Assembly (NCBI RefSeq): GCF_003550065.1
Contig: NZ_QXDC01000002.1
Span: 186,001 to 250,000, forward strand
Origin: Hephaestia caeni
Lineage (GTDB): Bacteria; Pseudomonadota; Alphaproteobacteria; Sphingomonadales; Sphingomonadaceae
DNA length: 64,000 nucleotides
Reading direction: 5' to 3'
Made by a program: the position numbers and the translations under genes
The notes under the pieces: generated by a model
What the model was told of the DNA's origin: nothing
Databases searched by the model: none
Seen by the model: the letters and a program-made list of their open reading frames with translations, nothing else
Shown: piece by piece, positions 1 to 64,000 of the stretch
How positions within the stretch are numbered: the stretch's first letter is position 1
Layout: each line of letters opens with the position of its first letter

Positions 1-1
1 G

Positions 2-415
2 GCGCAGGCCGCGATGGCCTCGGGCGCGGTCGACGAGAAGATCCTCGTCCACATGGACGCGATGATCGGCTCGATGACGGTCAAGGAGCGTGCAAAACCC
101 GCGCTGATCAACGCCAAGCGCAAGATCCGTATCGCCAAGGGATCGGGCACGACGGTGCAGGAGGTCAACAAGCTCCTCAAGATGCACCTCGAAATGTCCA
201 ACGCGATGAAGAAGATCCGCAAGATGGGCGGCCTCAAGGGGCTGCTCGGGATGATGGGAAAAGGCGGCATGGGGGGCGTGGGCAATCAGCTCGGCGGCCC
301 CGAACTGGGCGATATGATGAAGGGTATGGACGCGGGCCTTCCGGGCCTGCCCAATGGCCCGAAGAACATGCCGAACGTCCCGCCCGGCTTTCAGAATTTC
401 ATGAAGAAGAAATGA
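2..415 (+). CDS. ffh: Signal recognition particle protein Ffh, C-terminal part (cut by window edge)
   Basis: This is the C-terminal 137 residues of the SRP54/Ffh GTPase, the protein that binds 4.5S RNA and signal sequences at the ribosome and delivers nascent membrane proteins to FtsY. The visible part is the methionine-rich M domain. The RNA-binding segment reads RIAKGSGTTVQEVNKLL, and a Met/Gly/Lys-rich stretch follows before a short Pro/Gly-rich tail. The NG GTPase domain lies upstream of the window; the frame is open to the left edge, so the apparent ATG at 14 is internal. The ffh, rpsP, rimM order that follows is common in proteobacteria and supports the call. Confidence 0.95.
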   Translation, partial: AQAAMASGAVDEKILVHMDAMIGSMTVKERAKPALINAKRKIRIAKGSGTTVQEVNKLLKMHLEMSNAMKKIRKMGGLKGLLGMMGKGGMGGVGNQLGGPELGDMMKGMDAGLPGLPNGPKNMPNVPPGFQNFMKKK

Positions 416-456
416 GGCAACCAGCCTTTCAAGACCGACATCACAACCAGAGATAG

Positions 457-479
457 ACCCCGGCCTCCGCTGGGGTGAC
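457..479. repeat. REP-like palindrome, ACCCCGGC...GGGGTGAC family
   Basis: An 8-bp hairpin (ACCCCGGC paired with GCTGGGGT, one G-T pair) followed by GAC lies between ffh and rpsP. The same arrangement recurs at 1687-1709 in inverse orientation and at 23535-23558, so it is a dispersed intergenic repeat. It has no T-run and is not a convincing terminator. Confidence 0.6.
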
Positions 480-505
480 GAATAAAAGAAGGAAGAAGGT
501 ACACA

Positions 506-1117
506 ATGGCACTCAGCATTCGTCTGTCGCGCGGCGGCTCCAAGAAGCGTCCCTATTATCGCATCGTCGTCGCCGACGCGCGCAGCCCGCGCGACGGCCG
601 CTTCATCGAGCGGATCGGAAATTACAACCCGCTTCTCGCCAAGGACGACGAGAAGCGCGTCCAGCTCGACACCGATCGCGCCAATCATTGGCTCAGCGTC
701 GGTGCGCAGCCGACCGATCGCGTCGCGCGCTTTCTCGACGCGGCGGGCGTGCGTGAGCGCGCCGCGCGCAACAACCCCAAGAAGGCCGAGCCCGGCGAGA
801 AGGCCAAGGAGCGCGCCGAGGAGCGGGCCGAGAAGCTGAAGGCGCAGCAGGAAGCCGAAGCCGAGGCCAAGGCGGCCCCCGCGCCAGCGGTCGAAGAGGC
901 GCCCGCCTCTGAGGCCGAAGCGGCCGTCGAAGCCGAAGCCGCCGAGGCCGAAGCCGTCGTCGCCGCCGAGGTCGAAGCCGCGACCGCAGAGCCCACGCCC
1001 GAGGCCGAGCAGGTCGCCGAGGCGGTGGCCGAAGAGACTCCGGCCGTCGAGGCGCCCGCTGCCGAGGAGGCTCCGGCCGCCGAAGCCGCGGCCGAAGAAA
1101 AGCCCGCCGAGGCCTGA
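506..1117 (+). CDS. rpsP: 30S ribosomal protein S16 with long Ala/Glu-rich tail
   Basis: Ribosomal protein S16 is a small-subunit protein needed for 30S assembly. Residues 1-85 are a complete S16, starting [20 protein letters not shown] and including the [16 protein letters not shown] block. The remaining 115 or so residues are an unusual low-complexity extension, first a [17 protein letters not shown]-type charged helix and then repeated EA/PA motifs. Typical S16 is about 80-90 residues. Ala/Glu extensions of S16 are frequent in sphingomonads as I recall, but this one is long. The GGAAGAAGG upstream of position 506 is the ribosome binding site and supports this start. rimM follows after 50 bp. 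Confidence 0.97.
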
Positions 1118-1125
1118 TCTCAATT

Positions 1126-1220
1126 CCCCTCCCGCCTGCGGGAGGGGGTAGGGGAGGGCGTGTTGCAATGCCTTCGCAGCAATCGACACCGCCGTCCCCG
1201 ACTCCTCCCGCAGGCGGGAG
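1126..1220. repeat. Palindromic repeat doublet around the rimM start
   Basis: Two GC-rich palindromes lie in opposite orientation. The first, at 1126-1148, has the core CTCCCGC-CT-GCGGGAG; the second, at 1205-1220, reads CTCCCGC-AG-GCGGGAG. The rimM start codon at 1168 lies between them. The GGGGAGGG at 1151-1158, part of the tail of the first palindrome, is at the right distance to act as the rimM Shine-Dalgarno. The pair resembles a BIME-type intergenic repeat. Confidence 0.6.
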
Positions 1221-1680
1221 CGAAGATCGCCCCGTCACGCTGGCCGCCGTCATCGGCGCGCACGGCGTGACGGGCGAGGTCCGGCTGAAGCTCTTCACGG
1301 ACGATCTCACCCCCTATCGCGCGTTCAACAATGGCGCGCTGACGCTCACATCGGTGCGGGTCGGCCCCAAGGGGGCGATCGGGCGCTTCGCCGAGATTAC
1401 CGATCGCACCGCCGCCGAAGGACTGCGCGGCACCGCGCTCACCGTCCCGCGCGCGTCGCTCCCGCCGCTCGGCGAGGGCGAATATTATCATGCCGATCTG
1501 GTTGGCCTGCCCGTCGTCACCGATGCGGGCGTGCCCGCCGGCAGGATCGTCGCGGTCGAGAATTTCGGCGCCGGCGATCTGATCGAGGTCGAGGATGCCA
1601 CCGGCCGTCGCGTGCTCGTCCCCGTCACGGTCGCCGACATCGGCGCCACCGCGATCGTCCCCGCCGCTTTCCTCGAATAA
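1168..1680 (+). CDS. rimM: Ribosome maturation factor RimM
   Basis: RimM is a 16S rRNA processing factor that binds S19 and the 30S head during maturation. The conserved N-terminal domain begins near residue 25 (VTLAAVIGAHGVTGEVRLK) and the C-terminal PRC-barrel spans about residues 105-170 (YYHADLVGLPVV through VPVTVADIGATAIVPA). The first 20 or so residues, rich in Pro and Ser, are not part of the family and are encoded across a palindromic repeat. No later in-frame ATG exists before the conserved domain, so 1168 is the best start. In many proteobacteria trmD and rplS follow rimM; here they are absent from this position. Confidence 0.93.
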   Translation: MPSQQSTPPSPTPPAGGSEDRPVTLAAVIGAHGVTGEVRLKLFTDDLTPYRAFNNGALTLTSVRVGPKGAIGRFAEITDRTAAEGLRGTALTVPRASLPPLGEGEYYHADLVGLPVVTDAGVPAGRIVAVENFGAGDLIEVEDATGRRVLVPVTVADIGATAIVPAAFLE

Positions 1681-1902
1681 TCGCCCGTCACCCCAGGCTT
1701 GTTCCGGGGGCCAACGTGCCGCGCGCGTAGACATCCCGGTTTTATAGATTCCCCGACCCGTTCGCCCTGAGCTTGTCGAAGGGTGGTTCTTCTTTCGACC
1801 CCACAAGGGGGAGAACGCTTTCCTCCATCCCGCCGCGCGCGCGTCATATTCGCGTGAAAGCCAGGAAAATCGTCGCCCGAACTGATCCCGGCAAAAACTT
1901 TC
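1681..1902. repeat. Intergenic repeats between rimM and recA
   Basis: This gene-free stretch holds at least two dispersed repeats. One, at 1687-1709, is an inverted copy of the GGGGTGAC palindrome family (GTCACCCCAGGC...CCGGGG). The other, at about 1758-1783, contains CCCTGAGCTTGTCGAAGG, a sequence very common between genes in sphingomonads as I recall. No convincing coding region is seen; the short ORFs on both strands are translations of the repeats. Confidence 0.5.
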
Positions 1903-1917
1903 GTTCCGCTCTTGTTC
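1903..1917 (+). promoter_or_regulatory. LexA (SOS) box upstream of recA
   Basis: The sequence GTTC-N7-GTTC (GTTCCGCTCTTGTTC) is an exact match to the direct-repeat LexA operator of alphaproteobacteria. It lies 76 bp before the recA start and predicts DNA-damage induction. It is overlapped by an imperfect inverted repeat, GTTCTTAGAGAAC, at 1914-1926. Confidence 0.85.
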
Positions 1918-1993
1918 TTAGAGAACAAACGCGATACACAATGCTTCACATTGAACGCATCACGCGATTGCTCTAGCGACGGGAGCCTTTCCA

Positions 1994-3070
1994 ATGGCAG
2001 CGAACTTGAAGGTCATCGACACCGGCATGGCAACAGCGAATTCGGACAGGCAGAAGGCGCTCGACGCCGCGTTGGCGCAGATCGACCGCGCGTTCGGCAA
2101 GGGCTCGGCGATGAAGCTCGGCTCGAAGGAGACGATGCAGGTCGAATCGATCTCGACCGGCAGCCTCGGGCTCGACATCGCTTTGGGCGTCGGCGGTTTG
2201 CCGCGCGGCCGCGTGATCGAGATCTACGGCCCTGAAAGTTCGGGCAAGACGACGCTCGCGCTCCACGTCATCGCCGAGGCGCAGAAGAACGGCGGCACCG
2301 CCGCGTTCGTCGATGCCGAACACGCGCTCGATCCGGTCTACGCCAGGAAGCTGGGCGTCGATATCGACGAACTGATCGTGTCGCAGCCCGATACCGGTGA
2401 ACAGGCGCTCGAGATCGTCGATACGCTGGTGCGCTCGAACGCGATCGACGTGCTTGTGGTCGATTCGGTTGCGGCGCTGGTGCCGCGCGCGGAAATCGAA
2501 GGCGAGATGGGCGACAGCCATGTCGGCCTTCAGGCCCGCCTCATGTCGCAGTCGCTGCGCAAGCTCACCGGCTCGATCAGCCGCTCGCGCTGCATGGTGA
2601 TCTTCATCAACCAACTCCGCATGAAGATCGGCGTGATGTACGGCAATCCCGAGACGACCACCGGCGGCAACGCGCTCAAATTCTACGCTTCCGTCCGTCT
2701 CGACATCCGCCGCACCGGCCAGATCAAGGATCGCGACGATATCGTCGGCAATTCGACGCGGGTGAAGGTCGTCAAGAACAAGGTCGCCCCGCCGTTCAAG
2801 CAGGTCGAATTCGACATCATGTATGGCGAGGGTATCTCCAAGATCGGCGAAGTTCTCGATCTCGGCGTCAAGGCCGGACTGGTCGAGAAATCGGGATCGT
2901 GGTTCAGCTACGACAGCGTCCGCATCGGCCAGGGCCGCGAGAACGCCAAGGTCTTTCTCAAGGAAAACCCGGAAATGGCCGATCGGCTCGAAAAGGCGAT
3001 CCGTGGGCACACCGACAAGGTCGCCGAAGAGATGATGACCGGCCCCGATGCCGAGGATGACGATCGCTGA
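1994..3070 (+). CDS. recA: Recombinase RecA
   Basis: RecA forms filaments on single-stranded DNA, drives strand exchange in homologous recombination and triggers LexA self-cleavage. The 358 residues match the usual length. Walker A is GPESSGKTT at residues 79-87 and Walker B is [10 protein letters not shown] near residue 153. The loop motifs ([38 protein letters not shown]) and the acidic C-terminus (DAEDDDR) are intact. An ATG at residue 12 is a possible alternative start. A LexA box lies upstream and a strong hairpin terminator follows, so the gene is a single-gene transcription unit. Confidence 0.98.
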
Positions 3071-3114
3071 GCCAACTTGATTCGTATCGCGACGTATTCG
3101 CGTCGCACGCATGG

Positions 3115-3139
3115 AAAGGCCCGCCTTTGGCGGGCCTTT
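3115..3139 (+). terminator. recA terminator hairpin
   Basis: An 11-bp perfect stem, AAAGGCCCGCC / GGCGGGCCTTT, with a 3-nt loop lies 45 bp after the recA stop. The descending arm ends in TTT, as expected for an intrinsic terminator in a GC-rich genome; the symmetry would let it act on either strand. Confidence 0.85.
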
Positions 3140-3284
3140 CGACGTTTCGGGGCCAAGGCGTTATCCCGTGGGACCGTCGACTTGGTCGACTTTGAAAGGG
3201 AAGCGATCACGCGATCTCGCCGCTCCCGATATTCTTGATTAACCTCTTATGTTGACGCACGATCGTGAAAAATGGGGGGATGAT

Positions 3285-3767
3285 ATGAACGAGCAACCAC
3301 CAAGTATCTGGGGCATGGATCGCGCATCGATCGAACAAACTCTTGTCGAAGGCAGGTCACCGAAGCGCGAATATACGGAAAATGACAAAATCGCGATTCG
3401 GGCGGTGCTGGATCAGCCGGATTTTGACGAAATGGCTGAGGAGAAGCGTGCAGCGGCCTTCCAGCGAATGCATAACGTCATCGCAGGCCGAGATGAGCAA
3501 CCTTCAATGGCATCTGGATCGTCGTCGATGGTGACGACAGGCTGGATCGTCCTTGTAATATCCGCTGTGCTGATAGTGTATGCTGCATGGGGATACGACA
3601 CAGCTATCCATTCGGATTCCAATTTTATCGGGGGGACGTTCATCCCTTCGCGCGATACAATCAACATCGGTTTGCTTCAAAACCAATTGATGATGTTTCA
3701 AGCGGGGCTCGTCGGCATTCTGAGCGGCGTAATCCTGTTGGCGATCAACACGGTTCGCGGCCAGTGA
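3285..3767 (+). CDS. Small membrane protein of unknown function
   Basis: I do not recognise this 160-residue protein. Residues 1-80 are hydrophilic and charged (MNEQPPSIWGMDRASIEQTL onward). Two hydrophobic segments follow: about residues 83-104 (WIVLVISAVLIVYAAWGY) and 136-156 (MFQAGLVGILSGVILLAI). This suggests a two-pass membrane protein with a cytoplasmic N-domain. I chose the start at 3285 because GGGGGGATG precedes it; an in-frame ATG at 3249 would add 12 residues. The base composition is less GC-rich than the neighbours. The gene overlaps the next one by GTGA, so the two are probably translated together. Confidence 0.7.
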   Translation: MNEQPPSIWGMDRASIEQTLVEGRSPKREYTENDKIAIRAVLDQPDFDEMAEEKRAAAFQRMHNVIAGRDEQPSMASGSSSMVTTGWIVLVISAVLIVYAAWGYDTAIHSDSNFIGGTFIPSRDTINIGLLQNQLMMFQAGLVGILSGVILLAINTVRGQ

Positions 3768-4399
3768 CGATCATCGTCCATCATCTCGAAAATTCGCGCT
3801 CGCAGCGGGTGCTGTGGTTGCTCGAGGAACTCGGTCTGCCTTATGAGGTCCGCCGCTACGAACGCGATCCGAAGACGATGCTCGCTCCGCCGGCGCTCGC
3901 CCGTGTCCACCCGCTCGGCAAGGCGCCGGTGATCGTCGATAGCGATGCGGACGACCGCGTCGTCGCGGAGACGGGAGCGATCCTCGAATATCTCGTCGAG
4001 AAAGGCGACGGCCGCCTCGGCGCGCCCGCGCACCACGAATCGGCGCTGCGCTACCGCCACTTCCTCCATTACGCCGAAGGCTCGCTGATGCCGCCGCTGC
4101 TCGTCAAGCTCGTGCTCGGCCGTGTGCCCATGTTCGGCAAAACGGCGCAAAAACGCTTCCAGCCGATGATCGACGTTCATCTCGATTATGTCGAAGCCGA
4201 GCTGGCGTCGCACCCGTGGTTCGCGGGCGATGCCATGACCGCCGCCGACATCATGATGAGCTTCCCGCTCGAAGTCGCGCGCCACCGCGCCGGGCTCGAT
4301 GCGCGTCGCCCGGCGACCATCCGCTGGCTGGAGACGATCCATGCACGGCCCGCCTACCAGGCCGCGCTCGCCGCCGGGGGACACTATGCCTATGCGTAA
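3764..4399 (+). CDS. Glutathione S-transferase family protein
   Basis: This 211-residue protein has the GST layout: an N-terminal thioredoxin-like domain (VTIIVHHLENSRSQRVLWLL, then HPLGKAPVIVD with the cis-Pro, and ETGAILEYL for gamma-glutamyl binding) and an all-helical C-terminal domain ending near WLETIHARPAYQAAL. Ser in the SRSQRVLWLLEE segment is the likely glutathione-activating residue. The GTG at 3764 overlaps the stop of the upstream gene and is in frame with the conserved beginning, so I take it as the start. A role in detoxification is inferred from family only; the substrate is unknown. Confidence 0.88.
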   Translation: MTIIVHHLENSRSQRVLWLLEELGLPYEVRRYERDPKTMLAPPALARVHPLGKAPVIVDSDADDRVVAETGAILEYLVEKGDGRLGAPAHHESALRYRHFLHYAEGSLMPPLLVKLVLGRVPMFGKTAQKRFQPMIDVHLDYVEAELASHPWFAGDAMTAADIMMSFPLEVARHRAGLDARRPATIRWLETIHARPAYQAALAAGGHYAYA

Positions 4400-4500
4400 T
4401 GGGGGTGTGCCTGCTAGGGGAGCGCTCGCGCAATAAACGTACGTGAAATGTCATCGGGCCGGAAGCGGGAAGCCCGGCCACAATAGCGAAGGGAGAGAGC

Positions 4501-5823
4501 ATGGACGCTGCCGAATCGGCAACCGAACGGCGTGGGCTTTCGCTGCAATATCAGATGCTGATCGGGTTCGTGATCGGTCTTCTCGCCGGGCTCGCGGTGC
4601 ATGTCGGCGCGGCCGACGCGCCGTGGGTGGAGGTGATCACCTCTTATGTCACCGGCCCGATCGGTCAGGTGTTCCTGCGCCTGCTGTTCATGTTGGTGAT
4701 CCCGCTGCTGTTTTCGGCGCTGGTCGTCGGGATCGCCGAGATGGGGGAGATCCGCTCGCTCCGCCGCGTCGGCCTGCGCACGCTAGGCCTCACCGTCGTC
4801 GTCTCGACGATCGCGGTGGTGGTGAGCATCGTGCTCGTCAATCTGCTGCGCCCCGGCTATGGCGTCGATCCCGTGCTTGCACAGGCGATGCTGGCCGATG
4901 CCGGCCCCGGCGCGCACGCCATTCTCGCCCGCACCGGCGAGACGCCCTCGGGGATCGAGGCGGTGCTGGCGATCGTGCCCTCGAACGTCGTCGGCGCGAT
5001 GGCGGGGAACGATATCCTCGCGGTCATGTTCTTCGCCCTGTTTTTCGGCATCGGTATCGTGCTGACGCAGGATCGGCCCGAAGTGCAGACGCTCAAGCGC
5101 GCGATCGAGGGCGTGTTCGAGGTCGCGATGCGGCTCATCAACATCGTCATCCGCCTCGCGCCGCTGGCGGTGTTCTGTTTCATGTTCAACCTCGCCGCGC
5201 TGTTCGGCTGGGATCTGCTCGTGCGCCTGTCCGCATTTGTCGGCGTGGTGCTGGCGGCGCTCGGCGTGCAGATGTTCATCGTCTTCCCGTTGTTGCTCAT
5301 CGTGCTTGCCCGGCGGTCGCCGATCGCTTTCTTCCGCGATACGCAGGAAGCATCGGTGATGGCGTTCTCGACCGCGTCGTCGAACGCGACGCTGCCCACC
5401 TCGCTGCGGGTCGCGGATACCGAGCTGAAGCTGCCCCGCAAGGTGGCGCGCTTCGTCCTCACCATCGGGGCGACCGCGAACCAGAACGGCACTGCGATGT
5501 TCGAGGGTGTCACCGTCCTCTTCCTCGCCCAGTTCTTCGGCGTCGAATTGACGCTGGCGCAGCAGTTCATGGTGATGCTCGTGTGCATCCTCGGCGGTAT
5601 CGGCACGGCGGGCGTGCCGGCGGGATCGCTGCCGGTGGTCGCGCTCATCCTGGGCATGGTCGGGGTACCGCCGGCGGGCATCGGCCTCGTCCTCGGTGTC
5701 GACCGCTTCCTCGATATGTGCCGCACGACGCTCAACGTCATCGGCGATCTGGTGCTGGCCACGATCGTTTCGGCGGGCGAGCCCCAGACCGATCGGCAAG
5801 GCATGGTGGAGGAGGGCGCATGA
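4501..5823 (+). CDS. Dicarboxylate/amino acid:cation symporter (DAACS family)
   Basis: This 440-residue inner membrane protein belongs to the GltP/DctA (SDF) family of Na+- or H+-coupled transporters. It shows the serine-rich re-entrant loop as STASSNATLPTS, the transport-domain motif as NQNGTAMFEG (family NMDGTALYE), and the C-terminal VDRFLDMCRTTLNVIGD. The variation in the first two motifs makes the substrate uncertain. An ATGA overlap couples it to the downstream exported peptidase, which suggests uptake of amino acids or peptides released by that enzyme; this is inference. GGGAGAGAGC just before 4501 is the ribosome binding site. Confidence 0.92.
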   Translation: MDAAESATERRGLSLQYQMLIGFVIGLLAGLAVHVGAADAPWVEVITSYVTGPIGQVFLRLLFMLVIPLLFSALVVGIAEMGEIRSLRRVGLRTLGLTVVVSTIAVVVSIVLVNLLRPGYGVDPVLAQAMLADAGPGAHAILARTGETPSGIEAVLAIVPSNVVGAMAGNDILAVMFFALFFGIGIVLTQDRPEVQTLKRAIEGVFEVAMRLINIVIRLAPLAVFCFMFNLAALFGWDLLVRLSAFVGVVLAALGVQMFIVFPLLLIVLARRSPIAFFRDTQEASVMAFSTASSNATLPTSLRVADTELKLPRKVARFVLTIGATANQNGTAMFEGVTVLFLAQFFGVELTLAQQFMVMLVCILGGIGTAGVPAGSLPVVALILGMVGVPPAGIGLVLGVDRFLDMCRTTLNVIGDLVLATIVSAGEPQTDRQGMVEEGA

Positions 5824-7079
5824 TGCGTGTATCGCGTCGAACCGTGATTGCCGGCGCCGCGGCGATGCCGCTCATCGCGCGCGCGGGCATACTCCGCGCC
5901 GCCGAGCCGGACCTCTCCGAACTACGATCGATCACCGGCGCCGCGCGCCCGATCGACGCGGACGAACGCGCGCGTCGTCTGTCCCGCGCACAGGCGCTCA
6001 TGAAGGCCAACAACATTGGCGCAGTGGTGATCGAGCCGGGATCGTCGATGATCTATTTCACCGGCGTGGAATGGTGGCGCAGCGAGCGGCTGACCGCCGT
6101 CGTACTCCCGGTCGAAGGCAAGCCGTGCATCGTCACGCCGTTCTTCGAAGAGCCGTCCGTCCACGAAACGCTCGCCGTACCGGCCGACATACGCGTATGG
6201 CAGGAGGATGAGGATCCGCTCGCGATCGTCGCGGGTTTCCTGTACGATCGCAAACTTGCCACCCAACCAATCGCGATCGAGGAGAGCGTGCGCTTCTTCG
6301 CGTTCGACGGATTGCGCAAGGTGCTACCCGAGGCGCGACTGGTCTCCGCCAATCCGGTCGTGCGTGGATGCCGGATGATCAAGACGCCGGCCGAATTGGC
6401 GCTGATGCAGATCGCGACCGACGTGACGATCGCCGCCTATCGCTGGCTCCATCCCCGCATCGAAAAGGGGATGCGCCAGCAGGACGTCTCCGCGCTGATG
6501 AGCGCCGCGACGAAGAAGCTCGGCGGCAGCCCCGAATTTTCGATGTGCCTGATCGGCGAATCGGCCGCCTATCCGCACGGCTCGAAACAGCCGCAGACGG
6601 TCGATGCGGGCCGGATCGTGCTGATGGATTGCGGCTGCACCGTCCACGGTTACCAGTCGGATGTGTCGCGCACCTGGGTTCATGGCGGTGGCGCGAACAG
6701 CGAACAGCGCATTGTGTGGGATCGGGTCCGTCGCGGCCAGCAGATTGCGTTCGAAGCAGCGCAGATCGGTGCCCCCGCGGGCAGCGTCGACGATGCGGTG
6801 CGTCGGTATTACGAAAGTCTCGACTACGGCCCCGGTTACAAGTTGCCGGGGCTATCGCACCGCACCGGTCACGGCATCGGCCTCGACGGGCACGAGCCGG
6901 TCAACCTCGTCCGCGGGGAGACGACGAAGCTCGCCCCGGGCATGTGCTTTTCGGATGAACCAGGCATCTATATCCCCGGCAAGTTCGGGGTGCGGCTGGA
7001 AGATTGTTTCCACATGACCGAGGCGGGGCCACGCTGGTTCTCACAGCCGCCGGCCTCGATCGACCGCCCGGTGGGTTAA
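5820..7079 (+). CDS. Tat-exported M24 family metallopeptidase (Xaa-Pro aminopeptidase-like)
   Basis: This 419-residue enzyme is of the pita-bread M24 fold. A twin-arginine signal (MMRVSRRTVIAGAAAMPLI) covers residues 1-30. A creatinase-type N-domain follows, then the catalytic domain with the metal ligands visible in MDCGCTVHGYQSDVSRTW (Asp), HRTGHGIGLDGHEP (His), DEPGIYI (Glu) and GVRLED (Glu). It is therefore likely an active aminopeptidase P or prolidase-like enzyme in the periplasm. The frame is open far upstream, but that extension is a shadow of the symporter; the ATGATG at 5820 overlapping the symporter stop is the start. Its 3' end overlaps the convergent gene by 4 bp. Confidence 0.93.
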   Translation: MMRVSRRTVIAGAAAMPLIARAGILRAAEPDLSELRSITGAARPIDADERARRLSRAQALMKANNIGAVVIEPGSSMIYFTGVEWWRSERLTAVVLPVEGKPCIVTPFFEEPSVHETLAVPADIRVWQEDEDPLAIVAGFLYDRKLATQPIAIEESVRFFAFDGLRKVLPEARLVSANPVVRGCRMIKTPAELALMQIATDVTIAAYRWLHPRIEKGMRQQDVSALMSAATKKLGGSPEFSMCLIGESAAYPHGSKQPQTVDAGRIVLMDCGCTVHGYQSDVSRTWVHGGGANSEQRIVWDRVRRGQQIAFEAAQIGAPAGSVDDAVRRYYESLDYGPGYKLPGLSHRTGHGIGLDGHEPVNLVRGETTKLAPGMCFSDEPGIYIPGKFGVRLEDCFHMTEAGPRWFSQPPASIDRPVG

Positions 7080-8581
7080 GCTACGCCGCGCTCGAACAGG
7101 CAGAGCGCGAACATCGGCGCGGATCGAGCGGGGCCGCGATAGCGGGCCGTAGGGGCGAACCACGGCCCGCTGAGCGGATACACCTCCATAATCCGTTCGG
7201 TCTGCCGTCCCTCGCAGCCATGCTGTGCGACGGCGAGCCGCCACCGCGTCGGTGTATCGATGCCCGGGAGCGCGCGGACGCCCGATACAAGGGCGAGCGC
7301 GCGGCGGCTAGTGGTGTCGATCGCGATCGCGCCGGTATGCGCGGCGACGATGCGGGCGGCGGGTGTGTCGGCGCGCAGCATCGTCGGCTGGCGCGCGATG
7401 GTGGCCAGGGCGATCACGAGCAAGACTGCTAGCGCCACAAGCACGGCGGCATCGGCGCGCATCGCAAGCGATCGCGGCGAGAGCGCGCCGATCGCCAGCG
7501 CCGCCGCCGCCGCGAGCGGGAGGAACATCCGCGGCAGCGGGTCGATCGCGAGCACGTAGATCAGGATCGCGCTCGCTCCGAGGGCCGCGATCAGCAGCCG
7601 GGTCGCCGCGAGCGCGTGTGGTCGCGGCACAGCGCGGCGCCGTGCGATGATCAGCACCGCCGCCGCCATCAGCGTCGGCCCGATCATCGCGTGGGCGAGC
7701 AGATTGATCACCGGGTTGATCGTCCAGTGCACGTCGATGCCGCTCACGGGGCGCCAACCGGCAATGACCGCGGGATTGAGCAACGGCCCCCGGCTCACAT
7801 CGACGCCGGCGGCAAGCGCTGTCGACGGCACTGCGGTATGGTGCAGGGCGATCGCATAGCGCGCCAGCGGATCGCCGAACATCGCGGTGAACGCCGCCAT
7901 CTCGACCGCTATCGGCGCGACGAAGCCTGGCACGGCCCAGAATAATATCCGCCGGGTTTCGCGATCGGCGCACAGAAAGGCGGCGCCGGCGACAATGATA
8001 TAGGCAAACCCCGTCTCGCGGCTTTGCACGGCCAGCGCCAGCATCACGCCTGCGAACAAGGCGGCGGATCTCGATCGGTGATCGCTTGCGGCAATCGAGG
8101 CGGCGAGTGCGGCAAGAAGGAAGGTCAATTCGACGATGTCGATATTGGGGTGCAGCAGCGATAACCCGACCATCGGCGTCGCGAGGAACGCAATTCCGGC
8201 GATCAGGCTCGCGGCGGTGCCGAACAGCCTCAGCGCGAGGTGGCGGATAAGAGCCACCGCGGCGAGACTGTACACAAGCGGCACCAGCCCGACGATCAGC
8301 CGCGACTCGCCGAGCAGGCCGATCGCGATCGAAAGCGGCGCGATCAGCGGCCAGCGCGTCGCCCAGTGCTGCGTCGGCACGCACGGCCCGTGCGCCACCC
8401 AACATCGTGCCGCCTCCAGATATTGCCAGTCGTCGGTGCCACCACCGATGAAACCACGCGGATTGATGGCAAGGATCAGGCCGACGAAACCCAGCAGAAT
8501 CAGCCCGTCGCGCGGGACGCGAAGTGAGCGACGCGAGACGGGCATGGTGTCGTGGAATGGGAAGGGGCGGGCGATTGCCAT
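7076..8581 (-). CDS. Integral membrane glycosyltransferase-like protein (GT-C/GT39 type)
   Basis: This 501-residue protein has about ten hydrophobic segments. After the first membrane segment it has a short periplasmic loop with an acidic pair, GGGTDDWQYLEAARCW, as in GT-C glycosyltransferases such as ArnT and PMT that use lipid-linked sugars. Further motifs are HPNIDIVELTFLLAAL and a conserved RETGFAYI loop. These support a polyprenyl-sugar-dependent transferase, possibly modifying lipid or protein on the periplasmic side. The substrate cannot be told. An in-frame ATG at 8545 is a plausible alternative start, because neither site has a clear Shine-Dalgarno. Confidence 0.7.
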   Translation of the reverse strand: MAIARPFPFHDTMPVSRRSLRVPRDGLILLGFVGLILAINPRGFIGGGTDDWQYLEAARCWVAHGPCVPTQHWATRWPLIAPLSIAIGLLGESRLIVGLVPLVYSLAAVALIRHLALRLFGTAASLIAGIAFLATPMVGLSLLHPNIDIVELTFLLAALAASIAASDHRSRSAALFAGVMLALAVQSRETGFAYIIVAGAAFLCADRETRRILFWAVPGFVAPIAVEMAAFTAMFGDPLARYAIALHHTAVPSTALAAGVDVSRGPLLNPAVIAGWRPVSGIDVHWTINPVINLLAHAMIGPTLMAAAVLIIARRRAVPRPHALAATRLLIAALGASAILIYVLAIDPLPRMFLPLAAAAALAIGALSPRSLAMRADAAVLVALAVLLVIALATIARQPTMLRADTPAARIVAAHTGAIAIDTTSRRALALVSGVRALPGIDTPTRWRLAVAQHGCEGRQTERIMEVYPLSGPWFAPTARYRGPARSAPMFALCLFERGVA

Positions 8582-8680
8582 GCCCGTCGTCTAGCGCGGT
8601 TTGGCTAAGCCTCGCTTAATGCGCATCGCCGGCTTTGTGTCGCCTTGCTCGCGTGCGTCACTCCGCCTAGATCGCACATC

Positions 8681-11347
8681 ATGACCTCTACCAACGACAT
8701 CCGCCGCTCGTTCCTCGATTATTTCGCAGGCACTGGCCACACCAAGGTGCCGTCTGCGCCGCTCGTGCCGCAGAACGATCCGACCCTGATGTTCGTCAAT
8801 GCCGGCATGGTGCCGTTCAAGAACGTCTTCACCGGGCTTGAGACGCGTCGTTATTCGACCGCTACCTCGGCGCAGAAATGCGTGCGCGCGGGCGGCAAGC
8901 ACAACGATCTCGACAATGTCGGCTATACCGCGCGCCACCACACCTTCTTCGAGATGATGGGGAATTTCTCGTTCGGCGATTATTTCAAGGATCAGGCGAT
9001 CACCCACGCGTGGACGCTGCTGACCAAGGAATGGGGCCTGCCCGCCGAAAAGTTGACCGCGACCGTCTATCACACCGACGACGAGGCGTTCGATCTCTGG
9101 AAGAAGATTTCGGGACTCCCCGAAAGTCGCATCATCCGCATCGCGACCAAGGATAATTTCTGGGCGATGGGCGAGGATGGGCCGTGCGGTCCGTGCTCGG
9201 AAGTCTTCTACGATCATGGCGACCATATTCCCGGCGGCCCTCCCGGAAGCCCGGACGAGGATGGCGATCGCTTTGTCGAGATCTGGAACCTCGTCTTCAT
9301 GCAGTACGAGCAGGAAGCGGGCGAGATCACCGGCAATTTGCCCAAGCCCTCGATCGATACCGGCATGGGGCTCGAGCGTGTCGCCGCGGTGATGCAGGGC
9401 GTGCACGACAATTACGATACCGACACGTTCAAGGCGCTGATCGCCGAATCGGGTGCGCTCACCCACACCGCGACCGCCGGCGCAAACCAGGCGAGCCACC
9501 GCGTGATCGCCGATCACCTGCGTTGCTCGGGCTTCCTGGTGGCGGACGGCGTGCTGCCGGCGAACGAGGGCCGGGGTTATGTGCTCCGTCGCATCATGCG
9601 CCGCGCGATGCGCCATGCCCATCTTCTGGGCGCCAAGGAGCCGTTGATGTACCGGCTGGTGCCGGCGCTGGTCGCCGAAATGGGGGTGGCCTATCCCGAA
9701 TTGATCCGCGCCCAGCCGCTGATCGAGGCGACGCTGCAACAGGAGGAAACGCGCTTCCGCCAGACGCTCGACAAGGGGTTGAAGCTGCTCGACGAAGCGA
9801 CGGCCGGGATGAAACCCGGCGAGACGTTGCCCGGCGAAACCGCGTTCAAACTCTACGATACCTATGGCTTTCCCTACGATCTGACCGAGGATGCGTTGCG
9901 TGCGCATTCGTTTCAGGTCGATCGCGAAGGTTTCGAGGCGGCGATGGCCGAGCAGCGTCGCGCGGCGCGGGCGGCATGGAAGGGATCCGGCGACAAGGCA
10001 TCGGACGAGTTGTGGTTCGATCTCGTCGAGGAAAAGGGCGGCACCGAATTCGTCGGTTATACGTCCGAACAGGGTGAGGGTGAGATCATCGCGATCGTCA
10101 GAGACGGCGCGCGCGTTGATCGCGCTGCCGTGGGCGACACGGTCGATATCGTCACCAACCAGACGCCCTTTTACGGCGAAAGCGGCGGCCAGGTGGGTGA
10201 CGCTGGCATCTTTAGTAACGACGACGGATTGCGAGCCGTTGTTACCGATACGAAGAAGTATCTAGGCCGGGTCTGGGCGCATCGCGCGACGATCGAGGCG
10301 GGCGCCGTCGGGGTTGGTGATCCGATACGGATGGAGGTCGATCCCATCCGCCGCGCCGCGATCCGCGCCAACCATTCGGCGACGCACCTGCTTCATGCGG
10401 CGCTGCGTGCCCATCTGGGCACCCATGTCGCGCAGAAGGGCAGTCTCGTCGCGCCCGATCGGCTGCGGTTCGATTTTTCGCAGCCCACCGCGGTCGAGGC
10501 GGCGGCGCTGGCTGAGATCGAAAGCGACGTCAACGCCTATATCCGCCAGAACGACGCCGTTGAGACGCGGCTGATGACCCCCGACGAGGCGATCGCCGAA
10601 GGCGCGATGGCGCTGTTCGGCGAGAAATATGGCGATGAGGTGCGCGTCGTTTCGATGGGGCGCACCGGCGGCGATAACGCACCGATCTACAGCCTCGAAT
10701 TGTGCGGCGGCACGCATGTCGCCTCGACGGGCGATATCGGCCTGTTCAAGGTGGTGAACGAAGGCGCGGTGTCGTCGGGCGTCCGCCGGATCGAAGCGTT
10801 GACCGGGGACGCCGCGCGGCGCTGGTTCGAGGCGCGCGACGAGAAATTGCGCGAGACCGCGGCGGTTCTCAAAGCCGCGCCCGATGAGGTGCCCGCGCGT
10901 GTCGCGGCGCTGGTCGAGGAGCGCAAGCGGCTGGAGCGCGAGCTTGCCGAGGCGAAGAAGGCGCTCGCGCTCGGCGGCGGCGCGAGCCAGGCCGCCGGCC
11001 CCGAGCAGGTCGGCGGCGTGGGTTTTCTGGCGCAGGTGGTCGAAGGGCTCGACCCCAAGGGGCTGCGCGGTGCGGTCGACGAGATGAAGGCCCGCGTCGG
11101 GTCTGGGGTCGCGATGCTGGTCGCGGTCAACGACGGGCGTGCTTCGGTCGCGGTTGGGGTCACCGACGATGTCGTGGCGACGGCAAATGCGGTCGCACTG
11201 GTCCAGAGCGCGGTGGCGGCGCTGGGCGGCAAGGGCGGCGGCGGGCGGCCTGATATGGCGCAAGGCGGCGGCCCCGATGGCGCCAGGGCGGACGATGCGG
11301 TCGCGGCGGTGCGGGCGGTGCTGGAGCAGAACGCGCTGGCGGCGTGA
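8681..11347 (+). CDS. alaS: Alanine--tRNA ligase
   Basis: AlaRS charges tRNA-Ala in the cytoplasm. The 888 residues have the full class II layout. The catalytic domain opens with [15 protein letters not shown]; the editing domain has the zinc-binding [11 protein letters not shown] and CGGTH motifs; and a C-Ala domain ends the protein, with a coiled coil ([19 protein letters not shown]) and a glycine-rich [16 protein letters not shown] segment. I chose the start at 8681 rather than 8645 because the family begins at this Met. In many alphaproteobacteria recA and alaS are neighbours; here four coding regions lie between them. Confidence 0.98.
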
Positions 11348-11401
11348 TGCGCCCCCGGCGGAAGGTCAGGCGAAGGTGAGCCCAACGATGGGCGGTTTGC
11401 G

Positions 11402-12868
11402 CTACTTCGCCGCCGCCTCCACTGCCGGCCCGGTCCAGCCGCCCGCCGTCGCGACATAGAGCCGTGCAACGTTCAAATATTGGCGTGCCTGCGCATCCAC
11501 CATCGCCGAGCGTGCGCGCTGATAGAGCCGCTCACTTTCGAGGATCTGGAGAACGCCGGAATTGCCGACCTCGAAGCTGCGGCGGGAGAGGTGCAGCGAC
11601 CGCTCTGCGACGTCGATCGATTCGCGCTGGTTGGCGACCGAGCGGGCGTCGCTGTCGAGCGCCTGGAGTAGATCCGCGACTTGCCCGAACGCCTCGAGGA
11701 CCGTCTGCTGATATTGCGCCTGTGCCGCCTCGGCCGCGCTGATCGCGGCGCGCTTCTCGGCGTTCAGCGTGCCGCCGTGGAAGATCGGTGCGGTCAGCCC
11801 GGCGAAGATGTCGAACCCGCGAAACGCGCTGCTGAAGACGTCGCCCAACTTCGGTGAACCCTGGGTCACCGTCGCGCCGAGCGTGATGTCGGGATAGAGC
11901 CTGGCGGTCGCGACGCCGATTGCCGCGGTCGCAGCGTGCAATTCGGCCTCGGCCTGAAGGATATCGGGGCGCTTGTGCACCAGTTCGGACGGCAACGTCA
12001 CGGGCACGTCGCCGGGAAGCGTGAAATCGGCGAGGTTGAACTCGGTCGGCCCCAGCTCGGCCGGCGTCACCCCGATCAGGATCGCGAGCAGGTGACGCGC
12101 CTCGGCAAGCTCTTGACCAAGCTGTGGAATTTCGCCGCGATCGGCCTCGTACTGGCTCTGTGCGTTGAGCACTTCGACCAATGTGCCTTCGCCCGCCTTG
12201 CGGCGTTTTTCGGTGAGATCGACGTTGCGCTGGTCTTCCTTGAGCAGTGCATCGGCGGTGTCGATCCTGTCGCGGATCGCCGCGATCGTCAGCACCTGGT
12301 TGACGACGCGGCCGGCGATCGAGAGGTGCGCCGCCTCGGTCTGGCGGCGCTGCGCCTCGGCCTTCGCGGCGGCCTGTTCGACCGCACGCTTCTTGCCGCC
12401 GAACAGGTCGAGATCGTACGATACGCCGCCGCCCACCGAATAGAGGTTGAATTCGGGGTTGCCGGTATCGGATTCGAAACCGAACGCGGCGAGATTGGGT
12501 TGCTGGCGCTCGATTCGGGCATTGGCATCAACCTGCGGCAGCCGCTTGCCCGCCGCCGCGTTCACTTCCTCGATCGAGGCCCGCAGCGTCGCGTTGCTCG
12601 CGGCGAGGCTGTAATTGTTGGCGATCGCGCGCGCCACCAGCGCGTCGAGATCGGCCGAGCCGAACGCGGTCCACCAGCGGACCGCCGGGCCTTGGCCCGT
12701 CTGGGCGACGGGGCCGGGGGCCGGCGTGCCGGCGGGATCGGAAGGCGAGCGATAGGCGGTCGCCGAGGGCGCGTCGGGGCGCTCGAAATCGGGGCCGGAG
12801 ACGCAGCCGGCGAGGATCGAGCCCGCGGCGAGCGCGGTGAGGAGAGGGCGAAACGAAGGGCGGGTCAT
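11402..12868 (-). CDS. Outer membrane efflux lipoprotein (TolC/NodT family)
   Basis: This 488-residue protein is an outer membrane factor of the NodT/OprM lipoprotein type. The N-terminus has a lipobox (ALAAGSILAGC), so the mature protein is acylated at Cys. The two OEP repeats are visible as paired long helical stretches: VARAIANNYSLAASNATLRASIEEV early, and RPDILQAEAELHAATAAIGVATARLYP at mid-protein. It is the last gene of the emrA-emrB-outer membrane factor operon, 4 bp after emrB, and should complete a tripartite drug efflux pump spanning both membranes. Confidence 0.93.
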   Translation of the reverse strand: MTRPSFRPLLTALAAGSILAGCVSGPDFERPDAPSATAYRSPSDPAGTPAPGPVAQTGQGPAVRWWTAFGSADLDALVARAIANNYSLAASNATLRASIEEVNAAAGKRLPQVDANARIERQQPNLAAFGFESDTGNPEFNLYSVGGGVSYDLDLFGGKKRAVEQAAAKAEAQRRQTEAAHLSIAGRVVNQVLTIAAIRDRIDTADALLKEDQRNVDLTEKRRKAGEGTLVEVLNAQSQYEADRGEIPQLGQELAEARHLLAILIGVTPAELGPTEFNLADFTLPGDVPVTLPSELVHKRPDILQAEAELHAATAAIGVATARLYPDITLGATVTQGSPKLGDVFSSAFRGFDIFAGLTAPIFHGGTLNAEKRAAISAAEAAQAQYQQTVLEAFGQVADLLQALDSDARSVANQRESIDVAERSLHLSRRSFEVGNSGVLQILESERLYQRARSAMVDAQARQYLNVARLYVATAGGWTGPAVEAAAK

Positions 12869-12872
12869 CGGA

Positions 12873-14399
12873 TCAGTCCATGTGCATCACGGGTTGCTCG
12901 CCGGCCTGTTTGCGCGGCGGCCGCATCAGGAGAATGAGCGGGGAAATCAATATGATGACGACGAACAGCGCGTAGAAGGCATCGATATACGAGACCATGC
13001 TCGCCTGCCGCGTGATCTCGTCGTTGATCTTGAGCAGGCCTTCGAGCGAGGAGAAATCGAGCCCCGGCATCGCCTTTGCGACGTTGGGATTGTCGGGCCG
13101 CACGGTCTCGACCAGCCGCGAATGCACGGTGGCGGCGTTGCGGATCGTCATCGCCTGCAACACCGAAATGCCGATCGACGACCCGATATTGCGGATCAGC
13201 GTGAACATCGCGGTGCCTTCGTTGCGATATTTGGGCGCCAGGGTCGCGAAGGCGATCGTCGACAGGGGCACGAAGATGAGGCCGGTGCCCAGCCCCTGGA
13301 TGAAGCCCGAATGCACGACGAGGCTTTCGTCCATGTCGAGCGAAAAGCCCGCCATCATGTACGTCGACCAGGCGACGAGCACCATGCCGGCCCCGATCAG
13401 GATACGGGCGTCGACCCGCTTGATGAGTTGGCCGACGAGGATCATCGAGATCATCGTCCCCATGCCGCGCGGCGCGGTGACGAGGCCGGTCAGCATCACC
13501 GGATAGCCCATCAGCTCCTCTAGCATCGGCGGCAGCAGCGCGAGCACCGCGAAGATCAGCACGCCGAGAAAGAAGCCGAAGAGCGAACCGAACAGAAAAT
13601 TCCTGTCCTTGAACAGCGCGAGATCGATGAAGGGGTTCTTCGCGGTCAGCGTGTGGACGACGAACAGGTAGAAAAAGAGCACCGAGAGCGCGCATTCGAC
13701 CACGATTTCGGTCGATGAGAACCAGTCGAGTTGCTGCCCGCGATCGAGCATCAACTGCAACGATCCGATGCCCAGCGCGAGCATCGCGAAGCCGAACGCG
13801 TCGAGCCTGATGCGGGTGGCGTTCTTGGTCTCACCCAGAAACAGCGTCAGCCCGAAAAAGGCGAGCACGCCCACGGGCAGGTTGATGTAGAACACCCAGC
13901 GCCAGGTGAAATTGTCGGTCAACCAGCCGCCGAGCGCGGGGCCGATGATCGGCCCGAGGATCGCGCCCATGCCCCAGATCGCCATCGCCGGGCCGTGGCG
14001 TTCGGGCGGATTGATGTCGAGCAGGATCGCCTGGCTCATCGGCACGAGCGCCGCGCCGAAAATGCCCTGGAGCAGCCGGAAACCCACGAGTTCGCTCAGG
14101 TTGGTGGCGATGCCACACAGCCCCGATGCGATCGTGAAGCCGATGATCGAGATCTGCATCAGCCGCTTGCGCCCGAACCGGCCGGCGAGCCAGCCGGTGA
14201 GCGGCGTCATGATCGCGGCGGCGACGATGTACGAGGTCAGCACCCAGGTGATCTGATCGGGCGAGGCCGACACGCTGCCGCGCATGTGCGGCAACGCGAC
14301 GTTGGCGATGGTCGAATCGAGCGAGTTCATCACCGTCGCCGCCATCACCGAGGCGGTGATGAACCGCCGCGTGGTGTTGTCGGGATAGGCGTCGGTCAT
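12873..14399 (-). CDS. emrB: DHA2 family multidrug MFS transporter (EmrB-like)
   Basis: This 508-residue inner membrane transporter has the 14-segment DHA2 pattern. The typical first helix is MNSLDSTIANVALPHMRGS; motif A is GWLAGRFGRKRLMQIS and the antiporter motif C is IWGMGAILGPIIGPALGGWL. The proton-driven pump exports hydrophobic drugs through the adaptor and outer membrane factor encoded on either side. Its start overlaps the stop of emrA by ATGA, and the outer membrane gene follows 4 bp after its stop, so the three are one operon. Confidence 0.94.
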   Translation of the reverse strand: MTDAYPDNTTRRFITASVMAATVMNSLDSTIANVALPHMRGSVSASPDQITWVLTSYIVAAAIMTPLTGWLAGRFGRKRLMQISIIGFTIASGLCGIATNLSELVGFRLLQGIFGAALVPMSQAILLDINPPERHGPAMAIWGMGAILGPIIGPALGGWLTDNFTWRWVFYINLPVGVLAFFGLTLFLGETKNATRIRLDAFGFAMLALGIGSLQLMLDRGQQLDWFSSTEIVVECALSVLFFYLFVVHTLTAKNPFIDLALFKDRNFLFGSLFGFFLGVLIFAVLALLPPMLEELMGYPVMLTGLVTAPRGMGTMISMILVGQLIKRVDARILIGAGMVLVAWSTYMMAGFSLDMDESLVVHSGFIQGLGTGLIFVPLSTIAFATLAPKYRNEGTAMFTLIRNIGSSIGISVLQAMTIRNAATVHSRLVETVRPDNPNVAKAMPGLDFSSLEGLLKINDEITRQASMVSYIDAFYALFVVIILISPLILLMRPPRKQAGEQPVMHMD

Positions 14400-15568
14400 C
14401 GTGCGGGTGTCGTCGGCGCCTTGTCGGGGCCGAACAGGCGCCGTTGATGGCCGGTGTCGACCGTCGCTTCCACCGACAGGCCGGCATGAAGCGGTATGTC
14501 AGCAGGCGGATCGTCGATCGTGATCTCGACCGCGAGCCGCTGGACGACCTTGACCCAGTTACCGGTCGCATTTTCCGCCGGGAGCACCGAGAAGCTGTTG
14601 CCGGTGCCGGGGCTGAAGCTCGAAAGGTGCCCCTTGAGGTCGAGATCGGGAAAGGCGTCGATCGCGATCGTCGCGGGCTGGCCCAGGCGCATGTAGCGCA
14701 ACTGGTTCTCCTTGAAGTTCGCCTCGACCCAGATGCGGTTGCCGACCAGCGTGAACACGGGTTTGCCCGCGGTCACGTAATCGCCGGTCTGCAACTGATC
14801 GACCTTGGCGACGATCCCGTCCTGCGCCGCGCGCACCACGGTGTAGCCGAGGTTGAGGCGCGCGCGTTCGAGCGCCGCTTGTGCTTGGGCGAATGCGGGC
14901 TGGCGATCGATGGGTGCATCGACGCTGCCCGTCAGTTGCGCCGCCACGCTCTGATTCGCCTGGCGGGTGTTGAGAATCGCGCTGCGGGCGTTCTGCGCCG
15001 CGAGCACGGCCTGATCGTACTGGTTCTGCGACGAAATCCCCTCGGCCAGCAATTCCTTCTGGCGCGCGGCCTCGCGCTCGGCATAGCGCAGCTTGTCCTC
15101 AGCGGCGGTCAGTTCGGCCTGGCCCTGCCGGTAATTGGCGCGCAGCGAGGCGACGCCCGTGCGCGCGCCGGCGACCGCGGCTTCGGCCTCGTCGACAGCG
15201 GCCTGATACGGCGCCGGATCGATCCGGAACAGCACGTCGCCCTTCTTCACCCGCTGGTTGTTGCGCACCTCAACCGCGATCACGCGGCCGGGAATATTGG
15301 GGCTCACCGATATCTGGCCCGATTGCAGATAGGCGTTGTCGGTCGTCTCGTACCGGCCGCCATGCAGATAGAAGGCAAGCCCGCCGAGCAACAGCACGAG
15401 CGGCCCGAGCAGCAGCAGCGCGGTGCGCAGGCGGCGGCGCGGCGCGCGATCGGGTTCGGCGTCCCCGGCTTCGTCGCCGACGATGAATTCGTCGCCGACG
15501 ACATCGTGCCCCTCGATCTGAGGATCATCCGTGCCGGGACGGGAGGGCTGGTCGAACGAATGCGACAT
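14396..15568 (-). CDS. emrA: HlyD family efflux adaptor (EmrA-like)
   Basis: This 390-residue periplasmic adaptor links EmrB to the outer membrane factor. It has a cytoplasmic tail of about 48 residues, one membrane anchor (LRTALLLLGPLVLLLGGLAF), a lipoyl/beta-barrel half beginning YETTDNAYLQSGQISVSPNI, a coiled-coil hairpin around residues 110-220, and the second half ending in ITIDDPPADIPLHAGLSVE. The open frame runs much further upstream, but that part is antisense to the LysR gene. I take the ATG at 15568, while a GTG nine bases earlier is possible. It is the first gene of the operon and is divergent from a LysR regulator. Confidence 0.92.
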   Translation of the reverse strand: MSHSFDQPSRPGTDDPQIEGHDVVGDEFIVGDEAGDAEPDRAPRRRLRTALLLLGPLVLLLGGLAFYLHGGRYETTDNAYLQSGQISVSPNIPGRVIAVEVRNNQRVKKGDVLFRIDPAPYQAAVDEAEAAVAGARTGVASLRANYRQGQAELTAAEDKLRYAEREAARQKELLAEGISSQNQYDQAVLAAQNARSAILNTRQANQSVAAQLTGSVDAPIDRQPAFAQAQAALERARLNLGYTVVRAAQDGIVAKVDQLQTGDYVTAGKPVFTLVGNRIWVEANFKENQLRYMRLGQPATIAIDAFPDLDLKGHLSSFSPGTGNSFSVLPAENATGNWVKVVQRLAVEITIDDPPADIPLHAGLSVEATVDTGHQRRLFGPDKAPTTPAR

Positions 15569-15646
15569 CTCTGTCACGACAATTCCCTGTTGAGGCTTTG
15601 CGAAGGGCGGTTGGGCTGCGCTACGATACGCGGAGGAACCCATGTA

Positions 15647-15657
15647 GTGCACTGCAC
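15647..15657. promoter_or_regulatory. Palindrome in the emrA-lysR intergenic region, candidate operator
   Basis: The 11-bp perfect palindrome GTGCA-C-TGCAC lies in the 135-bp gap between the divergent emrA and LysR genes. LysR-type regulators usually bind such interrupted dyads in divergent promoters. Assignment to this regulator is inference from position. Confidence 0.4.
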
Positions 15658-15703
15658 AATTGGCGCTAATGATTATTCGTCCCATGAAATATGAAGGCGC
15701 TGC

Positions 15704-16633
15704 ATGAGCGAAATCGATCTGAACCTGCTTCGCGTCTTCGATACGCTGTTCGAACTCGGCAACGTGACCAAGGCGGGGGCGCGGCTGGGGCTGACCCAAT
15801 CCGCCGTCAGCCATGCGCTCGGCCGGTTGCGGCAATCGGTGGGCGACCCGTTGTTCGTGCGCGCGCCGGGCGGGTTGCAGCCGACCGCGCGGGCGATCGA
15901 AATCGCGCCCGGCGTTCGGGTGGGGCTGGCGCAGTTGCGCACCGCGCTGTCGCCGAGCGCGTTCGATCCGGGAACCGCCGACCGCCGCTTCACGATCGCG
16001 GCGGGATCCTATTTCTGTACCTTGTTCATCCCGGCCCTGCTTGCCCGCGCACGGCAGACCGCACCCAATGTGTCGTTTCGGATCCAGCCGCTCGGGGGCG
16101 ATCTTCTCGTCGATCTGGATGAGGGGGCGATCGACCTTGCCCTGGGTGCGTTCACCAAGATTCCCAGGCGCTTGCGGCTGGAGGCGCTGTTTCAGGAAGA
16201 ACTCGTGTGGATCGCCGCGGCCGGGAACCCGCTGGCCGGTCGCCGGCTGAGCCACACCGACCTCACCGGGCAGCCGCGCGTGCTGATCGCGGCCGGCAAG
16301 TCGTTCGAGGCGTTGCGGCTGCTCACCTCCGAAGGCGGCCTCGAACGCAGGACGATCGTCGATACGCACGATCCGACCAACGGGACGACGGACGAGCCGC
16401 CGGCGTCGGTCTACGACGCGATGACGGCGCTCGCGGTCGTCGGATGCACCGATTGCATCGCGCTGGTGCCGAAACGCTTCGCGCAGCAGGACGGCGAACG
16501 GCACGGCGTCGTCATCCTCGACGCTCCCGACAGCGGCGACGGAATCGGGCTGACGACGCTGTGGCACAGCAAGTTCGAGGAGGACGCCGGCGTGCGCTGG
16601 CTCCGCGAGACGATTTCAGCGCTGGTGAAATAG
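15704..16633 (+). CDS. LysR family transcriptional regulator
   Basis: This 309-residue protein has a LysR winged helix at residues 1-65 (IDLNLLRVFDTLFELGNVTK, then the recognition helix LTQSAVSHALGRLRQSVGDP and LFVRAPGGLQPTARA) and a PBP2-like effector domain. It is transcribed away from the emrAB-outer membrane factor operon, so it is probably its regulator, responding to an exported compound. The closest style is the NahR/LinR-like group that begins DLNLLRVFD. The effector is unknown. Confidence 0.92.
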   Translation: MSEIDLNLLRVFDTLFELGNVTKAGARLGLTQSAVSHALGRLRQSVGDPLFVRAPGGLQPTARAIEIAPGVRVGLAQLRTALSPSAFDPGTADRRFTIAAGSYFCTLFIPALLARARQTAPNVSFRIQPLGGDLLVDLDEGAIDLALGAFTKIPRRLRLEALFQEELVWIAAAGNPLAGRRLSHTDLTGQPRVLIAAGKSFEALRLLTSEGGLERRTIVDTHDPTNGTTDEPPASVYDAMTALAVVGCTDCIALVPKRFAQQDGERHGVVILDAPDSGDGIGLTTLWHSKFEEDAGVRWLRETISALVK

Positions 16634-16637
16634 CACG

Positions 16638-16862
16638 TCAGCGCGGGATTATGGCGTCGACCTTCGCCATCGAGGCCGACAGCGGCCGCGTTGCGCGTTC
16701 GAGCAGCCCTGCGACCTGTCGCGCGGCGCGATCGAGCGCGACTTCATCGGTGATCGTGGCGTGTGCGATCCGCGGTGCGGGGTCGGCATAAGCGACGATC
16801 ATGCCCGCGGTGATCGCGAGCAGGGCCGCCCGCCAGATGATGCCCGGTTTCCGATCGCGCAT
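16638..16862 (-). CDS. Small secreted or membrane-anchored hypothetical protein
   Basis: This 74-residue protein is unrecognised. It has a basic N-terminus and one hydrophobic segment (IIWRAALLAITAGMIVAYA), then a short polar region with two amphipathic helices (EVALDRAARQVAGLLERA). The start at 16862 (MRDRKPGII) places the hydrophobic stretch as a signal anchor. The longer open frame to 16961 overlaps the start region of the opposite gene and is less likely. It ends 4 bp after the convergent LysR gene. Confidence 0.5.
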   Translation of the reverse strand: MRDRKPGIIWRAALLAITAGMIVAYADPAPRIAHATITDEVALDRAARQVAGLLERATRPLSASMAKVDAIIPR

Positions 16863-16960
16863 GGTCGTATCCCGCTTTCCGGTCGACGCTGGAGAAAACA
16901 CGAACGGGCTTGCCGGGCGATGAACGGGCGCCGCCCGCGATCTTGTGTTAAACCGTGGCA

Positions 16961-17701
16961 ATGCCCGATGCCTTCATTCCCTATGCACCGCTCGACGTGC
17001 CCAAGCCCGTTGCAGAGAGGGTCTGGATTGTCGACGGCCCCGAAATCCGGATGGAGTTTGCCGGGTTCGGGATGCCGTTTCCGACGCGGATGACGATCAT
17101 CCGCCTTGCCGATGGCGGCTTGTGGATACATTCGCCCACCACCGACGACGAGCGGGTCTTTGCCGCGGTCGCGGCGCTCGGCCCGGTGCGGCACCTGATC
17201 GCACCCAACACGATCCATTATTGGTGGGTGCCCGATTGGCATCGCCGCTTTCCCGGCGCCACGGTGCACCTGGCGCCGGGGGTAAACGAGCGGTCTCGAC
17301 GGCCGCTGCCGCCGCACCGGGTGCTTGGTGATAGGGCGCCTGAGGAATGGGCCGACGAGATCGATCAGGTGCTGGTGCCCGGCGGCCTCATGAGCGAGGT
17401 CGATTTCTTCCACCGCGCGAGTCGCACGCTCGTCCTGACCGACCTGATCGAGAATATCGAGCCGCGGCGGGTCAAGAATATGCTCTACCGCTGGCTGATC
17501 CGGTTGGGTGGGGCGGCCGATCCCGACGGCAAGGCGCCGCGTGACATGCAATGGAGCTTCCGCAAGCACCGCGCCGAGGTGCGCCGCGCGGTCGAGGCGA
17601 TGATCGGCTGGGCGCCCGAGCGGATCCTGCTCGCGCACGGCCGCTGGTATGCGGAAAACGGCACCGCCGAACTGCACCGGGCGTTTCGCTGGGTCTTGTA
17701 G
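16961..17701 (+). CDS. DUF4336 domain-containing protein
   Basis: This 246-residue protein matches DUF4336 as I know it: a beta-rich N-terminal half with MTIIRLADGGLWIHSPTT, LGPVRHLIAPNTIHYWWVP and HLAPGV, and a metallo-beta-lactamase-like pattern in which DLIEN and LLAHGRWY replace the usual metal ligands. The MBL-type HxHxDH motif is absent, so catalysis is doubtful and the function is unknown. A GTG at 16955 is an alternative start. The gene stands alone between a small gene and an MFS transporter. Confidence 0.75.
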   Translation: MPDAFIPYAPLDVPKPVAERVWIVDGPEIRMEFAGFGMPFPTRMTIIRLADGGLWIHSPTTDDERVFAAVAALGPVRHLIAPNTIHYWWVPDWHRRFPGATVHLAPGVNERSRRPLPPHRVLGDRAPEEWADEIDQVLVPGGLMSEVDFFHRASRTLVLTDLIENIEPRRVKNMLYRWLIRLGGAADPDGKAPRDMQWSFRKHRAEVRRAVEAMIGWAPERILLAHGRWYAENGTAELHRAFRWVL

Positions 17702-17828
17702 CCGGCGATCGTTCCCGGTCGGCATCGGGAACGCTTTTCTGGCGGGTTGATGCGTGAACGGTTGTGCCGCGGCTGCAATCAGGGCAGCAGGCGACTTTCA
17801 CCGGTTCGAAGCGCGATGGGGAAATTAC

Positions 17829-19103
17829 ATGGCGGCACGCGGCGGCGCATCGCATCGGCGTATCCTGTTCGCGAGCCTGGTCGGCACCGCGGTCGAATTC
17901 TACGATTTCTATATCTATGCCACCGCCGCGGCGCTGGTGTTCGGGCCGCTGTTCTTTCCCTCCGAATCGGCGTCGGCGCAATTGATGCTCGCCTATGCGA
18001 GCTTCGGGCTGGCGTTCGTGGCGCGGCCGGTGGGGGCGGTGCTGTTCGGGCATTTCGGCGATCGGATCGGGCGCAAATCGACGCTCGTCGCCAGTCTCGT
18101 CCTGATGGGCTGCTCGACCGTCGCGATCGCCTTCCTGCCGACCTATGCGCAGGCGGGCTGGATCGCGCCGCTGCTCTTGTGCGTGCTCCGGCTCGGGCAG
18201 GGGCTCGGGCTGGGCGGCGAGTGGGGCGGGGCGTCGCTGCTCGCGGTCGAGAACGCGCCCGAGGGGTGGCGGAACCGCTATGGCATGTTCCCGCCGATGG
18301 GGGCGCCGGTGGGGTTCATCGCCGCCAACGGGTTCTTCCTGCTGCTCGGCCTGTTCCTGACCGACGATCAGTTCCGCGACTGGGGCTGGAGGCTGCCGTT
18401 CCTGGCGAGCGCGGTGCTCGTCGCGCTCGGGCTGTGGGTCCGGCTCAAACTGACGGAGACGCCGGAGTTTCTGGAGGCTGCTCAGGCCGAGGCGCTGCCC
18501 AAGGTGCCGATCGCGACGCTGTTGCGCGATCATTTTCGTGAGACGCTGGCGGCGACGGTTTCGGTCGTCGCCTGTTTCGCGATCTTCTACCTCGCGACCG
18601 CCTTCGCGATGGGATACGAAACCACGGTGCTCGGCCACAGCCGCGAGGCGTTTCTCGCGATCGAACTCGTGGCGATCCTGTTCCTCGCGGCGGGCATCGT
18701 CGTCGCGTCGGTGCTCGCGGACCGCACCGGGGCGGGGAGAATGCTCGCCTGGGGCTTCGCGGGCACGATCGCGGTCGGATTTCTGCTCGGCCCGATGCTG
18801 GGCGCTCCGTCGTTGTTCGTCGTCTGGCTATGGCTCGCGCTGGCGCTGTTCGTGATGGGTTTCGCCTACGGCCCGCTCGGCGGCTGGCTGCCGAGCCTGT
18901 TTCCGCCGGGCGTGCGCTATACCGGCACCTCGATGTCGTTCAATCTGGGCGGTATCGTCGGCGGCGGGCTCGCGCCGATGATCGCCCAGGCGCTCGCCGA
19001 CCACGGCGGACTCGGCCATGTCGGCTTGTATCTCGTCGCGGCCGGCGCACTCAGCTTGCTGAGCCTCGCTATCCTGCCACGAGAACGGAACAATCAGCCG
19101 TAA
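17829..19103 (+). CDS. MFS transporter, metabolite:H+ symporter (MHS) type
   Basis: This 424-residue inner membrane protein has 12 predicted segments. It begins with the MHS signature (ILFASLVGTAVEFYDFYIYA), has motif A GHFGDRIGRKSTLVAS, and a second conserved stretch LRLGQGLGLGGEWGGASLLA typical of the ShiA/ProP/YdfJ group. Substrates of this group are organic acids, shikimate or osmolytes; the one here cannot be told. The frame is open from 17754, but the Met at 17829 begins the conserved region and is preceded by GGGGAA. An imperfect hairpin terminator follows the gene. Confidence 0.92.
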   Translation: MAARGGASHRRILFASLVGTAVEFYDFYIYATAAALVFGPLFFPSESASAQLMLAYASFGLAFVARPVGAVLFGHFGDRIGRKSTLVASLVLMGCSTVAIAFLPTYAQAGWIAPLLLCVLRLGQGLGLGGEWGGASLLAVENAPEGWRNRYGMFPPMGAPVGFIAANGFFLLLGLFLTDDQFRDWGWRLPFLASAVLVALGLWVRLKLTETPEFLEAAQAEALPKVPIATLLRDHFRETLAATVSVVACFAIFYLATAFAMGYETTVLGHSREAFLAIELVAILFLAAGIVVASVLADRTGAGRMLAWGFAGTIAVGFLLGPMLGAPSLFVVWLWLALALFVMGFAYGPLGGWLPSLFPPGVRYTGTSMSFNLGGIVGGGLAPMIAQALADHGGLGHVGLYLVAAGALSLLSLAILPRERNNQP

Positions 19104-19120
19104 AGAACCGTAACCAAAAG

Positions 19121-19154
19121 AAAAGGCCGCCCGGTATCTGCCGGACGGCCCTTT
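19121..19154. terminator. Shared terminator between the MFS gene and rplI
   Basis: A stem AAAGGCCG-CCGG paired with CCGG-CGGCCCTTT (one bulge) lies between two convergent genes. A-rich sequence lies on one side and CTTT on the other, so it can end transcription from both directions. Confidence 0.75.
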
Positions 19155-19175
19155 CTCTGGATCGGTTGACGCGGA

Positions 19176-19808
19176 TCAGGCCTGGTCGGCGTCGTCCGCC
19201 TCGACCTCGGTCGCTTCGGCTGTCGGTGCCGGGGCTTCCTCGCCCAGCGCCGCCGCGGCGTCCTGCGATGCCTGATAGTCTTCGGTGAAACCCGCGACGT
19301 CGTGGGCTTCCTCGAACATCTGCGCCATCACGTCGACGCCCTCGGCCTGCATCTCGGCTTCCTCGGGCGAGCGCGCGACGTTGATCTTGATCGTCACCGC
19401 GACTTCGGGGTGCAGCGCGACCTTGACCTCGTGCATGCCGATCGCCTTGATCGGGCGATCGAGCACGACCTGGCTCTTGGCGATCTTATGGCCATCGGCC
19501 TCGAGCGCCTCGACGACGTCGCGCACCGCGACCGAGCCGTAGAGCTGGCCGGTGTTCGACGACTGGCGGATCAGTGTCAGCGAGGTGCCGTCGAGACCCT
19601 TGGCCTCCTTCTCGGCATCGGTGCGGCGGGAAGCGTTCTCGGCCTCCAGACGCTCACGATTGGCTTCGAAGACCTTGCGGTTGGCCTCATTGGCGCGCAG
19701 CGCCTTCTTGCGCGGCAGCAGGAAGTTGCGGGCGAAGCCGTCCTTCACCTTCACCACATCGCCGATGCCGCCGAGCTTCTCGACTCGTTCGAGCAGAATC
19801 ACGTCCAT
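19176..19808 (-). CDS. rplI: 50S ribosomal protein L9 with acidic tail
   Basis: L9 binds 23S rRNA near the L1 stalk and limits frameshifting. The N-domain (MDVILLERVEKLGGIGDVVKVKDGFARN) and the long helix are typical. The C-domain ends around residue 150 (VTIKINVARSPEEAE). About 55 further residues rich in Ala, Glu and Asp make it 210 residues against the usual 150. It is the last gene of the rpsF-rpsR-rplI operon. Confidence 0.97.
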   Translation of the reverse strand: MDVILLERVEKLGGIGDVVKVKDGFARNFLLPRKKALRANEANRKVFEANRERLEAENASRRTDAEKEAKGLDGTSLTLIRQSSNTGQLYGSVAVRDVVEALEADGHKIAKSQVVLDRPIKAIGMHEVKVALHPEVAVTIKINVARSPEEAEMQAEGVDVMAQMFEEAHDVAGFTEDYQASQDAAAALGEEAPAPTAEATEVEADDADQA

Positions 19809-19821
19809 GTGCTTGCCCTCC

Positions 19822-20046
19822 TTACTTCACGAGATAGGGCAGCAGGCCCAGATGACGGGCGCGCTTGATCGCCTGGGCGAGTTCGCGCTGCTTCTTCGCG
19901 CTCACCGAGGTGATGCGCGAGGGAACGATCTTGCCGCGCTCGGAGACGAAGCCCTGGAGCAGGCGGACGTCCTTGTAATCGATCCGGGGTGCATCCTTCG
20001 CGGAGAAGGGGCAGCTCTTGCGGCGGCGGAAAAACGGGCGTGCCAT
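19822..20046 (-). CDS. rpsR: 30S ribosomal protein S18
   Basis: S18 (74 residues) pairs with S6 on the 30S platform. The sequence includes [29 protein letters not shown] and the basic [14 protein letters not shown], all standard. It is the middle gene of the operon, between rpsF (14 bp upstream) and rplI (13 bp downstream). Confidence 0.98.
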
Positions 20047-20060
20047 GTGTTCTGCCTCCC

Positions 20061-20417
20061 TTAATTGCGGTCGCGGCGGCGACCACCGTCGCGGTCGCTC
20101 TTGCGCATCATGACGGTCGGGCCGTTTTCGAGTTCGTCGACGCGAACGGTCATGTAGCGGATGATGTCTTCGTTGATCGCGTTCTGGCGCTCAAGCTCGG
20201 CGACGATGGCGCCGGGGCCGTCGATCTCCAGCATCACGTAATGCGCCTTGCGGTTCTTTGCGATCTTGTACGCGAGGCTGCGCAGACCCCAGGTCTCGGT
20301 CTTGACGACCTTGCCTGACAAGTCCTCGATGATCTTGGTGGCGGCTTCCGCCAGCGCGTCCACCTGCGCCTGTGCCAGATCCTGGCGCGCAAGGAACACG
20401 TGCTCGTAAAGAGCCAT
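20061..20417 (-). CDS. rpsF: 30S ribosomal protein S6
   Basis: S6 (118 residues) begins [14 protein letters not shown] and ends in a basic tail after [31 protein letters not shown] is the conserved core that contacts S18 and rRNA. The open frame upstream to 20603 is not part of the gene. As the first gene of the operon it probably carries the promoter in the region 20420-20600. Confidence 0.97.
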
Positions 20418-20600
20418 GTTTCGTCCTTCGTCTTGGCCGATCGCTGACCCGCGCCCCGTGCGCTGGCCCCTCCGGCTATCGTCTATTGCAACGCAAAACC
20501 AGGGCGGAAAGCGATGCTTCCCACCCCGGTTGCGCGGGTTCCTTAGCGAAATCCGGGCGAAACGCAAGTCCCGGAGTCCTGGTGGAAAGCGGTGCCGGCC
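20418..20600. other. rpsF upstream region with repeated GGAAAGCGRTGC motif
   Basis: The gap holds two related segments, GGCGGAAAGCGATGCTTCCC near 20501 and GGTGGAAAGCGGTGCCGGCC near 20580, about 80 bp apart. They may be repeat elements or part of a leader for S6:S18 autoregulation. No gene is seen. Confidence 0.35.
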
Positions 20601-20603
20601 CAC

Positions 20604-20661
20604 CCCCCCCCACCCGACCTCCCAATGCGATTATCCTATTGGGTGGCCGGGTGGGGGAGTG
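20604..20661 (-). terminator. Long GC-rich hairpin after the RcnB-like gene
   Basis: An arm CCCCCACCCGACCTCCCAAT pairs with ATTGGGTGGCCGGGTGGGGG apart from two mismatches, with a 12-nt AT-containing loop. It lies just past the stop of the minus-strand gene at 20677 and probably ends its transcription before rpsF. Confidence 0.6.
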
Positions 20662-20676
20662 GGCCGGTGCGGCGCC

Positions 20677-21114
20677 TTAGTTCAGGAACGCTCCACCGAT
20701 CACCGCGCCGATCAGGCCGCTGGCGATCGCGACCAGCACCGCATCGTTGCCGGACTGGACCCAGTGATAGCCCCGCGGCGGCGTGTAGAGGCGGTTATAG
20801 CCGCGGTAATTGTTCACCACCCGATAGCGCGGCGCATAGCGATAGTCGAAGCGCTGGCCGCGGGCCCAGGTGCGGTGCGGGGTCGCGTAGACCGGGCGAT
20901 AGGTTGCGTGGGCGGGGCGATAGCTCGTCTGGTAGCGGACTGTTCGCTGGACAGGCCGGCGCACCACCTTGCGCTGCTTGATCACGGTGCGGCCGTTCGC
21001 CTTGTGCTTGACGACGGTCGTCTGGTGGCGCGGCGCCGCTTCGGCGGGGGCCGCGGCCATCAGGGGAATCGCGACCATCGATGCGGCGGCCGCGCTCAGA
21101 AGAAACTTTTTCAT
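20677..21114 (-). CDS. RcnB family periplasmic protein
   Basis: This 145-residue protein has a signal peptide (MKKFLLSAAAASMVAIPLMA, cleaved near APAEA), then a very basic Arg/Tyr-rich region and a C-terminal RcnB-type domain: WARGQRFDYRYAPRYRVVNNY, PPRGYHWVQSGNDAVLVAI, then a hydrophobic IASGLIGAVIGG. RcnB of E. coli is a periplasmic nickel/cobalt homeostasis protein, but sphingomonads carry many relatives of unknown role, so a metal function is only a family-level inference. It is transcribed alone. Confidence 0.75.
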   Translation of the reverse strand: MKKFLLSAAAASMVAIPLMAAAPAEAAPRHQTTVVKHKANGRTVIKQRKVVRRPVQRTVRYQTSYRPAHATYRPVYATPHRTWARGQRFDYRYAPRYRVVNNYRGYNRLYTPPRGYHWVQSGNDAVLVAIASGLIGAVIGGAFLN

Positions 21115-21309
21115 GACTGCTACTCCACTTCTTCATCGGCGCCCTCATTCGGCGTCATGGCCAAGCTAGGCAGCCGGTGTCGCGCAGATGTGTCGGCGAT
21201 CGTGCGAAATGGTCGCAAATTGTCGCGGCGGCGCGGAGGGCGCATTGCTCGCCGCTTGCCATCGTCGGCGCGCGTTTCTAACCGGGCGGTTCGTTTCGCT
21301 GAGGAGACC

Positions 21310-22248
21310 ATGATGCGCGCGTTCATCTTTCCGGGGCAGGGCAGCCAGGCCGTCGGCATGGGCGGCGGGCTTGCCGACGCCAGCCCCGTCGCGCGCGCGG
21401 TGTTCGAGGAAGTCGACGAAGCGCTCGGCCAGAATCTGTTCCGGCTGATGCGCGAAGGCCCGGCCGATGACCTGACGCTGACCGAGAACGCGCAGCCCGC
21501 GATCATGGCGAACGCGATCGCGACGCTCCGGGTATTCGAGCAGGAAGGCGGCATCCGGCTCGCGGACAAGGCCGATTTCGTCGCCGGGCACAGCCTGGGC
21601 GAATATACCGCCTTGTGCGCGGCCGGCGCGATCGATCTCGCCACCACCGCGCGGCTGCTCAGGCTACGCGGACGCGCGATGCAGGCGGCGGTCCCCGTGG
21701 GTGAGGGCGCGATGGCGGCGCTGCTCGGCGCCGACGTGGGAATGGCGCAGAAAATCGCCGACGCCGCCGCGGAGGGGCAGGTCTGCACCGTCGCCAATGA
21801 CAATGATCCCGGCCAGGTCGTGCTGTCGGGCGCGCGCGAGGCGATCGAGCGCGCGATCGCGCTTGCGAAAGACATGGGTGCCAGGCGCGCGGTGTCGTTG
21901 CCGGTGTCGGCGCCTTTCCATTGCCCGCTGATGCAGCCCGCCGCCGATGCCATGCATGCCGCGCTTGCCGACGCGCGGATCGAGGCGCCGCTGGTGCCCG
22001 TCTACGCCAATGTCACCGCCGCGCCGGTGAGCGATCCCGATGCGATCCGCACCCACCTCGTCGAGCAGGTCACCGGGCGCGTGCGCTGGCGCGAATCGGT
22101 GCTCGCGATGCACGATGCGGGGGTGTGGCTGTTCGTCGAATTCGGCGCCAAGGTGCTCGGCGCGATGGTCAAGCGGACCGTTCCCGATGCCGGCACCAAC
22201 AGCGTCATCACGATGGATGACGTCGAGGCGTTGGTGAAAGAGATTTAG
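21310..22248 (+). CDS. fabD: Malonyl-CoA:ACP transacylase
   Basis: FabD moves malonate from CoA to acyl carrier protein to start each elongation cycle. The 312 residues show FIFPGQGSQAVGMG, the nucleophile GHSLGEYTAL (Ser about residue 98), the conserved Arg in LLRLRGRAMQ, the catalytic His in SAPFHCPLM and the end motif EFGAKVLGAMVKRT. GAGGAGACC precedes an ATGATG at 21310. A long upstream extension of the frame is not real. The fabD-fabG-acpP-fabF order that follows confirms the assignment. Confidence 0.97.
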   Translation: MMRAFIFPGQGSQAVGMGGGLADASPVARAVFEEVDEALGQNLFRLMREGPADDLTLTENAQPAIMANAIATLRVFEQEGGIRLADKADFVAGHSLGEYTALCAAGAIDLATTARLLRLRGRAMQAAVPVGEGAMAALLGADVGMAQKIADAAAEGQVCTVANDNDPGQVVLSGAREAIERAIALAKDMGARRAVSLPVSAPFHCPLMQPAADAMHAALADARIEAPLVPVYANVTAAPVSDPDAIRTHLVEQVTGRVRWRESVLAMHDAGVWLFVEFGAKVLGAMVKRTVPDAGTNSVITMDDVEALVKEI

Positions 22249-22345
22249 TTTTCGCGCGGAGGCGCGACGTTTGGAGGGGATATCCGTCGCGTCGCCAACG
22301 ACTATACCCCTCTACGTCTCTATGCGCACCAAATCATGGAGTGAT

Positions 22346-23089
22346 ATGATGTTCGACCTCACAGGCATGACTGCGCTGGTGACCGGCGCTTCGGGCGGAA
22401 TCGGCTCGGCGATCGCGACCGCGCTCGCGGCGCAGGGCGCGCGACTGGCGGTGTCGGGCTCGAATGCCGAGAAACTGGCTGCTTTCCGTTCAACGTTGGG
22501 CGGCGATCATGTGGCCGTACCCGCGAACCTCGCCGATGCCGCCGCCGTCGATGCGCTGGTGCCCGCCGCGGTCGAGGCGCTTGGCGGCCGGCTCGATATC
22601 CTCGTCAACAATGCCGGCGTTACGCGCGACAATCTGGCGATGCGGATGAAGGATGACGAATGGGATCAGGTGATCCGCGTCAACCTGGAGGCGGCATTCC
22701 GCCTTGCCCGCGCCGCTACCCGGCCGATGATGAAGGCGCGGTTCGGCCGGATCATCTCGATCACCTCGGTCGTCGGGCAGACGGGCAATCCGGGGCAGGC
22801 CAATTATGCGGCATCGAAGGCGGGGCTGGTGGGCATGTCGAAGGCGCTGGCGCAGGAACTCGCCAGCCGCAACATCACCGTCAATTGCGTCGCGCCCGGC
22901 TTTATCCGATCGGCGATGACCGACGTGCTGCCCGAGGCGCAGAAGGAATCGCTGCTCGGGCGCATCCCCGCGGGCGATCTGGGTACGGGCGAGGATATCG
23001 GTGCGGCGGTGGTCTATCTGGCCAGCAAGGAGGCCGGTTACGTCACCGGACAGACGCTGCACGTCAACGGTGGCATGGCAATGATCTGA
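22346..23089 (+). CDS. fabG: 3-oxoacyl-[ACP] reductase
   Basis: FabG reduces 3-oxoacyl-ACP with NADPH in fatty acid elongation. This 247-residue SDR has the cofactor motif TGASGGIG, the NNAG motif, and the catalytic Ser-Tyr-Lys (ISITSVVGQTGNPGQANYAASKAG). The C-terminal GYVTGQTLHVNGGMAMI is the family ending. I start at 22346 (MMFDLTGMTALVTG); the frame is open to 22271, but the conserved protein begins here. It sits between fabD and acpP. Confidence 0.96.
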   Translation: MMFDLTGMTALVTGASGGIGSAIATALAAQGARLAVSGSNAEKLAAFRSTLGGDHVAVPANLADAAAVDALVPAAVEALGGRLDILVNNAGVTRDNLAMRMKDDEWDQVIRVNLEAAFRLARAATRPMMKARFGRIISITSVVGQTGNPGQANYAASKAGLVGMSKALAQELASRNITVNCVAPGFIRSAMTDVLPEAQKESLLGRIPAGDLGTGEDIGAAVVYLASKEAGYVTGQTLHVNGGMAMI

Positions 23090-23170
23090 CGTCCGGACTT
23101 GCCACGACGGGGCACGCGTTCTACGTGCGTTCAGGAAATTCAAACCCCAACTGAAAGAGGGACTAGGGAC

Positions 23171-23407
23171 ATGAGCGAGACCGCCGATCGCGTGAAGAAG
23201 ATCGTCGTCGAGCATCTCGGCGTCGAGGCCGACAAGGTCACCGAAGACGCGAGCTTCATCGACGATCTCGGTGCAGACAGCCTCGACATCGTTGAGCTGG
23301 TGATGGCGTTCGAGGAGGAATTCGGCGTCGAAATCCCCGACGATGCTGCCGAGAAGATCACGACCGTCAAGGACGCGATCACCTATATCGACGAGCACAA
23401 GGGCTGA
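23171..23407 (+). CDS. acpP: Acyl carrier protein
   Basis: ACP (78 residues) carries growing acyl chains on phosphopantetheine. The attachment serine is in [20 protein letters not shown]. The protein is acidic, as usual, and starts at ATG 23171 after GGGAC; AGAGGGAC supplies the ribosome binding site. It lies between fabG and fabF, with terminator-like hairpins after it. Confidence 0.98.
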
Positions 23408-23410
23408 TCG

Positions 23411-23480
23411 AAGCCTGCTTTCAGGCTTGGTCGCTCGATAGACGGCTCCCGCCCGGTTTCCGGTGCCGGGGGCCGTTTCT
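23411..23480 (+). terminator. Hairpins after acpP
   Basis: Two structures lie in tandem. AAGCCTG-CTTT-CAGGCTT is at 23411-23428. A GC-rich stem, ACGGCTCCC with GGGGGCCGT, at 23442-23476 is followed by TTCTGTTT. The second looks like an intrinsic terminator, which would set acpP apart from fabF and allow the very high acpP expression usual in bacteria. Confidence 0.6.
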
Positions 23481-23534
23481 GTTTATCCATCGACGCTCCT
23501 CCGGCGATTGCCGGCGGTGCGTTGCAACGAAGAG

Positions 23535-23558
23535 ACCCCGGCGCGTTGCCGGGGTGAC
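23535..23558. repeat. REP-like palindrome before fabF
   Basis: ACCCCGGC-GCGTT-GCCGGGGTGAC is a second forward copy of the GGGGTGAC palindrome family seen at 457-479. It sits immediately before the fabF ribosome binding site (AGGAGAAGC). Confidence 0.6.
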
Positions 23559-23575
23559 GTACTAGGAGAAGCGGC

Positions 23576-24835
23576 ATGCGCCGTGTCGTCGTCACCGGTC
23601 TCGGCCTTGTCACCCCGCTCGGCGGTGACGTCGAGACGAGCTGGGCCAACATCATCGCGTCCCGGTCGGGCGCAGGGCCGATCACGCGTTTCGATGCGTC
23701 GGATCAGAAATGCCGGATCGCGTGCGAGGTGAAGCCCGCCGACCACGCTTATGGTTTCGATGCCGGCAAGCGCGTCGATCACAAGATCCAGCGTCAGGTC
23801 GATCCGTTTATCGTCTACGGCATCGATGCCGCGGGGCAAGCGATCGAGGATGCCGGGCTCACCGACATGACCGAGGAGGAGCGATTCCGCGCCGGTTGTT
23901 CAATCGGCGCGGGGATCGGCGGCCTGCCGGGGATCGAAAGCGAATCGATCGTGCTCCACGAAAAGGGGCCGAGCCGCGTCAGCCCGCACTTCGTCCACGG
24001 CCGGCTGATCAACCTGATCTCGGGCCAGGTCTCGATCAAATACGGGTTGATGGGGCCGAATCACGCGGTCGTCACGGCGTGCTCGACGGGCGCGCATTCG
24101 ATCGGCGATGCGGCGCGGATGATCGCGATGGACGATGCCGATGTCATGCTCGCCGGCGGCGCCGAGGGCGCGATCTGCCCGCTCGGCATCGCGGGCTTCG
24201 CGCAGGCGCGCGCGCTCAGCACCAATTTCAACGACACGCCCGAAAAGGCCAGCCGCCCCTATGATGTCGATCGCGACGGCTTCGTGATGGGCGAGGGCGC
24301 AGGCGTGGTCGTGCTCGAGGAATATGAGCGCGCCAAGGCCCGCAGCGCCAAGATTTACGCCGAGGTGATCGGCTATGGCCTGTCGGGCGACGCCTATCAC
24401 GTCACCGCGCCGCATCCCGAAGGATCGGGCGCGTTCCGGTCGATGCAGATGGCGGTGCGCAAATCGGGGCTCGCGCTGTCCGATATCGACTATATCAATG
24501 CGCACGGCACCTCGACCCCGCTTGGCGACGAGCTGGAATTGGGCGCGGTGCGGCGGCTGTTCGGCGATGCGATCGGCGATCTGTCGATGAGTTCGACCAA
24601 ATCGGCGATCGGGCATCTGCTCGGCGGTGCCGGCGCGGTCGAATCGATCTTCTGCATCCTCGCGATGCGCGATCAGATCGTGCCGCCCACGCTCAACCTC
24701 GATCATCCGAGCGAGGGGTGCGCGGGCGTCGATCTCGTCCCGCACACGGCGAAGAAGCGCAAGGTGAAGGCGGTGCTCAACAACAGCTTCGGCTTCGGCG
24801 GCACCAACGCCTCGCTGGTGCTGCGGGCGCTCTAG
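23576..24835 (+). CDS. fabF: 3-oxoacyl-[ACP] synthase II
   Basis: FabF condenses malonyl-ACP with acyl-ACP. The 419 residues begin MRRVVVTGLGLVTPLG. The catalytic triad is visible as Cys in VVTACSTGAHSIGDA, His in INAHGTSTPLGD and His in SAIGHLLGGAGA. The C-terminal NNSFGFGGTNASLVL is standard. AGGAGAAGC precedes the start. mltG begins 4 bp after its stop, so the two are probably co-transcribed. Confidence 0.97.
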   Translation: MRRVVVTGLGLVTPLGGDVETSWANIIASRSGAGPITRFDASDQKCRIACEVKPADHAYGFDAGKRVDHKIQRQVDPFIVYGIDAAGQAIEDAGLTDMTEEERFRAGCSIGAGIGGLPGIESESIVLHEKGPSRVSPHFVHGRLINLISGQVSIKYGLMGPNHAVVTACSTGAHSIGDAARMIAMDDADVMLAGGAEGAICPLGIAGFAQARALSTNFNDTPEKASRPYDVDRDGFVMGEGAGVVVLEEYERAKARSAKIYAEVIGYGLSGDAYHVTAPHPEGSGAFRSMQMAVRKSGLALSDIDYINAHGTSTPLGDELELGAVRRLFGDAIGDLSMSSTKSAIGHLLGGAGAVESIFCILAMRDQIVPPTLNLDHPSEGCAGVDLVPHTAKKRKVKAVLNNSFGFGGTNASLVLRAL

Positions 24836-24839
24836 TCCG

Positions 24840-25808
24840 ATGCGCAAGCCCGGCTGCCTCGGCCTGCTGATCGCGCTCGCCGCGATCCTCGGGGTGTTTC
24901 TGGTCGCCCAGAGCTGGAGCGGCGCCGGGCCGGCGGAAAAGACCGTCACCGTCGTCGTGCCGCAGGGGGCGACGCTGACCCGTGCGGCCGATCAGCTCGA
25001 GGCGGCGGGGGCGATTGGTTCGGCGCGGCGTTTCCTGCTGCTGGCCAAGTTGTTCGGCGGTTCCGCCCCGATCAAGGCCGGCGAATATCAGCTTCCGGCG
25101 CATGTCAGCCAGTCGGACATTCTGTCGGCGATGCAGAACGGCAAGACGCTCCAGCGGCTGGTGACGATCCCCGAGGGGCTACCCTCGATCTACGTTCAGC
25201 AAAAGCTTGCCGAGGCGGCCGCGCTGACCGGCAGCGTCGCCGTGCCGGCCGAAGGCTCGGTGTTGCCCGACAGCTATAGTTATCAGCGCGGCGATACGCG
25301 CGCGTCGGTACTGTCGGCGATGCAGGGGGCGATGTCGCGCTATCTCGCGGAGGCCTGGAAGCGACGCCAGCCGGGAATCGCGGTTGCCACCCCGCGTGAG
25401 GCGCTGATCCTCGCGTCGATTGTCGAGAAGGAGACCGGCAAGCCCTCAGAACGGCGCACGGTGGCCGCGGTCTATTCCAACCGGCTCAAGCGCGGCATGC
25501 CGCTTCAGGCCGATCCGACGGTGATCTATCCGATCACCCACGGCAAGCCGCTCGGCCGCCGCATCCTGCGATCCGAACTGGAAGCGAAAAACGGCTATAA
25601 CACCTATGCGATGGCCGGGCTGCCCGAAGGGCCGATCTGCAACCCCGGCCGCGCTTCGATCGATGCCGTGCTGAATCCGGCGGCCTCGAACGCGCTCTAT
25701 TTCGTCGCCGATGGCACGGGCGGGCATGTGTTTGCCGATACGCTCGATCAGCACAACGCCAACGTCGCCAAATGGTACGCCATCCGCCGCGCGCGCGGCG
25801 AGATGTGA
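24840..25808 (+). CDS. mltG: Endolytic murein transglycosylase MltG
   Basis: MltG (322 residues) cuts nascent peptidoglycan strands at the inner membrane and limits glycan length. It has one N-terminal membrane segment (LGLLIALAAILGVFLVAQSW), a LysM-like module, and the YceG domain with catalytic Glu in ILASIVEKETGKPSERRTVA and the ending TYAMAGLPEGPICNPGRASI. The gene often follows fabF in alphaproteobacteria, as here. Confidence 0.96.
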   Translation: MRKPGCLGLLIALAAILGVFLVAQSWSGAGPAEKTVTVVVPQGATLTRAADQLEAAGAIGSARRFLLLAKLFGGSAPIKAGEYQLPAHVSQSDILSAMQNGKTLQRLVTIPEGLPSIYVQQKLAEAAALTGSVAVPAEGSVLPDSYSYQRGDTRASVLSAMQGAMSRYLAEAWKRRQPGIAVATPREALILASIVEKETGKPSERRTVAAVYSNRLKRGMPLQADPTVIYPITHGKPLGRRILRSELEAKNGYNTYAMAGLPEGPICNPGRASIDAVLNPAASNALYFVADGTGGHVFADTLDQHNANVAKWYAIRRARGEM

Positions 25809-25868
25809 GAACGTTCACTTTGGCTGAAATCTAGGCTATGCCCTCGCGAAACGAGGGGAGCCCGAACG

Positions 25869-27614
25869 ATGCCGTTTCGCCTGATCGCCGCCGCGTTATT
25901 GCTGTGCCTGTCGGGCGCGGCGGCGCAGGCGCAGGGCTTCCTCCACACGCGCGGCACCGAAATCGTCGACGGCGACGGTGCCCCGGTGCTGCTGCGCGGC
26001 ATGGGGCTGGGCGGCTGGATGCTCCAGGAAGGCTATATGCTCGGGCTGGGCGATCTGGAGAAAGGGCAACAGCACGTTGTTCGTCAGCACATCGCCGAAC
26101 TGATCGGCCCCGATCGCACCGCCGACTTCTATCGCGCCTGGCTTGATCATTACATCACCAAGGCCGATGTGGATGCGATGGGGCGCTGGGGCTTCAACTC
26201 GATCCGGCTACCGATGCACTACAATCTGTTGCTCGACGAGGCCGTGCCCGCGGGCGTAGATCGCTGGAAGGAAGACGGCTTTGCGCGCATCGACGCGCTG
26301 ATCGATTGGGCGCGCGCGAACCGGATCTACGTCATCCTCGATCTCCACGCCGCGCCGGGCGGGCAGGGGGCCGACCTGCCGATCGCCGATCGCGATCCCG
26401 ATACGCCGTCGCTGTGGGACAGCGCCGAGAACCAGCGTCGCACCGTCGCCTTGTGGCACAAGCTTGCCACGCGCTACGCCGACGAACCGTGGGTCGGGGG
26501 CTACGACATTCTCAACGAGCCCAATTGGGATTTCGATGGGGAGGGCGGCGGGCATGGCTGCAAGGAGCAAGGAAATGCCCCGCTGACGGCGCTGCTCAAG
26601 CGCATCACGAGCGCGATCCGCGCGGTCGACCGGCGGCATCTGATTGTCATCGAGGGCAATTGCTGGGGCAATAATTACGCCGGGATGCTGCCCGCGTGGG
26701 ACGGCAATATGGTGCTGAGCTTCCACAAATATTGGAACCACAACACCGACGCCGACCTCACCGATATCCTGGGGCTGCGCGAGAAATACGGCATGCCCGT
26801 CTGGCTCGGCGAATCGGGGGAGAATTCGAACGTCTGGTTCCGCGACGCGATCCGGCTGGTCGAACGCCACGGCATCGGCTGGTCGTGGTGGCCGCTCAAG
26901 AAGATCGGCTTCAATAATCCGCTCGAAGTCGCGCCCAATCCGGGCTGGAAGAAGCTCGTCGACTATTGGATCCACGATGGTCCGCGCCCGTCGACCGCCG
27001 AGGCCGATCAAACGCTGATGCGACTCGCCACGCACGACATCGCGTTCGAGAACAACATCCGGCACCCCGACGTCATCGACGCGATGTTCCGGCTGCCGCA
27101 TTCGGATCGCGCGATCCCGTTTGCACCGCACGTGTTGGGCAAGGCGCCGCTGACGATCGCGGCGGTCGATTACGACATGGGGCCGGCGGGCGTCGCCTAT
27201 CACGATCGCGTCGACGCCAATTATCACATCGCGACCGGCGGCGATCGCACCGAATGGAACGACGGCCGCACCTATCGCAACGACGGCGTTGACATCGCCC
27301 GCGAGGCGGATGGCACTCCGTTTGTCGATCGTTTCGAAGCGGGCGAATGGATGCAATATACGATCACCGCCGAGGGTGGCGGCGCGGCGCGGCTGGTGCT
27401 CGCCACGGCGGCTGCCCGGGGGGCAACGATCGGTGTGCGGATCAACGACGGTCCGGCGAAGGCCATCGCGGTGCACGCCGCGAACGGCTGGACGAGTACG
27501 GCGCCGATTGACGTGACGTTGCTGCCCGGCATCAACCGATTGAAGATCGCGGTGCACGATGGCGAGGTTCGGCTCAAGGCACTGCGCCTGGCACTGGAAC
27601 GACGCCGCGAATAG
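25869..27614 (+). CDS. Secreted GH5 family glycoside hydrolase with C-terminal CBM6/35-like domain
   Basis: This 581-residue protein has a signal peptide (MPFRLIAAALLLCLSGAAAQAQ), a TIM-barrel GH5 domain at residues 25-400 with acid/base Glu in YDILNEPN (about 215) and nucleophile Glu in WLGESGEN (about 314), and a beta-rich C-terminal region from about residue 435. That region contains VDRFEAGEWMQYTITAEGG and LLPGINRLKIAV, typical of CBM6/CBM35 sugar-binding modules. It probably cuts a beta-glucan or similar beta-linked polysaccharide outside the inner membrane; the exact substrate is not readable. Its stop is 23 bp from the left end of the integrated element, so the insertion left it intact. 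Confidence 0.88.
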   Translation: MPFRLIAAALLLCLSGAAAQAQGFLHTRGTEIVDGDGAPVLLRGMGLGGWMLQEGYMLGLGDLEKGQQHVVRQHIAELIGPDRTADFYRAWLDHYITKADVDAMGRWGFNSIRLPMHYNLLLDEAVPAGVDRWKEDGFARIDALIDWARANRIYVILDLHAAPGGQGADLPIADRDPDTPSLWDSAENQRRTVALWHKLATRYADEPWVGGYDILNEPNWDFDGEGGGHGCKEQGNAPLTALLKRITSAIRAVDRRHLIVIEGNCWGNNYAGMLPAWDGNMVLSFHKYWNHNTDADLTDILGLREKYGMPVWLGESGENSNVWFRDAIRLVERHGIGWSWWPLKKIGFNNPLEVAPNPGWKKLVDYWIHDGPRPSTAEADQTLMRLATHDIAFENNIRHPDVIDAMFRLPHSDRAIPFAPHVLGKAPLTIAAVDYDMGPAGVAYHDRVDANYHIATGGDRTEWNDGRTYRNDGVDIAREADGTPFVDRFEAGEWMQYTITAEGGGAARLVLATAAARGATIGVRINDGPAKAIAVHAANGWTSTAPIDVTLLPGINRLKIAVHDGEVRLKALRLALERRRE

Positions 27615-27637
27615 ATTCCCACGCCCGCAAGAATTGG

Positions 27638-27653
27638 TTGGTGACCCCTACGG
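27638..27653. mobile_element. attL of the tRNA-Glu element
   Basis: TTGGTGACCCCTACGG is identical to 44520-44535, where it forms the CCA end, acceptor strand and part of the T-arm of tRNA-Glu on the minus strand. Here it is an orphan copy 23 bp after the GH5 stop, marking the distal end of the insertion. Confidence 0.88.
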
Positions 27654-27716
27654 TCACCCGGTTGCCGTGGCAAGGTATTGATAAACGGAAGTTTCTTATG
27701 CTTCCTAGCGGGGAGA

Positions 27717-27734
27717 TACCATCCGATATACCAT
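27717..27734. repeat. Left arm-type repeat (TACCATCNGATATACCAT)
   Basis: This 18-bp sequence differs by one base from 44389-44406 at the other end of the element. Both contain ATACCAT units. Paired repeats inside each end are the usual layout of arm sites bound by a tyrosine integrase or excisionase. The stretch 27654-27846 around it holds no gene. Confidence 0.65.
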
Positions 27735-27846
27735 ATGTCCATAGGGATCATATGAGTGTCTTTGGAACAGGAGGAAGGCAACGCAGATTGCGTTTAAGAA
27801 TGTAACCCGCTGCCCCGTGTCATGGCATCGAGTGTAGTGGTGCGCA

Positions 27847-28809
27847 CTATGGAGACGCTTCTCGTGCCGATGTGAGTGGCTGTCTAGGCGTAAGAAGTAG
27901 CTTGCCAGCAGAAATATCCAGTATGAAGTTGAACCTGTTGAGGAGGCCCATCCCGATTACGCCATCACCGAGTTCATCGTTCATTTCGCTAATCTCAGCG
28001 GGAAAATCACGAACCTGCAATGGGCCAAAGCTCATTTCACTGATCACCACGGTCGGCGTCGTCCGCGAGGAGCCGTCAGCTCCATATCGTTCCTCTTTCC
28101 TCAATGGCTCCGTGGTGAGTCCAAGGCGATGCCAGGTAGTATCCCTAATCGCCGCCTGACCATTATATCCCAGGTCCACCGACAACAATAGCGATTGGTT
28201 GCTGACTTTGGCTGCGATCTTTGCCGGCTTCACCAGAGGGAAGACAATATGCGCTTCACGAGGCGTCACCTTTCCGCTTGGTGCTAGCGTGAACCGTTGA
28301 CCGTCAGTGTCAAAGATGAGCGCAAAACGGCTGAGAACGTCAGCCCCCAGAATTCCACCGATCGGCCTACCCAGAAACTTTTCCATTTCGCTAAGATCGA
28401 ATGTGAACAGGTTTCCCGCGACGCTAAACTGCGGTGGAATCGTCACGGCACCATCGTCCAGCCGGTGTCCTACGATCTCACCTTGCATCGTCTTGAAGGA
28501 CATCGTGCTCGCCGTGGTTCTGTAGCCTGCCTGCTTCGCCACCGCTTCATCAAGGATGGTGTTGCTGGCACCGTTGTCCAACACCATCCAAATATCTCGA
28601 TTAGCAACGACGGCCTTGAAGAATATCGTTCCATTGTGAATTTCGACGGGCGTGGCCCCATATTGGTCTTTGCCGACGAACTGGATCGTTATCCGCCCAT
28701 TCTCAGCGGAAGAGTCAGGTGCGGACTCTGCTTGAGCGAAGGCGGTAGCGGGAGTCCCCATGAGGACACCAAGCGAAGCGATATATGGAAGAAAGCTCAT
28801 TATTCGCAT
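27847..28809 (-). CDS. Duplicated retropepsin-like aspartyl protease (protease 1 of the cassette)
   Basis: This 320-residue protein has a signal peptide (MRIMSFLPYIASLGVLMGTP, cleavage near AFAQA) and two retropepsin-like lobes. Lobe 1 carries IWMVLDNGASNTILDE (Asp78) and ends GGILGADVLSRFALIFD; lobe 2 carries LLLSVDLGYNGQAAI (Asp212) and ends GVIGMGLLNRFNFILDI. The usual D-T/S-G triad appears as D-N-G and D-L-G, so activity is likely but not certain. It would act in the periplasm. It is divergent from the leader-peptide gene and is a paralog of the protease at 29768. I infer a role in processing or immunity for the secreted peptide. Confidence 0.8.
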   Translation of the reverse strand: MRIMSFLPYIASLGVLMGTPATAFAQAESAPDSSAENGRITIQFVGKDQYGATPVEIHNGTIFFKAVVANRDIWMVLDNGASNTILDEAVAKQAGYRTTASTMSFKTMQGEIVGHRLDDGAVTIPPQFSVAGNLFTFDLSEMEKFLGRPIGGILGADVLSRFALIFDTDGQRFTLAPSGKVTPREAHIVFPLVKPAKIAAKVSNQSLLLSVDLGYNGQAAIRDTTWHRLGLTTEPLRKEERYGADGSSRTTPTVVISEMSFGPLQVRDFPAEISEMNDELGDGVIGMGLLNRFNFILDISAGKLLLTPRQPLTSAREASP

Positions 28810-29190
28810 AAGTTCCTCAGAATCATTCCTGATGACTCCTGCTGAGTTAGCATACCGTGATCATACTGCGAAATGATCACTCCAGCGCGGTCCGCTTAAA
28901 GTCAGCGGAGCCTTTTGTAAAAATTCTGTAACAGTTGTTGGCTGAAATTGCCCGCAGTCGCAAAAAATCTCAATTCCATGGCAAATTGCCAACATTATCC
29001 TGTCGATATTGGACTTATATAGGAAATTTGTATTGACCGACTCGCTCTGAGCCTACACGTTTACCGGCCGGGCTGGAGACAGCCCGGCCGGTCGAGACAA
29101 GAGAAGGGCAGCACACGCAGGCACGGAAATCGGAGTTGTTGTTCTTTCTTTCTCGACGGCGCTCAATGCCAACGTGAAAGGAGCTATCTG
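28810..29190. promoter_or_regulatory. Divergent control region between protease 1 and the peptide gene
   Basis: This gap of 381 bp is AT-rich up to about 29040 and must hold promoters for both flanking genes. I cannot place the -35/-10 boxes with confidence. The part near the peptide gene contains a perfect 12-bp hairpin at 29063-29092 and an AAAGGAG ribosome binding site at 29176-29182. No gene is seen in it. Confidence 0.5.
29063..29092 (+). promoter_or_regulatory. Perfect hairpin in the leader of the peptide gene
   Basis: ACCGGCCGGGCT pairs perfectly with AGCCCGGCCGGT across a 6-nt loop. No T-run follows on the plus strand, so it is not an obvious intrinsic terminator there. It may stabilise the mRNA, or block transcription coming from outside the cassette. 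Confidence 0.55.
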
Positions 29191-29682
29191 ATGCGCATGT
29201 TAACTCGCGAGGAGTTGAAGCTCGTCGCTGGAGGAAATTCTTCGTCTGAAATAGTCGTCATTGGCGATCCTGGCGGCGGCGGTGGTGGTTGGGGTGGCGG
29301 TTGGCCCGGTGGTGGCTGGCCCGGTGGCGATGGAGGCTGGGGCAGCGGCGGAGGAAGCGGTGGCGGAGATGGGGGCGGCTCTGTTGACGTTGACGTCGAT
29401 ATTGACCCCGAGGCCAACGAGGCTGACATCGTTGTTACTGCATCAATTGCGCCCAACGCTGATCTCATAGCTGATTTCAGCCTGAATGACCTCTCGGTCA
29501 ACAGCATTTCCTTGCAGATAACTAACAACGGTTCCGTTTATACGGGGACTGTTAACATAGAAAATGGATCATTTGATCAATCGTATCAGGTAGATTTTGG
29601 AGGTGGAATAACCGGATCATTGTCCTTTAGCACCAACGGAAGCAGCTATTCTGCATCTGGGTCATTGGTTATTCCGTTCTGA
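29191..29682 (+). CDS. Double-glycine leader, glycine-rich secreted peptide (bacteriocin-like precursor)
   Basis: This 163-residue protein starts with a class II bacteriocin-type leader, MRMLTREELKLVAGG, with the Gly-Gly cut site at residues 14-15 for a C39 peptidase. The mature part has EIVVIG (20-25), a Gly/Trp/Pro-rich tract (28-63), an acidic VDVDVDIDPE stretch, DIVVTA (79-84) and a beta-strand-like Ser/Asn/Thr/Gly-rich end to residue 163. It has no Sec signal. AAAGGAG lies 8 bp before the start and a strong terminator follows. Its position next to HlyD and C39-ABC genes makes it the likely cargo of that exporter. Whether it is a toxin, signal or adhesin is unknown. Confidence 0.75.
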   Translation: MRMLTREELKLVAGGNSSSEIVVIGDPGGGGGGWGGGWPGGGWPGGDGGWGSGGGSGGGDGGGSVDVDVDIDPEANEADIVVTASIAPNADLIADFSLNDLSVNSISLQITNNGSVYTGTVNIENGSFDQSYQVDFGGGITGSLSFSTNGSSYSASGSLVIPF

Positions 29683-29687
29683 CGTTG

Positions 29688-29731
29688 AAAATAGGTGGGA
29701 TTGGTTATTTTAACGATCCCGCCTATTTTTA
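29688..29731 (+). terminator. Terminator after the peptide gene
   Basis: AAAATAGGTGGGAT pairs with ATCCCGCCTATTTT (one G-T pair) and ends in a T-run. It lies 6 bp past the peptide stop and 37 bp before protease 2, so the peptide is probably made in excess and the exporter genes by read-through or by their own promoter. Confidence 0.85.
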
Positions 29732-29767
29732 TTGGTAACTCTTTCGATTTTATCAGGAAATAGAGAT

Positions 29768-30703
29768 ATGAATCTCAGAAGATTCACAATTTTCCTATGT
29801 ATATTTCTTCTACCCTTCCAAGTCGCACGAGCGCAAGGCGTTGGCACAGCGCCATCCGATTCCACGACTGGCGAACTCGTTCAACAAGATGTGAAGCTTT
29901 CGTTAGCGCAGAAGGAATGGGCTCCAACGCCAATTGATCTCCTGAGAGGCGGCATTTTCTTCAAGGGGAATGTGGCGGGTAAAGAGGTTTGGGTGTTGCT
30001 CGACAATGGTGCAGAGCAGACGTTCATCGATGTCAATTTGGCGCGAAGCCTTGGACTGAAAACCAATGACAGTCACGGAAGGGTTCGAACGGCAAATGGC
30101 ACCAGTATTCAGAGCGTGGTGCAAAATGTCCCATTTTCCATTCCTAGGCAGCTAACCTTTCAAGCGCACATGGCTGGCGTGGACCTCTCGCGTTTCTCTG
30201 CGGAAATCGGTCGCCCGGTTGGCGTAATTCTCGGAAGGGAGTATTTTAATAAGTTAGCGTTTTACGTAGATACCGAAAATATGAAGATTTATATTAGAAA
30301 TAGCGGATCAATAAATCCAAAAATCGGCAAAGATGTAGCGGAAATTTCGCTTAATGATAACAATTCTATAAGCATGAATATTAATGGCAAGCCGGCTACG
30401 GTTTATGTGGACCTTGGTAACAATGGCGCTCTATCTATCTCTCAGGAGGACTGGAGAAATTACATACCAGTAAATTCGAATTCTCGCAGCTCGGTGGCTG
30501 TGGATGCGAGTGGAGAAAAATTTCTAACCAAGGAAGTGAATTCAGTCAATGTGGAAATTGGAACCGTTAAAGGTTCCATGCCAGCCAGAGTTTCGAAAAG
30601 GAAGTTTTCTGGCGTTAATGGTTTTTTAGGGTCAGCTTTTTTTACTAGGTTTAATTCTTTGTTCGATTATAGCGCAAAGAGAATAGTTCTTATTCCACAT
30701 TAA
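29768..30703 (+). CDS. Duplicated retropepsin-like aspartyl protease (protease 2 of the cassette)
   Basis: This 311-residue paralog of protease 1 has a signal peptide (MNLRRFTIFLCIFLLPFQVA, cleavage near ARAQ). Lobe 1 has VWVLLDNGAEQTFID (Asp79) and GVILGREYFNKLAFYVD; lobe 2 has VYVDLGNNGALSI (Asp215) and GFLGSAFFTRFNSLFDY. It shares the DNGA and DLGxNG active-site variants with protease 1, so the variants are probably a family trait rather than decay. The gene is strikingly AT-rich, the most foreign-looking stretch of the window. I chose 29768 because the signal peptide begins there; the frame is open from 29732. HlyD follows after 46 bp. Confidence 0.8.
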   Translation: MNLRRFTIFLCIFLLPFQVARAQGVGTAPSDSTTGELVQQDVKLSLAQKEWAPTPIDLLRGGIFFKGNVAGKEVWVLLDNGAEQTFIDVNLARSLGLKTNDSHGRVRTANGTSIQSVVQNVPFSIPRQLTFQAHMAGVDLSRFSAEIGRPVGVILGREYFNKLAFYVDTENMKIYIRNSGSINPKIGKDVAEISLNDNNSISMNINGKPATVYVDLGNNGALSISQEDWRNYIPVNSNSRSSVAVDASGEKFLTKEVNSVNVEIGTVKGSMPARVSKRKFSGVNGFLGSAFFTRFNSLFDYSAKRIVLIPH

Positions 30704-30749
30704 TCGCGAATCAGATTGGTTTAAATGTATTTTACAATATAGGGGCGTT

Positions 30750-32003
30750 ATGGATTCGCAGAGTTTGTTTCGTGAAGAGGTGGCTCAGGCACGAAACGAG
30801 CGGCTTCACGGCACCGTGGTCCTCTCGCAACCCATTTCCACCACTGTCATCGTTGGTGCGATTGTGTTGGTCATGATCGGGGCATTGGCCTGGGTCGTTT
30901 ACGGGACATTCCCAAGGATTGAGACTGTGGCCGGTGTGCTGGCTACCGATCGCCCGTCCGCAAGGCTCTACCCGAGCACAACCGGAGTAATCTCGAAAAT
31001 TTACGTCAAAGACGGAGGCTATGTCCGGGCCAATGAGCCCATCGCAACGATTCAAGTGGATCGAAAGGCTTCGTCGGGTGAAGGCATCGCCAGCGCCGCA
31101 CTGGCTTCGGTGAGGAATGAACTCGCCTTCAACCGGAAACAAATCGTCCTTTCCAAGAACTATACAACTTTGGAAGCCGAAAGGCTTTCGAATGCACGTG
31201 AGGCTGCGCTTCGCGAGCTATCCTTGATCAAGCAGAAGATACAAATCCAACAGGACCTGATTCAGTCCAATGAAGAGATGCTCGGGCGGATTGAGGGTGT
31301 CTTGGAACGCGGTTTCGTGTCCCGCGTGGAGTATGAGCGGCGACGCCAGATGGTTTTGAGCACGCGGCAAGAGTTGGCAACCTTGGAGCAACAGAAGAAT
31401 GCTAAACAGGGCGAAGCCGACGCGGCGAGACTCGCCATCGATAGCCTCCTTGCAGACCAAAAGCGCGCCGAAAACCAAATCGAAGCGGCCGTTGAGCCGC
31501 TCAATCAAAAGTTGGCGCAATTTGAAGGAGATTCGGCGTATTTGGTCACGGCGCCGCTGGATGGATGGGTTACGGCCTTTCAGGCAGGCGTCGGCAGCCG
31601 CGCCGATCCTCAATTTCCTTTGGCTGTAGTCGTCCCGCGAGATGCTTCGTTGAAGGCGATACTGTATGCACCAAGCCGGGCGATTGGGGCTGTCCATCCA
31701 GGGCAGGAAGTTCGCTTACTCTATGACGCGTTCCCCTTTCAGCAGTTCGGTAGCTTCCAGGGCGTCGTGAAAGCCGTTTCACGCACGGCTATCAATCCCA
31801 AGGATCTGGACGCCGCCTTCCAGACGGAAGAGCCGGTCTATCGCATCGAAGTGATTCCTTCTCAGCAATCGGTCTTGGCCTTCGGGAAGCGCGAAATGCT
31901 CCAGCCCGGCATGACCTTGCAGGCGAACATCATACTGGAACGCAGAACCTTCTTAGATTGGTTTCTAGCGCCACTTCGGGCCGCTGCGAGGAGATCGTCG
32001 TGA
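30750..32003 (+). CDS. HlyD family secretion adaptor of the peptide exporter
   Basis: This 417-residue membrane fusion protein has a short cytoplasmic N-terminus, one membrane helix (about residues 30-55, TTVIVGAIVLVMIGALAWVV), a biotinyl-lipoyl half (LYPSTTGVISKIYVKDGGYV), a long coiled coil at about residues 110-250 and a beta-barrel end (MLQPGMTLQANIILERRTFL). It is of the type that works with C39-peptidase ABC exporters (bacteriocin and colicin V export). It should reach an outer membrane factor such as TolC, which is not encoded in the element. The next gene starts inside its stop codon (GTGA). Confidence 0.92.
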   Translation: MDSQSLFREEVAQARNERLHGTVVLSQPISTTVIVGAIVLVMIGALAWVVYGTFPRIETVAGVLATDRPSARLYPSTTGVISKIYVKDGGYVRANEPIATIQVDRKASSGEGIASAALASVRNELAFNRKQIVLSKNYTTLEAERLSNAREAALRELSLIKQKIQIQQDLIQSNEEMLGRIEGVLERGFVSRVEYERRRQMVLSTRQELATLEQQKNAKQGEADAARLAIDSLLADQKRAENQIEAAVEPLNQKLAQFEGDSAYLVTAPLDGWVTAFQAGVGSRADPQFPLAVVVPRDASLKAILYAPSRAIGAVHPGQEVRLLYDAFPFQQFGSFQGVVKAVSRTAINPKDLDAAFQTEEPVYRIEVIPSQQSVLAFGKREMLQPGMTLQANIILERRTFLDWFLAPLRAAARRSS

Positions 32004-34147
32004 GCGACGCTGCGGCGCTAAATCTCTCCGGACGCGCCCGGCTCCCGTATATTCCTCAATCGGAGGCAAGTGAGTGCGCCTTGGCGTGCCTTGCAATGGT
32101 AGCGGGCTTTCATGGCTACAAGACAGATTTGGTCGCACTGCGACAGAGGTTCGGTCTTTCCCTTAAGGGGGCTACGCTAGGACAGGTTATCCGGGTCGCC
32201 GAAGCAATAGGCTTCAATTGCCGGCCATTGAGAGGCGAGATCGAAGAATTCGATAAGATGGCATTGCCCGCCATATTGCACTGGAACCTCAATCATTTCG
32301 TTGTGCTCGCTGGGATCGAGAGACGTGTTCAGGGCGTGCGCTATATCGTTCACGACCCTGCCAGGGGCGTGCTGAAGCTCAGTGGCGAAGAGGTGTCACG
32401 CTCCTTCACGGGCGTAGCTCTTGAACTCCTGAAATCGGCGGAATTCGTGCCTGGCGTCGAGAAGACGAAATTTGGCGTGCGGCAGCTCTGGAGTTCGATC
32501 AGCGGATTCTGGTCGGTCCTGAAAAATGTGCTGATCCTCTCCGCCGTTATTCAGTTGGCGACGCTGGCATTGCCATTTCTGATGCAAGTGTCCGTCGATA
32601 GCGTCGTGCCATCATCGGATCGAGATTTGCTCCTTGTTCTTGCACTTGGCTTCGGGGGGCTGGGGCTAATCAAGGTGTTTTCGAGTTGGGTACGATCGCT
32701 TGCGGTCGTCAGCATGACCAACTCCCTGTCTTATCAGGTGATCGTCAACCTATATCGGCACCTCCTGCGCTTGCCCCTACAATGGTTCGAGAGACGTCAT
32801 ATCGGCGACATCGTTTCTCGTTTCGGATCGACGCAGCCAATTACGCAGCTCGTCAGTGACGGCATGGTAACGGGACTCATCGATGGCGTCATGACGCTCG
32901 CGACGTTGACGCTGATGGTGATCTATGCGCCGCTTTTGGCGCTTGTGACGTCAGTGCTCTTCGCGTTCTATGCCGGTTTGCGTTTGGCGTTTCTCAGTAC
33001 GTTGCGGCTCAAGAACATCGATGCAATCACTGCTGCGGCACGCGAGCAAAGTGCTTTTATCGAGAGCGTCAGAGGTATCGCTGCGATCAAGGCCTTTGGT
33101 CAGGAAGGCAATCGGCAACGTCTTTGGCAAAGAACAAAGGCCGATGCCGTCAACGCGCAAATAAAGCTTGAAAGAACCACTGCCGGGTTTGACGGGCTCG
33201 GGCAGCTCGTCCTGATTGTTGAACAGATCGCATTTGTATATCTCGGAATCGGTCTTGTTCTGGATGGGGCTCTGTCACTTGGAATGCTTTTTGCGTTCCA
33301 GGCGTACAAAACGCAATTCCTCGATGCCTCCATGCGGCTTATCGAGCAGCTACTGAACTATAAGATTATGCAGGTGCATCTTGCCCGCGTGGCTGACGTG
33401 GCCTTATCGAAGCAGGAGGACGCCAATCTGGTTGCCAATGTTGATCGGCCGGATTTCAGCCAGGAGTTGGAACTACGTAACGTCCATTTCCGCTATGGCT
33501 TCGGGGAGCAGAGCGTTCTCAAGGGAGTCAATCTGACCATCCGGCCGGGCGAGATGCTGGCATTGATCGGTCCTTCCGGGGGTGGAAAAACCACGCTCAT
33601 GAAGATCATGATGGGTCTGTTCGAACCGTTTCATGGGGAGGTTCTCGTTGGCGGCCGATCGATCAAGAGTTTCTCCAAGCACGCCTACCGACAGGCTATC
33701 GGTTCAGTTTCACAAGACGACCAACTCTATGCTGGCAGCATTGCCGAAAATATAGCCTTCTTCGATTCGGAAATCGACATGGCGAGGGTAGAGGAAGTCG
33801 CTAAACTGGCGGCCGTTCATGATGAAATCAACGCTATGCCGCTTCGCTATGATTCCTTGATTGGCGATATGGGGTCGGTGTTATCGGGCGGTCAGAAGCA
33901 GCGTGTATTACTGGCAAGGGCACTTTATGGTCGGCCAGCCATACTATTCATGGATGAAGGAACTGCTCATCTTGATCCTGAAAATGAAGCTAAGGTCCTA
34001 GAGGCGCTTTCGCGTCTCAGCATTACGCGGATCGTAATCGCGCATCGTCAGCAGTCAATCGAGGCGGCCGATAGGGTAATGACGGTTTCGAAAGGATTGG
34101 TGCATGACAAAGCTGCCGGCAGCCCCACCCTCAAGATTGAGGTCTGA
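32000..34147 (+). CDS. Peptidase-containing ABC transporter (C39 peptidase, PCAT)
   Basis: This 715-residue protein has all three parts of a leader-cutting exporter. The C39 domain (residues 15-140) has catalytic Cys26 in QSEASECALACLAM, His99 in LNHFVVL and Asp119 in VHDPARG. The membrane domain spans about residues 165-450. The ATPase has Walker A GPSGGGKTT (about 523), signature LSGGQKQR (about 627), Walker B ILFMDEGTAHLD and the H-loop IAHR. It should cut after Gly-Gly and export the peptide through the HlyD adaptor. The GTG at 32000 overlaps the HlyD stop and has AGGAG before it; the upstream ATG at 31958 lies inside HlyD and is unlikely. Confidence 0.95.
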   Translation: MSDAAALNLSGRARLPYIPQSEASECALACLAMVAGFHGYKTDLVALRQRFGLSLKGATLGQVIRVAEAIGFNCRPLRGEIEEFDKMALPAILHWNLNHFVVLAGIERRVQGVRYIVHDPARGVLKLSGEEVSRSFTGVALELLKSAEFVPGVEKTKFGVRQLWSSISGFWSVLKNVLILSAVIQLATLALPFLMQVSVDSVVPSSDRDLLLVLALGFGGLGLIKVFSSWVRSLAVVSMTNSLSYQVIVNLYRHLLRLPLQWFERRHIGDIVSRFGSTQPITQLVSDGMVTGLIDGVMTLATLTLMVIYAPLLALVTSVLFAFYAGLRLAFLSTLRLKNIDAITAAAREQSAFIESVRGIAAIKAFGQEGNRQRLWQRTKADAVNAQIKLERTTAGFDGLGQLVLIVEQIAFVYLGIGLVLDGALSLGMLFAFQAYKTQFLDASMRLIEQLLNYKIMQVHLARVADVALSKQEDANLVANVDRPDFSQELELRNVHFRYGFGEQSVLKGVNLTIRPGEMLALIGPSGGGKTTLMKIMMGLFEPFHGEVLVGGRSIKSFSKHAYRQAIGSVSQDDQLYAGSIAENIAFFDSEIDMARVEEVAKLAAVHDEINAMPLRYDSLIGDMGSVLSGGQKQRVLLARALYGRPAILFMDEGTAHLDPENEAKVLEALSRLSITRIVIAHRQQSIEAADRVMTVSKGLVHDKAAGSPTLKIEV

Positions 34148-34148
34148 C

Positions 34149-34931
34149 ATGGCCAATCGATCACTGGGAAGCGGGAAGTATTATATTGGTGACGTCCATA
34201 TCCCCCCATTTCGGCCTCCGCCTTGGAGTAGTCTGGACACTGGATTGCGAAACCGATTGAATGACGTGGAAAAGGCGATTGCAGCAAAAGGCGAAACCAA
34301 TCCTTTGGCGGCAATCGAGAAAATTCACGATCCCAAGCGCGAGGATATCAAATCCAGGGTCGAGGAGTTGCAACACCCTCTGAGTCCCTACCTGAGCTAC
34401 ATGGATGGTGGGGTTCGAAAGTCGCGCACATCCTCGACCGAGGTGGCCATCGCACAGCACATTGCCAAACTAAAGTCTGAAGGGCTCCTCAATGCTATGA
34501 ACGTGGTGATAGAAGCGCTTCCCGTGCATGCAAAGGGGATACGCGTGACACAGGTTGGGACCAATACGGATAAGTTCGGCAATCGCGGCATCTATCCGCC
34601 TCCGCACCGAGTCCCAGCTTTGATTGACGAACTTGACCGCACTATTCGCGATTGTGAGGCGGAGGCGCCGTTATGGGCGTCGATTCTTGCTTTCTCCGGA
34701 GTAAACGCCATCCACCCTTTCGAAGATGGAAATGGAAGAACGGCTCGGATTCTTTTTAACGCTTTCATGTTAAAACGCGTGCGGGGATGTTTCTACCTTC
34801 CCATAATCGAGATTTGGGAGATTTCAAAAGGCGGCTTGCTTATAAAACTGAGAGATGCTCTTCATAATAATAATTGGAGCGACTTGGCAGAGCACTTCTG
34901 TCGCTCCTATGAAATAATGATGGATGGATAA
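34149..34931 (+). CDS. Fic family protein coupled to the peptide exporter
   Basis: This 260-residue protein has a complete Fic motif, HPFEDGNGRTARI (about residues 188-200), with the catalytic His and the anion-binding Gly-Asn-Gly-Arg. Fic enzymes usually AMPylate or otherwise modify hydroxyl groups on target proteins. The N-terminal region has a KSRTSSTEVAIA segment where many Fic proteins carry the autoinhibitory SSxIEG helix; the Glu is there but the following Gly is Val. It lacks the C-terminal winged helix of longer relatives. It starts one base after the ABC exporter stop, so it is translated with it. Its target is unknown. Confidence 0.88.
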   Translation: MANRSLGSGKYYIGDVHIPPFRPPPWSSLDTGLRNRLNDVEKAIAAKGETNPLAAIEKIHDPKREDIKSRVEELQHPLSPYLSYMDGGVRKSRTSSTEVAIAQHIAKLKSEGLLNAMNVVIEALPVHAKGIRVTQVGTNTDKFGNRGIYPPPHRVPALIDELDRTIRDCEAEAPLWASILAFSGVNAIHPFEDGNGRTARILFNAFMLKRVRGCFYLPIIEIWEISKGGLLIKLRDALHNNNWSDLAEHFCRSYEIMMDG

Positions 34932-34932
34932 G

Positions 34933-35661
34933 TTAGTCGACTGGGATGGTCACAGTGCATCGCGTGGCTTTCTGTGATTTCTGTGTGGCCGAACGGCAAT
35001 CAGAAATTACTTGGAGATTGTCCTGCAAGATTCGGTTTGCCAGGACTACGGTCCGCCAGCGCTCCGGCTCGGCAGTGGCAAGCAGGCGTTCCCCGGCCGT
35101 CCAGCGATCAAGGTCCAGCGTCCGCGCTGCCATTCGTTCGGGCAAATGCCAGCTATCGGGCATGGCGCGCGCTATGGTTCCGGGCGCGATCGACCATAGC
35201 AGGATAGCCGCGAGCGCACCGCCGCCCACCGCCCATAGCAGGTGACGGCGATGTTCGCGGATGGTCGCAACCGTACCTGCCAGCAGTTCCATCCGGGCGG
35301 CAGCTTTGTCGATCCGGTCGCGCGCCTGCGCGGTGGCTGCGCTGTCCTCCGCGCGCGCCGCCTTTCCGGCCGCCGCGATCTGCTGCGCCATCGCATCCGG
35401 CGTGATCTCCATCGCTGGACGGTGGGCGAGCGTGTTGATCGCCTTGCGCATCCTTTCGAGAAGCGCCGCGATCTCGCCAAGCGTCTCGCTATAGTCCGGC
35501 ATGGCCTCGCGCTTTGCAGAAAGGCCTGCAATGGCCGCTTCCAACAAGGCTACCTTCTCGGCGAGCTGGGTGAAGGCCTGGGTGGCTTTGTCCTGTTCGG
35601 ACGCGGGAACCGCCTCCGGGACCGATCGCGGAAGGGTTGGCAAGTTGCTATCCATGATCAT
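34933..35661 (-). CDS. DUF6118-like protein next to the relaxase
   Basis: This 242-residue protein has a helical, coiled-coil-prone N-terminal half (QDKATQAFTQLAEKVALLEAA and repeated Ala/Glu/Arg helices), one membrane segment (about residues 145-163, LLWAVGGGALAAILLWSIA) and a C-terminal domain with DLDRWTAGERLLATAEPERW. The pattern matches the protein I remember as DUF6118, found beside TraA relaxases on sphingomonad plasmids and islands, but I cannot confirm this by search. It starts 5 bp after the relaxase stop, so they form one unit. It may anchor the relaxosome to the membrane; this is inference. Confidence 0.65.
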   Translation of the reverse strand: MIMDSNLPTLPRSVPEAVPASEQDKATQAFTQLAEKVALLEAAIAGLSAKREAMPDYSETLGEIAALLERMRKAINTLAHRPAMEITPDAMAQQIAAAGKAARAEDSAATAQARDRIDKAAARMELLAGTVATIREHRRHLLWAVGGGALAAILLWSIAPGTIARAMPDSWHLPERMAARTLDLDRWTAGERLLATAEPERWRTVVLANRILQDNLQVISDCRSATQKSQKATRCTVTIPVD

Positions 35662-35666
35662 TTCTC

Positions 35667-38600
35667 CTATCTGCTCATGCCAAGGTCACGGCCGCGCCCC
35701 ATTTCGATACCGACGCTGCTGGCGAGGTCGTGGGAAAGCTGGCGGCCCGTCTCGAAGTTGATGCCGAGTTCCTGCTTGCGGCCGCGCAGGACGGATTCCA
35801 CCTGCGCGTCGCGCTCAAGGCTCTTGACCATGCCCGCCATCTGCTCGGATACTTTCCGCGCGCCCCGGAAGTCCCCATCGCGCTGCAATTCTTCGCGATG
35901 CTGGCCAAGCTGCCGCCAGCCTTCCACGAACCTGTCGGCGCGCTTGTCGGGATCGGTGCGGATTTCCGCCTCTTGGCTCATGGCGCGCATGGCCTGGCGG
36001 ACGCGCCCGGCCGATGCTTCGGACGCCAGCGCGGGATCACGGTTATAGGCTCGCTCCATGTCCTGCGCGGCATACTTGCCGGTCTGGTTCACCGCCTCGC
36101 GGGCCTTGTCGAGTTCGGCGCGCTGGTGGGGCAGGACGGGCAAGCCCTGATCCTGCATCTTCCAGATGTTCGCGACGGCGCGGGCGTGGCGCTGAACGGC
36201 GATAACCCGCATCCGTTCGTGCGCTGCGCGGGCCGCCTTGGCCAGGTCGTGGCTTTGCGGGGGCGGGCGGAAGTTGGCGAACATACTCTGTTCGCGTTGG
36301 TGCTGTGGAGCGGGCGGTTTGAAGTCCGCGAAAATGTCACGCTGTTGATGGGGTGCAGTCTGCGCCCCGCGATCCTGTCCGGGTAGGGAAAGCCGCAACC
36401 CGTCGAAGATGCCGCGCGCCTTCTCCGCGCCTGCGCGGGCGATTTCCGCGATGCGCTCGCGAAAGCCGATCCCGCGCCGCTCGGCGAAGTCGCGCGCCGG
36501 GTCAGCCCGGCTGTAATCGCTCGCCATATCCTTGGCGCGCTCGCGCGACAGCGTGCGGACAAGCTTGCCCTGATCCTTGAAGTCGTCGCGGCCATAGTGC
36601 AGGTCCGCGCCGTCGCGATGCCGCGAGAGGACGACATAGGCGCCATGCCGGTCCATACCGGGCGTCGCGAGCGCATGGGTGCGATCGACGGTGACCGCCT
36701 GCGTCTTGTGGATCGTGGCGGCATAGCCATGATCGAGGTCGCGGTAATCCTTCAAGTCGAACGCCACGCTGCGCCCGCTGTCGGTGCGAACCGTCATGCT
36801 TGACTGGTTGACCTGCTCGACCGTGCCGAGCGTGCCGTTCTTCACCTCAAGGCTATGTTCGTTGCGCCGGAACATCACCCGATCGCCCGGCGCAAAATCC
36901 CGCTCACCTTCCTCGGTCCGCACGCGCACATCGTCGCCCAGCTCGCCCCCGTCGCGTAAGCGCCCGCGCGCCATCTCGTTGAGGGTGCGCACTTCGTCAT
37001 TGGTGTGGGTGAAGATCATGCGCGTGGCCTGCGGTTCGGCCTGCCGCGCAGCGTCCCAACGGTCGATCAGCTCGTCGCGTGCCTGTTCGCGCGTCTCGGC
37101 GGCGTGGACCATACCCTTGTCGGCATAGGCAGCGATGGCTTCGCCGGTTCGACCGGTCGCCAGATGACGCGTGGCGTCCTGCTGCCAGTCGATGCGCTGG
37201 CGACGGATTTCGGTAATCTCCACCCCGCCATGCCGTTCGTGGATGGCGCGGAACGCTGCGCCCGCCTCGATCGCCTGCAACTGCTGCGCGTCGCCCACCA
37301 GCACGACCTTTGCGCCAGCCTCGGCAGCATGGGAGAATACGCGCTCCATCTGGCGCGTGCCGACCATGCCGGCCTCATCGATAACGAGCACGTCGCGCGG
37401 GCCGAGCAAATCGCGCCCCTGCGACCAGCCATGTTCCATGCTCGCGATCGTGCGCGACGCGATACCCGAGCCATGTTCCAGACCCTCCGCCGCAATGCCC
37501 GAGAGCGCGGCGCCGCGCACCTCATAGCCCGCGTGCTCCCACGCCTCGCGTGCAACGCCGAGCATCGCGCTCTTGCCGGTTCCGGCAAAGCCGATAACGA
37601 CACTCAAGCCCTGCCTGTCGGTCACATGGTCGAACGCGGCGCGCTGCTCGCCCGACAGCACAAGCCCATCCGCCTCCGCGCGCGCCAGCGCGCCTTTCCG
37701 GTCCGCTTCCGACACGCGATGCCGCTCGCGTGTCGCCATCAATTCCGATGCGCGTTGCAACCGCTGTTCGGTCTCGATCATCTCGCGGCTGGTGAACCGG
37801 TCCTCGCCGCGTCCGTCTTTGCCAAGCGCGATCAGGTCGGGCGAGGATCGCACCGCGCCGAGCACAGCATCGAACTGTTCGCGCCCATCGCTGTGCCGAT
37901 GCGCGAACATGGCAAGATCGCGGTTCGTGAAGGTCGCCTGCCCGTGGGTGATCGCGTCGAGCGCGATGCCGGGATCGGCGATGATCCGCTCGCCGTTCTC
38001 GCGCGCGATCTCGCGGTGGAGTTCGGCACGGTCGGCAAGCTGGCCCTCGCGTTCCATCCGCTGCGCGGGACCGCCGATCTTGTCCTGCGGTTCAAGGTCG
38101 ATGCCTTGCGCTTCCAGCGACCGATGGTCAATGCGCGCGTCGATGTCGAGTTCGGCGAGCCGCGCGTTGACATGAGCCTCCCAGCGTTCGCGCCACTGGC
38201 CGACATGCGCGTGCTCGTTCCACTCGCGCACCTTCGCCCCGAACCCGTCTTGGCCCACCTCGCGCATGGTGAGCATGACATGGGCATGGGGTTTTGCCAT
38301 GCCGTCGGCGCCAACGTCCCAATGGACATTCAAATCCGCGATCATGCCGCGGTCGACGAACTCGGTCTGGACGAAATCGCGGGCCAGCTCGATACCCTGT
38401 TCCTTCGTCATCTCGCGCGGAATGGCGAACTCGACCTCGCGCGCGAGCTGTGCGTCTTTGCGTAGCTCGATCGCCTCGACTTCATTCCAGAGGGTTTCGC
38501 GGTCGGAGAAGCGTTCGGGCGCGTTCTCCGGCAACATGATTTCGCTATGCTCGACACCCGAGCGGGCGCGGAAATCATGGTCGCGGTCGAGGCGCTCGTC

Positions 38601-38696
38601 GTGCAGGCGCTCGCCCGCGCGATAGGCAGCCGCCGAGACGGCGGAGCGGCCCGAAGTGCGCCCGATGACTTGCACGCTGAAATGGAAGATCGCCAT
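35667..38696 (-). CDS. traA: Ti-type conjugative relaxase/helicase TraA (MOBQ)
   Basis: This 1009-residue protein nicks oriT and unwinds DNA for transfer. The N-terminal MobA/MobL domain starts MAIFHFSVQVIGRTSGRSAV with the candidate catalytic Tyr in AAAYRAGE, and the metal-binding HxH in KPHAHVMLT (about residue 136). The helicase part has Walker A VIGFAGTGKSAMLG (about 369), VLVIDEAGMVG and GYAATIHKTQ. A C-terminal helical region follows. The layout and oriT match Agrobacterium Ti TraA and the IncQ MobA group. It is transcribed away from traC-traD with oriT between them. Confidence 0.93.
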   Translation of the reverse strand: MAIFHFSVQVIGRTSGRSAVSAAAYRAGERLHDERLDRDHDFRARSGVEHSEIMLPENAPERFSDRETLWNEVEAIELRKDAQLAREVEFAIPREMTKEQGIELARDFVQTEFVDRGMIADLNVHWDVGADGMAKPHAHVMLTMREVGQDGFGAKVREWNEHAHVGQWRERWEAHVNARLAELDIDARIDHRSLEAQGIDLEPQDKIGGPAQRMEREGQLADRAELHREIARENGERIIADPGIALDAITHGQATFTNRDLAMFAHRHSDGREQFDAVLGAVRSSPDLIALGKDGRGEDRFTSREMIETEQRLQRASELMATRERHRVSEADRKGALARAEADGLVLSGEQRAAFDHVTDRQGLSVVIGFAGTGKSAMLGVAREAWEHAGYEVRGAALSGIAAEGLEHGSGIASRTIASMEHGWSQGRDLLGPRDVLVIDEAGMVGTRQMERVFSHAAEAGAKVVLVGDAQQLQAIEAGAAFRAIHERHGGVEITEIRRQRIDWQQDATRHLATGRTGEAIAAYADKGMVHAAETREQARDELIDRWDAARQAEPQATRMIFTHTNDEVRTLNEMARGRLRDGGELGDDVRVRTEEGERDFAPGDRVMFRRNEHSLEVKNGTLGTVEQVNQSSMTVRTDSGRSVAFDLKDYRDLDHGYAATIHKTQAVTVDRTHALATPGMDRHGAYVVLSRHRDGADLHYGRDDFKDQGKLVRTLSRERAKDMASDYSRADPARDFAERRGIGFRERIAEIARAGAEKARGIFDGLRLSLPGQDRGAQTAPHQQRDIFADFKPPAPQHQREQSMFANFRPPPQSHDLAKAARAAHERMRVIAVQRHARAVANIWKMQDQGLPVLPHQRAELDKAREAVNQTGKYAAQDMERAYNRDPALASEASAGRVRQAMRAMSQEAEIRTDPDKRADRFVEGWRQLGQHREELQRDGDFRGARKVSEQMAGMVKSLERDAQVESVLRGRKQELGINFETGRQLSHDLASSVGIEMGRGRDLGMSR

Positions 38697-38725
38697 AGCG
38701 ATCGTTCAGTTACACTGCGAAGCGC

Positions 38726-38754
38726 ACGTCGGCACGACGTATAAGCGCGCCCTT
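38726..38754. other. oriT: Origin of transfer (oriT), IncQ/Ti type
   Basis: An inverted repeat, ACGTCG-GCA-CGACGT (38726-38740), is followed by ATAAGCGCGCCCTT. The segment TAAGCGCGCCCT (38742-38753) differs at one base from the IncQ nic core as I remember it (TAAGTGCGCCCT), and the reverse strand (AAGGGCGC..TTATACGTCG) resembles Ti plasmid oriT. It lies 30 bp before the TraA start, between divergent transfer genes, exactly where oriT is expected. Confidence 0.8.
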
Positions 38755-38869
38755 CTCGAATAAATTCTCGGACGGGACTAGGTGGTGTCAGGCTGTCCCG
38801 GCGACTCTACTGCATTACGCAAGGCGATAACCTAGAATCGCTCCATCGAACAAGGATGGAGACTTTACG

Positions 38870-39175
38870 ATGCGCAAGCCACGCGATTTTGACTCGGAAC
38901 TGAAGATGCTTGCCGACAAGGCGAAGCTGCTCAAGGAACGCCGCGTTCGTCAGCTCGGCGAACTCGTCATCGCGACGGGTGCCGACGCGCTCGATGCCGA
39001 TATGCTCGCGGGCGCATTGCTCGGCGCGGCGGCGAACAAGGACGCGAGCGCGAAGGAGGCATGGCGCAAGGCGGGCGTGGCATTCTTTCAGCGCTCGGCC
39101 CGCAAGTCTGCGCCGCGATCTGGTCGCGATGATGAAGGCACTGCGCCGCGCGATGGCGATGCGGTATCGGCTTGA
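38870..39175 (+). CDS. Conjugal transfer protein, TraC-like
   Basis: This 101-residue basic protein begins MRKPRDFDSELKMLADKAKL and has the conserved RVRQLGELVIATGADALDAD and LAGALLGAAANKD. It belongs to the small relaxosome proteins encoded next to oriT in Ti-like systems, which help TraA bind oriT. In databases such proteins are named either TraC or TraD; I use TraC-like for its place as first gene from oriT. GGATGGAG precedes the start. Its end overlaps the next gene by 47 bases. Confidence 0.75.
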   Translation: MRKPRDFDSELKMLADKAKLLKERRVRQLGELVIATGADALDADMLAGALLGAAANKDASAKEAWRKAGVAFFQRSARKSAPRSGRDDEGTAPRDGDAVSA

Positions 39176-39455
39176 AGCGGCAAAAGCGCGAAGCGACATG
39201 CGCGATTGGCAGGTGAAGCGCCGCGAGCGGACGCGACAGCTCATTGAGCTGGGTGGCCTCGTCGTCAAGGCGGAGCTGGTCGATCTGACCGACGATGACC
39301 GCGCTACGCTCTATGGCGCGTTCCTTGATCTCGCGAACAGGTTGCAGGGCAACGATCGCGACACCGCGCTCGTCTTATGGAAACGGCGCGGCAAGCGGGC
39401 GTTTGATATGGAAGGCGAAGGCTTACGGAAAAAGGAGCGACGGCAGCGCTCGTAG
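39129..39455 (+). CDS. traD: Conjugal transfer protein TraD
   Basis: This 108-residue basic protein matches the TraD family: RRERTRQLIELGGLVVKAEL, then a short helical domain and ALVLWKRRGKRAFDME near the end. It probably acts with TraA and TraC in the relaxosome. I chose the ATG at 39129, which gives the length usual for the family; the frame is open further back only as a shadow of the TraC-like gene. A degenerate copy of its last part lies at 39992-40072. Confidence 0.8.
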   Translation: MMKALRRAMAMRYRLEAAKARSDMRDWQVKRRERTRQLIELGGLVVKAELVDLTDDDRATLYGAFLDLANRLQGNDRDTALVLWKRRGKRAFDMEGEGLRKKERRQRS

Positions 39456-39487
39456 GTGCGTTGCGCGCGCCAAGCCTGTGTTGCGAA

Positions 39488-39871
39488 TCAATCAGGATCG
39501 CTGGGATTTTGTCGAATGCGCTGGATGTCTATCTGACTCTGCAAAACGCGTGTGCGCATTTCCAATTCGCGATGCTCGGCCTCGGAGATACCGTCCTGGC
39601 CATAGCGATCTGCAAGCGTGCCGATTTGCGTGGCCTCCCGACGCAACGCCCTTGCTTCACGCTTCGACAGGTCGCCATTGTCTCGCCCGCGATCGATGCG
39701 GTCACGGGTCTCGCGAAGTTCGCGTCCGATCGTCGGGTGGGAAGGGCGGACACGCACATCGATTATGCCACCCGGAATGTGGCCGTCGCTTGGCGGGGTT
39801 CGAGGCGCGATCTGAGCATGCACAGTGAACGGCACAGCCAAAAGAAGCACCGTTGCTACAGTCAATCTCAT
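39488..39871 (-). CDS. Small secreted hypothetical protein
   Basis: This 127-residue protein has a signal peptide (MRLTVATVLLLAVPFTVHAQ) and then a charged helical region (RELRETRDRIDRGRDNGDLS, KREARALRREA). It is probably periplasmic; no domain is recognised. The GGAGGACACT before 39871 fixes the start, although the frame is open to 39976. It lies within the mobilization region on the strand opposite to traD. Confidence 0.65.
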   Translation of the reverse strand: MRLTVATVLLLAVPFTVHAQIAPRTPPSDGHIPGGIIDVRVRPSHPTIGRELRETRDRIDRGRDNGDLSKREARALRREATQIGTLADRYGQDGISEAEHRELEMRTRVLQSQIDIQRIRQNPSDPD

Positions 39872-39991
39872 AGTGTCCTCCGTTCGAGATACGAAGACTC
39901 TGCTTGCCCCAATGAATTGATGCTGAATTGCGGCGAGGCAGTCGTTCGATTTGCCGCCAAAGCTGGTGAGCACCATTGCGTCGGGGTGGCA

Positions 39992-40072
39992 ATGAACGCG
40001 CTTGTCCTATGGCAACGCAAGGGCAAGCGCGCGTTCGAGGCGGAACAGGAAGCCCGCGAGCAATCGCGCTAG
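39992..40072 (+). pseudogene. Remnant of a TraD C-terminus
   Basis: The frame reads NALVLWQRKGKRAFEAEQEA and stops at 40072. This is the same segment as ALVLWKRRGKRAFDMEGEG near the end of traD. Nothing upstream in frame resembles the rest of TraD, so it is a broken partial duplicate. Confidence 0.6.
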
Positions 40073-40656
40073 GCGGCGATTGCATCGGCCATCGGCGCGG
40101 GCTCTGGCGTCGTGCAATCGCGCGGCTCCCATTCCTGCCGCGCCCATACCTCATGCGTTCTGCCGAAAGGCACGTTTGATCCGTGGCAATAATTCACGCC
40201 GATCCCTTCCCTCAGATCGATCACACATAGACCCGCGTCGCCCGCCAGCAGGCGCACGGCATCCATCGGCCTGAACCAGCCGCGCAAGGCGCGTGATCGC
40301 TTTCCCGTCAAGCTATCTGTCGCCATGATGATCTCACCAAAGTGAGGGCGCGCAGCGTGATATATCCGGTCCTTCGCCGGGCCGGGCTTGACGTCGAAGT
40401 AATGATATTCGGGAGGCGCGTTTGGATCGCATATCTCATCCCCGAGGCGGGGCGGCTTGTGCGGCAGGGGTGGAACCTCGTCCAATATATCGACCGTCAA
40501 AACGTCGCTCTCCTTCGGCCGTTCGGGTTGATCCTCCGATAGCCGCGAAATCGCGCAACCGGGAACCGAGAGCGGGACCAACAGCGCAACGTGCGCGAGC
40601 GCCGAAATCAGCAAGGAACCAGCCACCTCCTTCCTGTCGCGCCGCTCCTCCGTCAT
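40069..40656 (-). CDS. Hypothetical protein with N-terminal membrane segment
   Basis: This 195-residue protein is not recognised. A charged start (MTEERRDRKEVAGS) is followed by a membrane segment (LLISALAHVALLVPLSVPGC) like those of TonB/TolA-type anchored proteins, then a Pro-rich stretch (ILDEVPPLPHKPPRL) and a globular end with several Cys and His. It is probably anchored in the inner membrane with a periplasmic domain. It starts 10 bp after the next gene on the same strand and the two likely form an operon. Confidence 0.6.
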   Translation of the reverse strand: MTEERRDRKEVAGSLLISALAHVALLVPLSVPGCAISRLSEDQPERPKESDVLTVDILDEVPPLPHKPPRLGDEICDPNAPPEYHYFDVKPGPAKDRIYHAARPHFGEIIMATDSLTGKRSRALRGWFRPMDAVRLLAGDAGLCVIDLREGIGVNYCHGSNVPFGRTHEVWARQEWEPRDCTTPEPAPMADAIAA

Positions 40657-40666
40657 CGCTGTGCCG

Positions 40667-41257
40667 TCACCTGCGCCGTCCGCGCGGGCGGGGATGGCCG
40701 GTCACGTCCCGCACACGATCCAGCAAGGCGCGGAGCAATTCCCGAACCTGCGGGGCTGTCAGTCCATTGTCATCGGGTTCCTGCTCCCCGAACAGCCGCA
40801 CTTGGTTCCATCGCCAATAAGGCGTGAGGACCGCCGCCAGCCGCGCCATATCGGGGCAGTCGTGGCCCAATCCGGTCGCGTTGGCATAGGCCAGCGACTT
40901 GGCGACGCGCAGGCCGATATGACGGGCATTCCATTCGTCAGGGAATCCCACATCGAGCAGATGCGACGACAAACCGAGTTGGGCGGTGATCCCGGAAAAA
41001 TAGAGGAAGCTATGCCAGCCACTTTCCGAACTCGGGTCGCGGTCGGGAGAGAAGCCCTCTGCTCGATGGTATCGCCAACGGCTCAGGCTCCGCCCATCCT
41101 TGGTGCGGACAAGCGTTACCGGCTCGTCGTCATACTCCGCATGGAGCGAGGCCAGCGCCTCGCCCCAGGGAGAGGCGATAACCGGAACCACGACCGGCGC
41201 AGCAATCAATGTGCGCAACAGCGTGCGACGTGATGTGGCGGGAACGATGTCGCCCAT
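40667..41257 (-). CDS. Tat-signal hypothetical protein
   Basis: This 196-residue protein has a twin-arginine signal (SRRTLLRTLIAAPVVVPVIA) and a globular domain with Trp-rich motifs (GRSLSRWRYHRAEGF, SGWHSFLYFSGITAQLG). No family is recognised. The ATG at 41257 with CGGAGGTG before it is clearly better than the frame start at 41398. The Tat signal suggests export of a folded protein to the periplasm. Its promoter region faces the palindrome at 41387-41427. Confidence 0.65.
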   Translation of the reverse strand: MGDIVPATSRRTLLRTLIAAPVVVPVIASPWGEALASLHAEYDDEPVTLVRTKDGRSLSRWRYHRAEGFSPDRDPSSESGWHSFLYFSGITAQLGLSSHLLDVGFPDEWNARHIGLRVAKSLAYANATGLGHDCPDMARLAAVLTPYWRWNQVRLFGEQEPDDNGLTAPQVRELLRALLDRVRDVTGHPRPRGRRR

Positions 41258-41386
41258 ATGCACCTCCGTTCCGCATCCTTGACAGGGGGACGAAAGCGAT
41301 GGGCGGATGCGGTACAGCCCGACACTCCCGCGCGATTCGCGCTGTCGGATTGCCGGTGGGCTGGATGAACCAAGGGCCATTGCAGC

Positions 41387-41427
41387 AATATACGACACCG
41401 TTTATCACATAAACGATGTCGTATATT
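41387..41427. promoter_or_regulatory. 41-bp near-perfect palindrome, candidate operator
   Basis: AATATACGACACCGTTTAT and ATAAACGATGTCGTATATT are inverted repeats matching at 18 of 19 positions around a 3-nt centre. It sits between the Tat-signal gene (minus) and the RHH gene (plus), so it probably controls one or both. It is unusually long for a simple operator. Confidence 0.7.
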
Positions 41428-41472
41428 CAAATAAACGGTGGCGTCAACGTGTTTGACTTGGAGATTGCGGGC

Positions 41473-41661
41473 ATGACCGATAGCGACGGGGCGATGGGAC
41501 GCCCGCCGCTTGGAATGAAGCCGACGACGATCAGGCTATCAACCGACACGATCCGGCGTATCGAGGCGCTGGTCGGCAACCGGCGGCTGGCGCTGTTCAT
41601 CCGCGAAGCGGTCGAGAACGAATTGCAGCGTCGCGAGAATCCCGAAGCTCCGAAGAAATAA
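41473..41661 (+). CDS. Ribbon-helix-helix DNA-binding protein
   Basis: This 62-residue protein has the RHH pattern: a beta strand (KPTTIRLSTDTIRRIEAL) followed by two helices (RRLALFIREAVENELQRRE). Such proteins act as repressors or antitoxins. The frame is open from 41416, but that ATG lies inside a 41-bp palindrome, so a start at 41473 (MTDSDGAMGR) or 41494 is more likely. I infer that it binds the palindrome upstream of it. No partner toxin is seen next to it on this strand. Confidence 0.7.
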   Translation: MTDSDGAMGRPPLGMKPTTIRLSTDTIRRIEALVGNRRLALFIREAVENELQRRENPEAPKK

Positions 41662-41668
41662 GCTCGCT

Positions 41669-42007
41669 TTATGCGACGGCCTGCAATCCCTTGCGCTGAA
41701 TGATGGAGAGTAACCGCAGGGCAGGGCCGCCTGGACGCTTCACGCCACGCTCCCAATCCGACACTAGATTGCGCGACACGTTGAGATAGGCGGCGAACAC
41801 CGGCTGCGACACATGTTCGCGCTCGCGGATCGCGCGGATTTCATCGCCCGCCAGCGTCGGCACCGGGGCAAGGCACGCTTCGTCAAAGGTGCGCAAGGTC
41901 GCGCGCGACACCACGCCCGCGTCGTGCGCGTCGCTCATCATCTCATGGATCGCGCCCGCGATCTCGCTGCGATAGCCCTTATCCTTAACCGTCCTTGCCA
42001 TTTTCAA
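41669..42007 (-). CDS. HigA-like XRE antitoxin/regulator
   Basis: This 112-residue protein has a C-terminal helix-turn-helix (IRAIREREHVSQPVFAAYLN, then VSRNLVSDWERGVKRPGGPA), typical of the HigA-type antitoxins paired with RelE/HigB toxins. The N-terminal half would bind the toxin. It overlaps the end of the toxin gene by 23 bases, with the toxin first, which is the HigBA order. An inverted repeat (TATAAC...GTTATA) upstream of the pair is its likely operator. Confidence 0.85.
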   Translation of the reverse strand: MKMARTVKDKGYRSEIAGAIHEMMSDAHDAGVVSRATLRTFDEACLAPVPTLAGDEIRAIREREHVSQPVFAAYLNVSRNLVSDWERGVKRPGGPALRLLSIIQRKGLQAVA

Positions 42008-42368
42008 TCTCCACCAGCGTCTCCGACGCTACCAGCCGGTCCAATTCCTCGCCGCTCCACTCCAGCGCCTCCGCCGCCGCTTCACGCAACAGCGCCAAAT
42101 CCGCCTTCGATATGTTCGCCTGAGCACTCTTGGCGAAGCCGAAAGCAAATATCGCCCGGTCACCGTGCCGGAACAGGATCAGCGTGCGATACCCGCCCGA
42201 CTTTCCCTTTCCCGGCCGCGCGATGCGCTGCTTGATGACGCCGCCGCCAAGGTCGGCATCCACCAGCCCGCTTTCCGCGCGCTGCACGGCAGCGCGAAGG
42301 GCTGAATCATCGATTCGCTCCTTCCGCGCGAAGCGCTCGAACCAGCCATTCTTGAAAATGCGCGTGAT
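41985..42368 (-). CDS. HigB/RelE-type toxin, start codon abnormal
   Basis: The conserved part reads LVDADLGGGVIKQRIARPGK, SGGYRTLILFRHGDRAIFAFGF, and belongs to the RelE-like toxins that cleave mRNA on the ribosome. Homology continues upstream of the apparent GTG at 42287: the same frame encodes TRIFKNGWFERFARKERIDD, the usual beginning of the family. There is no ATG, GTG or TTG before that segment. The expected initiator, 7-8 bp after AGGAG, is ATC at 42366-42368. So the toxin is either started at ATC at low level or silenced by an ATG-to-ATC change. Confidence 0.75.
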   Translation of the reverse strand: MTRIFKNGWFERFARKERIDDSALRAAVQRAESGLVDADLGGGVIKQRIARPGKGKSGGYRTLILFRHGDRAIFAFGFAKSAQANISKADLALLREAAAEALEWSGEELDRLVASETLVEIENGKDG

Positions 42369-42395
42369 GGCGGCTCTCCTGCTTCGCGGCTTATA

Positions 42396-42414
42396 TATAA
42401 CACATAGCGTTATA
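42396..42414 (-). promoter_or_regulatory. Inverted repeat upstream of the HigBA-type pair
   Basis: TATAAC-N7-GTTATA is a perfect 6+6 dyad 28 bp before the toxin start in an AT-rich spot. It is the likely promoter/operator for autoregulation by the antitoxin. Confidence 0.55.
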
Positions 42415-42908
42415 GTTCAATGCAGAACGGTCGCGGCTGCGCCTGTCGAAAGCGACTATGTTTGAGCTTTTGCGACTAAATTGGCTACGGTCGGCACTGT
42501 AGTGCCTCCCCCTCTTGCAAGGCGGGACAAAGCGATACAGCATGAGTGCGTGGCGATGGCGGGCCACCTTCAAGAAGGGCTCCGCCATGTCGTGCGAATC
42601 GGAATCACGCCAAGTTCATCGGGTCGCATCTGCTGCCAGTAAGTCGCATGATGGCGTGGCATATTTGCCACATTCGATAAAGAAACGTCAAAGTATAGGC
42701 CGCCGATTTCCGCCTATCGTCGCCGTCCACCGCCATACGCCACCGTTTGCCGTAGTTCGCCACCGTTTCCCACCGTTACCTACACTTAGACCGCCGTGAA
42801 CCGCATCTTCGTCCAGTCTCGCTTGGGGCGCTCTTGCGCTGCAAATCCATGCCGCCAATTCTATTCGTAGGGGGATCAAAGCCAACGTCAAAATTGAAAG
42901 TCACCTTA
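42415..42908. other. Gene-free control region before alpA with phased CACCGTT repeats
   Basis: About 490 bp without a convincing gene. CACCGTT occurs at 42741, 42761 and 42771, that is at 20 and 10 bp spacing, on the same face of the helix. This may be a binding array for AlpA or another element regulator. The short open frame at 42515-42799 is repeat-like and has no clear ribosome binding site. Confidence 0.45.
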
Positions 42909-43112
42909 ATGCACAACAAGGAAAAGATTATCCGTCTCAAAACCGTGCTGGCCCGCACGGGGCTTTCCCGTTCCACCCTATATCGCAAGATCGCGGAAGG
43001 CAGCTTCCCCCGGCAAATCACAATCAGCGTCCACGGCACTGGCTGGCATGAGTCTGCCGTGGATCGCTGGATCGCCAACCCCGCCGCCTATCGCGAAGAT
43101 CGCGCCGAGTGA
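42909..43112 (+). CDS. AlpA family regulator/excisionase
   Basis: This 67-residue protein is a winged-helix AlpA-type regulator: IIRLKTVLARTGLSRSTLYR, then KIAEGSFPRQI and WHESAVDRWIA. In P4-like elements AlpA turns on integrase or acts as excisionase. I chose the start at 42909 (MHNKEKIIRL), which gives the usual size; the frame is open from 42834. It lies tail to tail with the integrase, 12 bp away, and probably governs excision. Confidence 0.85.
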   Translation: MHNKEKIIRLKTVLARTGLSRSTLYRKIAEGSFPRQITISVHGTGWHESAVDRWIANPAAYREDRAE

Positions 43113-43124
43113 CGCAAGGCCGGG

Positions 43125-44357
43125 CTATTGCCCGGCCTTGGCTTTGCGGAACGTCCCCTTGATGACCTTCGCGCCGTCACGGAGGAAATCGAGATGGTCC
43201 GACCAGTGCTGCATCATGCGAACGCGCTCGTCCCAATATTCGCCGCGCGTGTAGGCGCGGCGCACCGCGTTGTTGTCCTGGTGGGCAAGCTGGCGCTCGA
43301 TCGCGTCGGGATGCCAGAGGCCCATTTCGTTCAAGAGCGTAGCCGCCATCGCCCGGAAGCCGTGGCCGGTCATTTCGTCCTGGCCGAAACCCATGCGCCG
43401 CAACGCGGCGTTGATGGTGTTTTCCGACATGGGCCGGTCAACCGAGCGCAGCGACGGAAACAGGTAGGAGCTATACTCCGCATCGTGCTCGATGGTGTCG
43501 AGGATTGCCAGCGCCTGCCGGGACAAGGGGATGCTGTGGGTGCGGCGCATCTTGGTCTTGTGCGGCGGGATCGTCCACACGGCCTTGTCGAAATCGAAGT
43601 CGGCCCATTCGGCAAAGCGAAGCTCGCCGGGCCGGACAAAGACATGCGGTAGGAGCCGCAATGCCGCTTTGGTGTTCGGATGTCCCTCGAACGTCTCGAT
43701 GGCGCGGAGCAAGCCGCCTGCCTCGTTCGCGCTGGTGATCGCGGCGCGGTGGACGGGTTGGGGCGCAATCAGCGCGCCGCGAAGGTCTGCTGCTACGTCA
43801 CGTTCCGCGCGAGCCGTGGCGATGGCGTAGCGGAATATCTGGCTGGCGGTGCTGCGAAGGCGCTTGGCCGTCTCGTAACGGCCCTTGCTCTCCATCTTGC
43901 GAAGCATCACCAAAAGTTCCTGCGCAGTGATGGAGGCGATAGGCCGCTTGCCAATGGACTCGTTGATGAAGTCCAGCAACCAGCGCAGCTTCTTCATGGT
44001 GACGGCAGAGCGGCCTTCGCACTCGACCTTGACCAGCCATTCGTCGGCAACCGCCTTGAAGCTGTTGGAAGCCGCCACGGCCGCCGCGATGCGCTCAAGT
44101 TTGATTTGCTCGGCCGGATCGCAGCCGCGCGCCAGAACCTTCCGGGCCGCGTCCCGCTGCTCGCGGGCGTCCGCAAGGCCGGTGCCGGGATAGACGCCGA
44201 ACGCCAGTGTCTTTTGCTTGCCAAGGTGGCGGTAGTTCATGCGCCAATAGCGTCCACCGTTGGGGGTGACATACAGGAACAGCCCGTCGCCATCGGTGAG
44301 TTTATAGGGCTTTGCGCGGCCCTTGGCGTTTTTGATTGAAACAGCAGTAAGCGCCAT
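43125..44357 (-). CDS. P4-type tyrosine integrase
   Basis: This 410-residue site-specific recombinase has the N-terminal arm-binding DUF4102 domain (YKLTDGDGLFLYVTPNGGRY), a core-binding domain at about residues 100-200, and the catalytic domain with Arg in VRPGELRFAEW, HxxR in GHGFRAMAATLL, His in QLAHQDN and the nucleophile Tyr near the end (RRAYTRGEYWDERVRMMQ). All catalytic residues are present. It lies 163 bp from the tRNA-Glu in which the element is inserted, the usual place for such an integrase. Confidence 0.95.
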   Translation of the reverse strand: MALTAVSIKNAKGRAKPYKLTDGDGLFLYVTPNGGRYWRMNYRHLGKQKTLAFGVYPGTGLADAREQRDAARKVLARGCDPAEQIKLERIAAAVAASNSFKAVADEWLVKVECEGRSAVTMKKLRWLLDFINESIGKRPIASITAQELLVMLRKMESKGRYETAKRLRSTASQIFRYAIATARAERDVAADLRGALIAPQPVHRAAITSANEAGGLLRAIETFEGHPNTKAALRLLPHVFVRPGELRFAEWADFDFDKAVWTIPPHKTKMRRTHSIPLSRQALAILDTIEHDAEYSSYLFPSLRSVDRPMSENTINAALRRMGFGQDEMTGHGFRAMAATLLNEMGLWHPDAIERQLAHQDNNAVRRAYTRGEYWDERVRMMQHWSDHLDFLRDGAKVIKGTFRKAKAGQ

Positions 44358-44388
44358 GATGGTATCTCCGGCAAGGGGAGGACCGCGC

Positions 44389-44406
44389 TACCATCAGATA
44401 TACCAT
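44389..44406. repeat. Right arm-type repeat (TACCATCNGATATACCAT)
   Basis: This is the partner of 27717-27734, with one mismatch. A further inverted unit (GATGGTAT) lies at 44358-44365, just before the integrase start, and TGGTATCC near 44413. These are candidate arm sites between attR and the integrase; they may also let the integrase control its own promoter. Confidence 0.65.
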
Positions 44407-44519
44407 CAAACTGCTGGTATCCGGTGGCACGAAGCCGCTCCGTATGGGATACCTATACCACAAAAAACCGCAGAAATCAGCCAGTTATGGCATCTTCTGG
44501 AACCCTCTGGGAGAGGATT

Positions 44520-44535
44520 TTGGTGACCCCTACGG
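44520..44535. mobile_element. attR of the tRNA-Glu element
   Basis: TTGGTGACCCCTACGG is identical to 27638-27653. Here it belongs to the functional tRNA-Glu, so the integration event keeps the tRNA intact on this side. Confidence 0.88.
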
Positions 44536-44596
44536 GACTCGAACCCGTGTTTTCGCCGTGAGAGGGCGACGTCCTAGACCGCTAGACGAAGGGGCC
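44521..44596 (-). tRNA. tRNA-Glu (anticodon CTC)
   Basis: A 76-nt cloverleaf can be folded. The acceptor stem is GGCCCCT with AGGGGTC, the anticodon arm is CGCC-CTCTCAC-GGCG with anticodon CTC at 44560-44562, the T-arm is ACGGG-TTCGAGT-CCCGT, and CCA is encoded at 44521-44523. Its 3' end is the target of the integrated element. Confidence 0.95.
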
Positions 44597-44696
44597 GTGT
44601 GTATCGGCGAGAGCGGGCGATTACGGGGCTTGCGGGCGAGCGTCAAGTGCCGTCCGGTACTCCACGCAAGCGATCGCTCGCCGCGCGATCGGGGTT

Positions 44697-46070
44697 TCAG
44701 GCCGCCGCTTTCTTGCGCTCCGCCATCTCGCGATTGAGCATCTCGGCGAGCAGGAAGGCAAGCTCGAGGCTCTGGCTCGCGTTGAGGCGTGGGTCGCAAT
44801 GGGTGTGGTAGCGATCGGCGAGGCTCTGCTCGGTCACCGCCACCGCGCCGCCGGTGCATTCGGTGACGTTCTGCCCCGTCATCTCGGCATGGATGCCGCC
44901 CGCGATCGAGCCCTCGGCGCGGTGCACCGCAAAAAATCCGCGCACCTCGGCCAGAATCCGATCGAACGGCCGCGTCTTGTAGCCGTTGGCCGCCTTGACG
45001 ACGTTGCCGTGCATCGGGTCGCAGCTCCACACCACCGGGTGCCCCTCGCGCAGCACCGCGCGGACGAGCCGTGGCAGTCCCGCCTCGATCTTGTCGTGGC
45101 CATAACGTGTGATCAGCGTCATCCGGCCGGGAACCCGCGCCGGGTTGAGCGTGTCGAGCATCCTGAGCAGCGCATCGGGTTCGAGGCTCGGCCCGCACTT
45201 GATCCCGATCGGATTGCCGATCCCGCGCAGGAATTCGACATGCGCCGAGCCCTCGAAGCGCGTGCGATCGCCAATCCACAGGAAATGCGCCGAGGTGTCG
45301 TACCAGTCGCCGGTCAGGCTGTCCTGCCGGGTCAGCGCCTGCTCGTAGCGCAGCAGCAACGCTTCGTGGCTGGTGTAGAATTGGGTCTGCGAAAGCTGGG
45401 GCACGCTTTCGGCATTGATTCCACACGCGCCCATGAATTCCAGCGCATCGCCGATGCGATCCGCGGTTTCGGCATATTTCTTCGCCCACGGGCTGCGGCC
45501 CATGAAATCGTGCGTCCAGCTATGGACCTGGTGGAGATTGGCATAGCCCCCCTGCGCGAACGCGCGCAGCAGGTTGAGCGTCGCCGCCGATTGGGCATAG
45601 GCGCGCAGCATCCGCTGCGGATCGGGCGTGCGCGCCTCGGGCGTGAAGGCGATATCGTTGACGTTGTCGCCGCGATAGCTGGGGAGTTCGACGCCGTCGA
45701 TCGTCTCGGTGGGGGCCGAACGCGGCTTGGCGAACTGGCCCGCCATCCGGCCGACTTTCACCACCGGCAGCTTCGAGGCATAGGTGAGCACCACCGCCAT
45801 CTGGAGAATGACGCGGAAGGTGTCGCGGATGTTGTTTGGGTGGAATTCGGCGAACGATTCGGCGCAGTCGCCGCCCTGGAGCAGGAACGCCTCGCCCCCG
45901 GCCACGCGTGCGAGATCGGCGGTCAAGTTGCGCGCCTCGCCGGCAAAGACGAGCGGCGGATAGCTGCCGAGCTGGTCGGTCGCGGCGTCGAGCGCCGCGG
46001 CATCGGGATAATCGGGGAGCTGGCGGGCTTCGGCCGCGGTCCAGCTATCGGGGGCCCATTTGGCGGCCAT
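44697..46070 (-). CDS. Class II 3-deoxy-7-phosphoheptulonate (DAHP) synthase
   Basis: This 457-residue enzyme joins phosphoenolpyruvate and erythrose 4-phosphate in the first step of the shikimate pathway. It is of the plant-like class II type: [20 protein letters not shown] with the metal-binding Cys, [42 protein letters not shown] and [11 protein letters not shown] chose ATG 46070 because GAGGATCGAC precedes it; an ATG at 46082 is an alternative. It is transcribed toward the tRNA-Glu and lies just outside the element. Confidence 0.95.
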
Positions 46071-46243
46071 GTCGATCCTCATGTGAATGCAACCCGCGTC
46101 CATGCGGGAAAATGGCAGGGGCTGCAATCAAGGAAAATTGTGGGTGTGTGATCGAGCGAGTTTGTGTCCGTCTGAAAGATGGATATCGTGCGTTGGACCC
46201 CGTTGGCCAAGAGGATGGCGCGTCGGGGAGGAAGGGCGGCGCG

Positions 46244-46615
46244 ATGCTGATCTTCGCAATCATGGCGGCGATGGCGGGGGCGCAGGACGTGCCGCGGCCC
46301 GAGCCCGCCGCAACGCCCGTGATGGGCCCGGTGCTTGCCCCCGCGCCACTGCCCTCGGAACCCGTGCTGCTCAATGTTGCCGAGCGCGCGTTGGAATGCC
46401 GCGCCGCGCCTGACAGCGATATCGTCGTCTGCGCGGATCGCGATGACGAGCGCTTCAGGCTGCGGCCGCTGCCGGTGAAGGAAGCCGCTACCCCCTTGCG
46501 GGCGGAAGCCACGTTGTTCGGCACGGCGACGGCCTCGGCCGATGTCGAAAGCGAGGCGCTTCAGCAAGGATTGATCAGCAAGCGGCTGATGCTGCGCCTC
46601 ACGCTGCCATTCTAA
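46244..46615 (+). CDS. Small secreted hypothetical protein
   Basis: This 123-residue protein has a short signal peptide (MLIFAIMAAMAGAQ), a Pro-rich linker and a Cys-containing core, ALECRAAPDSDIVVCADRDD. The same DIVVC-type core occurs in many small sphingomonad periplasmic proteins as I recall, with no known role. GGGGAGGAAGG lies before the start. The frame upstream to 45836 is antisense to the DAHP synthase and not real. Confidence 0.6.
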   Translation: MLIFAIMAAMAGAQDVPRPEPAATPVMGPVLAPAPLPSEPVLLNVAERALECRAAPDSDIVVCADRDDERFRLRPLPVKEAATPLRAEATLFGTATASADVESEALQQGLISKRLMLRLTLPF

Positions 46616-46619
46616 GACC

Positions 46620-47555
46620 CTAATAGCCCGTGTCGAGATCGATCACGTTCGTCATCGGCCGTCCTTCGCGAAAGGCAGCGAGATTGTCGAGGAACAGCGC
46701 GGCGCCGCGGGGAAACATCGACATCTGGCTGCGGCCGGCGAGGTGCATCGAATGGATCGCGTTGGGCGCGCTCCACAATGGATCGTCGGGCGGGAGCGGT
46801 TCGGGATCGACGGTATCGAGGAACGCACCCGCGATACGGCGCGTCGCCAGCGCGTCGATCAGCGCGGCTTTGTCGACCATATCGCCGCGCGCGATGTTCA
46901 CCAGCCAGGCGCTGGATTTCATTGCCGCGAGTTCATCGGCCCCGATCATCGCCCTGGTCTCGCCGGTCGACGGCGCGGCGAGGATGACCCAATCGAATTC
47001 CGCAAGCCGCGCCCGCCAACGATCGGCGGTGAGCGTCTCGTCGCGCCCCGATCGGGTGACGCCGGTGACCGCGACGTCGAATGCCGCGAGCCGGTGGCCG
47101 ATCAGCCGCCCGATCGTGCCGTATCCGATCACCAGAGCACGGCTGCCCGCCAGTTCGGCCTGCCCGGGGGCCGCAAAGGGCCATTCGCGGCGGTCGGCGA
47201 TGCGGACGACCTCGTCGAAGCGTTTGGCGGCGACCAGGATTCCCATCACCGCATAATCGGCGACCGTGTGCGCGTTGAGCCCGTTGCCGTTGGTGACGAT
47301 CACCCCGCGCTCTTTGAGCAAGGGCAGGGGGAAGGTGTCGAGCCCCGCAAAGATCGTCGACAGCCATTTGATCCGCGTGCCGCGCGCGACGGCCTCACCA
47401 GCGTAGCGCGGTTGCTGCATGTCGACCCAGGCGATATCGGCGTCGACCACCATAGCGTTCGCCTCGTCGGGGGTCGTGAACCACGCGACCTCGAGATCGG
47501 CGGGAAGCCGCGCTTCGACCATCGATCGCGCGAATGCGGGGAGGACGGCCTTCAT
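46620..47555 (-). CDS. D-2-hydroxyacid dehydrogenase
   Basis: This 311-residue NAD(P)-dependent enzyme has a catalytic N-domain and a Rossmann domain with ALVIGYGTIGRLIGHRLAAF. The catalytic Arg is in NIARGDMVDKAAL, the Glu in LDTVDPEPLPPDDPLW and the His in IHSMHLAGRSQ. It oxidises or reduces small 2-hydroxy acids; the substrate is not readable. The frame is open to 47633, but the Met at 47555 begins the domain and overlaps the upstream TM2 gene by ATGA, so they are an operon. Confidence 0.9.
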   Translation of the reverse strand: MKAVLPAFARSMVEARLPADLEVAWFTTPDEANAMVVDADIAWVDMQQPRYAGEAVARGTRIKWLSTIFAGLDTFPLPLLKERGVIVTNGNGLNAHTVADYAVMGILVAAKRFDEVVRIADRREWPFAAPGQAELAGSRALVIGYGTIGRLIGHRLAAFDVAVTGVTRSGRDETLTADRWRARLAEFDWVILAAPSTGETRAMIGADELAAMKSSAWLVNIARGDMVDKAALIDALATRRIAGAFLDTVDPEPLPPDDPLWSAPNAIHSMHLAGRSQMSMFPRGAALFLDNLAAFREGRPMTNVIDLDTGY

Positions 47556-47998
47556 CGCGGCCGGCGACCGTAGCGGTCGGCGAATTCCTCCTCGGGCATG
47601 ACGAGGTATCGAATCGTATCGATCAGCGCCCACAGGCCGGTGACGACCAGTCCAATCACCGTCAGGCTCAGGACGAGCATCACGATCCCCGATCCGGTGC
47701 GCCCGAGGTAGAAGCGATGGACGCCGAGCACGCCGAACAGGAACGCGAGCAGGGCCGCGACATATTTGTTGCGCCCGCCGAGCTGGGGTTGCGCGACGAC
47801 CGGCATCGCGACGGTGCCGGGAAGGCGATAGATGCGGCGCGCGGCGGTGCCGTCGGCTTCGAAATCGATCAACGCGCCGACCGCGGGGCCGATCGAATCG
47901 CTCCAGTCGCGCGGCCGAAAGACGTACCGCCGGCCGTCGTCACCCGAAATCTGGCCGTCTCCCGTTTCGCGATCGACCCCGAGCACCTGTCCGCGCAT
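47552..47998 (-). CDS. TM2 domain membrane protein
   Basis: This 148-residue protein has an N-terminal beta-rich cold-shock-like segment (GQVLGVDRETGDGQISGDDG, RRYVFRPRDW) and a C-terminal TM2 domain with two membrane helices (KYVAALLAFLFGVLGVHRFY, LGRTGSGIVMLVLSLTVIG). TM2 proteins are widespread and of unclear function. The two-part layout is common in alphaproteobacteria. It is translationally coupled to the dehydrogenase that follows. Confidence 0.85.
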   Translation of the reverse strand: MRGQVLGVDRETGDGQISGDDGRRYVFRPRDWSDSIGPAVGALIDFEADGTAARRIYRLPGTVAMPVVAQPQLGGRNKYVAALLAFLFGVLGVHRFYLGRTGSGIVMLVLSLTVIGLVVTGLWALIDTIRYLVMPEEEFADRYGRRPR

Positions 47999-48120
47999 CC
48001 ATGTCCCTCCCTGTAGCGCGACTTATATTGATAACACACCGAGCATTCGCAAGAGCCTAGCGCCGTTCGCAGTGGCGTGCACGATCGTAATCGCGGAGGT
48101 GATCGCGGGCATGGTCGCGC

Positions 48121-49584
48121 TTATCCGCCGAGCGTGAGCCTCCAGTCCCAGCCGAGCGGATCGCCGTCCATCACCTCCACGCCCGCTGCCGTCAACGCGT
48201 CGCGGATGGCGTCGGATCGGGCGAAGTCCTTGTCCGCGCGGGCCTCGCGACGCTCGGCGAGGCGTCTGGCGATCTCCTCGGTGGTGATCGTCGCGGCTGT
48301 GGGGCGTACCCGCAGCGCTTCGCGGGTGATCATTGCCAGATCGAGCCCGAGCACCGCGTCGAAATCGGCGAGCGCGGCGATACGCGCGGCGGGGGAGAGC
48401 TTCTTGTCGGCGAGCATCTCGTCGAGCACGGGCAGCGCCCGCGGGGTGTTGAGATCGTCCGACACCGCTTGATCGAGCCGTTCGCGATAGCCGAGCGCGC
48501 GCTCCGCGCTGGGCGCGTCGGGGGCTGCCGCTGCACGGTCGCGCAGCGCCGATACGGTCATCGCGAGCCGCTTGAGCCGGGTCACCGATGCCATCAGCGT
48601 CTCGCCCGAAAATTCGAGTTCGCTGCGATAATGCGCCGAAAGGCACATCAACCGATAGGCGAGGGGGTGAACGCCCTTGTCGATCAGGCTCTGGAGGGTC
48701 GTGAACCCGCCTGCGGACTTGCTCATCTTGCCTGCGCGTTCGACGAGGAAATTGTTGTGCATCCACCAGTTGGCACCGGTCTCGGTGCAGTCGCAATGCG
48801 CCTGGTTCTGCGCGATTTCGTTGGGATGGTGGATCTCGCGATGGTCGATGCCGCCGGTATGGATGTCGAACTGCGCGCCCAGATATTTCTTGCTCATCAC
48901 CGAGCATTCGAGATGCCAGCCCGGCGCGCCGCGCCCCCAGGGCGAATCCCATTCCATCTGGCGGTTCTCGCCCGGCGGTGATGTACGCCAGATCGCGAAA
49001 TCCTGGCGGTTGCGCTTGCCGGCCACCGCGTCGATCCGGCCTTCGGCGGCATCATCCTGCCCGCCTGCGAGCGCGCCGTAATCGGGCACGGTCGAGACGT
49101 CGAAATAGAGCCCGCTGTCGAGTTCGTAGCAATGCCCGGGCGCGATCTGCCCGGCGAACGCGATCATGTCGGCGATATGGTCGGTTGCGACCGACCAGCG
49201 GCTCGGCGCGCGGATGTTGAGATCGGCTAGGTTCTGTTTGAACGCCTGCGTATAATGCGCGGCGATATCCCAGATGCTTTTGGCCGAGGCGCGCGCGGCG
49301 GCTTCCATCTTGTCGTCGCCGGCGTCGGCGTCGGACGTCAGGTGGCCGACATCGGTGATGTTGATGACATGGGTGAGCGGCCCCCATCCCATGTCTCCCG
49401 CCTTCCATGTCAGCACGCGGCTGAGCGTGTCGGTGAAGACATAGGCGCGCAGATTGCCGATATGCGCGTAATTGTAGACGGTCGGCCCGCACGAATAGAC
49501 GCGCACGCTGGCGGCGTCGATCGGTGCGAACCGGTCGACGCGGCGGGTGAGGCTGTTATAGAGGTCAAGCGGTGCGCCGGTCAT
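48121..49584 (-). CDS. cysS: Cysteine--tRNA ligase
   Basis: CysRS charges tRNA-Cys. This class I enzyme shows the zinc Cys and HIGH-type motif in YSCGPTVYNYAHIGNLRAYV, the zinc ligands in GWHLECSVM and GGIDHREIHHPNE, and KMSKS in GKMSKSAGGF. The C-terminal DALR-like and anticodon regions are complete (487 residues). I start at 49584 (MTGAPLDLYNSLTRR), where the family begins; an ATG at 49596 and a longer frame to 49713 are less likely. The gene is single and faces away from rpsU. Confidence 0.96.
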   Translation of the reverse strand: MTGAPLDLYNSLTRRVDRFAPIDAASVRVYSCGPTVYNYAHIGNLRAYVFTDTLSRVLTWKAGDMGWGPLTHVINITDVGHLTSDADAGDDKMEAAARASAKSIWDIAAHYTQAFKQNLADLNIRAPSRWSVATDHIADMIAFAGQIAPGHCYELDSGLYFDVSTVPDYGALAGGQDDAAEGRIDAVAGKRNRQDFAIWRTSPPGENRQMEWDSPWGRGAPGWHLECSVMSKKYLGAQFDIHTGGIDHREIHHPNEIAQNQAHCDCTETGANWWMHNNFLVERAGKMSKSAGGFTTLQSLIDKGVHPLAYRLMCLSAHYRSELEFSGETLMASVTRLKRLAMTVSALRDRAAAAPDAPSAERALGYRERLDQAVSDDLNTPRALPVLDEMLADKKLSPAARIAALADFDAVLGLDLAMITREALRVRPTAATITTEEIARRLAERREARADKDFARSDAIRDALTAAGVEVMDGDPLGWDWRLTLGG

Positions 49585-49741
49585 GCCCGCCGACATAAAC
49601 GAGCCGTACGCGCGCGCAACCGGGAACCATGTGTCGCGGCAATTCGCTTGATCAACGGCCGCACCGCTGGTAGGGCGCGCGACACACGGCGCGGGCCTGC
49701 TCGCGACGACCAATTCCTATTGACCGGAGACTGACGGGTTT

Positions 49742-49948
49742 ATGCAGATCATCGTTCGCGACAATAACGTCGACCAGGCGCTGCGCGCGCTCAAGAAGAA
49801 GCTGCAGCGCGAGGGCGTCTATCGCGAGATGAAGCTGCGCCGGCACTATGAGAAGCCGAGCGAGAAGCGCGCGCGTGAGCGTGCCGCCGCTGTCCGTCGC
49901 GCCCGCAAGCTCGAGCGCAAGCGGATGGAGCGCGACGGCGTCCGTTGA
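49742..49948 (+). CDS. rpsU: 30S ribosomal protein S21
   Basis: S21 (68 residues) is a very basic small-subunit protein that helps mRNA binding at initiation. It starts [20 protein letters not shown] and ends in an Arg/Lys-rich helix ([14 protein letters not shown]), all typical. The promoter must lie in the short gap to the divergent cysS. Confidence 0.97.
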
Positions 49949-50022
49949 ACTGCCGTTGCCACCGACGGGCGAATTGAGCCCGTCGCTTTCCTTCTGATCG
50001 TGCCAGCCGCAAGGGCCTGCTT

Positions 50023-50607
50023 ATGTCCGTGACCGCCGTTCCTTTGCAGCCTACGCCCCGGCGTATCCTGGTGATGCTGTGGGTGGGGATCCTGGCGGCG
50101 ATTGCGATCGCGGTCGGGCTCGCGTTTGCTGCCCCGAGCAATCCGGTGAGCGGCTTCCTGGCGACGAACGCGCATGAGGATGGCGTGGTGCAGACCGCAT
50201 CGGGCCTGCAATACAAGGTGCTCGAACCCGGCAAGGGCGCCGCGCCGACCGACGAGGATGTGGCGCTCGTCAATTACGACGGCAAGCTCGTCGACGGCAG
50301 CCAATTCGATCAGTCGCAGCAGCCGGTGCCGTTCCCGTTGGGCGAGCAGGCGGCAATTCCCGGCTTCGAGGAAGCGCTCAAGCTGATGCCCAAGGGCGCG
50401 AAATATCGCGTCTGGATCAAGCCCGACCTTGGTTATGGCGCCGATGAGAAGAAGGATCAGACCGGCAAGGTCGTGATCCCCGCCAATTCGATCCTCGTGT
50501 TCGATATCGACATGCTCGATTTCCTGCCTAAGGCGGTGATTCGCCAGATGCAGATGCAGCAGCAGATGATGGGCGGCGCAGGCGGTCCCCCTCCGGGCGG
50601 CCAGTAA
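50023..50607 (+). CDS. FKBP-type peptidyl-prolyl isomerase, membrane-anchored
   Basis: This 194-residue protein has an N-terminal membrane segment (ILVMLWVGILAAIAIAVGLA) and an FKBP domain at about residues 60-170 (GLQYKVLEPGKGAAPT, VALVNYDGKLVDGSQFD, IPGFEEALKLMPKGAKYRVW, IPANSILVFDIDMLDF). It would speed folding of proteins in the periplasm. The tail is Met/Gln/Gly-rich. It is separated from rpsU by 74 bp. Confidence 0.93.
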   Translation: MSVTAVPLQPTPRRILVMLWVGILAAIAIAVGLAFAAPSNPVSGFLATNAHEDGVVQTASGLQYKVLEPGKGAAPTDEDVALVNYDGKLVDGSQFDQSQQPVPFPLGEQAAIPGFEEALKLMPKGAKYRVWIKPDLGYGADEKKDQTGKVVIPANSILVFDIDMLDFLPKAVIRQMQMQQQMMGGAGGPPPGGQ

Positions 50608-50613
50608 GGTCGT

Positions 50614-51429
50614 CTAACCGCGCCGGCGCGCGCTGATCGCCGCGCCGACGAAGCCAAGCGACGCGTCGAGATTGGTGCGCCAATAACCCCAATCGTGCCC
50701 GCCGGGGCGTTCGGCATAATCGTGTGCGATTCCCGCCTCATCGAGGGCGTCGTGCAGGGCGCGGTTGCGCTCGATATATGGATCGTCGACGCCGCAATCG
50801 ATATGGATCGGCGGCAACGCGGACGGCGCCTCGCACAAGGCGACAATCGCCGAGCAATCGATTGGCGCAGTGCTCCAATCCTGCCGGCTTTCCTCGATCA
50901 GCGGATCGAGATCGGCGGCGTCGATTGCTGCCGAATGTGCCGCGACGCCCACGAAGCGGTCGGGATATTTGCCCGCGAGCCGCAACGCGGCGAATCCGCC
51001 CATGCTCAGCCCGATGACCGCAAGCGGCGATGCCGGGCTGCAGGCGGGGCAGGCGGCGCGCATCGCCGCGGGTACTTCCTCGACGATCCAGCGCTCGAAA
51101 TCGCGGGTCCGGTGCGGGACATAGCCCGAACCGTCGCCCCACAACCCGTCGGAGGGCATCGCGAGCACCAGCGGCGGGATCGTGCCTTCGTCGATCAGGC
51201 GCTGCGCGGTCAGGTGTGCGCCGCCCTTCAGCGCCCATGCCCAATGCGAACCATAGACGCCGTGGAGCAATATCACGATCGGCACATCGGCGAGGCCGCT
51301 GACGCAATCCGGCACGAACAGGGTGATATCCGCGCGCGCGCCCAGCGCCGCGCTTTTCACCGTCATGAAGCGCAGGCCGGTCGGGTCGATGGCGGGATCC
51401 GAAAGTTCGACGGTGCGAAAGTCGGTCAT
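50614..51429 (-). CDS. Alpha/beta-hydrolase esterase (esterase D/tributyrin esterase type)
   Basis: This 271-residue protein has the esterase D-like layout: IVILLHGVYGSHWAW oxyanion region, nucleophile Ser in VIGLSMGGFAALR, Asp in IDCGVDDPYIERN and His in PGGHDWGYWRTNL. It is probably cytoplasmic, as no signal is seen. It overlaps the alcohol dehydrogenase gene by ATGA, and the two may be linked as in formaldehyde or aldehyde detoxification, where S-formylglutathione hydrolase pairs with class III dehydrogenase; here this is only an inference. It ends the operon that also includes the alpha-amylase. Confidence 0.88.
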   Translation of the reverse strand: MTDFRTVELSDPAIDPTGLRFMTVKSAALGARADITLFVPDCVSGLADVPIVILLHGVYGSHWAWALKGGAHLTAQRLIDEGTIPPLVLAMPSDGLWGDGSGYVPHRTRDFERWIVEEVPAAMRAACPACSPASPLAVIGLSMGGFAALRLAGKYPDRFVGVAAHSAAIDAADLDPLIEESRQDWSTAPIDCSAIVALCEAPSALPPIHIDCGVDDPYIERNRALHDALDEAGIAHDYAERPGGHDWGYWRTNLDASLGFVGAAISARRRG

Positions 51430-52541
51430 GGAATCGTGAACACGCCCTTGCCGCTGCGGCCGTTCAGCATGTTGTCGAACGCCGTTGCCGCATCGTCGAG
51501 GCGATAATGGTGCGTGATCAGCGCGTCGATCTCGATCGCCCCGCTTTCCACCCAGCCGAACAGCCGCGGAAAATCACGCGCGGGCACGCAGCCGCCGTAC
51601 AGCGGTGTGAGGTAGCGTTTGTTCCAGAAGAAGTCGGTCATCGGCACCGCGACCTCGCCATGCGCGCCGCTGACCTGGATCGCGTTGCCGCCGTTGCGCG
51701 CGAGCAGCAATGGCGCGAACGCAAGCGCGGCGATCCCGGTCGCCTCGAAGGCATGATCGACGCCGCGTCCGCCGGTCATCGCCCGGATCCGGTCGACGAG
51801 CGCTTCGTGCCGTGGATCGTCGGTTGCCGCCTGCACCACATCGGTCGCGCCGAATGCCCGTGCGCGTTCGAGCGGCGCGGTGCGCGTGTCGATCGCGATG
51901 ATCCGCCCCGCGCCCGCCAGCCGCGCGCCCTGGATGACGTTGAGCCCGACCCCACCGCACCCGACCACCGTGATGCTGTCGCCCGCCTGCACCTCGGCGA
52001 TATTGATCACGGACCCGATCCCCGTCATCACCGCGCAGCCGAGGATGCAGGCGCGCTCGGCCGCGAGACCAGCCGGCCGGGGCGTCACCGCTTCGGCGCG
52101 GACGAGCGCATAGCGCGCAAAGGTGCCGAGATGAAACGAGCGCTCGATCGGCGTGCCCCGCCACCGCGTGCCGCCGCGATGTGCGCGGCTGGTGCCGAGC
52201 GCGTCAGGATCGTGTTCGTGGGTACGTTCGCACAAGGCGGGCTGGGCGCGAGTGCATTGGAAGCAGCGTCCGCACGGAATCGCCCAGTTGAGCACGACCG
52301 ACTGGCCGGTTTCCAGTCCCGTCACATCGTCACCGGTCGATTCGACGATACCGGCGCCCTCGTGCCCCATCACCAGCGGGCCGGGCCAGTGCAGCGAGGC
52401 ATGGTCGGTGTGGCACAAGCCGGCTGCGGTCACGCGCACGCGCACTTCGCCGGGGCCGGGTGGCTCGACCGCGATCTCGTCGAGCGCGAACCCACCCTTG
52501 CCGTCGGCGATCAGCGCCGGGCCGGTGAGTGGTGCCATCAA
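51426..52541 (-). CDS. Zinc-dependent alcohol dehydrogenase
   Basis: This 371-residue medium-chain dehydrogenase has the catalytic zinc ligands in AAGLCHTDHASLHWP and GHEGAGIVE, the structural four-Cys cluster in PCGRCFQCTRAQPALCE, and the NAD fold VVGCGGVGLNVIQGARLAGA with an acidic residue at IIAIDTRT indicating NAD+. It is close to class III (glutathione-dependent formaldehyde) dehydrogenases in style. It overlaps genes on both sides by 4 bp, so it is in one operon with PhyH, amylase and esterase. Confidence 0.92.
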   Translation of the reverse strand: MMAPLTGPALIADGKGGFALDEIAVEPPGPGEVRVRVTAAGLCHTDHASLHWPGPLVMGHEGAGIVESTGDDVTGLETGQSVVLNWAIPCGRCFQCTRAQPALCERTHEHDPDALGTSRAHRGGTRWRGTPIERSFHLGTFARYALVRAEAVTPRPAGLAAERACILGCAVMTGIGSVINIAEVQAGDSITVVGCGGVGLNVIQGARLAGAGRIIAIDTRTAPLERARAFGATDVVQAATDDPRHEALVDRIRAMTGGRGVDHAFEATGIAALAFAPLLLARNGGNAIQVSGAHGEVAVPMTDFFWNKRYLTPLYGGCVPARDFPRLFGWVESGAIEIDALITHHYRLDDAATAFDNMLNGRSGKGVFTIP

Positions 52542-54106
52542 CGCGGGCCGAGCACGGCGGAACGATAGGGCGCGAGTACGATCTCCCCGTCTGCGCTTGG
52601 TGACGTATCCAGCAGATCGTGCGGGGCGGTCCCTTCGGGGCGATAGCGCGCCTCGTGATCGGTCAGGTTGCTGACGATCAGATAGCGTTGATCCCCCTCG
52701 CTCCGCTCGACGACGAGCATCCCCGGTGCGCTTTCCAGCACCTGCTGGCCGCCTTGCTCGAACGCGGGCGTGCGATGCCGCAGGTCCAGCAACCCGCGAT
52801 AAAGCGACAGCAGCGAGTGGGGATCGCGATCCTCTTCCTCGACCGAAATCCCGTCATCCTTCTGGTTGAACCGCTGGGTCCAATAGCTCTTGTCGCTGCG
52901 ATACCAATTGGCGTGGATCGCCGCGTCGGGATCGGCCTTCCACTCGAAGGCTTCGCGCGTGCCGATGTCTTTCTCGTCGGTGTGATATTCGTCGCGCTGG
53001 TGCCCGCGCATCCCCAGTTCTTCGCCGTAATAAATCAGCGGTGTGCCCTTGAGCAGCATCGTCAGCACCGCGGCGGTACGCAGCTTCTCTGGCGTGATGC
53101 CGGGTTCGGACGCAAGCCGGTTGGTGTCGTGGTTGGCCGCGAAGATGAGCTGGTGCTTGCCCGCCGGCGTCGCTTTCTCTGTGCCCGCGATCGCCTCGGC
53201 GATCTTGTCGCGATCGAACGCGCGGATCGCGCCCATCAGCGGGAACGCGAACACGTAATCGACATCGCCTTTGGTCAGATAATCGGTGCCGTACCCCCAG
53301 TCCGATTGCTCGGCGATGAAGGTCGCCTTCGGGTTGGCGGCGCGCACGCTGGAGAAGATCGGCTTCCAGAAATCGTCGAACAAATTGGTCAGAATGTGCT
53401 TGTCGTCGAGATCGTCCATCATGTGATCGAGCCGGAACCCGTCGACACCGTCGCTGAAATCGCCGTCGCCATTGGGGTCGACCCAGCTCAGGAAGAACTT
53501 CTCGAAATACGCCTTGAGCGCCGGCGACTTCATGTTGACGGTGGTGATCCCGGTTTCGCCGTCGGGAAAGCGGGGTGCGATCGTGATCCCGAACGGTCCT
53601 TCCTCGGGCCTGGTGTTGCCGGGGCCGTGCCAGATCAGGAAATCGCTGTACGGCGCGCCGGGCTTGCCGAGGGTCGAACTATACCACGGGTGGCCGTAGG
53701 CGACGTACTGGATCTCCTGATCGAGATAGATCTTCATGCCGCGCTTGTGAATCTCCGCCACCATCCGATGATAATCGGCCATCGTCCCGAATTCGGGGTC
53801 GATGCCCTCGAAATCGTCGGCGAAATAATTGTGATAGAATTCCGACGGGTAGAGCGGCGTCAGCAGGATCGAGGTGACGCCCAGCCGTTTCAGATAATCG
53901 AGGCTGTCGGTGATGCCCTGAAGATCGCCTTCACCGTCGCCGTTGCTGTCGCGCATCGATCGCGTGAAAATCTGGTAGAAGACCTCCTGGCCGGGATTGG
54001 TGGGGGCCACCGCGACGGGCGTGCCCACACGCGGCGCCGTGGTGGTCGCGCAGCCGCCAAGCATGATCGCGAGCGCCGCGCCCAGCGCGCCAAACGAGCG
54101 CCTCAC
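52538..54106 (-). CDS. Lipoprotein alpha-amylase (GH13)
   Basis: This 522-residue enzyme starts with a lipobox signal (GALGAALAIMLGGC) and has a GH13 barrel: VFYQIFTRSMRDSNGDGEGD, catalytic Asp in GVDGFRLDHMMDD, Glu in KATFIAEQSDW, and Asp in IFAANHDTNRLA. DSNGDGEGDL is the calcium-binding type of the oligo-1,6-glucosidase/amylase subfamilies. It would cut starch or maltodextrins at the cell envelope. I chose the GTG at 54106, which overlaps the stop of the PhyH gene (GTGA) and gives the signal peptide; the frame upstream is antisense and other-frame noise. Confidence 0.9.
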   Translation of the reverse strand: MRRSFGALGAALAIMLGGCATTTAPRVGTPVAVAPTNPGQEVFYQIFTRSMRDSNGDGEGDLQGITDSLDYLKRLGVTSILLTPLYPSEFYHNYFADDFEGIDPEFGTMADYHRMVAEIHKRGMKIYLDQEIQYVAYGHPWYSSTLGKPGAPYSDFLIWHGPGNTRPEEGPFGITIAPRFPDGETGITTVNMKSPALKAYFEKFFLSWVDPNGDGDFSDGVDGFRLDHMMDDLDDKHILTNLFDDFWKPIFSSVRAANPKATFIAEQSDWGYGTDYLTKGDVDYVFAFPLMGAIRAFDRDKIAEAIAGTEKATPAGKHQLIFAANHDTNRLASEPGITPEKLRTAAVLTMLLKGTPLIYYGEELGMRGHQRDEYHTDEKDIGTREAFEWKADPDAAIHANWYRSDKSYWTQRFNQKDDGISVEEEDRDPHSLLSLYRGLLDLRHRTPAFEQGGQQVLESAPGMLVVERSEGDQRYLIVSNLTDHEARYRPEGTAPHDLLDTSPSADGEIVLAPYRSAVLGPR

Positions 54107-55005
54107 GCCGCGAACCGGGTGACATCGGGAGTTCGCACCCACGCAATCGGCGAAGGACTTCCCTCCATCGTCGGCAGCACGTCTTCGACACGGGCGCGCA
54201 GTTCGGGCGTCCAGTCGAGCGGGGTCAGCGGCCGCTCGGGAGTGACGATATCGTCGTTGCGCATATAGCCCATCATCGCGCGCGCCTGCATGCCGGGCGA
54301 CATCGTGTCCCAGTGCGGCATGTACCAGAGCGTCAGCAGCGGGCGCTCGTGCGCGGTCGCGTTGCCGTATGCGCTGTGGATCAGCCGCGCGTCGCCGACG
54401 AGCACGTCGCCCGCGGTCACCGGCACCGCCACCTCGTCGGGATGCGCCGCGAAGGCAGGGTTGTCGGGGTTGAGGAAACCCTGAAGCTCGGCCGAATGCG
54501 CAGCCTCGAGATGGTGGAGCGGATGATCGTGGCGATGCGAACCGGGGATCACGCGCAGGCAGCCGTTTTCGGGCGTGGTATCGGTCAGGTAGATCATCGC
54601 GAACCATTGCTGCGGCCGCGCCTTGTAGCTTTCGGGTTCGGTCCAGCCCCACCAATCCTGATGCCAGAACAGCGGCGGTCCGCCCGCTGGCTTGGAGATC
54701 AGGAACCCGCCGGTCCAGCGCGGGTCGCTCGCGCCGAGGCCACGCAGCGTATCGATCAGCCCCTTGTGGCCGATGATGTCGGCGAACTCGGGGCTGTCGC
54801 TCAGATGGCATAGCGAGCCGTTCGATTTGACCTTCTCGCGCGCCTCCGCGCTTTCGCGGAACAGCCGAGCGTGGGCGCGCAACAGCAATGTGTCCATGAA
54901 TTGTGGATCGAGCAGGCCTGGAATGCGGACGAAGCCGTTGCGATTCAGCGTGTCGGCGGGCGACAGCGCGGTCTCGGTCGTGCGGGCGATAGTGGTCGTC
55001 GTCAT
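54103..55005 (-). CDS. Phytanoyl-CoA dioxygenase (PhyH) family protein
   Basis: This 300-residue Fe(II)/2-oxoglutarate oxygenase has the iron triad in FWHQDWWGW (His, Asp) and LIHSAYGNATAHERP (His), and an Arg for 2-oxoglutarate soon after. PhyH-like enzymes hydroxylate many small molecules; the substrate here is unknown. It is the first gene of a tightly overlapping operon with amylase, dehydrogenase and esterase, an unusual company for such an oxygenase. The upstream gap holds REP-like repeats. Confidence 0.9.
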   Translation of the reverse strand: MTTTTIARTTETALSPADTLNRNGFVRIPGLLDPQFMDTLLLRAHARLFRESAEAREKVKSNGSLCHLSDSPEFADIIGHKGLIDTLRGLGASDPRWTGGFLISKPAGGPPLFWHQDWWGWTEPESYKARPQQWFAMIYLTDTTPENGCLRVIPGSHRHDHPLHHLEAAHSAELQGFLNPDNPAFAAHPDEVAVPVTAGDVLVGDARLIHSAYGNATAHERPLLTLWYMPHWDTMSPGMQARAMMGYMRNDDIVTPERPLTPLDWTPELRARVEDVLPTMEGSPSPIAWVRTPDVTRFAA

Positions 55006-55027
55006 AACCCACTCCTAAGATGTGTCC

Positions 55028-55103
55028 GTGCTCCTGCGAAAGCAGGAGCACGGGGCCGGGTGAGCCGTGCGTAGCTCTGGATCCCTGCTTTCGCAGGAAT
55101 ACG
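55028..55103. repeat. Inverted pair of REP-like palindromes
   Basis: GTGCTCCTGCGAAAGCAGGA at the left and CCCTGCTTTCGCAGGAAT at the right are the same sequence in opposite orientation, and each can also form a short hairpin. This is a BIME-like pair in the gap between the PhyH operon and the MFS gene. Confidence 0.65.
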
Positions 55104-55176
55104 GCTTCACCAGATCGAACATGATTCTACGTCACTAGAGTGCTGGACGCAGCCGTTCTTGCTGTCCCGTCGGGCA

Positions 55177-56580
55177 TCATAAACTATCGTATATTTGTTC
55201 TTTCCGACCGATCGGCGCGACGAAGAGCCAAAGCATAGCCGACAAAGCGAGGCAGCAGGCACCGACAAGAAATATCGCTCCCTTGTCGTGCATCTCGTTC
55301 GCCCACGGCCCCAGCGCAAAGCTCGCGACGAGTTGCGGCAGCACCACCGCGAGGTTGAACAGGCCCATGAACAGCCCGATCCGCGCCGGTTCGACGCGCT
55401 CGCTCATGATCGCGAAGGGCAAGCTGACGATCGCGCCCCAGCCGATCCCCGCGATCGCCATCAGCACGAACAGCATCGCCGGGCTGTGCGCGAGGCTCCA
55501 GATCGCTGCGAAGGCGATCGCCATGAGGCCGAGCGACGCGGCATGGATGTGAACCCGCCGGAACCGCGCGGCGAGAGGCGCGAGGAGCAGGGCGGGGGCA
55601 AGCGCCGCGACACCGTTGAGCGCCAGATAGGCGAGCGCGGTGACGCGGCCCAGCGCGGCGTCGTCGAGCCACGGCATCCGGTGCTGGATGAACGAGACGA
55701 GATAGATGAACAGCGATTGCACCCCGATCCAGCTCATCGCGTGCGCGGCGATAATGCGCCGGAACGGCTGTTGGGTGACGAGTGCGTGGCCGATCAGAAC
55801 GGCGGTGGCGCCCGCGCAGAGCAGTTCGGGCAGCCCGCTCATGGGCGCAGCACCCATCAGCCGCGCCGCCATTGCGTAAACGTCGTAGACGAGCACCGCG
55901 GCCAGCGGCGACAGCAGGCCGATCACGCGCAGGCTCGCGCCCGATCCGGTCTCGCGCGGTGGCGGCAGCGTGCGCGGCTCCTCGATCAGCAGAATCGGCA
56001 CGATCGACAACAGCAGCACGACTCCGACCGACGCGTAGATCAGCATGTCGTTGCCGAGCAGCGCGCCGATGACGTAGGCGAGGACGCCGAAGCTGCCCGA
56101 GACCGTCTGCATCCAGCTATAGCCGCGCGAACGTTCCGGGCCTTCCGGCGTCACGTCCGCGATCAGCGCGCGGGTGGGGTTGAAGCTCAGGTTGATCGCG
56201 AGGTCGAGCGCGAGCGATACCGTCACCGCGACGCCGATCACGCTTTCGAACCGCAGCGCGTGCGAGATCGCGCCGATCGCGGGGAGCGCGAGGATCATCA
56301 GCGCGGCGACGATTCCGCCGACGAGGATGAAGACCCGCCGCCGCCCGTTCCACACCCACACCCGGTCGCTGACGATCCCTACTGCGACCTGCCCCACGAT
56401 CCCGGCGAGCGGCCCCGCCGCCCAGACGAGCCCGATCTCCTCGATGTCGAGGTGATAGCGCGTCGCCAGGATCCAGCTCAGCACCGAAATCTGCACCGAG
56501 AGCGCGAACCCCATCGCGGTCGCGGGCAAGGTGATCAGCGCGAAGAAGCCGCGCGTCCGCCGGCGCTGGATGTCGAGCAT
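55177..56580 (-). CDS. MFS sugar transporter (SLC45/SUT-like)
   Basis: This 467-residue inner membrane protein has 12 hydrophobic segments and the SLC45/sucrose-transporter style: GLVWAAGPLAGIVGQVAVGI, then SDRVWVWNGRRRVFILVGGI, and a second RARxGLFMGLFNLAVVLPQL-type block. Bacterial relatives import maltose, maltodextrin or sucrose, which fits the nearby amylase and alpha-glucosidase. GGGGAGAGGC precedes the start at 56580; the frame to 56637 is not needed. It is divergent from an AraC regulator. Confidence 0.88.
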   Translation of the reverse strand: MLDIQRRRTRGFFALITLPATAMGFALSVQISVLSWILATRYHLDIEEIGLVWAAGPLAGIVGQVAVGIVSDRVWVWNGRRRVFILVGGIVAALMILALPAIGAISHALRFESVIGVAVTVSLALDLAINLSFNPTRALIADVTPEGPERSRGYSWMQTVSGSFGVLAYVIGALLGNDMLIYASVGVVLLLSIVPILLIEEPRTLPPPRETGSGASLRVIGLLSPLAAVLVYDVYAMAARLMGAAPMSGLPELLCAGATAVLIGHALVTQQPFRRIIAAHAMSWIGVQSLFIYLVSFIQHRMPWLDDAALGRVTALAYLALNGVAALAPALLLAPLAARFRRVHIHAASLGLMAIAFAAIWSLAHSPAMLFVLMAIAGIGWGAIVSLPFAIMSERVEPARIGLFMGLFNLAVVLPQLVASFALGPWANEMHDKGAIFLVGACCLALSAMLWLFVAPIGRKEQIYDSL

Positions 56581-56627
56581 GCCTCTCCCCTTTGTTCGCT
56601 CCTGTGCGACGAAGCCTGTGGACGGGC

Positions 56628-56637
56628 TTGCGCGCAA
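56628..56637. promoter_or_regulatory. TTGCGCGCAA palindrome in the MFS-AraC gap
   Basis: A perfect 10-bp palindrome lies in the 84-bp gap between the divergent MFS and AraC genes. It resembles the core of LacI-type operators and may be a site for the LacI or AraC regulator of this region. Confidence 0.4.
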
Positions 56638-56664
56638 CGGGAAAAACTATCATGCTCTTGACCT

Positions 56665-57519
56665 ATGGCATTGCGACCGATCTGCGAACCGGTCGATCTC
56701 CCGCTCGGCACCTCGGTGTTGGCGGAGCGGGTCGAACATCGGGACGATTCGCCTGAGCTGGGGCGGCTGCTGCATTTCCATGACGTCAGCGAGCTGGTGA
56801 TCTTCGATGCGGTGCGGGGCAGCTTTCTTGCCGACGGGCGACGGCACGCGGTGGCCGACGGCACCGTCGTTTTTGCGCCGTCGATGCGGCATCACGATTA
56901 TGAACTGGCGCCGGGCGCCAAATCATGGACGCTCATCCAGATCGATCCGTATATCGTCGAGCATCTCGCGCTCCAGCCGGATTACGCGCGGCTCGCGCGG
57001 CCGTTCGCAGCGCGCCCCGATTCCGCACAATGGCAACGAATCGAGACGCTCGCACACTGGCTTCGCGAGGTGACGACCGCTAATGCTCGCGACCCACTGG
57101 TGATTCGAATTGTCGAGCTTTTGCTGCTCGCGGTCGTCGCGTCGCCCGAGGTGGAGGCGGCGGATGCGGGCGAGGACACGGCCTATGTCGAGCGGCTGTT
57201 GCCGGCGGTCGAATATCTGCGGCGCGATCCGGGCGCGGCGGTCGCGCTCGAGGAGGCCGCGGCGATGTGCAACCTGTCGCCGGCCTATTTCTCGCGCCGC
57301 TTCAAGCGCGTCTTCGGTATGAATTTCACCGATTATGTCCGCACCTATCGGCTGCACCTCGCGGCGCGGCGGATATTGACGACGGGCGCGCCGGTCTCCG
57401 ACATCGCCTACGGCCTCGGTTTCGCGAGCCCGTCGCATTTCACCGCGCGGTTCCACGAACGCTTCGGGATGACGCCGCGCGCCTATCGCCAGAGCGTGCG
57501 GCGGCGGCAGGATAATTGA
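56665..57519 (+). CDS. AraC family transcriptional regulator
   Basis: This 284-residue protein has an N-terminal cupin sensing domain (FHDVSELVIFDAVRGSFLAD) and a C-terminal double helix-turn-helix of the AraC type (LEEAAAMCNLSPAYFSRRFK, then VSDIAYGLGFASPSHFTARF, HERFGMTPRAYRQ). It sits between two SLC45-like transporters and likely controls one or both in response to a sugar. It begins at 56665 and the second transporter starts 16 bp after its stop. Confidence 0.92.
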   Translation: MALRPICEPVDLPLGTSVLAERVEHRDDSPELGRLLHFHDVSELVIFDAVRGSFLADGRRHAVADGTVVFAPSMRHHDYELAPGAKSWTLIQIDPYIVEHLALQPDYARLARPFAARPDSAQWQRIETLAHWLREVTTANARDPLVIRIVELLLLAVVASPEVEAADAGEDTAYVERLLPAVEYLRRDPGAAVALEEAAAMCNLSPAYFSRRFKRVFGMNFTDYVRTYRLHLAARRILTTGAPVSDIAYGLGFASPSHFTARFHERFGMTPRAYRQSVRRRQDN

Positions 57520-57535
57520 GCGTGAGGGAGGGGGA

Positions 57536-59032
57536 ATGACCAAGACCAAGCCGCTGCTCGGCTTCTGGGGGCTGTGGAACATCTCGTTCGGCTTTTTCGG
57601 CATCCAGGTCGGGTTCGCGCTCCAGGGCGCCAATGTCAGCCGCATCTTCCAGACGCTGGGCGCGCCGGTCGACGACCTCGCGATTCTGTGGATCGCGGGG
57701 CCGGTCACCGGGCTGCTCGTTCAGCCGCTGATCGGTCATTACAGCGACCGCACCTGGGGGCGATTGGGACGGCGGCGGCCCTATTTCCTGGCGGGCGCGA
57801 TCCTCTCGACGCTCGCGCTGGTGGCGATGCCCAATGCGGGCGTCTTGTGGATCGCCGCCGGGTTGTTGTGGGTGCTCGACGCATCGATCAACGTATCGAT
57901 GGAGCCGTTCCGAGCCTTTGTGGGCGATATGCTCGACGAACGGCAGCGGACGCGGGGCTATGCTTTCCAGACGATCTTCATCGGCGCGGGCGCGGTGCTG
58001 GCGTCGACGGCGCCGTGGTTCCTGACGCGCGTCGTCGGGCTCTCCAACGTGGCGGCGCCGGGCGAGATTCCGATCACCGTGCGCTACGCCTTCTATCTCG
58101 GCGCCGCGATGCTGCTGTTCACCGTGCTTTGGACGGTGCTGACGAGCCGCGAATATTCGCCCGACGAAATGGCGGCATTCGACAATACGCCGCGGCAGAC
58201 CGTGCCGCACGCAAGCGCCGCACCGAGCGTTCGACAAGGGGCGATCTGGGCGGTGACGGGCGCGGTGATCGTCGCCGGGGTGGCGCTTTTGGGGCTCGAC
58301 AAACCGCTCTACATCCTCGGCTTCGGGCTGCTCGCGTTCGGATCGGCGCAGATCGTCAATCGCTGGCGGCTTGCCGCGAACGCCGATCGGCTGCTCAACC
58401 ACATCCTGTCCGATCTCAACGCGATGCCGCCGACGATGCGGCGGCTGGCGGTGATCCAGTTCCTGTCGTGGTTCGCGATGTTCATCCTGTTCATCTACGC
58501 GACCCCGGTGGTCGCGGCGTATCAGTTCGGCGCGACCGACCCCGCCACCCAAGCCTATAACGACGGCGCCGATTGGGTGGGGCTGCTGTTCGGCGTCTAT
58601 AACGGGGTTGCGGCGCTCTGGGCATTCGCCATCCCCGCGATCGCCGCGCGGATCGGGGCGCTGCGCCTGCACGCGATCAACCTCGTCGCGGGCGGGCTGG
58701 GCTTCGCCTCGGTGGCGCTGATCCGCGATCCCCATCTGCTGCTGCTGTCGATGGTCGGGGTCGGGATGGCGTGGTCGTCGATCCTGACGGTGCCCTATTC
58801 GATCCTGTGCGGCAGCCTGCCGTCGACGAAACTCGGCGTTTATATGGGGTTGTTCAACATCTTCATCGTCCTGCCGCAACTCGTCGTCTCGACCGTGATG
58901 GGCAGCCTTGCGCGGCATCTCTATCCGCACGCGCAGGGCACCGCGTTCCTGATCGCGGGCGCTTTCATGGCCGCGGCAGCGGTGGCGTCGCTCCGGCTCG
59001 AACGCGATCCCGTTGCGAGGGCTGCCGCCTAA
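57536..59032 (+). CDS. MFS sugar transporter (SLC45-like)
   Basis: This 498-residue protein with 12 hydrophobic segments is of the SLC45/GPH-like maltose transporter type: FGFFGIQVGFALQGANVSRI, LIGHYSDRTWGRLGRRRPYF and LGVYMGLFNIFIVLPQLVVS. Similar proteins import maltose or maltodextrins in Caulobacter-like bacteria. It is probably co-transcribed with the AraC gene (16-bp gap, GAGGGAGGGGG before the start). Its end overlaps the convergent esterase by 4 bp. Confidence 0.9.
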   Translation: MTKTKPLLGFWGLWNISFGFFGIQVGFALQGANVSRIFQTLGAPVDDLAILWIAGPVTGLLVQPLIGHYSDRTWGRLGRRRPYFLAGAILSTLALVAMPNAGVLWIAAGLLWVLDASINVSMEPFRAFVGDMLDERQRTRGYAFQTIFIGAGAVLASTAPWFLTRVVGLSNVAAPGEIPITVRYAFYLGAAMLLFTVLWTVLTSREYSPDEMAAFDNTPRQTVPHASAAPSVRQGAIWAVTGAVIVAGVALLGLDKPLYILGFGLLAFGSAQIVNRWRLAANADRLLNHILSDLNAMPPTMRRLAVIQFLSWFAMFILFIYATPVVAAYQFGATDPATQAYNDGADWVGLLFGVYNGVAALWAFAIPAIAARIGALRLHAINLVAGGLGFASVALIRDPHLLLLSMVGVGMAWSSILTVPYSILCGSLPSTKLGVYMGLFNIFIVLPQLVVSTVMGSLARHLYPHAQGTAFLIAGAFMAAAAVASLRLERDPVARAAA

Positions 59033-59961
59033 CGCCGGGCAAGCAGGAAGGTGAGCGGTTGATCGAGCCGGGCGCGCCACGATTGTTCGTTGTGCGCCGC
59101 ACCCGGAAACACCTTGCTCTGCCAGTCGCGCCCCGGCATCCAGCCGCGTTCGACGACGGCGCGATCGACCTGTTCCTGAAGCGGCGCGTAGAGTCGATCG
59201 AGCGTCTGGTCGCCGTGATCGAACCAGAGCCGATGCGTTCCCGCGGGCGGCAGCGTATCGTGGATATAGCCCGTAAACGCCGCGCCGATCGCGTCGACAT
59301 CGGCCTGGGGCAGCAACTCGCCGTCGGGTGGCAGGAACAGTGCCCAATGCGACGAAAGGCAGCCGGCGGCGCCGAACACCTGCGGATATTCGGCGAGCGC
59401 GTAGAGCGAGATCAGCCCGCCCATGCTCGATCCCATGATCGTCGTATGGTCGGGCCCGCGCGCGGTGGCGTAGCGCGCGTCGATATAGGGTTTGAGTTCG
59501 GTGACGATGAACTTGAGATAGGCGTCGGAAAGCGGCGCGCCCTGATAGAGTATCTCGACGCGCTGCCGCTGGTCGTCGGGAAGCCGTGCGAACACCTTCG
59601 CAGGCATGTATTCGCGCAGCCGCTGGGGCGTGTTCCAGATGCCGACGACGATCGTGCGCCGGATGCGGCCTTCATCCACCAATCGCGTCACCGCTTCGTC
59701 GACGCCCCATTCGTTGCCACCATAGGCGCCGCGATCGCGGAACAGGTTCTGGCCGTCGTGCATGTAGAGAACGTCATAGGGTGCGCCGTGCGGATCGTAA
59801 TCGGCGGGCAGCCAGATCGTCACCGGGCGCGTCTCGACCTCGTGCGACGGGAAGGCGGCGATCTGCACCAGCGTGCCCGGATCGGGCGGCGTTTGCGCGG
59901 TTGCGGGGCTGCAAAGCATTGCCGCGGCAACGGCGAAAAACAGCACGATCGAACGCAGCAT
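59029..59961 (-). CDS. Secreted alpha/beta-hydrolase (esterase-like)
   Basis: This 310-residue protein has a signal peptide (MLRSIVLFFAVAAAMLCSPA) and an enterochelin-esterase/YbbA-like fold: VLYMHDGQNLFRDRGAYGGN, nucleophile Ser in IMGSSMGGLISLYA, and His in FPGAAHNEQSWRARL. In such loci it may remove acyl groups from polysaccharides; the substrate is unknown. The Met at 59961 begins the signal peptide; the longer frame to 60171 overlaps the divergent LacI gene and is not real. Confidence 0.88.
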   Translation of the reverse strand: MLRSIVLFFAVAAAMLCSPATAQTPPDPGTLVQIAAFPSHEVETRPVTIWLPADYDPHGAPYDVLYMHDGQNLFRDRGAYGGNEWGVDEAVTRLVDEGRIRRTIVVGIWNTPQRLREYMPAKVFARLPDDQRQRVEILYQGAPLSDAYLKFIVTELKPYIDARYATARGPDHTTIMGSSMGGLISLYALAEYPQVFGAAGCLSSHWALFLPPDGELLPQADVDAIGAAFTGYIHDTLPPAGTHRLWFDHGDQTLDRLYAPLQEQVDRAVVERGWMPGRDWQSKVFPGAAHNEQSWRARLDQPLTFLLARR

Positions 59962-60009
59962 GGCCGTGACTCCGAATGAGGATGCGGTAAAAGCGGGATA
60001 TGAAATTTC

Positions 60010-60015
60010 TTGCAA
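60010..60015. promoter_or_regulatory. TTGCAA motif before the LacI-type regulator
   Basis: TTGCAA in TTTCTTGCAAGCGCG lies 11 bp before the LacI start. The same hexamer recurs upstream of the alpha-glucosidase and the TonB-dependent receptor, so it is a candidate autoregulatory operator. Confidence 0.4.
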
Positions 60016-60025
60016 GCGCGCATCG

Positions 60026-61042
60026 ATGACGGGGCGTCCGATCACCAGACTCGAGGATCTCGCGCGGCTCGCCGGCGTCTCGACCGCGACCGTCAGCCGG
60101 GCGCTCAACGACAGTGCGGCGGTCAATGTCGCGACCAAGCGGGAGATCTGGAAGCTCGCGCGCGAGCACAATTATCCCTTTCGGCGCTATATGCCCTCCG
60201 GCCCGATCGGTGCGCAGGCGACGATCGCGGTGGTCATCACCCGGCCGCAAGGGCGCGTCGATCGGTTGTCCGATCCATTCCTTCTCGAACTGGTCGGCGG
60301 GATCGGCGACGCGGCGCGCGAGCGCGGATGCGATTTCCTCGTCAGCCATGTCGCGCCGTCGACCTATGACGATCTCTCGGCGCTGATGGCGACCAACCGC
60401 GCCGACGGCGTCATCTTCCTCGGCCAGAGTTCGCTGTTCGCCGAGTTCAACCAGCTCGCGCAGGAAGAAAGCCGCTTCGTGGTGTGGGGCGCGCAACTGC
60501 CCGAACAGCGCTATTGCTCGGTCGGCAGCGACAATCTGCGCGGCGGCAGGCGTGCGACGGCGCATCTCGCGCGGCTCGGGCGGCGGCGGATCGCGTTTCT
60601 GGGCGATATCGAGGCGCCCGAGGTGATCCAGCGGTATCAGGGCTATCTGCGCGCGCTCGAGGAGGCGGGGCTGCCGGTCGATCCGGCGCTGGTCGTCCCC
60701 GCCCATTTCGAGATCGAGTTCGCCGAGGCCGCGGTCGATACGCTGATCGCGCGGCAGGTCGATTTCGATGCGATCTTCGCCGCGTCGGACATGATCGCGC
60801 TCGGCGCGATCCGGTCGCTGCTCCATGCCGGGCGCAGCGTGCCGGGCGACGTCTCGGTCGTCGGCTATGACGACGTCCAGTTCGCGCGCTACAATCATCC
60901 GGCGCTGACCACGATCGCGCAGAACACCGGCAAAGCGGGGCGGCTGCTCGTCTCGAAGCTCCTCAATTCGGTGCCCGATGAGGAAATGCGCTCGGAACGC
61001 GTGCCGACCGATCTGATCGTGCGGGAATCGTGCGGCGGCTGA
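60026..61042 (+). CDS. LacI family transcriptional regulator
   Basis: This 338-residue regulator has an N-terminal helix-turn-helix (TRLEDLARLAGVSTATVSRA, LNDSAAVNVATKREI) and a periplasmic-binding-protein-like effector domain (ADGVIFLGQS, DAIFAASDMIALGAIRSLLH, GDVSVVGYDDVQFARYNHPA). It lies between the esterase and the alpha-glucosidase and likely represses the glucan genes until a sugar binds. I start at 60026 (MTGRPITRLEDLA); an ATG at 59960 would add 22 residues and overlap the divergent gene. Confidence 0.92.
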   Translation: MTGRPITRLEDLARLAGVSTATVSRALNDSAAVNVATKREIWKLAREHNYPFRRYMPSGPIGAQATIAVVITRPQGRVDRLSDPFLLELVGGIGDAARERGCDFLVSHVAPSTYDDLSALMATNRADGVIFLGQSSLFAEFNQLAQEESRFVVWGAQLPEQRYCSVGSDNLRGGRRATAHLARLGRRRIAFLGDIEAPEVIQRYQGYLRALEEAGLPVDPALVVPAHFEIEFAEAAVDTLIARQVDFDAIFAASDMIALGAIRSLLHAGRSVPGDVSVVGYDDVQFARYNHPALTTIAQNTGKAGRLLVSKLLNSVPDEEMRSERVPTDLIVRESCGG

Positions 61043-61052
61043 GCCGGCGCGG

Positions 61053-62711
61053 TCATCGGCGCGCGATATAACCGCCAAGCGCGGGCAGGGTGGCCGGCGC
61101 AGGGGCGCCGTCGTGCCAGCCGCGTTCGGTTGCGGCGACGAGGCGCCAGCCGGGCTCCGGCGGCGCCCAATCGACCGGCGCATGGCCGAGGTTGAGCACG
61201 CACAGCAATCGCTGGCCGTCGTCGTCGGCGCGTTCGAACGCCAGCAACGGTTCGGGCGCGTCGAGAAAGGTGAGCGTGCCGGTGCGCAACGCTGCGTGCT
61301 CGCGTCGCAGGGCGATCATCTGCCGGGCGAAGGCGAGCGTCGATTCGGGATCGCGATCTTGGCGATCGACGGCAAGCGCATCGTGTTCGGGATCTAGCGG
61401 CAGCCACGGTTCGCGCGGTGACGCAACGGTCGAAAAGCCAGCATCGGGGGCACCGCCGATCCAGGGCATCGGCGTGCGTGCGCCGTCCCTGCCCAGCGTC
61501 ACCGGCCAGTTGAGAATGGCATCGGGATCCTGAAGCCGGTCGAAGGGCACCGCCGCGGTCGGCAGGCCCAGCTCCTCGCCCTGATAGAGGAAGGCGTTGC
61601 CGCGCAGCGCGAGCAGCAGCATCAGCGTCAGCCGCGCCAGCCGTTGCGGATCGCGCCCCTGCGCCCAGCGCGAGATATGGCGCGGCGCGTCATGGTTGGA
61701 AAACGCCCAGCTCGGCCAGCCTTCGCCCTCGTCGCTCGACCAGGCCGACAGCGCCTTGCGCACCGTCGCGGGGTCGAGCGCATCGGCATAGAGGAACGCG
61801 AAGCCGTAAGCGGTGTGCAGCAACGCGTTGCCGTGGGTGAACGCCTTCATTTCGCGATCGGCGTCATCGCCCCCCACCTCGGCGACGGTGAAGCGGGCGT
61901 CATAGCCGTCGAGCAACGTGCGCAAGCGCCCCAGAAACCCGGGGATATTGGCATGCGACTGGTTGTAGAGATGCTGCTGGTAATCGAACGACCGCGTCCG
62001 CGGGCCATCGTCGACGGCCGGAGGATTGTCGCGCAGGGCAGGGTCGTGCATCGCGAAGTTGATCGCGTCGAGCCGGAAGCCGTCGACGCCGCGGTCGAGC
62101 CAGAAGCGCGCGGCGTCGAGCAGCGCGTCCTGCACCGCCGGATTGTGGACATTGAGATCGGGCTGGCTGCCGAGAAAGTTGTGCAGATAATATTGCCCGC
62201 GGCGGGTGTCGAAGCTCCACGCGGCGCCGCCGAATACCGATTGCCAGTTGTTGGGCGGGGTGCCGTCGGGCCGGGGGTCGGCCCAGCAATACCAGTCCGC
62301 CTTGGGGTTGGTGCGATCGGCGCGGCTCTCGGCGAACCAGGCGTGCTGGTCCGAGGTGTGCGAATAGACCTGGTCGATCACCACCTTGAGCCCGAGCGCG
62401 TGGGCGCGCGCCACCAGCGCATCGAAATCCGCGAGCGTTCCGAAGATCGGATCGACGCCGCAATAATCCGCCACGTCGTAGCCGAAATCCTTCATCGGCG
62501 ACGGAAAGAAGGGCGATAGCCAGATCGCGTCCACCCCCAGGCGCGCGACATGATCGAGATGCGCGGTGATGCCGGGCAGATCGCCGATGCCGTCGCCGTT
62601 CGAATCGGCGAAGCTGCGAGGATAGATCTGGTAGATCACCGCACCGCGCCACCACGGGGCCGCGCTGCCTTGTACGGCCTGCCTGCCGTCGAGATCATCG
62701 ATCGTCGTCAC
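61053..62711 (-). CDS. Alpha-glucosidase (GH13, oligo-1,6-glucosidase type)
   Basis: This 552-residue enzyme has the GH13 motifs VIYQIYPRSFADSNGDGIGD, VIDQVYSHTSDQHAWF, catalytic Asp in GVDGFRLDAINFAM, Glu in ARFTVAEVGGDD and Asp in WAFSNHDAPRHIS. No signal peptide is seen, so it acts in the cytoplasm on imported maltose or short maltodextrins. The LacI gene ends 10 bp from its stop. Two of its neighbours, a transporter and a TonB-dependent receptor, complete an uptake route. Confidence 0.94.
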   Translation of the reverse strand: MTTIDDLDGRQAVQGSAAPWWRGAVIYQIYPRSFADSNGDGIGDLPGITAHLDHVARLGVDAIWLSPFFPSPMKDFGYDVADYCGVDPIFGTLADFDALVARAHALGLKVVIDQVYSHTSDQHAWFAESRADRTNPKADWYCWADPRPDGTPPNNWQSVFGGAAWSFDTRRGQYYLHNFLGSQPDLNVHNPAVQDALLDAARFWLDRGVDGFRLDAINFAMHDPALRDNPPAVDDGPRTRSFDYQQHLYNQSHANIPGFLGRLRTLLDGYDARFTVAEVGGDDADREMKAFTHGNALLHTAYGFAFLYADALDPATVRKALSAWSSDEGEGWPSWAFSNHDAPRHISRWAQGRDPQRLARLTLMLLLALRGNAFLYQGEELGLPTAAVPFDRLQDPDAILNWPVTLGRDGARTPMPWIGGAPDAGFSTVASPREPWLPLDPEHDALAVDRQDRDPESTLAFARQMIALRREHAALRTGTLTFLDAPEPLLAFERADDDGQRLLCVLNLGHAPVDWAPPEPGWRLVAATERGWHDGAPAPATLPALGGYIARR

Positions 62712-63053
62712 ATCCGCTCCCTTTGCGCGTCGGAATCAACCGACCCGGTTTTATTGCAAATATTTACATAACTCGACGCTCGTCAACTACTCTTTGAGCG
62801 GCGGCAAGGCATAGGAAATTTAATGATATAAAATCAATGAATTATGAACATATCGTTGCGATGATTCTATTCGAGAACGGGGCTCTGCTGCGGCGTCGGC
62901 GATATTCTCTCTTGCAAAGATCAACAACATTTTGCAGTCTTTTGCAATCGCGCCCTGAAAGAGCAAGGCTAGGGCGGGCGTCGACTGGGGGCCTCAGCGC
63001 CCGACGAGAGCGCCGCACGGATCGCGTGGCGAGGCAAAAGGGGAGGGAATGTG
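62712..63053. promoter_or_regulatory. Divergent control region between alpha-glucosidase and TonB receptor
   Basis: This 342-bp gap is AT-rich between about 62750 and 62880. TTGCAA occurs at 62754-62759, 62912-62917 and 62942-62947, with TTGCAG at 62932. These palindromic hexamers are candidate operators for the nearby LacI regulator. No gene is seen here; the short frame starting at 62837 runs into a shadow of the receptor. Confidence 0.5.
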
Positions 63054-64000
63054 ATGAAGGTTTCGATTCGTCCGTCCAGGGTGACGTTGATGATCGGTTC
63101 GGCAAGCGCTGCGCTGATGTTGGGATTCGCGTCGACCGCGCATGCCCAGGCAAGCGGCGATGCCGCGAGCACGCAGGCGAGCGACACCGCCGCCGACGAC
63201 ACGGGCAACGACATCGTCGTCAGGGGCTTTCGCGCCAGCGTCTTCGAATCGATCGCGGCCAAGCGCGAGTCGCCGATCATCGTCGATGTCGTCTCGGCCG
63301 AGGACATCGCGGGGCTCCCCGACGTGTCGATCGCGGAAGCGATTGCGCGCCTTCCGGGCGTCACCTCGCAGCGCGGCGGCGGGCAGGCGAGCGCGATCAA
63401 CATTCGCGGGCTCAACCAGGATCTCGTCTCGGCGTCGTTGAACGGTCGCGAACAGGTCGCGACCAGCGGGCTGCGCACGATCGAGTTCGATCAATATCCG
63501 TCCGAACTGCTCACGCAGGCGGCGGTGTACAAATCGCCGATGGCCTCGCTGATCGAGGGCGGCATCGCGGGCAAGGTCGAACTCAAGACCGCGCGTCCGC
63601 TCGACATGACCGAGAATTTCCAGGGCTCGCTCAATATCCGCGGCAGCTACAACGATCGCGCGAGCCAGCAGCCCGATGCGCATGAATTCGGTTATCGCGT
63701 CTCGGCGTCGATCCAGGCCAAATTGATCGAAGACAAGCTCGGGGTCGCGCTCGGCTATGCGCGGCTCGTCCAGCCCAACGTCGCGACGCGGCTCAGCGCC
63801 TATGATTACGTGCTGACCGGTGCCAGCGGCGGCAACGCGACGGACATCGACGGCAACGGTGTTCGGGATGCGATCAGTTACGGGCTCGAACTCAACCAGT
63901 TCGGCGGCACCGAGACCCGCGACGGTGTGCTTGGCGTCATCCAGTTCGAGCCGAACCCCGGCACGCGGTTCATGCTCGACGGCTATTGGTCGCGCTTCAA
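63054..64000 (+). CDS. TonB-dependent receptor, N-terminal part (cut by window edge)
   Basis: The first 315 residues of an outer membrane TonB-dependent receptor are seen. It has a signal peptide (MKVSIRPSRVTLMIGSASAA... ending AHAQA), a TonB box-like DIVVRGF segment, and the plug domain (SIAEAIARLPGVTSQRGGG, INIRGLNQDLVSASLNGREQ, VYKSPMASLIEGGIAGKVEL). Barrel strands begin near the edge. Such receptors in sphingomonads often take up maltodextrins or other glycans, and the divergent alpha-glucosidase supports that. GGGGAGGG precedes the ATG; the frame stays open to the window end. Confidence 0.93.
   Translation, partial: MKVSIRPSRVTLMIGSASAALMLGFASTAHAQASGDAASTQASDTAADDTGNDIVVRGFRASVFESIAAKRESPIIVDVVSAEDIAGLPDVSIAEAIARLPGVTSQRGGGQASAINIRGLNQDLVSASLNGREQVATSGLRTIEFDQYPSELLTQAAVYKSPMASLIEGGIAGKVELKTARPLDMTENFQGSLNIRGSYNDRASQQPDAHEFGYRVSASIQAKLIEDKLGVALGYARLVQPNVATRLSAYDYVLTGASGGNATDIDGNGVRDAISYGLELNQFGGTETRDGVLGVIQFEPNPGTRFMLDGYWSRF

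Follow-up and report, generated by a model that had tools for sequence, protein, structure and literature searches.

What is made and exported by a cassette that places a double-glycine (GG) leader protein between two aspartyl protease-like genes and joins them to a C39 exporter and a Fic enzyme? The question is raised by positions 27847-34931 of the window, by which we mean the whole 64,000-nucleotide stretch of Hephaestia caeni DNA that was analysed. Open reading frames and profile matches place AspA, the GG-leader protein, AspB, HlyD, the C39-ABC exporter and Fic side by side there (Table 1), and the six-gene grouping proposed in a sequence-only reading of this DNA was borne out, since all six genes were located and all but the GG-leader protein matched their families in Pfam.

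The cassette, its exporter and its recurrence

Table 1. Features of the cassette and of its downstream neighbours (positions in the window)
Feature	Positions	Strand	Basis
AspA, secreted two-lobe retropepsin-like protein, 320 aa	27847-28809	-	Pfam PF13650/PF13975; alignment motifs; signal-like N-terminus in sequence
GG-leader cargo, 163 aa	29191-29682	+	Read from sequence
First ten residues past the GG cut, ending in TonB-box-like EIVVIG	29236-29265	+	Box scoring
Second box-like motif DIVVTA, ahead of the cargo C-terminal part	29425-29442	+	Box scoring
AspB, secreted two-lobe retropepsin-like protein, 311 aa, AspA paralogue	29768-30703	+	Pfam; alignment
HlyD-type membrane fusion protein of the exporter	30750-32003	+	Pfam; NCBIfam
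C39 peptidase-ABC exporter (PCAT type)	32000-34147	+	Pfam; NCBIfam; catalytic residues invariant
Fic enzyme	34149-34931	+	Pfam PF02661; motif scan
DUF6118 (mobile-element context, outside the system)	34933-35661	-	Pfam
TraA/MobA-type relaxase (mobile-element context, outside the system)	35667-38696	-	Pfam

The exporter carries Peptidase_C39 (E 2.8e-31), ABC_membrane and ABC_tran domains in Pfam. Residues Q14, C20, H93 and D113, which we take to be the Gln, Cys, His and Asp of the C39 site, are invariant in an alignment with six relatives, in agreement with the intact catalytic residues claimed earlier, and a cargo whose leader ends in GG lies beside the gene, as expected of a C39-ABC (PCAT) system. 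Judging from these families, the C39 domain would cleave behind the GG of the leader, and the cut protein would leave the cell through the HlyD/ABC channel. The start of fic, previously set at 34104, lies most likely one base past the exporter stop codon (34145-34147). The location on a mobile element is supported because the Fic-DUF6118-TraA order is also present, with one short extra gene, on pISP0, a conjugative plasmid of Sphingomonas sp. MM-1.

The absence of co-occurrence in other genomes had been named as grounds for abandoning the proposed system. The full five-part set (HlyD, C39 exporter, GG protein, secreted Asp-like protein and Fic) recurs in bacteria only distantly related to the source of the window, at L152 (Dyella sp. 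ASV24) and at L286, in another genome of the family of Dyella, and five further loci (L164, L324, L325, L337 and L339) hold the set without Fic in the stretch retrieved. Recurrence was reached from three starting genes, in exporter-first, Fic-first and Asp-first searches, the last two family searches being seeded from L152 and L286, themselves products of earlier searches; in addition, Fic and Asp were each found again beside C39 exporters at other loci. The gene grouping is not a chance arrangement.

The exported protein and its TonB-box-like motif

The leader of the window cargo is MRMLTREELKLVAGG, and the mature protein of 148 residues begins with the TonB-box-like NSSSEIVVIG, followed by a Gly/Trp-rich linker, the box-like DIVVTA and an all-beta C-terminal part. 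No family in Pfam or NCBIfam, and hence no microcin or bacteriocin model, matched the cargo up to E 0.1; the models may not cover such proteins. Single-sequence modelling of the C-terminal 100 residues gave eight strands (pLDDT 77.4 for the best model, 63.0-36.6 for the other four), for which a Foldseek comparison with the PDB returned nothing with E < 0.001 and a second structure comparison reached at best Z 5.1 (6le0, rmsd 3.5, 70 residues aligned), with no clear relative.

At the close-clade loci L103-L120, a GG-leader cargo was found by pattern in 16 of 18, the exceptions being L105 and L117, and sequence comparison revealed that the exported proteins of the family share the leader and differ between loci in their C-termini. 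A common N-terminal export part followed by exchangeable C-terminal domains is the arrangement of polymorphic toxins. Thus, the GG leader described earlier stands, but the single exported peptide gives way to what looks like a polymorphic toxin family, because many different C-termini lie behind the common leader. C-termini that are presumably lysozyme-, phospholipase- and metallopeptidase-like, as judged by their motifs, occur among the cargos with weak profile support. An endolysin PHROG weakly matches the L283 (E 0.0014) and L285 (E 0.0019) cargos, a PHROG of unknown function matches the phospholipase-like L110 cargo (8e-6), and DUF4329 matches the L112 cargo at E 0.00046, under the family cut-off. 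Pfam gave nothing beyond a leader match for the L281, L283, L288 and L106 cargos, the L106 cargo was matched by NCBIfam weakly and in its leader only, and PDB sequence searches with the L110 and L281 cargos yielded no significant match.

The TonB-box-like motif after the GG cut is an observation absent from the earlier reading. With the mature residues of the window cargo numbered from 0, box scoring gave 10.5 for index 4 and 19.6 for index 63; EIVVIG thus begins at the fifth residue after GG, with a score below that of the weakest receptor box (11.2). Receptors of the source genome itself carry DIVVTA/EIVVTG-like motifs ahead of the plug. Within the first 40 mature residues, 10 of the 22 sphingomonad cargos had a box match (mean 0.17 and maximum 3 in 2000 shuffles). 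For the family of Dyella, where the boxes used for scoring came from a single genome of the family, the count was 7 of 13 cargos (shuffle mean 0.05, maximum 2), and none of the 22 GG proteins of distant exporters had a match. No box exceeded the threshold in 12/22 and 6/13 of these cargos, respectively, including that of L152 with its complete set. The lineage specificity of the box is partial: at threshold 8, the matrix of the other lineage still matched 5/22 sphingomonad cargos, and the sphingomonad matrix matched 2/13 cargos of the Dyella family, rising to 6/13 at threshold 6. We propose that the cassette would make and export one member of a polymorphic antibacterial protein family, whose new N-terminus would engage TonB, a TonB-dependent receptor probably giving the protein access to the periplasm of related bacteria. 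The variable C-terminal part after the Gly-rich linker, here a small all-beta domain, would then act in the envelope.

Amyloid and RaxX-type systems also make use of C39 peptidases and exporters, and the window cargo is rich in both Gly and beta structure, as might suit an adhesive, matrix or signalling protein with no antibacterial role. The Rax system (RaxA-RaxB-RaxST-RaxX) shares HlyD, a C39-ABC exporter and a GG precursor with this cassette, and, in a further likeness to the Rax locus, L106, L108, L111 and L117 have a sulfotransferase-like protein next to the exporter (tested with Pfam in L106 only). The window differs from Rax, however, in its Fic, its larger cargo and the lack of a sulfotransferase. 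Moreover, the next gene after the cargo has a hydrophobic N-terminus of membrane or secretion type in 25 of 32 cases, compared with 114 of 405 control ORFs (p 2.8e-8; both counts rest on a crude gene caller), and this envelope-type gene behind most cargos, together with the diversity of the C-termini and their resemblance to lysozymes, phospholipases and metallopeptidases, fits toxins better; a TonB box would also be of no obvious use to a matrix protein. We consider a non-antibacterial function quite improbable.

Secreted partners and the Fic enzyme

AspA and AspB, 27% identical to each other, match Asp_protease_2 (E 9.4e-19 and 1.7e-15) and gag-asp_proteas, with PF13650/PF13975 above the gathering score. 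The two-lobe family proposed for them therefore holds; their description as proteases does not hold in the same way, since the alignment gives DNG in lobe 1 and DLG in lobe 2 of both proteins in place of D-T/S-G, and protease activity is not to be assumed. On these motifs, the window proteins may be non-proteolytic. An AlphaFold2 model of AspB from three sequences was unusable (mean pLDDT 43.7). The earlier reading held that the proteases could mature, activate or neutralise the peptide, and a second cut, for example in the linker or at the second box-like motif ahead of the C-terminal part, could indeed release or activate that part. Catalysis is plausible where DTG is kept (both lobes at L152, the first lobe at L164), and at L164 the Asp gene lies between HlyD and C39 inside the exporter operon. 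Such maturation is nevertheless unlikely, given DNG/DLG in both window proteins and the occupants of the same position elsewhere: alpha/beta-hydrolase-like, ClpP-like and small membrane proteins serve as alternative secreted partners at other loci, most close-clade loci hold a non-Asp partner, and among the 80 loci L103-L182 an Asp match was found only at L152 and L164. Asp genes also occur without a nearby exporter, as orphan immunity genes do (16 of 20 non-seed neighbourhoods in the stretch retrieved), and an Asp gene within 10 kb of an exporter in the order of the window was found only in the window and G163. These two counts also weigh against the reading favoured here.

Because other kinds of secreted partner can stand in for the Asp proteins, neutralisation, that is immunity, is a better fit than obligatory maturation. 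They are probably one periplasmic type of immunity protein; AspA and AspB would be cognate to the toxin, kept in the producer's periplasm and destroying or binding it, and other members of the family would use other envelope proteins. A beta-propensity test of Asp-linked cargos was weakly positive (p 0.015), and Asp partners are not strictly paired with beta-type cargos, the exceptions being L164, L339 and L284, the last of them below threshold.

The window Fic matches PF02661 (E 1.4e-12) and keeps HPFEDGNGRTAR, in accordance with the HxFx(D/E)GNGRxxR motif of Fic AMP-transferases, and a motif scan found no [ST]xxxE[GN], the auto-inhibitory motif that is N-terminal in class II Fics. The same scan showed it to be missing from most exporter-linked Fics; motif-like stretches occur at L111 (SLDVEG, before the Fic motif) and L112 (TTLSEG, after it), and SSQIEG is present in the unlinked Fics of L290 and L291. 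For the third unlinked locus, L289, the ORF scored was another one of 255 aa (HPFIDGNKRTA), without an inhibitory motif. Within the stretch retrieved per locus, 9 of 19 close-clade exporters have a Fic nearby; the corresponding counts are 1 of 62 for distant exporters and 1 of 33 for L070-L102. A Fic-first search of 197 genomes gave 24 matches in all, and a C39 exporter lay in 8 of the 17 neighbourhoods examined; the excess with short (8/14) over long Fics (0/3) is not significant (Fisher p 0.21).

That Fic is merely a chance neighbour was considered and rejected, as 28 Fic genes in 31 genomes give a chance of about 0.005 per locus, to be compared with the close and distant counts above.

Fic had been suggested to act in immunity or as an effector. 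It lies directly beside the GG gene at several loci (L106, L108, L111, L112 and L152) and accompanies only about half of the close-clade exporters, a pattern that suits an accessory acting on the cargo better than an effector. Fic probably modifies the cargo: lacking the usual auto-inhibitory motif, it would add a nucleotide-derived group to the precursor before export, which is the weakest step of the proposed mechanism. The Gly-rich linker is perhaps the site, and Fic-linked cargos are higher in Gly (p 0.0019). Alternatively, Fic may modify a producer protein (exporter, TonB or regulator) for immunity or control, or it may ride on the mobile element as a passenger of toxin-antitoxin type, a substantial possibility that falls short of an even chance. 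Consistent with this alternative, the L103 Fic lies on the opposite strand beside nucleotidyltransferase-like and integrase-like ORFs (both judged by eye), 10 of 19 close-clade loci have no Fic in the stretch retrieved, and Fic, DUF6118 and TraA stand together on pISP0. The absence of the inhibitory motif from most linked Fics and the adjacency to GG genes argue against it, as do L286, where Fic follows cargo and partner, and L243, where Fic and a GG precursor share a RiPP-like cluster.

The exporter and leader types and the co-occurrence were upheld by further analysis, and the single peptide, maturation by the Asp proteins and the Fic effector became less likely. We lean, with slightly better than even confidence, towards the cassette being a member of a polymorphic family of GG-leader, TonB-dependent bacteriocins with envelope immunity and a Fic-modified cargo.

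Relation to known systems and significance

Export of class II microcins and colicin V (CvaA-CvaB) combines a GG leader, a C39-ABC exporter, an HlyD partner and an immunity gene, and mature class II microcins are smaller than about 10 kDa. The first three components are common to the window cassette, and its putative immunity genes would correspond to the fourth. In contrast, the window cargo exceeds that size limit, and the cargos of this family mostly measure 100-330 aa, with variable C-termini and often a TonB-box-like N-terminus; the family also adds secreted hydrolase-like partners and often Fic. TonB-box colicins (B, Ia and M) are antibacterial proteins secreted with an N-terminal TonB box; to our knowledge, they lack a GG leader, and C39 exporters play no part in their release. 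A TonB box would be a feature in common with them, and the GG leader and C39 exporter set the present family apart from them.

The accessible part of a class II microcin paper (PMC13174018) contains neither 'Fic' nor 'aspart'. Polymorphic toxin systems, in the accessible part of their description, have a common export module, exchangeable C-terminal domains and a cognate downstream partner, as here; Fic/Doc is given there as a toxin domain, unlike the modifier role proposed above, and 'double-glycine', 'aspartyl' and 'TonB' do not occur in that part of the main text (Zhang et al., 2012; PMC3482391). The Cdz bacteriocin of Caulobacter resembles the present family in that an alphaproteobacterium secretes Gly-zipper proteins by a type I route and has a membrane protein for immunity, but it consists of two small proteins of 84-86 aa, and 'Fic' and 'TonB' do not occur in the main text of its description (PMC5380434). 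The combination was not described in the titles and abstract openings searched, a scope outside which most subscription papers and all bioRxiv preprints lie. We put forward only tentatively, as a rather doubtful generalisation, that a widespread and undescribed class of GG-leader polymorphic bacteriocins exists in Alpha-, Beta- and Gammaproteobacteria, joining a lineage-adapted TonB box as mature N-terminus, covalent modification ahead of export by a dedicated, non-auto-inhibited Fic, and periplasmic protease-fold immunity of several unrelated folds, including the retropepsin-like one.

If the proposed reading is true, TonB-dependent antibacterial proteins would include a large family outside Enterobacteriaceae, and secreted proteases or pseudo-proteases could act as bacteriocin immunity proteins. 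Modifying exported proteins or toxins would become a role of Fic enzymes, with a candidate substrate encoded in the same operon. In addition, lineage-matched TonB boxes could allow the target range of these proteins to be predicted from sequence.

Organization and recurrence of the cassette

The cassette holds six genes: AspA on the minus strand, followed on the plus strand by a 163-aa protein whose leader ends in GG (the cargo), AspB, the membrane fusion protein HlyD, the C39-ABC exporter and Fic. The HlyD and exporter genes overlap by four bases, and Fic starts at 34149, one base past the exporter stop codon (34145-34147). The C39 and Fic motifs are intact, and the secreted proteins AspA and AspB each contain two retropepsin-like lobes with altered motifs, DNG and DLG. 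Beyond Fic, on the opposite strand, lie DUF6118 and a TraA/MobA-type relaxase; the same order (exporter piece, Fic, short gene, DUF6118, TraA) occurs on pISP0, a conjugative plasmid of Sphingomonas sp. MM-1, with a Fic 66.7% identical to that of the window.

The sequence-only reading had proposed a possible new peptide secretion system from these families, and their co-occurrence in other genomes was indeed found, with the full set in a row at two loci. Starting from the exporter, we found that in Dyella sp. ASV24 (L152), whose family we take to be Rhodanobacteraceae, the HlyD and C39-ABC genes stand in a row with those for Fic, a GG protein rich in Gly and a secreted aspartyl protease that has DTG in both lobes. 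Starting from Fic, 197 genomes of this family gave 24 matches in 20 genomes; 16 of these plus L152 made a sample of 17 neighborhoods (the seven left out were long reading frames of 352-406 codons), and a C39 exporter was present in eight (L152, L281 and L283-L288). The second full row, L286, reads HlyD, exporter, GG protein, Asp and Fic, and L284 has the same row, except that its Asp-like protein does not reach the Pfam cut-off. Starting from Asp relatives, the same genomes gave 50 matches in 40 genomes; among 20 sampled neighborhoods (plus two seeds), exporter and HlyD adjoined Asp in L324, L325, L337 and L339 and were absent in 16. All four carry GG cargos, and no Fic motif was found in their stretches, the L337 contig carrying Fic pieces farther out. 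In addition, Asp lies within the exporter operon of an Oxalobacteraceae MAG (L164), where no Fic motif was found, and within Sphingomonadales Asp relatives stand within 10 kb of an exporter in the window and genome G163 only.

Features located in the window and the compared loci
Locus	Coordinates	Feature
Window	27847-34931	Cassette
Window	29191-29682 (+)	Cargo gene
Window	29425-29442	Second TonB-box-like motif
L076 (G000:C4, window's genome)	7179-10759	Second HlyD and C39 exporter pair, 47% identical
L249 (pISP0)	6272-9780	Close exporter and Fic copy; IS5-type transposase interrupts exporter gene
L064	7116-7469	Homologue of the C-terminal part of the window cargo, with no leader, adjoining an Asp gene; beta-rich by eye
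L106	11225-13606	Sulfotransferase-like protein (Pfam-tested in this locus only) and Fic
L108	4772-6673	Sulfotransferase-like protein and Fic
L111	11217-13427	Sulfotransferase-like protein and Fic
L117	11935-13309	Sulfotransferase-like protein and Fic
L112 and L113	7687-11133	Single 1148-codon open frame spanning the expected HlyD and exporter; putative fusion
L243 (G290:C13:1-15000)	67-8637	RiPP-like cluster with Fic and GG precursor; genes named by eye
L281	6918-7421	Small secreted partner of a lysozyme-like cargo
L288	9061-9621	Small secreted partner of a lysozyme-like cargo
L325	8513-12644	Three aspartyl-protease-like genes in tandem, following a single GG cargo and exporter

Cargos and their TonB-box-like motif

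Relatives of the exporter occur in 53 of 296 Sphingomonadales genomes (E <= 1e-80). A C39-domain scan of genome contigs from 84,980 species gave 220 relatives, of which the best 80 were retained: 18 close-clade loci (L103-L120, from Sphingomonas, Erythrobacter, Porphyrobacter, Qipengyuania, Sphingorhabdus and further Sphingomonadales) and 62 more distant ones. By pattern search, 16 of the 18 encode a GG-leader protein, with none found in L105 and L117. The leaders are alike (FRxLTxxELxxVxGG) and the C-termini vary strongly by locus, being hydrophobic helical, HExxH-containing, CGxGW...HDxxY-containing, DUF4329-like (E 0.00046, below the family cut-off) or others.

Many cargos carry directly behind GG a motif such as GGNSSSEIVVIG in the window, GGADIVVTA (L108), GGNEIVVTG (L111), GGSDEIVVTG (L110) or GGADIIVTG (L107). 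In the window's genome, the same DIVVTA/EIVVTG-like motif precedes the plug of TonB-dependent receptors in 19 of 30 loci by pattern (sampled from 58 plug matches). With a weight matrix built from 23 receptor boxes (threshold 8, within 40 residues after GG), 10 of 22 sphingomonad cargos scored, three near-duplicates having been removed, against a mean of 0.17 and a maximum of 3 in 2000 shuffles; among the 22 GG proteins that accompany distant exporters, none did. At 10.5, the window's box falls short of the weakest receptor box (11.2). In G401, the genome of L286, 13 of 30 receptor loci (sampled from 56 matches) read LDxVVVTA/G, LEGITVTA/G or similar, and the L286 cargo starts LDTIVVNG; the G401 matrix finds a scoring box in 7 of 13 cargos from Dyella's family (shuffle mean 0.05), but none in that of L152. 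That its form is partly matched to the lineage is an argument for the motif serving as a TonB box. Colicins B, Ia and M carry TonB boxes at their N-termini. In the window, L110, L113, L114 and L116, another such motif lies ahead of the C-terminal part, about 63-73 residues from the start of the mature cargo.

Partner genes and the Asp proteins

The genes behind the cargos are mostly of envelope type: by a crude hydropathy criterion and a crude gene caller, 25 of 32 have a hydrophobic N-terminus, compared with 114 of 405 other ORFs of the same loci. Several partners are hydrolase-like, including alpha/beta-hydrolases (L115, E 2e-11; L112, below cut-off; L066-L068, by motif only) and ClpP-like proteins (L064 and L114, by motif). 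Retropepsin-like proteins are identified by Pfam in the window, L152 and L286 and by similarity in L064, L164, L324, L325, L337 and L339. The small partners in L281 and L288 (FWFLFDAGASS/FWFLLDAGSS) are perhaps one-lobe retropepsin relatives (only E 0.0084, for L288).

Asp motifs differ among relatives, with DNG in L064 and L098 and DTG plus DTA in L164 and L286. Six Asp-adjoining cargos (window, L152, L286, L324, L325 and L337) have a C-terminus that is beta-rich by eye, some sharing low-complexity similarity; those of L164, L339 and L284 depart from this pattern, and a composition test supports it weakly. The leaderless fragment in L064 looks like a remnant. Some Asp genes have no exporter, one example being on a conjugative plasmid of Sphingobium, and this is what one would predict if they were mobile immunity genes. 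For the Asp proteins we therefore favor a role in immunity over one in cargo maturation; it could proceed by proteolysis in proteins that retain DTG and perhaps by binding in those that do not.

Fic and the standing of the cassette

The proportion of examined stretches with a Fic motif was 9 of 19 for close loci including the window, 1 of 62 for distant loci and 1 of 33 for L070-L102 (28 exporter-centered, 5 Asp-centered). The close count includes the near-identical pair L112/L113, and the L103 Fic lies on the opposite strand, beside ORFs that by eye resemble a nucleotidyltransferase and an integrase; minus L113 and L103, it is 7 of 17. Across 31 related genomes, assumed to be 3.6 Mb each, Fic matches number 28, which gives a chance of about 0.005 for one to fall in an 18.5-kb stretch. 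In an order-wide Fic search, the top three matches (G167, G290 and G000, the window's genome) each have a C39 exporter no more than 4 kb away, and so does one lower match (G052). The G290 cluster (L243) is a further setting of Fic with a GG precursor: Fic is accompanied there by a C39 exporter, an ATP-grasp-like ORF, a 61-aa Cys-containing GG precursor, a thioredoxin-like ORF and a TonB-dependent receptor.

In L106, L108, L111 and L117 the exporter is followed by the sulfotransferase-like gene and Fic, and in the first three then by the GG gene, an order resembling the Rax locus, where a sulfotransferase modifies a GG precursor. The motif [ST]xxxE[GN] was absent before the Fic motif in 17 of 18 exporter-linked Fics, L111 being the exception with SLDVEG, which may be due to chance. 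In L112, TTLSEG follows the Fic motif, and SSQIEG occurs in L290 and L291, long Fics that are not exporter-linked. In addition, cargos of Fic loci have a higher Gly content (10 versus 13 cargos, p 0.0019). These observations suggest that Fic modifies the cargo.

We propose that the cargo would be cleaved and exported by this machinery, may be toxic and may enter target cells by TonB-dependent uptake, with the Asp proteins providing immunity. All the parts come from families already described; in titles, abstract starts and some full-text passages of the open literature, neither this combination nor a TonB-box-like N-terminus on C39-exported proteins was described. As the parts are known and their combination was not met there, we rate the cassette as a variant of bacteriocin/polymorphic toxin export.
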